Virus record (IMG/VR): IMGVR_UViG_3300009108_000051
Location: 1 to 24,454 of that record
DNA from: a virus
Strand: one strand, 5' to 3'
Length of the DNA stretch: 24,454 nt
Shown: positions 1-24,454 of the stretch, piece after piece
How the letters are laid out: each line of letters starts with the position of its first letter
Position numbering within the stretch: the stretch's first letter is position 1
Program-made: the position numbers and the translations under genes
The notes under the pieces: generated by a model
What the model saw: the letters and a program-made list of their open reading frames with translations, nothing else
What the model was told of the DNA's origin: nothing
Databases searched by the model: none

Positions 1-130
1 CCATCGCAGTGGCTACGTAGCTCTGGAAGCATCAAAAGACCTTTTAGATAGAGCAGGTTACAAGCCTCCTGATCGTTCACAGGTAGCGGTTGGTGGTGAG
101 GTAAGTATCAAGATTGACTTGGGGGGGTGA
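1..130 (+). CDS. Terminase small subunit, C-terminal end (partial)
   Basis: An open frame enters from the left edge (codons start at base 2) and stops with TGA at 128-130, giving the last 42 residues of a protein. The visible part reads as a helix containing ASKDLLDRAGYKPPDR, followed by a short beta-like tail ending SIKIDLGG. A C-terminal 'LLDRAGYKPP' element plus an acidic or hydrophobic tail is typical, from memory, of small terminase subunits of podoviruses, which recognise the packaging site and hand DNA to the large subunit. The position upstream of terL agrees, although three other genes lie between. The DNA-binding N-terminus is outside the window, so the call rests on a short tail and on context. 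Confidence 0.5.
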   Translation, partial: HRSGYVALEASKDLLDRAGYKPPDRSQVAVGGEVSIKIDLGG

Positions 131-142
131 AAATTCCTCCTT

Positions 143-160
143 GGTAATCACGTGATTCCC
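143..160. promoter_or_regulatory. Palindrome with CACGTG core in the intergenic gap
   Basis: Bases 146-157 form a perfect 12-bp palindrome (AATCACGTGATT), extending to 18 bp with one mismatch (143-160). It lies in the 88-base gap between the partial small terminase and the next gene. It is not followed by a T run, so it is a poor terminator and a better candidate protein-binding site. The gap also holds an AT-rich stretch (about 179-207) leading into a good ribosome site. Function is unknown. Confidence 0.35.
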
Positions 161-218
161 CACTACACACACAGGTCTTAAAAAAGGTCATTAACATATT
201 TTTTTAAGGAGAAGGTAA

Positions 219-410
219 ATGTCTGAGATAACGACTGTAGCTGATTTGAAGAAGCGTATGCGTTTAGTTGTAAATACGTTGACTAAGGACTACGATGGTT
301 TTAATCATCTGGATACTATTGGTAAGAAGCTAGATGAGGTTGAGAGTCTGGTTGATTATATGACTGATAAATTGGATATGAGGGCTAGTAGAAATGGCGG
401 ATCTTCATAA
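219..410 (+). CDS. Small hypothetical protein, 63 aa
   Basis: Not recognised. The ATG start follows a strong ribosome site (AAGGAG at about 207-212) in an AT-rich leader. The product is charged and almost certainly helical: LKKRMRLVVNTLTKDYDG, then a heptad-like segment LDTIGKKLDEVESLVDYMTDKLDM that could form a coiled coil. It has no signal peptide, membrane segment or cysteine. Its end overlaps the start of the 472-aa gene by 17 bases, which suggests translational coupling. It sits between small and large terminase genes, so a packaging or capsid accessory role is possible, but nothing in the sequence shows it. Confidence 0.7.
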   Translation: MSEITTVADLKKRMRLVVNTLTKDYDGFNHLDTIGKKLDEVESLVDYMTDKLDMRASRNGGSS

Positions 411-1812
411 AGCAGCGAGGGATAAAGCTGTCGAGCGGTTAGAGGTAGGTGGTGAGGCTAGAAGTATGTCCCAGCCTGAGTGGTTGGCTTCACAATATAC
501 TCCTGATACTACTGCTGTTCAGCATGGTGTAAGGCAGGGTTTGGCTAATGCTATGGCATTGCCTCAGTTTGTTATGGATCTGGCTGATGCTCCCAATACG
601 TTTATTAGTAATGTGTTGATGGGGAAGCCTAGGCAGGATTATCTTAGGCGGTTTGATGCTGCCAGCAGAGCTTATGGTAGGGATATTACAGGGGCTACTG
701 AGTATGAGGACTTTGCTCGCACTCCGGGGAATATAGCTGGTGATCTGTCCTTGCAGATAGGGACTGAGGTAATGATGCCTCTTGGTGGCGGCTATACTGC
801 ATTAAGAGGCCCGAAGAAAGCTAGGGATTTAGGGAATGGGGTAGTTGATTATCTTGATCCTGGGTTTGATGAGTCTCGTAGGCGGTTTGGAAAGAATGTA
901 GCGGTAGGGACAGCAGCAATGGCTCTTGGTATTCCAGCAGCAAAGAAGGCAGCTAGTTCAGTTAAAGCAGCCGCCAAACCTCCTGCTGGCAAGTGGGACA
1001 AGATTATAGATGAGATCTACGATGCAAAGGATCCTCTTAGTCGGCCAGAGGGAAGCACGTTTCTTCGTGGAGATGTGGATGAAATAGCACGGCTTTACCG
1101 TAGACAGAGAATGGCTGAGGAATACCAGTGGGACAACATTATCCCTAGTCAACATAAAGGAGAATACCACGTAGGAAGAAGGGATACTGTAGTGGGTCGT
1201 TGGGATCATGAGTACGATGTACGTCAAGCAATGGGGCCAGAGAATTATGATCGGTTAAAAGAGCTGGCTTATATGCCTGATTCAGGCTTGCCTAGAGACA
1301 TGAAAGATTTCAGAGCTACTCGTCTCGATGAAGTTAGTCGATTAGGTCGGCTTAAAGGAAAGGCTATTATAAAGGCCAATCAGCGGCAAGCTGATCTATT
1401 AACCCCCGAGAATCGCGAAATCTATCGCAAAATGAGCGAAGAAGCCTCAGAGCTATTCGTTAGGAAAATGATGGGTCGTAGCGACGACTTATTCGAGTCA
1501 TTCCCTCATGATCTAGACAAGCGGCTCAGATACCTTGATGATGAAATAACACGGCTTTTACGTACTGATCCCAACGTGAGCGCATACCGTAGACAGAGAG
1601 CTAAGGCTAGAGCTGCGGATATTGGGGATGAATTATATGAGAAAGAGCGTCTAAGGCTTCTCCGTAGAGAAACGGATGCAGAGTATATGTATAATACGGA
1701 TACTGTGTATGACGATTTTTACGATGCAGACTTCTCTCGTGCTAATCTTGATAAAGCTACATCCGCTCTTGAAAGACACTTGGACATTGGGAAACAGGTA
1801 GGTCTGGATTAG
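394..1812 (+). CDS. Unrecognised 472-aa protein between the terminase genes
   Basis: Not recognised. The ATG has a GAGGG ribosome site about 9 bases upstream, inside the previous gene. The N-terminal third is mixed; residues roughly 105-195 are small, glycine- and alanine-rich and partly hydrophobic (IGTEVMMPLGGGYTAL and later VAVGTAAMALGIPAAKKAA), resembling the amphipathic or membrane-active stretches of phage ejection proteins. The rest is highly charged, helical and Arg/Lys/Asp/Glu-rich. It contains an in-frame internal duplication: DEIARL-YRRQR (from residue 229) and DEITRL, nine extra residues, YRRQR (from residue 383). It could be an internal virion protein encoded away from the main ejection block, but this is inference. 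The end is odd: another frame stays open past its stop into the next gene. Confidence 0.75.
   Translation: MADLHKAARDKAVERLEVGGEARSMSQPEWLASQYTPDTTAVQHGVRQGLANAMALPQFVMDLADAPNTFISNVLMGKPRQDYLRRFDAASRAYGRDITGATEYEDFARTPGNIAGDLSLQIGTEVMMPLGGGYTALRGPKKARDLGNGVVDYLDPGFDESRRRFGKNVAVGTAAMALGIPAAKKAASSVKAAAKPPAGKWDKIIDEIYDAKDPLSRPEGSTFLRGDVDEIARLYRRQRMAEEYQWDNIIPSQHKGEYHVGRRDTVVGRWDHEYDVRQAMGPENYDRLKELAYMPDSGLPRDMKDFRATRLDEVSRLGRLKGKAIIKANQRQADLLTPENREIYRKMSEEASELFVRKMMGRSDDLFESFPHDLDKRLRYLDDEITRLLRTDPNVSAYRRQRAKARAADIGDELYEKERLRLLRRETDAEYMYNTDTVYDDFYDADFSRANLDKATSALERHLDIGKQVGLD
1078..1110 (+). repeat. Internal duplication, copy 1
   Basis: Bases 1078-1097 match 1540-1559 at 18 of 20 positions, and 1096-1110 (TACCGTAGACAGAGA) match 1585-1599 exactly, all in the same reading frame of the 472-aa gene. 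In copy 1 the two blocks are contiguous. Confidence 0.7.
1540..1599 (+). repeat. Internal duplication, copy 2 (with insertion)
   Basis: This is the second copy of the element at 1078-1110. Here the two matching blocks are separated by about 25 extra bases, which add nine residues (LRTDPNVSA) in frame. The high nucleotide identity suggests a fairly recent duplication followed by an insertion or deletion. Confidence 0.65.
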
Positions 1813-1834
1813 TTGCTGGACTAACTGCCTATAA

Positions 1835-1850
1835 TGTTCCACGTGAAACA
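1835..1850. promoter_or_regulatory. Chromosomal-type parS site (ParB-binding sequence)
   Basis: The 16 bases TGTTCCACGTGAAACA match the well-known bacterial chromosomal ParB/Spo0J site (consensus TGTTNCACGTGAAACA); the halves are inverted repeats with one mismatch (C against T at position 5). The site ends at the base before the ATG at 1851, so it takes the place where a ribosome site should be. It lies in a 38-base gap between genes, so it is not forced by protein coding. With both strands and a few allowed variants, a chance match in 24 kb is of order one in ten thousand or less. Binding has not been shown. Confidence 0.7.
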
Positions 1851-2057
1851 ATGAGCTTCTTAACTAATCTATCCTATGATGACCTATCCCGCCTCAGAGA
1901 AGTTGCAAAGAAGGTCTTTCTTCAATACAACCCCCCGGAGTTCTATACGGATCGGGAGGCAGACAAGATCATTGAGGCTATGGGGCCAGAGATTATGGAA
2001 AGAAGACTCAAAGAACTTATCGACAGCCAAATGATGGGTGGCAAGATTGGGATATAA
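1851..2057 (+). CDS. Conserved-looking small protein upstream of terL, 68 aa
   Basis: No assigned function. The product starts MSFLTNLSYDDLSRLREV and continues with FLQYNPPEFYTDREADKIIEAMGPEIMERR, a compact, charged, helical protein; from memory, small proteins of this look occur just before terL in related podoviruses. ATG 1851 is the only usable start: no ATG, GTG or TTG occurs upstream in frame back to the stop at 1770-1772. There is no convincing ribosome site because a parS-like sequence occupies the 16 bases before the start, so expression may depend on coupling or on whatever binds there. Its last 20 bases overlap the GTG start of terL. A packaging accessory role is an inference from position only. 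Confidence 0.7.
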   Translation: MSFLTNLSYDDLSRLREVAKKVFLQYNPPEFYTDREADKIIEAMGPEIMERRLKELIDSQMMGGKIGI

Positions 2058-3600
2058 CTTCGAGTATAAGCCCTCTGGAGATACGATTAAGGAGTTTATG
2101 AAGGATGATTCCTTCTTTCGTGGTATTCGTGGCCCCGTTGGTAGCGGTAAATCTGTATCTTGTTGTGTAGAGATCTTTCGTAAGGCTGCATCGCAGAAGA
2201 AATCCCCTGATGGCAAGAGGAAAAGCAGGTGGGCAATAGTTAGAAATACTAATCCTCAGTTAAAAACTACTACTATTAAGACATGGATCGACTGGTTTCC
2301 TGAAGAACACTTCGGGAAGTTTATGTGGTCAGTTCCTTATACACATCGTATAGCAATAGGGGATATAGATCTGGAAGTCCTATTCCTGGCCCTTGATAGA
2401 CCCGAAGATGTAAGAAAATTACTCTCACTAGATCTTACGGGGGTGTGGGTAAACGAGGCTAGGGAGGTTCCAAAGACTATTGTTGATGCCTGCACCATGC
2501 GAGCTGGCCGTTTCCCCAGCATGAAGGATGGTGGCCCTAGTTGGTATGGGGTTATTTGCGATACGAATGCCCCTGAAGACGATCATTGGTGGCCTATTAT
2601 GGCAGGGGAATCTCCTATGCCAGATCATATGAATAGGGAAGATGCCTTGATGATGGTTAAGCCTGATGATTGGCACTTCTATACTCAGCCTCCAGGGATG
2701 ACAGAAGTAAAGAATGAGGATGGAGAGGTTGTTAGGTATGGGAGAAATATCAAGGCCGAGAACTATAACAATCTTCCTGCCGACTATTACCCTAAAATTA
2801 TTACGGGAAAGAGCAAATCATGGATAGACGTGTATGTTCTGAACAAGCTAGGAACAATCGAAGAGGGCAAGGCGATCTATCCGATGTTCAACGAGCAAGT
2901 ACATATAGCCAAAGAGAAGATTCACACAGATCCAAACTCGGATGTATACATTGGGATCGACTTCGGGCTTACCCCTGCTGCGGCATTTGCCCAACGTACT
3001 GCGTCAGGCAGGTGGACAGTGATTCATGAAGTAGTAACAACAGATATGGGAGCTGTTCGTTTTGCCGAACTTCTTAGGAATGAGATTTCAAGAGTGTGCC
3101 CAGATAATGAACTACATATCTATGGCGACCCTGCTGGTGACTTCCGAGCACAGACAGATGAAGTAACTCCATTCCAGATATTGAGAGCAAATGGGATCAA
3201 GGCTGTTCCTGCCCCCTCTAATGATCCGGTTCTGCGTATAGAATCAGTCCAGGCTGCTATGAATAGGCTAGTAGATGGCATGCCTGGCTTCTTGATTGAT
3301 AGCGGTTGCGTAACCTTGATTAAAGGTTTCCGTGGCGGCTATCACTACAGAAGGATTCAGGTGTCAGGAGAGGCTAGATACGAAGAGAAGCCTACAAAGA
3401 ATAAGTATAGTCACGTACATGACGCTATCCAATACTTATTCCTGGGGGCAGGAGAAGGTAGAAATCTTACGACTAATGCCAATAGACCAACTAGAGTATC
3501 TAACGGGAGAAAGAATTGGAGTATATGGGATCAGAGATCAGGCTTTGGGAAGCCGCGGGGATGGGACAAGACGAGCCGCCAGAATTCGACTGGATGGTGA
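2038..3600 (+). CDS. terL: Terminase large subunit (packaging ATPase and nuclease)
   Basis: This is the motor that translocates DNA into the prohead through the portal and cuts it. The ATPase half has a Walker A motif GPVGSGKS (residues 32-39) and a Walker B-like strand VWVNEAREV with N139-E140, the Asn-Glu variant being known in podovirus terminases. The RNase H-like nuclease half has its acidic residues in place: GIDFG (D308), YGDPAGD (D364, D368) and SHVHDAIQYL (D462). Length, 520 aa, is normal. The start is GTG 2038, overlapping the previous gene; the next in-frame ATG is at 2098, only 11 residues before Walker A, which makes the GTG the better choice. No truncation is seen. The 3' end overlaps the next gene. 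Confidence 0.95.
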   Translation: MARLGYNFEYKPSGDTIKEFMKDDSFFRGIRGPVGSGKSVSCCVEIFRKAASQKKSPDGKRKSRWAIVRNTNPQLKTTTIKTWIDWFPEEHFGKFMWSVPYTHRIAIGDIDLEVLFLALDRPEDVRKLLSLDLTGVWVNEAREVPKTIVDACTMRAGRFPSMKDGGPSWYGVICDTNAPEDDHWWPIMAGESPMPDHMNREDALMMVKPDDWHFYTQPPGMTEVKNEDGEVVRYGRNIKAENYNNLPADYYPKIITGKSKSWIDVYVLNKLGTIEEGKAIYPMFNEQVHIAKEKIHTDPNSDVYIGIDFGLTPAAAFAQRTASGRWTVIHEVVTTDMGAVRFAELLRNEISRVCPDNELHIYGDPAGDFRAQTDEVTPFQILRANGIKAVPAPSNDPVLRIESVQAAMNRLVDGMPGFLIDSGCVTLIKGFRGGYHYRRIQVSGEARYEEKPTKNKYSHVHDAIQYLFLGAGEGRNLTTNANRPTRVSNGRKNWSIWDQRSGFGKPRGWDKTSRQNSTGW

Positions 3601-4013
3601 TCTTTACGGATCGTGAAGAACTAAAGTGGTGGGATTATCTCTATCCTATACATACTAGAAAAGGATTTAGACACTGTTTTGCTCTTGGATACCAGCCTGG
3701 ATCTTATCATTGGATAATGCTTGATTGGACTTCCAGCCATTTGCAGCTATGGATTTATCATCCCTTGCAAGCTAAAGCCGTTATGTCTTGGGCAAAGAAT
3801 AGACCAGAGACTACTATAGTTTCCTATAGACCAAAAAAGAACAAAGGTTCCGTTTTTTCTTTTCCTATACTATACTGTGTTGAAGCAATCAAGCGGTTAC
3901 TCTCTATAAGAGGCTTTTTTGTGATAACTCCCTACCAACTTTTTAAGAAGATTATGGGAAGTGGGGGTACGATTATTTATCAAGATGGAGCAAAAAAATG
4001 GTTCGATTCGTAG
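3525..4013 (+). CDS. Possible permuted papain-like (NlpC/P60-type) cysteine hydrolase
   Basis: A 162-aa protein of uncertain function. It opens with DEPPEFDWMVIF and WWDYLYPIHTRKGFRHCFAL, then a beta-rich middle with WIMLDW, then FPILYCVEAIKRLLSI near the C-terminus and a final TPYQLFKKIM helix. A histidine in an early strand (H50, counted from ATG 3525) and a cysteine at the head of a later helix (C118) is the order seen in circularly permuted NlpC/P60 and papain-like hydrolases; this assignment is inference. A role in cell-wall cleavage or protein processing is possible. The start is uncertain: TTG 3516, ATG 3525 (GGAG close upstream) or ATG 3561; all overlap the end of terL. Confidence 0.7.
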   Translation: MGSEIRLWEAAGMGQDEPPEFDWMVIFTDREELKWWDYLYPIHTRKGFRHCFALGYQPGSYHWIMLDWTSSHLQLWIYHPLQAKAVMSWAKNRPETTIVSYRPKKNKGSVFSFPILYCVEAIKRLLSIRGFFVITPYQLFKKIMGSGGTIIYQDGAKKWFDS

Positions 4014-4198
4014 CTGATATTATTGGAGGTAAAGATAGTCCTCCTGCCCCTAGACCTGAGCCTGTAGTTAAAAAAGTAGCTGATAGTTCAGAAGCAAAAG
4101 CTAGAGCAAAGAAGCGTAGAGCTAGACTTGCAGGAGCAAAAGGACTTCTCTCTGGTGGCTTTAAGGGTTATGGCGAAAAAGATACTTTAGGAGGTTAA
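3998..4198 (+). CDS. Small basic protein with C-terminal TLGG tail (paralogue 1)
   Basis: This 66-aa protein has a Pro-rich segment (SPPAPRPEPVV), then a Lys/Arg/Ala helix (EAKARAKKRRARL), then LLSGGFKGYGEKDTLGG. It resembles the next gene in order and composition: a PPAP segment, an Ala/Arg/Lys helix ending in ARL, then a Gly-rich motif ending TLG. Small proteins like this between terL and the portal are common in podoviruses and may be virion components, but no function is established. It overlaps the upstream gene by 16 bases and ends one base before the next start, with AGGAGG at its end (AGGAGGTTAACATG) acting as ribosome site for paralogue 2. Confidence 0.75.
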   Translation: MVRFVADIIGGKDSPPAPRPEPVVKKVADSSEAKARAKKRRARLAGAKGLLSGGFKGYGEKDTLGG

Positions 4199-4199
4199 C

Positions 4200-4403
4200 A
4201 TGGGATTTTTATTTAGCAGCCCTAAACCGCCCGCCCCTGATCCAGAACTTGAAGCGTCACGTAAAAGGCGTGAAGAAGAGGCTAGAGCAAAACGTGTTGC
4301 ACAAGCTAAAGAACGTGCAGGGGCAACACAAGCTCGTCTTGAGAAGCGTGGCCGACTCTTCGGAAGCTATCGAGGCTTTGAGGATGAAGAAACTTTAGGA
4401 TAA
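4200..4403 (+). CDS. Small basic protein with C-terminal TLG tail (paralogue 2)
   Basis: This 67-aa protein has the same plan as its upstream neighbour: a hydrophobic start MGFLFSS, PKPPAPDPE, a long charged helix (ASRKRREEEARAKRVAQAKE), ARLEKRGRLFGSYRGF, and an end EDEETLG. The shared order and the aligned ARL, G-(Y/F)-(R/K)-G and TLG elements suggest tandem duplication and divergence. The start has an excellent AGGAGG ribosome site 8 bases upstream. The gene ends 3 bases before the portal. It is probably a minor head or head-tail component by context; there is no direct evidence. Confidence 0.75.
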   Translation: MGFLFSSPKPPAPDPELEASRKRREEEARAKRVAQAKERAGATQARLEKRGRLFGSYRGFEDEETLG

Positions 4404-4406
4404 GTT

Positions 4407-5966
4407 ATGGCAAATCCAAAACAAATTATTCAGCGATACAGTAAAGCTAAGTCTGCAAGACAGAATTGGCTGAATGTATGGCAGGAATGCTATGAATACT
4501 CTCTTCCTTTAAGGGAGAGTTTTTTCTTTGAATCTCCTGGTCAATCAAGGATGGATAAGATCTTTGATGAGACAGCAGTAGTAGGAGTTCAGGAGTTTGC
4601 ATCAAGACTACAACACGGCATTGTGCCAAACTTTGCTACTTGGTTTCGCTTGGAGCCTGGTTCAGATATTCCTGATGAGATGCGTACTGAAATACAAGGA
4701 CAACTGGATGAGATTACAGAATATGTAGGTCAGATTATTCAGCATTCCAACTTCTCTCAAGAAGCCAATGAATCATTCCTTGATATTGCAGTAGGTACTG
4801 CAAATATGTTGATTGAAGAGGGGGATGAGAAGAATCCTGTTAATTTCCTCTCTGTTCCTTTGTCACAGGTCATTCTGGATTCGGGGCCATTCGATGATAT
4901 TGATGGCGTATTCCGTGAACGCAATGTAAAAGGTAAAGATATTCAAACTATCTGGCCTAAAGCTAAACTATCTCAGGATCTAAAAGATCGCATCATTAGA
5001 AACCCTGATAGCAAGGTAAGCCTCATAGATGCTACTTATAGGGATTGGAGCAACAAGAAGGAGGAGGTTTATTATTACTGTGTTATTGATCTTGAAAGCC
5101 AGACTAAAATTGTTTCTGGTGAATTCAAAGGTGAAGGGGCTAGACCTTGGGTGAATTTCCGTTGGGCAAAGGCTGCTGGTGAGATCTATGGTCGTGGCCC
5201 CTTGATGAACGCTCTTCCTGCTATCAAGGTTGCTAACCTTACTACTCAATTAGTGCTTGAGAATGCTCAAATGACAATTGGTGGAATCTGGCAGATGGAT
5301 GATGATGGGGTAATCAATCCAGATACGATTGATCTTGTTCCTGGCACAATTATTCCCGTGTCTCCTAATTCTCGTGGATTACAGGGCGTACAATCCCCTG
5401 CAAATTTTGATGTATCTCAACTTATTATTCCTGCTATGCAGGATAATATTAGGAAAGCCCTTTATAATCAAGATCTTGGAAAGACTGATACAACTCCAAT
5501 GTCTGCAACAGAAGTGGCTGCAAGACAGGCTAATCTAGCAGAGATTATTGGTTCTGCTTATGGTCGCTTGCAAGCTGAGTTTGTAAATCCTGTACTTCGT
5601 AGGGTAATTTCTATCCTCAAAAAGCAGGGAAGGATAGATATTCCTAAAGTGGATGGGCGTGAAGTGAAGATTGTAGCTAAATCTCCATTAGCAAGAGCGC
5701 AAAGAAATCAAGATATTCTACAATTGACTAACTTTATTGGCATGATTACTAATACGATGGGGCCAGAGGCGGCATCACAGTTTATCAATGCTGATGAAGC
5801 AGTAAAACAATTGGCTGAGTGGTATGAAATTCCTCAGTCAATCGTTGTTGATCCTGCTGCAAGGAGGATCGCACAACAGAGGGCAGCTCAACAGGTGCAA
5901 GCAATGCAACCCGCACCTGAACAAGCTGGTGGTATGGCCGATGTAATGCAACAACTTATGCCATGA
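4407..5966 (+). CDS. Portal protein (head-to-tail connector)
   Basis: The portal forms the ring at the special capsid vertex through which terminase packages DNA and to which the tail attaches. The protein is 519 aa, close to T7 gp8. It starts QIIQRYSKAKSARQNWLNVWQECYEYSLP, the typical helical opening of T7-like connector proteins, followed by a segment for internal fold residues (RLQHGIVPNFATWFRLEP) and later EVAARQANLAEIIGSAYGRLQAEFVNPVLRR, the long helix of the crown or stem region. The C-terminus is Gln/Ala/Met-rich, as in many portals. It overlaps the next gene by 4 bases (ATGA). It looks complete. Confidence 0.92.
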   Translation: MANPKQIIQRYSKAKSARQNWLNVWQECYEYSLPLRESFFFESPGQSRMDKIFDETAVVGVQEFASRLQHGIVPNFATWFRLEPGSDIPDEMRTEIQGQLDEITEYVGQIIQHSNFSQEANESFLDIAVGTANMLIEEGDEKNPVNFLSVPLSQVILDSGPFDDIDGVFRERNVKGKDIQTIWPKAKLSQDLKDRIIRNPDSKVSLIDATYRDWSNKKEEVYYYCVIDLESQTKIVSGEFKGEGARPWVNFRWAKAAGEIYGRGPLMNALPAIKVANLTTQLVLENAQMTIGGIWQMDDDGVINPDTIDLVPGTIIPVSPNSRGLQGVQSPANFDVSQLIIPAMQDNIRKALYNQDLGKTDTTPMSATEVAARQANLAEIIGSAYGRLQAEFVNPVLRRVISILKKQGRIDIPKVDGREVKIVAKSPLARAQRNQDILQLTNFIGMITNTMGPEAASQFINADEAVKQLAEWYEIPQSIVVDPAARRIAQQRAAQQVQAMQPAPEQAGGMADVMQQLMP

Positions 5967-6238
5967 AGAAAAATTTATCGAAGAAGACTATAAAATTAAG
6001 TTCACCAGACGGAATCCAAAGATCTGAAGAAGTAGAGAGAAGGATTAACGAATCTCTTGCTCTCTGCTTCTCTGATAAAGCCGGAGAATATGCTTTGCAA
6101 TATCTCCGATCTATCTCAATCGAGCGTGTAATGGGGCCAGGATTAGATGCTAACTCTCTGATTCATATGGAGGGGCAGCGTTTTATCGTAGGTATCATTG
6201 AACAACGACTCAAACTAGCGAAGGAGAATCAGCCGTGA
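5963..6238 (+). CDS. Bbp19-like small phage protein
   Basis: This 91-aa protein has the pattern of the Bbp19 family (named after Bordetella phage BPP-1): a helix ending in ALCFSDKAGEYALQYLRS, a short variable region, then LIHMEGQRFIVGIIEQRLKLA. Members sit between portal and scaffold or capsid genes in many podoviruses; the exact role is not known to me, with a head-assembly function likely by position. It overlaps the portal by 4 bases at its start and the scaffold GTG by 4 bases at its end, so the three genes are probably translationally coupled. Its 3' end carries AAGGAG (6221-6226), the ribosome site of the scaffold. Confidence 0.75.
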   Translation: MKKNLSKKTIKLSSPDGIQRSEEVERRINESLALCFSDKAGEYALQYLRSISIERVMGPGLDANSLIHMEGQRFIVGIIEQRLKLAKENQP

Positions 6239-6981
6239 CAGACACGACAACTGATACAGTTATAGAAGGGGGCGAACCTGCTGTTGTAGAACGTCCTGAA
6301 TATTTACCTGAGAAGTTTTGGAATACTGAAGAGTCTTCTCCTAATGTGGAAGTGTTAGCTAAGTCCTATACTGAACTTGAAAGTAAGTTTGGACAACGTG
6401 CTTCTGCATTAAAAGAAGAGTTACAGGCAGAAGTTAATAAGCCTAGAGAGGGTGTGCCTGAATCTATTGATGGATATGCCTATGAATTTCCTAAAGAGGG
6501 ATTACCTGAAGGGTGGGAGATTCAAACTGCTGAAGATGATCCTATGCTTGGATGGTGGAAAGATACTGCTTTTGCCAGAGGCATGACACAAGATGAGTTC
6601 CAGGAAGGAATTAACAAGTATACAGAAATGCTAGTTAGTGGTGTTCCTGATAAAGCAGCAGAGATGAAAACTCTTGGAGATAATGCACAAGAGCGTATTG
6701 ATCGGGTAGATCTTTATCTTTCTAAAAATCTTTCCGAAGATGAATATAATGTAATGGCAGATTTTGCTATCAATGCCGATGCAATTCAGGTTCTTGAAAA
6801 GCTAATTGGTATTGAAGGAGAACCTTCTATTTCCAGCTTCGGGGGAGAACCATCTACCGGATCTAACTCAGAAGATGATATTAGGGCGATGATGGATGAT
6901 CCTCGATACTGGAAGCCAGGTGAAATGGATGATGGTTATCGAACTAAAGTTACAGAAATGTGGCAAAAATTATATGGTTAG
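6235..6981 (+). CDS. Capsid assembly scaffolding protein
   Basis: A 248-aa, strongly acidic protein directly before the major capsid gene. The opening (MTDTTTDTVIEGGEPAVV, then PEYLPEKFWNTE and VLAKSYTELESKFGQ) is the recognisable plan of podoviral scaffold proteins, which guide capsid protein into proheads and then leave. The C-terminal helical part (YWKPGEMDDGYRTKVTEMWQKLYG) would contact the capsid protein. The start is GTG 6235 with AAGGAG 8 bases upstream; no ATG lies near. It ends in TAG, and the same frame stays open for 24 more codons into the capsid leader, a point treated separately as a finding. Confidence 0.85.
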   Translation: MTDTTTDTVIEGGEPAVVERPEYLPEKFWNTEESSPNVEVLAKSYTELESKFGQRASALKEELQAEVNKPREGVPESIDGYAYEFPKEGLPEGWEIQTAEDDPMLGWWKDTAFARGMTQDEFQEGINKYTEMLVSGVPDKAAEMKTLGDNAQERIDRVDLYLSKNLSEDEYNVMADFAINADAIQVLEKLIGIEGEPSISSFGGEPSTGSNSEDDIRAMMDDPRYWKPGEMDDGYRTKVTEMWQKLYG

Positions 6982-6983
6982 GG

Positions 6984-7117
6984 TTGCAATTTGAAAAAAT
7001 ACACTCTAATCTTCACACAACGGCCCCATTACAAGAAAGATTCGGCCCCCTGGTAACCGAATTAGAGATGTAAAGGACAACCGCTGACAACTTGTTTCAC
7101 TTTAATGGAGAACTGTA
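6984..7117 (+). promoter_or_regulatory. Structured leader upstream of the major capsid gene
   Basis: This 136-base gap is the longest around the head genes. Bases 7039-7045 pair with 7057-7063 (GATTCGG with CCGAATT, G-U closing pair) around an 11-base loop. CTCTA(AT) at 7004-7010 can pair with (AT)TAGAG at 7061-7067 and enclose that hairpin; the two stems share 2-3 bases. CGGCCCC is repeated at 7021-7027 and 7043-7049, and GACAAC at 7076 and 7086. A weak sigma70-like promoter is possible (TTGCAA 6984-6989, 15 bases, TCTAAT 7005-7010). Together these suggest a promoter and/or RNA element that raises capsid expression; no known family is assigned. Confidence 0.45.
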
Positions 7118-7939
7118 ATGGCTAATACAATTGATACGGCCTTTGTAAAACAGTTTGAGAGTGAGGTTCATCTTGCTTTTCAGCGCATGGGGGCCAAACT
7201 TCTTAATACTGTACGTCGCAAGACAAATATAACTGGTGAGTCTACTACTTTCCAGAAAATCGGTACTGGCACTGCTGCTACCAAATCTCGTAATGCCCAG
7301 GTTCCACTGGCTAATCTAGTACATACTAATGTAGAGGCTTCTTTAAGCGACTACTATCTTGGTGAGTATGTTGATAAGCTGGATGAGCTGAAGATTCAGC
7401 ATGACGAGCGTGGTGCTGTTGCCACATCCCTTTCTGCTGCGCTTGGTCGTCAGTCAGATCAGCTTATTATTGATGCTCTTGACGGGTCTGGTAATGATAC
7501 TGCTGATGCTGGTGGCGTAACTAAAGCTAAACTGGAAACGGTTTATGAGGCATTCGGTAATAACGATGTTGCTGATGATGGACAGCGTTATCTATTGGTA
7601 TCTCCTCAAGGCTGGACTGATCTTATGGGCATTTCCGAGTTTGCTTCTCGTGATTATGTTCCAGAGGCAGAACTTCCTTGGAAGGGTGCAGGATTCTCAG
7701 CTAAGCGTTTCATGTCATTCTTTGTCATGACTCACTCTGGTTTGAGTAAAACTGGATCCGTTCGTAGCTCACTTGCATATCATAGATCTGCTGTAGGTGC
7801 TGCTTCTGGAGCCGAAGTTGGAATTGATGTTACTTGGCAGGGTAAGGAACAGGCTAACCTGATCGTTGCTTCCATGTCTCAAGGTGCTGCATTGATTGAC
7901 GACAATGGCGTTTACAAAGTAGATCATACTGAGTCATAA
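7118..7939 (+). CDS. Major capsid protein
   Basis: The 273-aa product follows the scaffold gene and reads as a capsid protein of the podovirus type, expected to adopt the HK97 fold. It begins NTIDTAFVKQFESEVHLAFQ and continues GAKLLNTVRRKTNI, with the E-loop-like segment FQKIGTGTAATKSRN and later DYYLGEYVDKLDELKIQHDER. The alpha-helical SLSAALGRQSDQLIIDALDG and the late segment IDVTWQGKEQANLIVASMSQGAALID fit the P- and A-domains. No maturation-protease gene is seen nearby, so the protein is probably not cleaved. The ribosome site is GGAGAA at about 7105. It is followed after 11 bases by a small capsid-associated gene with its own AAGGAG site. Confidence 0.9.
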   Translation: MANTIDTAFVKQFESEVHLAFQRMGAKLLNTVRRKTNITGESTTFQKIGTGTAATKSRNAQVPLANLVHTNVEASLSDYYLGEYVDKLDELKIQHDERGAVATSLSAALGRQSDQLIIDALDGSGNDTADAGGVTKAKLETVYEAFGNNDVADDGQRYLLVSPQGWTDLMGISEFASRDYVPEAELPWKGAGFSAKRFMSFFVMTHSGLSKTGSVRSSLAYHRSAVGAASGAEVGIDVTWQGKEQANLIVASMSQGAALIDDNGVYKVDHTES

Positions 7940-7950
7940 GGAGAACTATC

Positions 7951-8190
7951 ATGGCATTTAGCGCATCTAGCTTTAAGCGTATCAATGTTGGTGATAAGGC
8001 TCTGTACCTTTACACTACTACTGATGCAATCGCAACTATTGCTGGCTCCGGCTATTTCAATAATGCGTATGCGGAAGTAGAGCAGGGTACAGTAATTATC
8101 GCTGTCGATACCGACCAAACTTCTGTTGATCTGCTTGCAGTATCTAGCGCAACTGGCGCAACTACTGTAACTGTAGTAAACGGAACCTAG
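7951..8190 (+). CDS. Small capsid-associated (possible decoration/cement) protein
   Basis: This 79-aa protein starts MAFSASSFKRINVGDKALYLYTTTDA and continues GSGYFNNAYAEVEQGTVIIAV, ending in a threonine/valine-rich tail (TVTVVNGT). The composition, with many small residues and beta strands and almost no lysine or arginine, suits a compact beta protein. Genes of this kind lie directly after the capsid gene in many podoviruses and are usually unnamed; a decoration or cement role is inferred from position and size. It has AAGGAG 7-8 bases before the ATG. The terminator-like hairpin follows at once, so this gene ends the head transcription block. Confidence 0.75.
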   Translation: MAFSASSFKRINVGDKALYLYTTTDAIATIAGSGYFNNAYAEVEQGTVIIAVDTDQTSVDLLAVSSATGATTVTVVNGT

Positions 8191-8197
8191 TAAAAGT

Positions 8198-8236
8198 GGG
8201 GAGGGGTTACTTCATGTAGCCTCTCTCCTCTTCTTT
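8198..8236 (+). terminator. Intrinsic terminator-like hairpin between head and tail genes
   Basis: Bases 8198-8210 (GGGGAGGGGTTAC) pair with 8216-8228 (GTAGCCTCTCTCC): a 13-bp stem with three G-U pairs and a 5-base loop TTCAT, followed by the T-rich run TCTTCTTT. The position, just after the capsid block and before the tail adaptor gene, is that of the T7 late terminator. Its 3' arm can also pair with the next ribosome site (see 8221-8246), so it may be an attenuator instead of a full stop. Confidence 0.7.
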
Positions 8237-8246
8237 AAGGAGAGAG
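8221..8246 (+). promoter_or_regulatory. Alternative hairpin masking the tail-adaptor ribosome site
   Basis: CTCTCTCC (8221-8228), part of the terminator 3' arm, is perfectly complementary to GGAGAGAG (8239-8246), the ribosome site of the gene at 8250. The 8-bp stem with a 10-base loop excludes the terminator stem. In the one fold transcription may stop but the ribosome site is free; in the other transcripts continue and the site is hidden. Seen in sequence; regulation is inference. Confidence 0.5.
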
Positions 8247-8249
8247 ATT

Positions 8250-8825
8250 ATGGGTGCAACAAGTACGGTTGCAGTAGCACAAAAAGCATGTGCTTTAATT
8301 GGGATTGCCCCAATTACATCTTTCTCTGACGATTCAACCGAGGGCATTGTTCTTAATGCTATCTATGATGAGATAGTAGAGGCAGAACTTTCTGTATATC
8401 CATGGCGATTTGCTATGTCACAGAAAACATTGAATCGTTTAACAGCAACTCCATCTTCCCGATGGGATGCTGCCTACCAAATTCCAAACGATATATTGAT
8501 GATAAGAGCTGTTACTGTTAGTGATGCTCCTATTACTTATGATCGTTATGACGATATGATTTACTGTGATGCTGGCTCATCTGATACAGTGGTTCTTGAT
8601 GGAATCTTTGTGCCAGATGTAGTTGAATGGCCTCCATATTTCAGGATCGGTATTGAATATAGATTGGCTGCTGCGCTGGCAAGTGGTGTAACAGTACAGC
8701 CAGATCTAGCTCAATTGTTCGATGAGAAAGCTGAGTTTCAGTTTAGAAAGGCAAGGCATGTAGATAGTTCTGCTCAGACAACTAGAAAGGTTGATCTGAC
8801 ACGTATTACTGATTACAGGATGTAA
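8250..8825 (+). CDS. Tail tubular protein A-like head-tail adaptor (T7 gp11-like)
   Basis: A 191-aa protein, close in size to T7 gp11 (196 aa), which forms the ring between portal and nozzle. The start TVAVAQKACALIGIAPITSFSDDSTEG and the following NAIYDEIVEAELSVYPWRFAM are classic for this family: a helix, then the conserved YPWxFA(M/T) motif and KTLNRL. Later VEWPPYFRIGIEYRLAAALASG and the C-terminal helix (AEFQFRKARHVDSS) agree. It has a very strong AAGGAGAG ribosome site, partly sequestered by the upstream hairpin. It ends one base before the nozzle gene, so the two tail proteins are probably co-translated. Confidence 0.9.
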   Translation: MGATSTVAVAQKACALIGIAPITSFSDDSTEGIVLNAIYDEIVEAELSVYPWRFAMSQKTLNRLTATPSSRWDAAYQIPNDILMIRAVTVSDAPITYDRYDDMIYCDAGSSDTVVLDGIFVPDVVEWPPYFRIGIEYRLAAALASGVTVQPDLAQLFDEKAEFQFRKARHVDSSAQTTRKVDLTRITDYRM

Positions 8826-8826
8826 T

Positions 8827-11022
8827 ATGAAACGGGTAAGAACTTTCCAGACCAATTTCTCGGCTGGACAACTTGACCCGTTAATGGCTTCTCGTACTGA
8901 TACGAAAGCGTATGTTAATGGGGCAGACACTCTAACAAACTTCTCTCCTCTTGTTCAGGGAGGAATTAAGAAAAGACCAGGTACAGTCTATCTTCAGGAC
9001 TTAACTGAAGCAGTAAGATTGATTCCTTTTATCTTTAATGAATCTCAGCTTTATATTATTGCTCTGGCTAACGCCAAGATGTATATCTATGGGGTTGATG
9101 GAACATTGCATCAGACAATATCTTCTGGCGTGCCATGGACTACAAGCAATCTTTATGAGGTTCGTTATACCCAGCGAAGTGATGTGATGATTCTTGTACA
9201 TGAGGATTTTGCTATGCAAAAACTCACCCGTACAGGGGCCACTACTTTTACTTTAGCTGATCTGGATTTTGAGACAGGGGATACTGGAAAGAAGTATGCT
9301 CCTTTCTATAAGTTTGCGGATAGTGATGTGACGATTGATGCTAATGGAACATCGGGGTCTATTACTTTAACAACATCAGCTAATCACTGGACTACAGATC
9401 ATGTAGGAGCAAGAGTTTCTATTCATGGACAGCAAGCAACAATTACCGGATACACTTCTGCTACTGTAGTTAGTGCTACAACAAATGAAGACCTGTTCAC
9501 AGACCAGACATTAACTGCTTCTGGTGGAGGATGTAACCAATTTGTTGTAGGCGAGGTTGTTACTCAGACAGATTCTCAGGCAGAGGGTGAGATTGTATCT
9601 GTAGATAGCGATACACAAATCACTGTTGCTAATCTGAAGAATGCCAAGTTCAAGACTAATGGGGCTAGTGAGCTAACTGTAGGTGGCGAGTCTGGTGCTG
9701 AAGTTACTGTAACAACTGTAGCTGATACTGCTACTCCTGAAGCTACAAAGGATTGGCAGGAAGAGGTGTTTAGTGATGAACGAGGATATGCCAGATCCGT
9801 AATCTTTCATAGTCAGAGACTATGGTTTGGTGGATCTAAGGAGCTTCCCGCACATTTGTTTAGTTCTGCTGTAGCAGACTTCTTTACTTTTGATGTAGGT
9901 ACTGCGCAGGATAGTGATAGTATTCAGGCTCCAATTGCCTCAGATCAGGTTAATAGCATTAACCATCTTGTATCAGCAGGGCATCTTCAGGTATTTACAG
10001 ATCAGGCAGAATTCTATTGTCCTGAATCTGAAAATTCCCCCTTGATTCCAGCAGACTTCAATATACGAAGACAAGCATCTTATGGAACAAGTGATGTACG
10101 TCCTGTTACTTTTGATCGTGCAACACTATTTGTTCAAGGGGCGGGTAAGGTTATTCGTGAGATGCGCTGGGAAGAGATTGAGGGTGGGTATACTCCTAAC
10201 GCAATCTCACTTATAGCTACCAATCTTATTGATGAGGATGGCATTAAGGATTCAGCCGTAGTTTATGGGATGGAAAAACGACCTGAACAGTTTGCTTTTT
10301 TTGTTAATGATGATGGAACGCTGCTTGTCTATCATGCTGCTAGAGCAGAAAATATCTCTGCATGGTTTAAGTGGGAGACTGATGGCCTGGTTAAAGATGT
10401 AGTAGCCATGGAAGAGAATTTGTATCTCTATGTAGAGCGTACTATTAATAGTGTTACAAAACATTACCTGGAGAGACTAGATGATTCAGTGACGCTGGAT
10501 TGTTCCAAATCTGTTACTAGCGGATCAGCTACAGCCACATTTTCAGGATTCACACATCTTGCACAAGAAGAGATCTCTGTTGTAGCAGATCATGAGCAAA
10601 CTTCTCATGCTGATTATCACAAAAATGCTTTCTATCTTGAAGAGTATACGCCTACTGCTGGTGGAGTAATTACCCTTACAGGTGGATATACTACTTATAC
10701 AATAACCGCAGGATTCAAATATACAGCAACCGCTAAGACTATGCCTATGGATTGGCAAGCTAGTGATGGACAGATTACTGGATTACCCAAAAGAATATCT
10801 GCTGTTGATATGGTTTTGGATAGTTCAATGGTTGCTAGTGTTGAGGGTAACTCACTACTTATGCGTGATGTTACAGATGATTTATCAAAACCACCTACTG
10901 CCAAAACAGGTAGATTCAGATTCTATCTGTTAGGATGGGATAAGGAGGGGCAGATAACAATGAGTTGTCCATGCCCACTAGAGATGACGTTACTAGGACT
11001 AATGATGGAGGTAGCATACTAA
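8827..11022 (+). CDS. Tail tubular protein B-like nozzle protein (T7 gp12-like)
   Basis: The 731-aa product (T7 gp12 is 794 aa) should form the tail nozzle, a hexameric beta-propeller-like tube. The conserved opening reads TFQTNFSAGQLDPLMASRTD, then YVNGADTLTNFSPLVQGGIKKRPGT. In the middle is a propeller-type region (RSVIFHSQRLWFGGSKELP, FTDQAEFYCPESE and FNIRRQASYGTSDVRPV). An insertion of beta-rich repeats at about residues 165-300 (GSITLTTSANHW) may decorate the outside. The end reads ITMSCPCPLEMTLLGLMMEV, a typical terminal strand. It shares one base with the next gene (TAATG), whose ribosome site lies within its last codons. Confidence 0.9.
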   Translation: MKRVRTFQTNFSAGQLDPLMASRTDTKAYVNGADTLTNFSPLVQGGIKKRPGTVYLQDLTEAVRLIPFIFNESQLYIIALANAKMYIYGVDGTLHQTISSGVPWTTSNLYEVRYTQRSDVMILVHEDFAMQKLTRTGATTFTLADLDFETGDTGKKYAPFYKFADSDVTIDANGTSGSITLTTSANHWTTDHVGARVSIHGQQATITGYTSATVVSATTNEDLFTDQTLTASGGGCNQFVVGEVVTQTDSQAEGEIVSVDSDTQITVANLKNAKFKTNGASELTVGGESGAEVTVTTVADTATPEATKDWQEEVFSDERGYARSVIFHSQRLWFGGSKELPAHLFSSAVADFFTFDVGTAQDSDSIQAPIASDQVNSINHLVSAGHLQVFTDQAEFYCPESENSPLIPADFNIRRQASYGTSDVRPVTFDRATLFVQGAGKVIREMRWEEIEGGYTPNAISLIATNLIDEDGIKDSAVVYGMEKRPEQFAFFVNDDGTLLVYHAARAENISAWFKWETDGLVKDVVAMEENLYLYVERTINSVTKHYLERLDDSVTLDCSKSVTSGSATATFSGFTHLAQEEISVVADHEQTSHADYHKNAFYLEEYTPTAGGVITLTGGYTTYTITAGFKYTATAKTMPMDWQASDGQITGLPKRISAVDMVLDSSMVASVEGNSLLMRDVTDDLSKPPTAKTGRFRFYLLGWDKEGQITMSCPCPLEMTLLGLMMEVAY

Positions 11023-11498
11023 TGAATCCAGCTACAGCAATGCTTGCGTCCACTGCTGTCAGTGCAGTCTCCTCTATTCAAGCTGGAAGATATGCCAAAG
11101 CAGCAGCGGAAGCTGAAGCACAGCAATATAAAGAACAGCAAGAGATGGCTAAGATTCAGGCATTGGAAGATGCAGCAGCTCGTGAAGCTGAAATGAATCG
11201 AATCAATAGTGCCAATCTTGCATTGGCGGCATCCAAAGGATATGAGCCTTGGGAGTCCGCTTCATTCCTTGCCTTACGTGAGGAAAATATAGAAGAGTCT
11301 CAATGGGATATTGCTGGAGTTCGATTGATGGGCCTGGCTAATGTTCGTAAATATGGATTAGGTGCATTTGAAAGTAAAATGAGTGGTAAGGCTGCCATGT
11401 GGTCAGCTTATGGTCAGGCTGGTTCTACGATGCTTGGTGGTTACTCCAAATGGAAACAGGCGCAAATTCCTGCCCCCGCTGCATCTGTAAATACCTGA
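11022..11498 (+). CDS. Internal virion (ejection) protein, T7 gp14-like
   Basis: A 158-aa protein. I take ATG 11022 as the start: GGAGGT (11007-11012) sits 9 bases upstream and the start overlaps the nozzle stop (TAATG). A longer in-frame version from TTG 10965 has no such support. The N-terminus is a hydrophobic helix (PATAMLASTAVSAVSSIQAG), followed by a long alanine-rich, charged coil (AKAAAEAEAQQYKEQQEMAK) and a helical SANLALAASKGYEPWESASF, then LANVRKYGLGAFESKM. This plan, with a small hydrophobic helix, helix-rich body and place before two very large proteins, matches T7 gp14, which is ejected into the outer membrane on infection. The identity of the function is by analogy. Confidence 0.82.
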   Translation: MNPATAMLASTAVSAVSSIQAGRYAKAAAEAEAQQYKEQQEMAKIQALEDAAAREAEMNRINSANLALAASKGYEPWESASFLALREENIEESQWDIAGVRLMGLANVRKYGLGAFESKMSGKAAMWSAYGQAGSTMLGGYSKWKQAQIPAPAASVNT

Positions 11499-11516
11499 AG
11501 ATGCTAGGAAAAAATA

Positions 11517-14486
11517 ATGGCAAAGTTAGAACGATATGCAGTAAACAAAACCTCAGTAGTTAGACCTGTAGGGATTGTTCCTGCTACAAGTCTAAAGGCT
11601 TCAGCTAGAAGTATTCAGCAGTTTGCTCAAGTAGCAGATCAATTCTCTGATCTCTTTCAGGAGAAAGCATTAACAAAAGCTAGGCAGCAAGCGGAGCAGG
11701 ATGTTGTTACAACTCCTACTCAAAAGTATCAGGAGGCTTTTCTTGATACTGAGAATAGCTATGTGACTGATGCTAATGGTAATCCTGTTAATGCTGAATT
11801 TATATCTCAGATTCCTCGAAGAGATCCTGGATTATTTGATAATAAATACAATAAGACCTGGAATAATATTGCATCACAACGCAATGCTAATAACGCCACT
11901 CTAACTGCATGGGGTCAGATGGATGCGTGGCACGCAGATAGATTAGAAGATCTGGACTTTGGTCTCTTTGAGGCTACTAGCCAATCATACCTTGAGACAA
12001 CTCTTTCCAAGTTAGATCCTCGTATTCAGGCTTCTGTGGCTATGAAGCTGCAGCCTCGTCAGCAAACTCTTTATAACGATCTTCGTACAAAGAAAATTGC
12101 TAGAGATAGAAAGCTAAATAAAGAGGCAAGAGAAAGTACGATTAGTAGTTTCATGGGTCAGTTAGAGACAGGAATTCTTAATCACGGAATTGATGATCCT
12201 GGTCTACGGCAAATATACACGAATCTTGCTGATACAATCTATTCTGGTGTAACTGTTGGAGATTACCCTGTTGAAGCAGCAGTTAGAGCTCTGAATGATG
12301 CTGGGTCAAGATTGGCTCGTGGTCAACTAATTGGACAGATCAATGATATGCTACCTAATGGGATCTCTCCTGAAGAGGATCTTAAAATGGCTGAAATTAC
12401 CAGTGCTATTGGTATTGGTGATATTAAAGTAAAAACTCTACGCTTTGATCCTGAAAGCAAGTCTATTGCAGTAGAGGAGGTTTCTATATCTTCTCTAATT
12501 CCTGATGCCAAAGAGCGTAGATCTCTGGCTATTGATCTTAGTAATATTGCTGCAAGACAACGTGATCTAACTGTTAGCCATCAAAAACTAGAGGCTGCTG
12601 CTTGGCAAGATAGCATGGCAGAGTTTCAGAATATTGCCACAATTGCTACAAGGGATGGGGATACAGAAGCATATGATCGTGCTGTATCTGGTATTGCTGC
12701 CCTTGAAAGCAGCATCCGTACCTCAAATAATGAAGCTAAGGCTGATATGGTTCAAAAAACCCTTCAAGCTAGAGCATTTATCTATGAGCGTGGCGATATG
12801 GCCCAAACTGAAAGAGAGTATCTTGCCTCTCTACAGGAGATGGAAAATGCTCTTAAACCTGAATTGTTGGCTGCTGTTCCAGGATACTATCTTGATGAAG
12901 AAGATCGTAAGGCTTTTGTTTCAGGGCAGACATTAAGTAATCGTATAGAAAGACTGAAAGGGCAACATACAGTTTTATCTAACTATATTAAAGAATTAAG
13001 CAAGCCAGCCAAAGGGCAAGAAGAATTTGCTGGGTATATTCGTAACAGGACAGGCTCACTAAATCCTACTAAGGATGCCCGTAACTTTGCAGATCAATAC
13101 CTAAGAACCTATCATAATGTTGAAGAAATTGATTGGCAAGAAGGGGGATTCAGGGAGGCAATTAGTAAAGCTGCCCCTGTTCTGAGGACAGGTATTATTC
13201 CTCCATCTTTGGCTGCAGACTTAGTATCTGCTATCAGTTCTGGAGATGCTGAGAGAATTCAGAATGCCTACAAAGTCTATGAGTATATGGATAATCATCG
13301 TAAATTCCTTACCAAGGACAATGTTAAAAACCAGATTGGTAATGAGGCATTTCGTACATATGAATACATGAGATCAGCTATTGAGCTAGCTGGCACATTC
13401 CCTACTGATGTTAATTTCCTAGAGAGGGTGCAGAAAGTATTCAATGGAGAGACACGTCTGCATTGGAAGGATCTTGACAGGGAAGCTAGAGATGCTGCTA
13501 CTGGATATATTGATGAGCAATTAGACCCTTGGTTTGGTTTTGATAAACCCCGATTCCCTAATAAGATGCGAAATGAGCTTTACTCTATTATTCCTGAGAC
13601 CTATGAAGAGGCAGAAGGAGATATGCCGTCAGCAGGTAGACAGGCTGCTGAGTTAGCTTATGACAGAATTACCAAAACCCGTTGGGGGCATGGTGATCCT
13701 TTTATGTTTGGGGAAGGATGGACAGAGTACCCTGTATCAAAAGCGTACCCTAAATTATCACAACAAGCTGTTAAGAATTTTGTACGGTTTGAGATTCAAG
13801 ACAGAACAGATGGTGATTATCTATTTGCTCCTAATGAGGCTGCTCCTGTAGGAACAGGAACAAAACTAATATTTCATCGTATGGGGAGAGATGGTCAGCC
13901 TGTCTATAAGTTAGTAAGGAATAATGTAGAAAATATTGTAGGGCAAGATCTGATTGGTACAGAAGTTCTGGATAGAGATGGTCATATTGTAGAAATTGAT
14001 CTGCGCCCCTTGAGTCGTGAAGTCTCAATAATCCGTAATGGTATTACTAAAACAGATCAAGCACTTGAGGCTATGACCAATATGTACTGGAGGAATCCAA
14101 CTCCAGAGGTACGTGCTGATATAGAGGCTCTTGTAGTAATACGCAATGCAATGACTCGTCATCCGCAAACGTCTGTCCCTGTAGGGCCAATTGATATTGA
14201 TTGGCATGATGAATCACCAATGGGCGGGAAGCCTGGGATTAGAGCTATTGACAGACTTCCTAGTGAGTGTCCTCCAGGATACCGGATGGGGCCAAAAGGA
14301 TGTTACCGAGTAGCGACAAAGGGTATTCATCGCACAGAATTAGGTGAACGTACTACCCAAAAGATTCCTGCAAAAGATAGAAAGGATCTTGCAGGGCATT
14401 ATGATAGCTGGGTTACAGGACAAAAGTATTCCGAGCTACCTGTGAAAAGTTTTGACTGGTGGTACTTTAACAAGTACAAGAAATAA
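11517..14486 (+). CDS. Internal virion (ejection) protein, T7 gp15-like
   Basis: A 989-aa helical protein (T7 gp15 is 747 aa). It starts AKLERYAVNKTSVVRPVGIV and then has a strong amphipathic helix (SLKASARSIQQFAQVADQFS) of the type used to build the ejection tube. Most of the body is helical, with repeated Gln/Glu-rich stretches and no membrane segment or signal. The segment NNATLTAWGQMDAWHADRLEDLDFGLF and the long coil around residues 340-420 agree with periplasmic-tube proteins. Near the end it has two cysteines in CPPGYRMGPKGC and a basic end (WWYFNKYKK). It ends 2 bases before the next gene. The assignment is by order, size and composition; sequence similarity to gp15 itself is expected to be weak. 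Confidence 0.8.
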   Translation: MAKLERYAVNKTSVVRPVGIVPATSLKASARSIQQFAQVADQFSDLFQEKALTKARQQAEQDVVTTPTQKYQEAFLDTENSYVTDANGNPVNAEFISQIPRRDPGLFDNKYNKTWNNIASQRNANNATLTAWGQMDAWHADRLEDLDFGLFEATSQSYLETTLSKLDPRIQASVAMKLQPRQQTLYNDLRTKKIARDRKLNKEARESTISSFMGQLETGILNHGIDDPGLRQIYTNLADTIYSGVTVGDYPVEAAVRALNDAGSRLARGQLIGQINDMLPNGISPEEDLKMAEITSAIGIGDIKVKTLRFDPESKSIAVEEVSISSLIPDAKERRSLAIDLSNIAARQRDLTVSHQKLEAAAWQDSMAEFQNIATIATRDGDTEAYDRAVSGIAALESSIRTSNNEAKADMVQKTLQARAFIYERGDMAQTEREYLASLQEMENALKPELLAAVPGYYLDEEDRKAFVSGQTLSNRIERLKGQHTVLSNYIKELSKPAKGQEEFAGYIRNRTGSLNPTKDARNFADQYLRTYHNVEEIDWQEGGFREAISKAAPVLRTGIIPPSLAADLVSAISSGDAERIQNAYKVYEYMDNHRKFLTKDNVKNQIGNEAFRTYEYMRSAIELAGTFPTDVNFLERVQKVFNGETRLHWKDLDREARDAATGYIDEQLDPWFGFDKPRFPNKMRNELYSIIPETYEEAEGDMPSAGRQAAELAYDRITKTRWGHGDPFMFGEGWTEYPVSKAYPKLSQQAVKNFVRFEIQDRTDGDYLFAPNEAAPVGTGTKLIFHRMGRDGQPVYKLVRNNVENIVGQDLIGTEVLDRDGHIVEIDLRPLSREVSIIRNGITKTDQALEAMTNMYWRNPTPEVRADIEALVVIRNAMTRHPQTSVPVGPIDIDWHDESPMGGKPGIRAIDRLPSECPPGYRMGPKGCYRVATKGIHRTELGERTTQKIPAKDRKDLAGHYDSWVTGQKYSELPVKSFDWWYFNKYKK

Positions 14487-14488
14487 TC

Positions 14489-17400
14489 ATGGCTGAAGAT
14501 CCTAGCGAAAAACTACTAACTGCAATTCCTGGGTTTTATCCTCCAGGTCAGGAGAGAGAGCTTGTTGGTGTATCGGGTGAATATGATCCGATGGATAATT
14601 TTTTTCGCTCTGTCATGGTCGATACCTGGGTGGGAGAGCTTGGATTAGCTGCCTCAGCTAAAGCAGAGGCTATGCAAGCTATGGGGAGATGGGAGGATGA
14701 TCCTTACTATAATCCTCTATTAGATGCTGATAATGAAGGTTATGAGCGATTTGTGATGGATTCTCGTTCTCCAGGCGAAAGCTATTATTTCCGCACTCTT
14801 GCTGACAAGAACATTATGCTCAAGAGAGAACTAGAGGTTGGTGGTGCTGGATGGAGTAGATTTCTCTCCGCATTTGTAGACCCTGTTACTTATGTGCCTA
14901 TTCCTATAGCAAAGGGGTTAGGGTTTGTTAAAGGCATGAAGAAGACTGCCATGCCTGTACTTGGAAGCGTATCGGCTTCAGAAGTTACTCGACATAAACT
15001 AGATCCAACATCAACCTTTGAAGAGACTGCGATTGCTATTGGTGCAGGTACTATCTTAGGTACTGCATTAGGTGGTTTCTCTGGTCATGTAGGGCGTAGA
15101 GCTGGAGGTGCCGGACATGGTGGCGTTGGTTCTGTTCGTGCTATTGGAGACAGACTGAACAATATCTTCAGAAGATCTGATTCAGAGATTAAACCTGTAG
15201 TCCAGAAAGCTGTATCAGAGGTTATTTCTGATGCTGAAACAGGGCTTGCCCAACAGGGTTATAAGTTGATTGCTGGCGAGACAGAGAATCTTGCTCAAGC
15301 TTCTGGTAAGAGAATGGAGGTCAGATTTGATGAGGCTAAGATCCGAGAAGACTATAGAACTGGGTTCAATTATCTGAGAGGTATTGGTACTGGAGCTGCC
15401 AAACAGAAAGAAAAAGTCTTTGAGGATATAGATCTAGTCAAGTTAAAGGATTGGTTTGATCGTCATGGTGGAGAGGATAAGTATGTAGAGTTTATTCTTG
15501 AGCATGAGTTAGCCCATATTAAGTTAGGTCATGCAGGGAGAGGTGTATATCCTGAAGATCGAATGAGTCCTGTAGCTATTGAGTTTGAGAGAGCTGCAAA
15601 TGAAATTGCTTTTGAGAAGATTGGTCTTGATACAGCCCAAATTCAAAAGATTATTATTCCTGAAGAGGTTCTGGATACGCAGGCTAAAGCTGCTCAACGA
15701 CTAAAAACCAGAGAGAAGTCTGCTATTACTCTGAAAGAAGGGGCTAAACAGCGTAGAAAAGAAGCCAAAGAGATCCGTAAACGTGCTGAGACAAGAGGCA
15801 GTAAATCATGGCGCACTCAGGATATTAACAAGGCAGGGGCATTAGAGCGTGAGGCTGAGAAGATGGAGAGTAGGATTGCTCCCATTGAACAATCTATGCG
15901 TGGTATGCGTGATGATCTGGAGAACATTAGTTCCAGAATCAAGGATCTTGAGTCTATAGATGATATAGATGCTCTGGCTCTCAAAAGTGCTATGGGTCTT
16001 GAGAAGATGAACATTTCTCAGATGCCTTGGTATCTTCTCAAGAATACAAAGCTCAAAGATATTGCTCCTCATCTTGCTGCAGATTGGATGAAGCTGGCTC
16101 ATGAGATTGCTGGCTCACCAGGATTGACTATTGAGGGGGCTAGAGAGGGGGTTGCTCCTCCTATCTCTGTAGAGATGCTGGCTAAACAGTGGCTCTATCC
16201 TTACCGTACTGCAATGGAGACAACCGATAAGATCTATTTGGATTATATTGGTAAAGCTGGTGCAACTAGAGGACAGGTTGTAAGCGAGAAGAGTATACAG
16301 TTCTTTGGTAAAAAACCTCCAGAGGGTAAGGTTAAGATTGATGAGTTTAGAAAATCAGTTGGCCGTGCCTTGATGAACAATGATCGTCCAACGAATGACC
16401 CTCACATTGATGAGGCTGTTCGTGCATGGCGAGAGGTGTTCATTAAGTTTGAAGATGCTGCTAAAGAGACAGGAGTGTTTCAATCTACTAGAAGAGCAAA
16501 ACAGAATGTTGAGTATTGGAAAGCTAGGGTTGATGAGGCTAGGGCTACTGGCAAAGATCCAGAGGCCGCTCTGTTCCAGCTAGATGAGGCTGAGTCTCTT
16601 GTTGAGCTACTGAAGAATTCAGAGGGTAGAGAGGGGCGTAAATACTTTCATCGCATGTGGCGCATGGATGCGATCACTAAAAATGAAGATGCTTTTACTG
16701 ATAAATTAAGAACGCACTTTCGGAAGAATCCTTATGTATGGGTAGGTGGTAAACTGGAAAGGCTCTCTCTGGATGAGGTTAATCTTGAGGCTAGAGTTAG
16801 AGAGACTGTAGCCACAATCAAGAAAGAAGCTACCTTCAATGATACGATTGGAATTATGGAGAAGGGTGATCGTACTGCCAATACTCAAAACCGTATCGAG
16901 CAATTAAAACGAGAGATAGAGACTGTAGGAAATAAAGAGATTATTCCTGGTGTCTCTGCCAGAGAGGTTAAAGAGGCTCAGATTCGTAATTTGGAAGAGC
17001 AGTTAAAGAAGGGCAAGACTAAGGGAGTTGGTGGCCCTAGCCCCTTGTTAGTCAGAAAACTTGATATTGATGACCATGACTTTGCTGAGTTCTTGGAGCA
17101 GGATATTGATATTGTAGGCCAGCATTATGTAATGAAAATGGCTCCTGTTATTGAGATGGCTCGTAAGTTTGGAGACTTTCGTATTGAGTCAAGAATGGAG
17201 GAGCTTACTCGTCTGATTGATGATGAGATTGCAGCTAATCCTCACTTAGAAAAAGCTCTAACAAAAGAGAAAGCGAGACTTGTTCAGGCTACAGAAGATC
17301 TCCGAGATAAGGTTCTTGGTGTATTTGGTGTGCCTGATAATCCCGATGCGCTTCATGTGAAAGTTCTTCGTAATCTAAAGGCGTGGAATGTTCTTGCTTT

Positions 17401-18550
17401 GATGGGTAAGGCTTGGATGGCAGCTTTGGCCGATGGTGGCCGAGTAGTTATGTCTGAAGGGTTTGGTAATACCTTTGGCGGTCTTGTTAAGAATATGACA
17501 GATCGCCTAGAGAAAGGCCCAGCATCCGAATGGTATAAAGGTGGTCTTGAGGTTGAGCAAGCGGGGGAGGCTTTAGATGTTACTACGGCTACTCGTATGC
17601 ACCAAATCTCAGATATTGGTGGTGGTTATCATGGAATGGGTAAATTGGAAAAGTGGATTCACCAACAGACAGGGCCATTCTTCTTTGTAAATCTTCTCTC
17701 TGTATGGACTGACAACGCAAAGAGATTTGCAGGTACGATGATTCAATCCAGAATGATTGAGGATTCTATTAAATGGACTAAAGGCGAGCTTCCAGTGGAG
17801 AGGATTGAAAGGCTTGCAGCAGTAGGTATTGATCTTGATTGGGCAAAGAGAGTGGTTCGTCAATGGGAAGAAGCAGGTTCTCAGAAAGGAGAATCTTTAT
17901 TCCTGGCCAATACTGCGGAATGGTCAGACCAGGAAGCGGTGCGTACCTTTAGAGCTATTCTAGCTACAGAAGTAAATAACGCAGTAATTACTCCTGGTGC
18001 TGCGGATAAGTTTAACTTTATGTCTAAGCCCCTTGGTTCCGTACTTATGCAGTATAGAGGTTTTGGACTCTCCGCTACTCAGCGTATTATGATGAGTGCT
18101 TTGCAGCAAAAGGATAAGAGTGCATTAGCTGGTATTACTAGCATGATTGCCCTGGCTGCTGCGGTAGATTATGCAAGAAGACCTGATTGGGTTGAGCTGG
18201 ATACTAAAGATATTATCTTTAGATCAGTTGAAAGATCTGGTATAACGGGTATATTCTCAGATATAAATAGTGCTATCGAGATGGCAAGCGGGGGTGAACT
18301 GGGATTAAGACCAGTTATGGGCGTGGATCAAGTTATAAAAGATCCTAATTGGGCACAGAGAACAGGCGCACCACTTGGCCCTGTTGCATCACAATGGTTG
18401 CAGTTTGCTTATGCTTTATCAGATAGCGGAGCTACAGGAAATGAACAAGCAAGAGCAATTAGGTATATGCTTCCATATCAGAACTTGTGGTTTTGGTCAG
18501 ATACCTGGACTAGAGCGCAAAGAACACTTGCCGAAGAACTTGAGGAATAG
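14489..18550 (+). CDS. Large internal virion (ejection) protein, T7 gp16-like, with zincin-like motif
   Basis: A 1353-aa protein (T7 gp16 is 1318 aa), last of the three ejection proteins. Such proteins enter the cell with the DNA and form the inner-membrane part of the channel. Visible parts: acidic N-terminus; hydrophobic segments (TAIAIGAGTILGTALGG, about 182-200; VLALMGKAWMAALADGG; ITSMIALAAAVDYA); HELAHIKLGH at 339-348 followed by EFERAANEIAFEKIG at 365-379, a pattern of HExxH metallopeptidases of the ImmA/IrrE type; then coiled-coil regions rich in Lys, Arg and Glu (about 400-500). The C-terminus has a conserved-looking GPFFFVNLLSVWTDNAKRFAG. No transglycosylase motif like that of T7 gp16's N-terminus could be identified by eye. 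Confidence 0.82.
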   Translation: MAEDPSEKLLTAIPGFYPPGQERELVGVSGEYDPMDNFFRSVMVDTWVGELGLAASAKAEAMQAMGRWEDDPYYNPLLDADNEGYERFVMDSRSPGESYYFRTLADKNIMLKRELEVGGAGWSRFLSAFVDPVTYVPIPIAKGLGFVKGMKKTAMPVLGSVSASEVTRHKLDPTSTFEETAIAIGAGTILGTALGGFSGHVGRRAGGAGHGGVGSVRAIGDRLNNIFRRSDSEIKPVVQKAVSEVISDAETGLAQQGYKLIAGETENLAQASGKRMEVRFDEAKIREDYRTGFNYLRGIGTGAAKQKEKVFEDIDLVKLKDWFDRHGGEDKYVEFILEHELAHIKLGHAGRGVYPEDRMSPVAIEFERAANEIAFEKIGLDTAQIQKIIIPEEVLDTQAKAAQRLKTREKSAITLKEGAKQRRKEAKEIRKRAETRGSKSWRTQDINKAGALEREAEKMESRIAPIEQSMRGMRDDLENISSRIKDLESIDDIDALALKSAMGLEKMNISQMPWYLLKNTKLKDIAPHLAADWMKLAHEIAGSPGLTIEGAREGVAPPISVEMLAKQWLYPYRTAMETTDKIYLDYIGKAGATRGQVVSEKSIQFFGKKPPEGKVKIDEFRKSVGRALMNNDRPTNDPHIDEAVRAWREVFIKFEDAAKETGVFQSTRRAKQNVEYWKARVDEARATGKDPEAALFQLDEAESLVELLKNSEGREGRKYFHRMWRMDAITKNEDAFTDKLRTHFRKNPYVWVGGKLERLSLDEVNLEARVRETVATIKKEATFNDTIGIMEKGDRTANTQNRIEQLKREIETVGNKEIIPGVSAREVKEAQIRNLEEQLKKGKTKGVGGPSPLLVRKLDIDDHDFAEFLEQDIDIVGQHYVMKMAPVIEMARKFGDFRIESRMEELTRLIDDEIAANPHLEKALTKEKARLVQATEDLRDKVLGVFGVPDNPDALHVKVLRNLKAWNVLALMGKAWMAALADGGRVVMSEGFGNTFGGLVKNMTDRLEKGPASEWYKGGLEVEQAGEALDVTTATRMHQISDIGGGYHGMGKLEKWIHQQTGPFFFVNLLSVWTDNAKRFAGTMIQSRMIEDSIKWTKGELPVERIERLAAVGIDLDWAKRVVRQWEEAGSQKGESLFLANTAEWSDQEAVRTFRAILATEVNNAVITPGAADKFNFMSKPLGSVLMQYRGFGLSATQRIMMSALQQKDKSALAGITSMIALAAAVDYARRPDWVELDTKDIIFRSVERSGITGIFSDINSAIEMASGGELGLRPVMGVDQVIKDPNWAQRTGAPLGPVASQWLQFAYALSDSGATGNEQARAIRYMLPYQNLWFWSDTWTRAQRTLAEELEE

Positions 18551-18553
18551 ATA

Positions 18554-20767
18554 ATGGCACACATAACGATCCCGGATACCACACCTTATATTCAATATAC
18601 GGTTGGTAGCGCATCTACAACAGATTTCACAATACCTTTTGCTTACTTTGCAGATGCAGACATTGTTGTTTATGTAGACAGCGCATTACAAACAATCACC
18701 ACTGATTATACTATTGCCGGAACAGCAGTAGATGAGGGATATAGTGGAGGCACAGTTACTTTAACATCAGGCGTAACCAATGTAACAGTAACAGTCTATA
18801 GAGATGTGGGGGTAGCCAGAACTACAGATTTCCCCACTAATGGCCCATTCAATATCACGCAGTTAAATACAGAACTGGATACCATTACTGCACAGATAGG
18901 ACAGAATGAAACAGCAGCAACAAGGGCTATTCATCAGTCCTGGTCAGATACAGCTACAGACATGGAACTACCTGCTGCAGCGACTAGGGCAACATACGCA
19001 CTAGGCTTTGATGCCAACGGTGATGTAGCAGTAACCTCCTCAACCATTGCAGAGATTGATGGAGCGGTAGGGGCAGCACTAGGTTCTGGCGTACTGGCAA
19101 CCTCTTATCAATTCACAGGTGATGGTTCTACAGTAGCATTTACGATCACTGGAGCCATTACAGATATTCCTAATGAGCAATCGGTGATTGTAGATATTGA
19201 TGGTATTACTCAGCACACAGATACATATACTGCTTCTGGCACTACAGTAACCTTCACTACTGCACCACCTGATAATAGTGACATTCAGGTTCGCTATAAC
19301 GCCTATCTAGGGGATGCAACTACAGCGCAGGGTGTCACCTACAATCAGGGTGGCACAGGCGCACAGAGTAGAACAGTAGAGAACAAGCTACAAGAGTCAG
19401 TATCAGTTAAAGACTTTGGTGCTGTGGGTGATGGCACTACAGATGATACTGCGGCTATACAGGCGGCTATTGATGCCAATACTCAATCCGTTATTTATTT
19501 TCCTAGTGGTACTTATAAAATCACAAGCACCATTCAACTTGATACAAATGTTTTTTTGCAAGGCGAAGTTTATAACTTTAGCGGTACACAGATTGTGCCA
19601 TACGATTGTGCCGCATTTAAAATTGATGGTGATCTAGTTGATGGGGGGTTTGCTTTTAATATTCGTATTAAAGATATGTTTATCAACTGTACGAATGTAA
19701 CGAATGCACAAGATTACATAATATACTTAAACGATGCTTATCGTTGTAACTTAGAAAATATACGCATCCAAAATGTTACTGTTTCCTCAAGTCATGTGGC
19801 GGCTATTGTTAAGGTTCGAGGCACAAACTACGTTAATCGACTCAAAGAAGTTTATGCTATTGGCGCAGGCAATACTGGCTCTGGCTCCGGTTTTGATATT
19901 AATGTTGGTAAAGGCAATTTGGTTTTACAGCACTGTGATAGTGAAAACGTAAATCGTGGGTTTTTGATTTCAATGAATAGCCAAGTTGACATAATTTCAC
20001 CGTATTGTGAAAGGGCCGGCCAAAGCATTCGAATCGAACCAGCAACACTAACAAGTAACGGCCAGCCTCAGCTAAATGTTTTTGGCGGGTTTGTTGATCT
20101 TCCTTCGTCTGGATCATCCGGTGTTATTTTTAATGGCACCTTTAACAAGGATGAAATAATAAATTTTTATGGTTTCCGTGTTGGCTCAAACGATCATTCT
20201 ACAAAGAAAACTGCATTTAACACGGGCGGTTTAACTTGGAGTAATGACAATCGCATTAATATCAACGGCTTCGATTGGTCATGGGTAAGTAAACCTGATG
20301 GGCTTAGAACAGCCGCATACATTACACCCGATAATCCATATTTAAATACTGCTCAGAATAAAGAAGAGCATATATTTAAGATTACAAGTCTTGCTGATAA
20401 TACTGCAACAGATGTTTTTAAGATTGAAGGCATGACAACAGGCAGTCCATATCCACCTGTTTACCTCAAGGTTCGAGTTTATGAAAGTTTCAACGGATGG
20501 GGTCGTGCGCTTGAAGAAAGTGTATTTTTGATCCAAGACAGATCGGCTCAAAGTGCATTTACTACGACAAAGCAATCTATTGCGTCAGTTCAAGAAGCGG
20601 ACAGTGCTAACTTCTCAATTACAACACTTGAAATATCGGCAACAGAAAATTCTGACAATGTAACATTCAGTGTTACGTCTGACTTTAACACAGCGATTCT
20701 TTCAACCATGTCAGAAGTTTACTTTTATGTGACTATGGTTGGGACTGGCAAGCTAACACTTTTGTAA
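18554..20767 (+). CDS. Tail fibre/tailspike: T7-type anchor fused to a beta-helix domain
   Basis: This 737-aa protein joins the tail to the receptor. Residues about 8-165 are the T7 gp17-like N-terminal anchor: YTVGSASTTDFTIPFAYF, VTVYRDVGVARTTDFP, FNITQLNTELDTITAQIGQN. Residues about 183-250 are a second beta-rich module (YQFTGDGSTVAFTI to IQVRYNAYLG). From residue 285, VKDFGAVGDGTTDDTAAIQA starts a pectate-lyase-3-like right-handed beta-helix, the fold of enzymatic or binding spikes. The C-terminus (IETTLEISATENSDNV type strands, ending GTGKLTLL) is beta-rich. The base use after about 19480 looks different from the anchor, suggesting a swapped receptor-binding end. It has no S74 chaperone of its own. 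Confidence 0.85.
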   Translation: MAHITIPDTTPYIQYTVGSASTTDFTIPFAYFADADIVVYVDSALQTITTDYTIAGTAVDEGYSGGTVTLTSGVTNVTVTVYRDVGVARTTDFPTNGPFNITQLNTELDTITAQIGQNETAATRAIHQSWSDTATDMELPAAATRATYALGFDANGDVAVTSSTIAEIDGAVGAALGSGVLATSYQFTGDGSTVAFTITGAITDIPNEQSVIVDIDGITQHTDTYTASGTTVTFTTAPPDNSDIQVRYNAYLGDATTAQGVTYNQGGTGAQSRTVENKLQESVSVKDFGAVGDGTTDDTAAIQAAIDANTQSVIYFPSGTYKITSTIQLDTNVFLQGEVYNFSGTQIVPYDCAAFKIDGDLVDGGFAFNIRIKDMFINCTNVTNAQDYIIYLNDAYRCNLENIRIQNVTVSSSHVAAIVKVRGTNYVNRLKEVYAIGAGNTGSGSGFDINVGKGNLVLQHCDSENVNRGFLISMNSQVDIISPYCERAGQSIRIEPATLTSNGQPQLNVFGGFVDLPSSGSSGVIFNGTFNKDEIINFYGFRVGSNDHSTKKTAFNTGGLTWSNDNRININGFDWSWVSKPDGLRTAAYITPDNPYLNTAQNKEEHIFKITSLADNTATDVFKIEGMTTGSPYPPVYLKVRVYESFNGWGRALEESVFLIQDRSAQSAFTTTKQSIASVQEADSANFSITTLEISATENSDNVTFSVTSDFNTAILSTMSEVYFYVTMVGTGKLTLL

Positions 20768-20809
20768 AAGACAGGCTATGACCCTAACTAACTTCAACAG
20801 GATTTAACA

Positions 20810-20890
20810 ATGGCACTAAACAAAGCAAGCAATTCGATGATTGAGGGCGCACCAGTCAATGTAAAGGACTTTGGCGCAATTACAGCTTAA
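20810..20890 (+). pseudogene. Remnant N-terminus of a second tailspike (26 codons)
   Basis: The frame ATG 20810 to TAA 20888-20890 reads ASNSMIEGAPVNVKDFGA before ending ITA-stop. It corresponds to the start of the spike at 21651 (ATNRMTDGAPVNVRDFGA). The DNA is nearly identical in places: GGCGCACCAGTCAATGT occurs exactly at 20846-20862 and at 21687-21703, followed in both by GACTTTGGCGCA. The beta-helix that should follow is absent. An AGGA lies about 7 bases upstream of the ATG, so the short peptide may still be translated. The likely history is a recombination in the spike region; alternatively it is a retained short leader peptide. Confidence 0.7.
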
Positions 20891-20904
20891 TAGGAAATTA
20901 AATT

Positions 20905-21651
20905 ATGTACAATAACGGAAACTCAAGTAAGAACGTAACAGGCTCATCAGTAGTTGATGGTACGTTAGAGAACGCAGACTTTCCAGATGATACTATTAGT
21001 GGTGATAAGATTGATGGTGGTACTATCTCTGACTTCGCCTCTACTGGTATTGATGATAATGCTACCTCTACTGCTATTACTATTGATAGCAGTGAGAACG
21101 TAGGTATTAACGGCAAATTAACAAGTACATCTACTAGCAACGGTACTTGGGGCAGCGTTTCAGTTGGCACAGATTACGCTAAATCCACCAGAGTAACAAG
21201 TGGTGCGGGATATGTTGATTTCTTTTATACAGGCACAGGCTCTACGTACGCTGGCTATATTTATGCTAGTGGTGGAACAACAACTTATGCTACTGCATCA
21301 GACTATCGTTTAAAAGAAAACGTAGTGCCTATGACAGGTTCTATTGATAGATTAAAGAACCTTAGTCCAAGTAAGTTCAACTTTATCGGTGAAGATAGAA
21401 CAGTAGACGGTTTCCTAGCACACGAAGCACAAGAGGTAGTACCTGAATCAGTACACGGCACTAAAGATGCTATGACTGCTGAAGTATTATATACAGCAGA
21501 CGATGAATTACCAGAAGGTAAAAATATAGGCGATGTTAAAGAGGCATCAGTACCAGAATATCAAGGAATTGACCAGTCTAAACTTGTACCTTTATTAGTG
21601 TCAGCATTACAAGAAGCTATCGCAAGAATTGAAACACTGGAGAACGCATAA
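20905..21651 (+). CDS. Fibre protein with C-terminal S74 intramolecular chaperone
   Basis: A 248-aa protein. Residues 1-125 are repetitive, Gly/Ser/Thr-rich fibre sequence (GTLENADFPDDTISGDKI, TSTSTSNGTWGSVSVGTDYA). From residue 132 it has SDYRLKENVVPM, the hallmark of the peptidase S74 chaperone domain: S132 and K137 correspond to the Ser-Lys pair of self-cleaving endosialidase-type domains, with cleavage between residues S and D expected. The C-terminal LVPLLVSALQEAIARIETLENA is the usual terminal coil of the domain. It probably trimerises and folds a short fibre, then releases itself. It overlaps the next spike by one base (TAATG). No ribosome site stronger than TAGGAAAT lies before ATG 20905. 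Confidence 0.85.
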   Translation: MYNNGNSSKNVTGSSVVDGTLENADFPDDTISGDKIDGGTISDFASTGIDDNATSTAITIDSSENVGINGKLTSTSTSNGTWGSVSVGTDYAKSTRVTSGAGYVDFFYTGTGSTYAGYIYASGGTTTYATASDYRLKENVVPMTGSIDRLKNLSPSKFNFIGEDRTVDGFLAHEAQEVVPESVHGTKDAMTAEVLYTADDELPEGKNIGDVKEASVPEYQGIDQSKLVPLLVSALQEAIARIETLENA

Positions 21652-23171
21652 TGGCATTAACGAAAGCAACAAATAGAATGACGGATGGCGCACCAGTCAA
21701 TGTTAGAGACTTTGGCGCATTGGGTGATGGGGTCACAGATGACAGAACTGCCATTCTAAACGCTTGGATATATTGTTTAGCAAATAGTAAAGATATGTAT
21801 TTCCCTAGTGGAACTTATGTAAATGAAACATATAGTATGCCTATGGGTAGAGTCGATGGCTCTGCACCTTCTTCATTGCTTGATTGTAAAAACATAACGG
21901 TGTTTGGCGATGGTAGATCAACCATATTAAAGACTAAAAGTGCTGCGGGTGCGGACGTATTACAGATTAACGGTGCTAAGAATTTTCACGTTAGAGACTT
22001 ATCAATCACAGCAGAGCTAACTGGTTCAGCAGGTGCTGGTTCTAATGCTGTATCTTTTACAGGAGGTGGTGATAACATCACTCTTGAAAATGTGTATGCT
22101 TTTGACTTACCTTATTTGGAGAAGCCTGCTTCTCTTGATGGCGGTAAAGGGTTTACATTTCAAATGACTAACATTGCTCCAGAATTAGGAACTATAACTA
22201 TACAAAACTGTATCGCTAAAGGTTGTGTATATGGTTTTGATGTAAACCCTACACTTGATGATATTGTTAATGAGAAGGGTGCTATTAATATTGACGGTAT
22301 TGCAGAGGACTGTTGGTACGGATTTATAGCAGGCTCTCCAGGATCAGGTGTAGCTATTCCATCAGGATATAATTCAGGTACAAATATCAAAGGAACTGCT
22401 ATTAATTGTCAGCACAGTGTTACTCTATGGCGATTACACGGTGGTGATTACGATATTAATATTGTCAACAATAAGACAAAGGCTAATTTAGAGCTTGACC
22501 CTAATGGTAGCGCTTGGTCGACTACATTAAATACAGGTGTTGATGGCTTGGTATGTACTTACGTCCATAACGCTAGAATCTCAGTCTATGGTTATGCTAA
22601 TAATGTTGACTATAAAGCGAGGATTGGCGGCGCAAGTGCTGGTTCGAGTGGATTAACTGGTGCTACAAGCAACTGTCAGATATACCTAGATATTAGTGGT
22701 ACAGCAGACACAGCAGATATTACTGCTGTTAACTCAGGTGGCAATATTATGAGTGATTGTGTTTTATATGTTTCTACCACCACAACGTCTAGTGCTATTC
22801 CTGTTACTCTATATACAGCAGTATATAACAACACAATAACTAAAGGTTCTGCTAGAAGAGTTATAAACACAACAGTTGAAGGCTCACTTGACTTTACATA
22901 CACAGACGGTTATACCAGCTATAACAAAATAGAGCGTGATGGTCTTGCTTTATATACTAGTCAGAATGGCGGCTCTTCACCAAACCTTGCAGTCTCTGGA
23001 GTAAAAGATAACAACGGCACTAAAGTTATGACAGTTTACAATAATGGTGCAATAGGCACAGCAGCTCTAAACACAGCAACATCAGTGTCCACAATAATTA
23101 AGGCTATGCCTATTTACGATAACGCTGGCAATATTGTAGGATATGTTCCAGTTTACACAAGCTTTTCATAA
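21651..23171 (+). CDS. Second tailspike-type protein with beta-helix (pectate-lyase-3-like)
   Basis: A 506-aa protein starting at residues ALTKATNRMTDGAPVNVRDF, a short joint that often opens secondary tail spikes, then GALGDGVTDDRTAIL and YFPSGTYVNETYS, the first turns of a right-handed beta-helix. The following SLLDCKNITVFGDGRSTIL and many regular short strands (NITLENVYAFDL, GTITIQNCIAKGC) fit the fold. The end carries GTKVMTVYNNGAIGTAA and VGYVPVYTSFS, a beta-rich tip. No large anchor domain is present, so it should attach to another spike or to the fibre through its short N-terminus. No catalytic residues could be placed by eye. The gene and its upstream neighbour contain very few GATC sites compared with the rest. 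Confidence 0.8.
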   Translation: MALTKATNRMTDGAPVNVRDFGALGDGVTDDRTAILNAWIYCLANSKDMYFPSGTYVNETYSMPMGRVDGSAPSSLLDCKNITVFGDGRSTILKTKSAAGADVLQINGAKNFHVRDLSITAELTGSAGAGSNAVSFTGGGDNITLENVYAFDLPYLEKPASLDGGKGFTFQMTNIAPELGTITIQNCIAKGCVYGFDVNPTLDDIVNEKGAINIDGIAEDCWYGFIAGSPGSGVAIPSGYNSGTNIKGTAINCQHSVTLWRLHGGDYDINIVNNKTKANLELDPNGSAWSTTLNTGVDGLVCTYVHNARISVYGYANNVDYKARIGGASAGSSGLTGATSNCQIYLDISGTADTADITAVNSGGNIMSDCVLYVSTTTTSSAIPVTLYTAVYNNTITKGSARRVINTTVEGSLDFTYTDGYTSYNKIERDGLALYTSQNGGSSPNLAVSGVKDNNGTKVMTVYNNGAIGTAALNTATSVSTIIKAMPIYDNAGNIVGYVPVYTSFS

Positions 23172-23183
23172 TAGGAGAATATA

Positions 23184-23441
23184 ATGGCTTTACAAAATAC
23201 AGTAACAACACAACAAGGTTTTACAGCAACAGATGCTTATCACCGAGTAGAACAAATATCTTTACCATCAAACACAGCAATGCAATTTACTGTAAATTCA
23301 TACAAAGATTCAAATGAATCGGTTAGTTTTGGCGTTGATATGTACTCTTGTGAATATAATTTAGAAGGTGACAATCCAGTTACCCAGGCTTACTTACACC
23401 TAAAGACTCTTCCAGAGTTTGCAGATGCAACAGACGTATAG
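23184..23441 (+). CDS. Small tail-associated protein, 85 aa
   Basis: No function known to me. The product starts MALQNTVTTQQGFTATDAYHRVEQI and ends QAYLHLKTLPEFADATDV, with a central beta-rich part (VSFGVDMYSCEYNL). From memory, proteins of this kind, with AYHRVE and the LKTLPEF(A)DA end, are often found after tail-fibre genes in phages of varied hosts. It has AGGAG about 7 bases before the ATG. A role at the tail tip or as a spike chaperone is inferred from position only. GATC sites are absent here, as in the cassette before it. Confidence 0.7.
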   Translation: MALQNTVTTQQGFTATDAYHRVEQISLPSNTAMQFTVNSYKDSNESVSFGVDMYSCEYNLEGDNPVTQAYLHLKTLPEFADATDV

Positions 23442-23452
23442 GAGAATAACTA

Positions 23453-23779
23453 ATGATCTCACTACTAATACATGGCGGGGCTAACGGTAACGCAACCGAT
23501 TGCATTACCCCATCCGATACCTTCTATGAGGTTAAACTTGCAGGCTCTACTAACCAGCAACTAACGGCTCCAGCAAGTGCTGAGTTTGTTGTGTTCTCTG
23601 GTAACGGAGACTTCTACGTTCGTTATGATGGTTCTGCTGCAACGGTTCCATCCTCTGCAACCTGGACTACTGGCAATCAAGAGCTTAATCCTTCTGGTCG
23701 CAAGTGTGAGGCTGGAGATACCTTTGATGTGATTGCACCTATTGGAAACACTATCATTACTGCAACATTCTATTCATAA
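23453..23779 (+). CDS. Small hypothetical tail-region protein, 108 aa
   Basis: Not recognised by family. The sequence is beta-rich, with few charges: FYEVKLAGSTNQQLTAPASAEFVVFSGN, then DFYVRYDGSAATVPSSATWTTG and a turn ELNPSGRKCEAGDTFDVIAPIGNTIITATF. Such a plan is typical of a small jelly-roll-like virion protein or phage tail-tip adhesin; this is inference. The ribosome site GGAG (23441-23444) lies 8 bases before the ATG, directly after the previous stop. GATC sites reappear from this gene onwards, so it may belong to the older genome backbone. Confidence 0.65.
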   Translation: MISLLIHGGANGNATDCITPSDTFYEVKLAGSTNQQLTAPASAEFVVFSGNGDFYVRYDGSAATVPSSATWTTGNQELNPSGRKCEAGDTFDVIAPIGNTIITATFYS

Positions 23780-23783
23780 AGTC

Positions 23784-24017
23784 ATGGATGCCGCTCTCTT
23801 CTGGAACGCTATACTTACACTGCTTGTGTCGTTCGGTGGCTGGATGGTGCGTTCTGTTATTGCAGACATTAAGGCACTAGAGAAGCAGATGTTTGAGTGT
23901 CAGTCTCAGATGAATGACAAGTTCATAAGGCGTGATGATTACCATGATGATATTGTTAGGATCGAATCAAAGCTAGATAAGATCTTTGATCTGATCGAGA
24001 AGAAAGCAGACAAATGA
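23784..24017 (+). CDS. Small membrane protein with coiled coil (holin- or i-spanin-like)
   Basis: A 77-aa protein. I take ATG 23784 as the start; the longer frame from TTG 23733 overlaps the previous gene by 47 bases. The N-terminus is one hydrophobic span (ALFWNAILTLLVSFGGWMV), followed by a charged helix with heptads (IADIKALEKQMFECQSQMND) and a final coil (DIVRIESKLDKIFDLIEKKADK). One span followed by a coil is the plan of i-spanins and of some small holin-like proteins. The next gene, overlapping by ATGA, is a lipoprotein, which makes a spanin pair possible, but the function is not shown. No clear ribosome site is seen; translation may be coupled to the gene ending 4 bases before. Confidence 0.65.
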   Translation: MDAALFWNAILTLLVSFGGWMVRSVIADIKALEKQMFECQSQMNDKFIRRDDYHDDIVRIESKLDKIFDLIEKKADK

Positions 24018-24301
24018 ATACGAGTCACTGCTGGATGAAAGTACGAAGGTACATTCTCCTCCCACCAGTAGTGACTCTTTTAACGAGCTGCACAACTCAT
24101 GTCTACAATGAACGTGTACTGATAGAGGATCACACCCAGCCTTTTCAGGAGCAATCATCTGATGCTGGATTCCCTGATCCGGTGTTGAGAGATAACTTGT
24201 TTGAAGCAAAGGAAATCTCAGAATCTATATATGACGAGGGTGACGTGTATAGAAAACTCTCAGGAGTACACGTATGTTTTCCGAGACTACAGGAGTGTTG
24301 A
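24014..24301 (+). CDS. Small lipoprotein (possible o-spanin)
   Basis: A 95-aa protein from ATG 24014. An alternative ATG 24035 gives a cleaner signal peptide: MKVRRYILLPPVVTLLTSC, with basic start, hydrophobic core and the lipobox LTSC. Lipidation of that cysteine (C26 from the first ATG, C19 from the second) is expected. The mature part is acidic and probably extended (ERVLIEDHTQPFQEQSSDAG, then EISESIYDEGDVY). As an outer-membrane lipoprotein next to a membrane-anchored coil it could be an o-spanin, but it lacks the proline-rich look of typical Rz1. The start overlaps the upstream stop by 4 bases. Confidence 0.65.
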   Translation: MNTSHCWMKVRRYILLPPVVTLLTSCTTHVYNERVLIEDHTQPFQEQSSDAGFPDPVLRDNLFEAKEISESIYDEGDVYRKLSGVHVCFPRLQEC

Positions 24302-24302
24302 T

Positions 24303-24454
24303 ATGAAACTACGAGATAGAGCAGGAAAATTCATGGCAGATACAAAGTGGAATAGATTATGCGTCAGGTGCAGAGAGCATCAAGACGAGATTAAGATTGT
24401 TGCGTTATCTGCAATTATTACATTAGCTATATATGAAGTAATAATTGGATTGTT
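24303..24454 (+). CDS. Start of a small membrane protein (partial, runs off the window)
   Basis: The reading frame from ATG 24303 is open to the window end (50 complete codons). A strong AGGAG (24291-24295) sits 7 bases upstream. The start is basic (MKLRDRAGKF), then a Cys pair CVRC with a following H (CREHQDE), then a hydrophobic span (IVALSAIITLAIYEVIIGL) near the edge. The function is not recognised. It lies in the same tight operon as the membrane protein and lipoprotein, so a lysis or membrane role is possible. The 3' end is outside the window. Confidence 0.6.
   Translation, partial: MKLRDRAGKFMADTKWNRLCVRCREHQDEIKIVALSAIITLAIYEVIIGL

Follow-up and report, generated by a model that had tools for sequence, protein, structure and literature searches.

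The window analysed here is a virus record of 24,454 bases, and the leader RNA, the genes and the stem-loop from the capsid region to the tail tube gene lie on its forward strand. The major capsid protein is encoded at 7118–7939 (PF19821, E = 2.6e-61; phrog_3437, E = 5.1e-58) and is followed by an open reading frame of 79 residues at 7951–8190 that matches phrog_18004, a family of unknown function (E = 9.4e-13); judged from its position only, this frame may encode a capsid decoration or head protein. It closes with the tandem stop codons TAG TAA (8188–8193), 4 nt 5' of a stem-loop. Downstream, with its ATG at 8250, lies the gene for a tail adaptor resembling T7 gp11 (8250–8825; phrog_394, E = 1.2e-27), followed by that for a gp12-like tail tube protein (8827–11022; phrog_376, E = 5.2e-137). 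T7-like podophages share the gene order seen here, in which terminase, portal, scaffold, capsid, small open reading frame, gp11-like adaptor, gp12-like tube and internal virion proteins follow one another. A nucleotide search of a phage collection with positions 6500–10500 returned no match, and a protein search yielded 64 distant records, nine of which we examined, with T7 added.

The stem-loop between the small frame and the adaptor gene consists of a 5' arm at 8198–8210, the 5-nt loop TTCAT at 8211–8215 and a 3' arm at 8216–8228, found both by a scan for terminator-like sites and by folding. Its 13 pairs, three of which are G-U, are followed directly by the T-rich tail TCTTCTTT at 8229–8236, the presumed transcript end, in which six of the eight bases are T and two are C. 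The RNA of 8190–8236 folds with −24.6 kcal/mol (z −5.96), a value that none of 200 shuffled sequences reached, and the hairpin alone with −21.3 kcal/mol. This stem ranks first among the 26 terminator-like sites in positions 1–20000, where 12.2 would be expected in shuffled sequence, and it ends 21 nt before the adaptor ATG. The 13-bp terminator-like stem that an earlier note on this DNA had placed here, with its 3' arm at 8216–8228, thus withstood the analysis. The two hallmarks of an intrinsic terminator are both present: a stable, G+C-rich stem-loop and, immediately 3' of it, a T-rich tract, if an imperfect one. The one variant seen within the species, G8219A, changes a U-G pair of the stem to U-A. 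Within 8200–8219, the 5' arm also carries GGAGG, which resembles a ribosome site, and an ATG in the loop is immediately followed by TAG (TAA in L002), forming a start-stop pair; as both are absent from the relatives, they are probably there by chance.

To collect relatives, we searched with the adaptor, which gave 48 loci, and with the capsid protein, which gave 80; their synteny was mapped. Junctions were taken from 119 of the 124 sequences, including the window; in the remaining five (L001, L023, L049, L075 and L102), either the capsid or the adaptor gene is missing or the sequence is a duplicate of the window. Because several loci share the same contig, we counted over 52 unique 60-mers, which form 31 clusters; an alternative set of 59 representatives includes near-duplicates. 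The 60 nt preceding the adaptor start have a z below −2 in 26 of the 31 clusters, with a median of −3.2, and five fall short of this limit. At control junctions, the same limit was passed in 1 of 20 cases before the tube gene and in 3 of 28 before the capsid gene. A junction hairpin followed by at least five T in eight bases was found at 42 of the 59 representative loci. By cluster, such a tail is present in 22 of 31, 17 with uninterrupted and five with interrupted stems, and absent in nine (represented by L020, L024, L037, L046, L048, L080, L115, L116 and L120). The loose hairpin criterion alone is unspecific, since away from the junction a limit of −9 kcal/mol admits 411 weaker terminator-type hairpins over 436 kb, or about one in every kb. 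In three groups, each with only four distinct sequences, 4 of 10, 3 of 17 and 3 of 12 pairs are altered on both sides while 100% of the cells remain paired; for the first of these groups, the number of double changes taken by itself does not exceed that in shuffles (234 of 500). The stem is real and under selection, and its position and pairing are kept.

Seven of the nine named phages besides T7, which are relatives or outgroups, have a hairpin at the capsid–adaptor junction (Hodr, MEP301, Piluca, YeP5, Vibrio 1.138.O, CKB-S2 and 237E40-1), five of them with a clear T run, and several of these named relatives possess textbook intrinsic terminators with long T runs. No junction hairpin was found in ZCVPP1 and ctVRi840, in which the capsid and adaptor genes overlap or leave almost no gap between them. 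Many relatives, among them L074, L076, L077, L079 and L085, carry two strong hairpins in tandem between the capsid unit and the adaptor gene. Intercistronic hairpins with CTTCGG loops occur in T4 and elsewhere, and several relatives likewise carry a GGGGGCTTCGGCCCCC stem at this junction, whereas the loop in the window is TTCAT. At L024, L030, L037 and L042, the GGGGGCTTCGGCCCCC hairpin is located 6 nt 5' of the adaptor start, with neither a ribosome site nor a T tract. For the clusters of L024 and L037, in which a CTTCGG hairpin lies so close to a start that has no ribosome site, a role in processing or stability fits better.

A late terminator between capsid and tail genes is a known kind of element. 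In the T7 record (V01146), gene 10B ends at 24162 and the terminator Tphi is annotated at 24210, 18 nt before gene 11, which begins at 24228, so that the earlier note had rightly put the stem of the window at the position of the T7 late terminator. Like Tphi, the window's element is a strong stem between the capsid gene and a gene 11 homologue, directly 5' of the adaptor ribosome site; its sequence, however, is unrelated by inspection. A published account describes Tphi as the one terminator of T7 RNA polymerase and as incomplete (PMC6068830). For phage LUZ100, a long-read transcriptomics study reports what appears to be a strong terminator directly behind the capsid gene, similar to that of T7 (PMC10134795). 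The likeness to our element, here predicted from sequence, lies in this placement directly after the capsid gene. LUZ100, for its part, encodes a T7-like polymerase and has a local phage promoter.

A search with PF00940, the T7-type polymerase family, gave no match in the window, in the records of 17 relatives or in eight named phages, many of these records being fragments, while T7 itself as the positive control scored E = 9.9e-110. A T7-type polymerase is likely to be missing from these phages, most of whose records are fragments. As no such polymerase was found, in contrast to T7, our reading of the element is that of an intrinsic terminator on which the host polymerase stops.

The adaptor ribosome site AGGAGAGAG occupies 8238–8246, as judged from its sequence and its spacing to the ATG at 8250. 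Its part GGAGAGAG at 8239–8246 is complementary to 8221–8228, as the earlier note had said of eight bases of the 3' arm, and the pair U8229–A8238 extends this helix to nine pairs, 8221–8229 with 8238–8246. Such a match is only mildly unusual, since shuffling of the 41 nt upstream gave an equally good one 29 times in 1000; it is the longest among 21 gene starts tested in the window, where the open reading frame at 219 has a match of 8 bp. The complementarity is exact in all six records of the same species (the window and L002–L006), and two pattern scans of IMG/VR revealed no record beyond these six. In the nearest relatives outside the species, whose capsid proteins are 84–88% identical, the longest match between the ribosome site and upstream sequence is only 3–4 nt. 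Scores of 8–9 at the distant junctions L024, L030, L037, L044 and L120 derive from the junction hairpin itself, which there lies near the start codon. The earlier note had named a failure of relatives to preserve both pairings as refuting its case, and this is what is seen: the terminator pairing persists among them, the ribosome-site pairing does not.

Folding of the junction clearly favours the terminator. At equilibrium, its stem has a probability of 0.9996 and the 9-bp ribosome-site hairpin one of about 9e-5, so that the ribosome site is not mostly held in that hairpin; in forced ensembles, the latter is 6.0 kcal/mol worse. In a simple simulation of the nascent RNA, the terminator stem is the minimum-energy fold at all 17 polymerase positions from 8232 to 8264. 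The ribosome-site hairpin dominates (probability at least 0.79) only when the block on the 5' arm extends to 8203 or farther; with the arm blocked to 8199 or 8201, the terminator stem is still favoured, at 0.99 and 0.77, respectively, the latter being borderline. By the footprint rule, a ribosome stopped at the TAG of 8188–8190 should reach to about 8196–8201. According to the earlier note, the two folds exclude each other. The exclusion is not complete, because with the terminator formed a weaker hairpin of six pairs (8229–8234 with 8238–8243) still partly covers the ribosome site, and the two states therefore differ less than the earlier note held.

We consider it likely that the element at the junction is an intrinsic terminator of the host RNA polymerase, probably a leaky one, placed directly behind the capsid gene and the small frame that accompanies it. 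Transcripts ending at about 8229–8236 would carry the capsid gene and those upstream, and the fraction reading through would carry the adaptor and the remaining tail genes. Such a partial stop would lower the amount of tail RNA relative to capsid RNA, and the hairpin would in addition shield the capsid mRNA at its 3' end. That termination takes place here, with what efficiency, by which polymerase and with what effect on the protein ratio, we infer from the stem and its tail. The main function could also lie in the capsid mRNA itself, with the hairpin stabilising its 3' end or acting as a signal for its processing rather than as a terminator. The nine clusters of 31 that keep a hairpin or structure without a T-rich tail, and the frequency of CTTCGG loops among clusters lacking such a tail, are in line with this, but the window and 22 clusters have T-rich tails and several named relatives have the long T runs of textbook terminators, which makes it unlikely as an account of the window. 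A terminator of the T7 type, read by a single-subunit polymerase encoded by the phage, would agree with a gene position identical to that of Tphi, but given that PF00940 was not found in the window, the 17 relatives or the eight named phages, fragmentary as many of the records are, we regard it as extremely improbable.

In the reading put forward in the earlier note, the 3' arm pairs either in the terminator or in the ribosome-site hairpin, and attenuation together with translational masking through this competition could set the head-to-tail protein ratio. Its attraction lies in the nine exact pairs shared by the six records of the species and in the dominance of the ribosome-site hairpin when enough of the 5' arm is blocked. 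Classical attenuation, however, requires the competing strand to lie upstream. Here, the competing strand, 8238–8246, lies downstream of the presumed stop at 8229–8236 and cannot pair before the terminator is complete; because it needs RNA that is transcribed only after that stop, the ribosome-site helix cannot decide termination or act as an antiterminator. Nor are both alternative pairings conserved, the second being kept in no relative outside the species. Attenuation by competition was thus rejected on the order of transcription, the energies and the lack of conservation. A ribosome at the upstream stop codon was likewise rejected as the usual trigger, as the terminator stem remains favoured within its expected reach, if borderline at 8201. 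Masking on readthrough RNA during heavy translation upstream is unlikely for the same reason, since the 5' arm must be blocked through 8203 or beyond and the stopped ribosome is expected to extend to about 8196–8201. With these points taken together, the proposed switch appears very improbable, and the complementarity seems to be coincidental and local, resulting from the proximity of a pyrimidine-rich arm to a purine-rich ribosome site.

A second RNA element precedes the capsid gene. At 7014–7090, upstream of the capsid start at 7118, the window matches a model of a leader RNA with 25.5 bits (E = 3.8e-4); the model was built from 14 leaders, and the window was not among the training sequences. 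The model was searched against 57 sources with 409,059 bases in total, a set that contains the loci used for training and several of the same kinds. It detected the leader in 43 of them (E up to 0.032), in each case immediately 5' of the capsid gene. CKB-S2 (E = 0.074) and Hodr (E = 0.27) gave weak matches, and a match elsewhere, in L120 (E = 0.39), is at chance level. Twelve sources gave no match: L021, L046, L093, L115, T7, ZCVPP1, ctVRi840, MEP301, Piluca, YeP5, 1.138.O and 237E40-1. The outer helix has the form GG-[C]-CC...GG-[AYAA]-CC and the inner hairpin the form NNNN-G-[C]-CC-loop-GG-[AYAA]-C-NNNN, so that one 1x4 internal loop (C/AYAA) occurs twice in the leader. Both helices are consistent with the minimum-energy fold of the window's own sequence (z −2.12). 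In the model-fitted alignment, which leans towards the structure, both partners change in 8 of 12 pairs, a number reached by none of 500 shuffles; in a plain alignment of the 14 leaders, this holds for 5 of 12 pairs, which 26 of 500 shuffles reach, and the covariation score is reached by none.

The strict leader pattern occurs in 66 IMG/VR records. Among the 63 that were newly read, the capsid family lies directly downstream in 61, and the other two end 29 nt past the motif; the remaining three (L081, L116 and L120) also have the capsid family downstream. Five matches to the pattern in cellular genomes, none of which precedes this capsid family, look like chance. At gathering scores, Rfam had nothing on the window or 14 relatives, and permissive Rfam searches of the leader gave a single match at chance level. 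The existence of the leader as a conserved structure is well supported by these data. In L007, L017, L018, L058 and L065, of the close group, the leader is preceded at a distance of 8 nt by a site resembling a sigma-70 promoter, TTGCTA-17-TATTCT or TATATT, so that the capsid mRNA would begin with the leader; in the window and in most of the distant relatives, the search upstream of the leader gave no convincing sigma-70 site.

We propose that the leader is a 5' stabiliser or a protein-binding leader, antitermination being the boldest reading. In that last case, its target would be the host polymerase or a bound protein, and it would alter the frequency with which the terminator is passed; the put RNA of phage HK022 alters terminator passage likewise. 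Leader and terminator would then bracket the capsid unit and jointly set the head-to-tail ratio, a speculative link that we consider very unlikely. Vibrio 1.138.O, 237E40-1, Piluca and YeP5, which have the terminator and no match to the leader, argue against a strict form of it.

A literature search brought up no recognised description of a switch at this junction or of the leader RNA. The analysis removes a tempting but unsupported switch and leaves two elements around the capsid unit. The leader, so far undescribed, is less ordinary than the terminator and is a part for specialists: it covaries, it has no Rfam match and it adjoins the same capsid family in every record in which this can be checked. 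The other element, a probable late terminator behind the capsid gene in the style of T7, persists in a group of podophages for which the search gave no T7-type polymerase, and the logic of the gene order thus seems to outlive the enzyme.

What the first reader, a model, noticed from the sequence alone, without database searches (positions are those of the whole stretch)
15503..15625. Zinc-protease signature inside an ejected virion protein
HELAHIKLGH at 339-348 followed by EFERAANEIAFEKIG at 365-379 has the HExxH plus downstream E/xxANE(F/I)A layout of ImmA/IrrE-type metallopeptidases. T7 gp16 carries a wall-cutting transglycosylase instead. A protease carried with the DNA into the cell could cut a host repressor, a defence protein or a wall or membrane component at the earliest moment of infection.
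Basis: partly seen in the sequence, partly recalled or inferred. Interest (0 to 1): 0.62.

Follow-up and report, generated by a model that had tools for sequence, protein, structure and literature searches.

The report
Zinc-protease-like domain in phage injection protein
A marine phage protein that is probably injected into the host with the viral DNA carries a small zinc-protease-like domain; the same domain recurs in dozens of related phage proteins, but several lineages, including the nearest relative, have lost the catalytic residues, so it looks real, and whether it cuts anything is unproven.

Summary
The motif is exactly where stated: HELAHIKLGH at residues 339-348 and EFERAANEIAFEKIG at 365-379 of a 1353-aa T7 gp16-like ejection protein (window 14489-18550). 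It is not chance. The region aligns with a phage domain family that I recovered here and that Pfam does not model (consensus '..FVl.HEkaHt..kgESkadYENRINe.AL'). HExxH is intact in 31 of 42 non-redundant members. In gp16-like proteins the domain sits either between the first membrane segment and the C-terminal core (as here) or inserted at one point of that core. By T7 topology both places face the host cytoplasm. The window's own match is weak alone (E about 0.01) but register-perfect, and its sister protein (L002) is a clear though degenerate member. Catalytic residues were lost at least three times, including in L002 and the pelagiphage Hodr clade, so proteolysis is expendable in some lineages. 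It is not a demonstrable ImmA/IrrE (M78) member: the Pfam score is below cut-off and no solved-structure match was found. The best structural neighbours are viral 'polyvalent' and N4-type RNA-polymerase proteins. Zincin-like domains in injected phage proteins were predicted in 2017, so this is a new variant of a known theme. Function is untested.

The parts
14489..18550 (+). gp16-like ejection (internal virion) protein, 1353 aa
   Evidence: phrog_342 E=7e-55, phrog_16310 E=4.5e-68; ORF
14495..15109 (+). N-terminal module, residues 3-207, homologous to the T7 gp16 297-408 region (inside T7 'TMH I', 243-410)
   Evidence: HMM of homologues matches the window 3-207 and T7 gp16 297-408; T7 topology from PMC8954989
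15272..15643 (+). zincin-like domain, about residues 262-385
   Evidence: hhalign to the intact-family profile E=7e-5 in exact register; AF2 pLDDT 80.5, pTM 0.71 for residues 263-419; viral Foldseek hits probability 1.00
15503..15517 (+). HExxH (H339, E340, H343): predicted metal ligands and general base
   Evidence: sequence; aligned with the family HExxH
15581..15625 (+). downstream Glu helix EFERAANEIAFEKIG; E367 aligns with the E of family 'YENRIN' (predicted third ligand), N371 with the invariant N
   Evidence: alignments; helix in the model
17054..18496 (+). conserved gp16-C core, residues 856-1336; matches T7 gp16 795-1144
   Evidence: HMM
17930..17932 (+). residue 1148, equivalent of the second zincin insertion point used in L068, L088, L093, L096 (no insert in this window)
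   Evidence: the core HMM is split at about position 284 in those four; 284 maps to window 1148 and T7 1066
10965..11498 (+). gp14-like internal virion protein (longest ORF given; the real start may lie inside)
   Evidence: phrog_418 E=1e-12
11517..14486 (+). gene in the gp15 position, 989 aa, no family match
   Evidence: position between gp14-like and gp16-like genes; no Pfam or PHROG hit

Best explanation
Residues about 262-385 form a compact zincin-like metallopeptidase domain of the kind found in phage 'polyvalent' injected proteins. It is inserted between the first membrane segment and the C-terminal body of a T7 gp16-like ejection protein. Well supported here: the domain family, its register with HExxH + E367 + N371, and its position in gp16-like proteins. 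Inferred: that it binds a metal, is proteolytically active, travels in the virion and, by T7 gp16 topology, ends up on the cytoplasmic side of the host inner membrane. Most likely job (inference, weakly preferred): limited proteolysis at or just after ejection, cutting the ejection proteins themselves (cis or neighbour) to release or remodel the gp16-C part. The activity is optional, because sister lineages keep the domain with dead catalytic residues.
For: Composite motif 0.015% by shuffling, and all 28 pattern hits in 342,547 aa belong to one family. hhalign of an independent 8-row intact profile against the window: E=7e-5, exact register. BLAST of the window against L054, a gp16-like protein with intact HExxH: 31% over residues 328-410. 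The sister protein L002/L014 (54% identity over the protein, 63% over the C-terminal core) carries a family domain at the same place, HMM E=8e-9. 31 of 42 non-redundant family members keep HExxH. AF2: window domain pLDDT 80.5, family member L054 pLDDT 88 with strands, then a helix, the HExxH helix and the Glu helix. Foldseek viral: probability 1.00 to an ART-PolyVal protein, an unnamed 1012-aa protein (TMq 0.65) and a podovirus 'RNA polymerase' (TMq 0.58). Two placements, after the TMH I-like module and at core position ~284 (T7 ~1066), both fall in the part modelled as cytoplasmic in T7. Precedents: processing of P1 DdrB and MPTase domains in injected proteins (PMC5512222); HExxH C1 domain of N4 vRNAP (PMC12633501).
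Against: The window's own sequence scores weakly: HMM E=0.011 at Z=1000, although above all 500 shuffles, and Pfam M78 below cut-off. No solved zincin is matched by Foldseek for the window or L054 model or by profile. Catalytic residues are lost in at least three groups, including the sister protein. No direct evidence of virion location, metal, cleavage or substrate exists. The model shows only a small beta part for the window domain, and no coordinates were available to measure ligand geometry.
Confidence: 0.5

Rival explanations
1. Host-directed effector: the domain is an active protease that cuts a host cytoplasmic or inner-membrane protein (for example a defence protein) right after entry.
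For: The predicted cytoplasmic placement holds at both insertion sites. The domain region is far more diverged from the sister protein than its flanks (10-18% against about 40-50% identity), as expected of an arms race or of domain swapping. Iyer et al. list effector action as one option.
Against: No defence family match. No target is known. Lineages keep a dead domain instead of deleting it, which is odd for a pure effector.
Confidence: 0.22
2. Structural or binding domain: the zincin fold serves as a spacer or docking module of the ejection protein. Catalysis is vestigial or dispensable, and the intact HExxH of the window is a leftover.
For: The domain is kept with non-catalytic residues in L002, in the pelagiphage Hodr clade of 10 (KKE in place of the HE), and in L089. 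In N4 the region with the MPTase is required for encapsidation (PMC5512222).
Against: HExxH, the E and the N are intact in 31 of 42 non-redundant members across deep lineages. Vestigial motifs would decay. Gp16-like proteins of many phages lack the domain altogether.
Confidence: 0.22
3. Separate domain swap: the window's domain is an M78/M48-type zincin acquired independently at the same site, not a divergent member of the YENRIN-type family.
For: Only the window's domain among 16 members touches Pfam M78 (E 0.012) and M48 (0.036). The region is much less like the sister protein than its flanks.
Against: Scores are below curated cut-offs. The N-terminal strand and helix (MEVRFDEAKIREDYRTG) and the E...N register also align with the family. 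No PDB M78 fold match.
Confidence: 0.15
4. Another HExxH metal enzyme rather than a peptidase (for example a YbeY-like hydrolase or an alpha-ketoglutarate-HExxH enzyme).
For: The L054 model's best plausible PDB neighbour is TM1509 (probability 0.44, TMq 0.43), which I recall as a YbeY-family protein. PMC12633501 notes that HExxH also occurs in non-protease enzymes.
Against: The match is not significant (E 0.86). The conserved third candidate ligand is Glu, as in gluzincins. No third conserved His in the family.
Confidence: 0.06

Closest known systems
Zincin-like MPTase domains of phage/plasmid polyvalent proteins (Iyer et al. 2017, PMC5512222)
   Same: HExxH helix plus Glu helix in a large protein delivered with DNA; found at varied positions of the host protein, sometimes in two copies (L026 has a degenerate and an intact copy).
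   Different: The family here has its own signature (KaWTkP..GV.PLp..F......FV..HE..H...ES..dYENRIN), is not modelled in Pfam, sits in T7 gp16-like ejection proteins, and shows repeated active-site loss. Whether it is one of that paper's 12 clades could not be checked.
Phage N4 virion RNA polymerase C1 domain (HExxH; PMC12633501)
   Same: HExxH domain in an ejected podovirus protein; a podovirus 'RNA polymerase' is among the best viral fold matches (TMq 0.58).
   Different: No RNA polymerase here; the carrier is a gp16-like DNA-ejection protein; no sequence match was shown.
T7 gp16 (internal virion protein with transglycosylase)
   Same: Same TMH I-like and gp16-C modules and same gene order after a gp14-like gene.
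   Different: Lacks the N-terminal transglycosylase found in T7 and carries the zincin-like domain between the two modules.
ImmA/IrrE (Peptidase_M78)
   Same: HELxH...ExxAN spacing.
   Different: Score 15.8 against a cut-off of 22; no IrrE structure match; carrier and context differ.
Pelagibacter phage EXVC031P Hodr gp16-like protein
   Same: Homologous protein with the same domain at the same site; nearest isolate by terminase (61%) and portal (52%).
   Different: Catalytic residues degenerate: no HExxH, KKE instead.

Membership tests
Zincin-like metallopeptidase (polyvalent MPTase type) | HExxH on one helix followed by a Glu on a second helix | tested here: met
   Sequence, model helices 67-86 and 99-115 of the modelled segment, alignment
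Zincin-like metallopeptidase (polyvalent MPTase type) | three-stranded beta sheet with an N-terminal helix before the two C-terminal helices | tested here: inconclusive
   Window model has two short strands and helices; family member L054 has five short strands; no significant solved-structure match
Zincin-like metallopeptidase (polyvalent MPTase type) | part of a protein delivered with phage DNA | tested here: inconclusive
   gp16-like by homology; no virion proteomics
Zincin-like metallopeptidase (polyvalent MPTase type) | binds a metal and cleaves peptides | not testable with these tools
   needs purified protein
The family recovered here (YENRIN-type zincin of ejection proteins) | significant profile match | tested here: inconclusive
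   hhalign E 7e-5 single comparison; HMM E 0.011 at Z=1000; sister L002 E 8e-9
The family recovered here (YENRIN-type zincin of ejection proteins) | same position in a gp16-like protein | tested here: met
   after the N-terminal module and before the core, as in L048, L054, L081, L082
ImmA/IrrE, Peptidase_M78 | Pfam PF06114 score at or above the curated cut-off 22 | tested here: not met
   15.8 bits, E 0.012
ImmA/IrrE, Peptidase_M78 | fold match to solved IrrE/ImmA | tested here: not met
   no such hit among the listed Foldseek PDB matches
T7 gp16-like ejection protein | homology to T7 gp16 TMH I and C-terminal regions | tested here: met
   phrog_342; HMM matches T7 297-408 and 795-1144
T7 gp16-like ejection protein | N-terminal transglycosylase (phage-specific in T7) | tested here: not met
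   no lysozyme/transglycosylase hit in P0001 or its neighbours

The most novel reading that the evidence does not exclude
A so far unmodelled zincin protease family that T7-type ejection proteins place at either end of their cytoplasmic part, so that the DNA-injection machine carries its own protease into the host cytoplasm to switch itself off or disable a host protein, with repeated evolution of dead versions.
Probability: 0.3. Interest if true: 0.7.

Novelty: new variant of a known kind. Interest (0 to 1): 0.45.

Why it matters
T7-type ejection proteins are known for a wall-cutting and a DNA-handling part; a protease carried on the cytoplasmic side would add an enzymatic step to DNA entry for which I found no test in the literature searched. 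The family gives natural pairs of active and dead versions (window and L002; L026 and the pelagiphage Hodr clade), and Hodr has been isolated, so the role of catalysis can be tested. It also supplies a profile for a domain that Pfam and PHROGs do not name.

Tried and rejected
Chance motif: rejected. ImmA/IrrE membership: not met. Pfam, PHROGs, PADLOC and PDB sequence searches gave no significant hit for the domain. The window domain alone finds no phage-collection relative (best E 0.2) and only its own identical copy in viral contigs. A first hhalign against a mixed, mostly degenerate profile was poor for the window (E 0.05); the intact-only profile resolved it. PDB fold searches of both models gave no zincin. 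A scan of 84,980 bacterial and archaeal genomes found no member, so no prophage context or host was obtained. L021 was scored 'active' in the tree table by its HEAVH motif, which is not this family's domain; it does not affect the degenerate count. Literature searches for a protease in T7-type ejection proteins found none, though the library lacks most subscription journals.

Full report
Observation. The ORF at 14489-18550 (+) encodes a 1353-residue protein. HELAHIKLGH is at 339-348 (15503-15532) and EFERAANEIAFEKIG at 365-379 (15581-15625), as reported. HExxH alone turns up in 2.3% of shuffles of this protein, and HExxH with a downstream ExxxNxxA in 0.015%. Over 342,547 aa of non-redundant ORFs from all fetched loci, all 28 hits of the composite pattern are the window or one homologous family. 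The motif is real and not chance.

The carrier. The window is a podovirus structural module: a Head-tail_con portal, a capsid, a T7-type scaffold, a gp14-like protein, a 989-aa gene in the gp15 place, this gene, then tail-fibre genes. The protein matches phrog_342, 'internal virion protein with endolysin domain' (E 7e-55), and phrog_16310. HMMs built from homologues match its residues 3-207 and 856-1336, and T7 gp16 at 297-408 and 795-1144. No lysozyme or transglycosylase was found in it or in the neighbours tested. The nearest isolate is Pelagibacter phage EXVC031P Hodr: terminase 61%, portal 52%, gp16-like protein 27.5%. That the protein is packaged and ejected is an inference from T7 gp16.

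The domain family. A relative with 54% identity (L002/L014, 63% over the C-terminal core) lacks HExxH. A distant gp16-like protein (L026) has an intact, similar domain, and searches from it reached a family in viral contigs. Its consensus is about 'I.iD...l...F..KaWTkPk.eGVkPLpe.qFKT.eeW..FV..HEkaHt......ES.adYENRINe.AL'. Of 42 non-redundant members, 31 keep HExxH; ten have degenerate sites and one (L098) is an unclear fragment. Pfam has no model for it. The window's domain fits in exact register: H339, E340, H343, E367 and N371 align with the family H, E, H, E and N. The statistics for the window alone are modest: hhalign E 7e-5 for one comparison, HMM E 0.011 at Z=1000 but above all 500 shuffles, and BLAST 31% over residues 328-410 to L054. 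The sister L002 matches clearly (E 8e-9) at the same position, which supports common descent of the window's domain. The 201-400 stretch is 10-18% identical to the sister against about 40-50% in most of the N-terminal flank and 38-84% in the C-terminal core, so fast divergence or replacement by a related domain are both possible.

Structure. AlphaFold2 gives the window segment (residues 263-419) pLDDT 80.5 and pTM 0.71, with the HExxH helix and the Glu helix among the best predicted parts. Family member L054 gives pLDDT 88 and pTM 0.80, with strands, a helix, the HExxH helix and the Glu helix. Foldseek finds no solved zincin for either. Among viral predicted structures the first three hits have probability 1.00: an ART-PolyVal protein, an unnamed 1012-aa protein (TMq 0.65) and a podovirus RNA polymerase (TMq 0.58). 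ART-polyvalent and N4-type RNA-polymerase proteins are among the classes in which Iyer et al. described zincin-like domains. Ligand geometry could not be measured.

Placement. In the window, L002, Hodr, L048, L054, L081 and L082 the domain follows the N-terminal module within about 50-145 residues. In L068, L088, L093 and L096 it splits the C-terminal core at HMM position about 284, equivalent to window residue 1148 and T7 residue 1066. In T7, residues 243-410 are membrane segment I, 411-1118 cytoplasmic and 1119-1290 membrane segment II (PMC8954989). Both sites would therefore be cytoplasmic after ejection if topology is conserved. This is an inference and argues against a cell-wall substrate.

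Loss of catalysis. On a tree of the C-terminal core the window and L002 are sisters (support 100/100) with opposite states. Degenerate domains need three changes: L002, a pelagiphage clade of ten, and L089. The pelagiphage form keeps the general-base E and the ENR.N signature but has KKE in place of the HE. Catalysis is therefore expendable in some lineages while the domain is kept.

Mechanism. I prefer limited proteolysis at or just after ejection, acting on the ejection proteins themselves. P1 DdrB, which carries such a domain, is processed (PMC5512222), and two different placements in one carrier suit local cutting. A host-directed effector and a structural role are each nearly as likely. 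The family and position are well supported; metal binding, proteolysis, packaging and targets are inferred.

Known work. Iyer et al. (2017) predicted zincin-like domains in injected phage proteins, and a 2025 preprint shows an HExxH C1 domain in N4 vRNAP. A review of ejection proteins mentions no protease. The finding is a new variant of a known theme, with a Pfam-unlisted family in T7 gp16-like proteins.

Noticed in passing
L026 residues 930-1105 (protein also in L047, L066): A 2136-aa gp16-like protein with two copies of the domain in tandem, one degenerate and one intact, plus a match to phrog_289 'GTP-binding domain' at 598-727.
   Followed up: partly
L068, L088, L093, L096: The zincin domain is inserted into the gp16-C core at one and the same point in four lineages; close relatives (L029, L031-L037) lack it.
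   Followed up: yes
L069, L071: Very large proteins carrying the domain together with a PD-(D/E)XK nuclease match (L069, 4206 aa) or an N-terminal phage lysozyme match (L071, 2334 aa).
   Followed up: no
L021-L023 residue 865: A 2672-aa gp16-like protein carries a different HExxH stretch (THEAVHAL) between the same two modules.
   Followed up: no
window 18554-20767 and 21651-23171: Two tail proteins with pectate-lyase-like (Pfam PF12708) domains; the first has a T7 tail-fibre N-terminus.
   Followed up: partly
window 20905-21651: Short tail protein ending in an intramolecular chaperone (Peptidase_S74) domain.
   Followed up: partly
window 394-1812: 472-aa protein upstream of the terminase with no Pfam, PHROG or PADLOC match.
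   Followed up: partly
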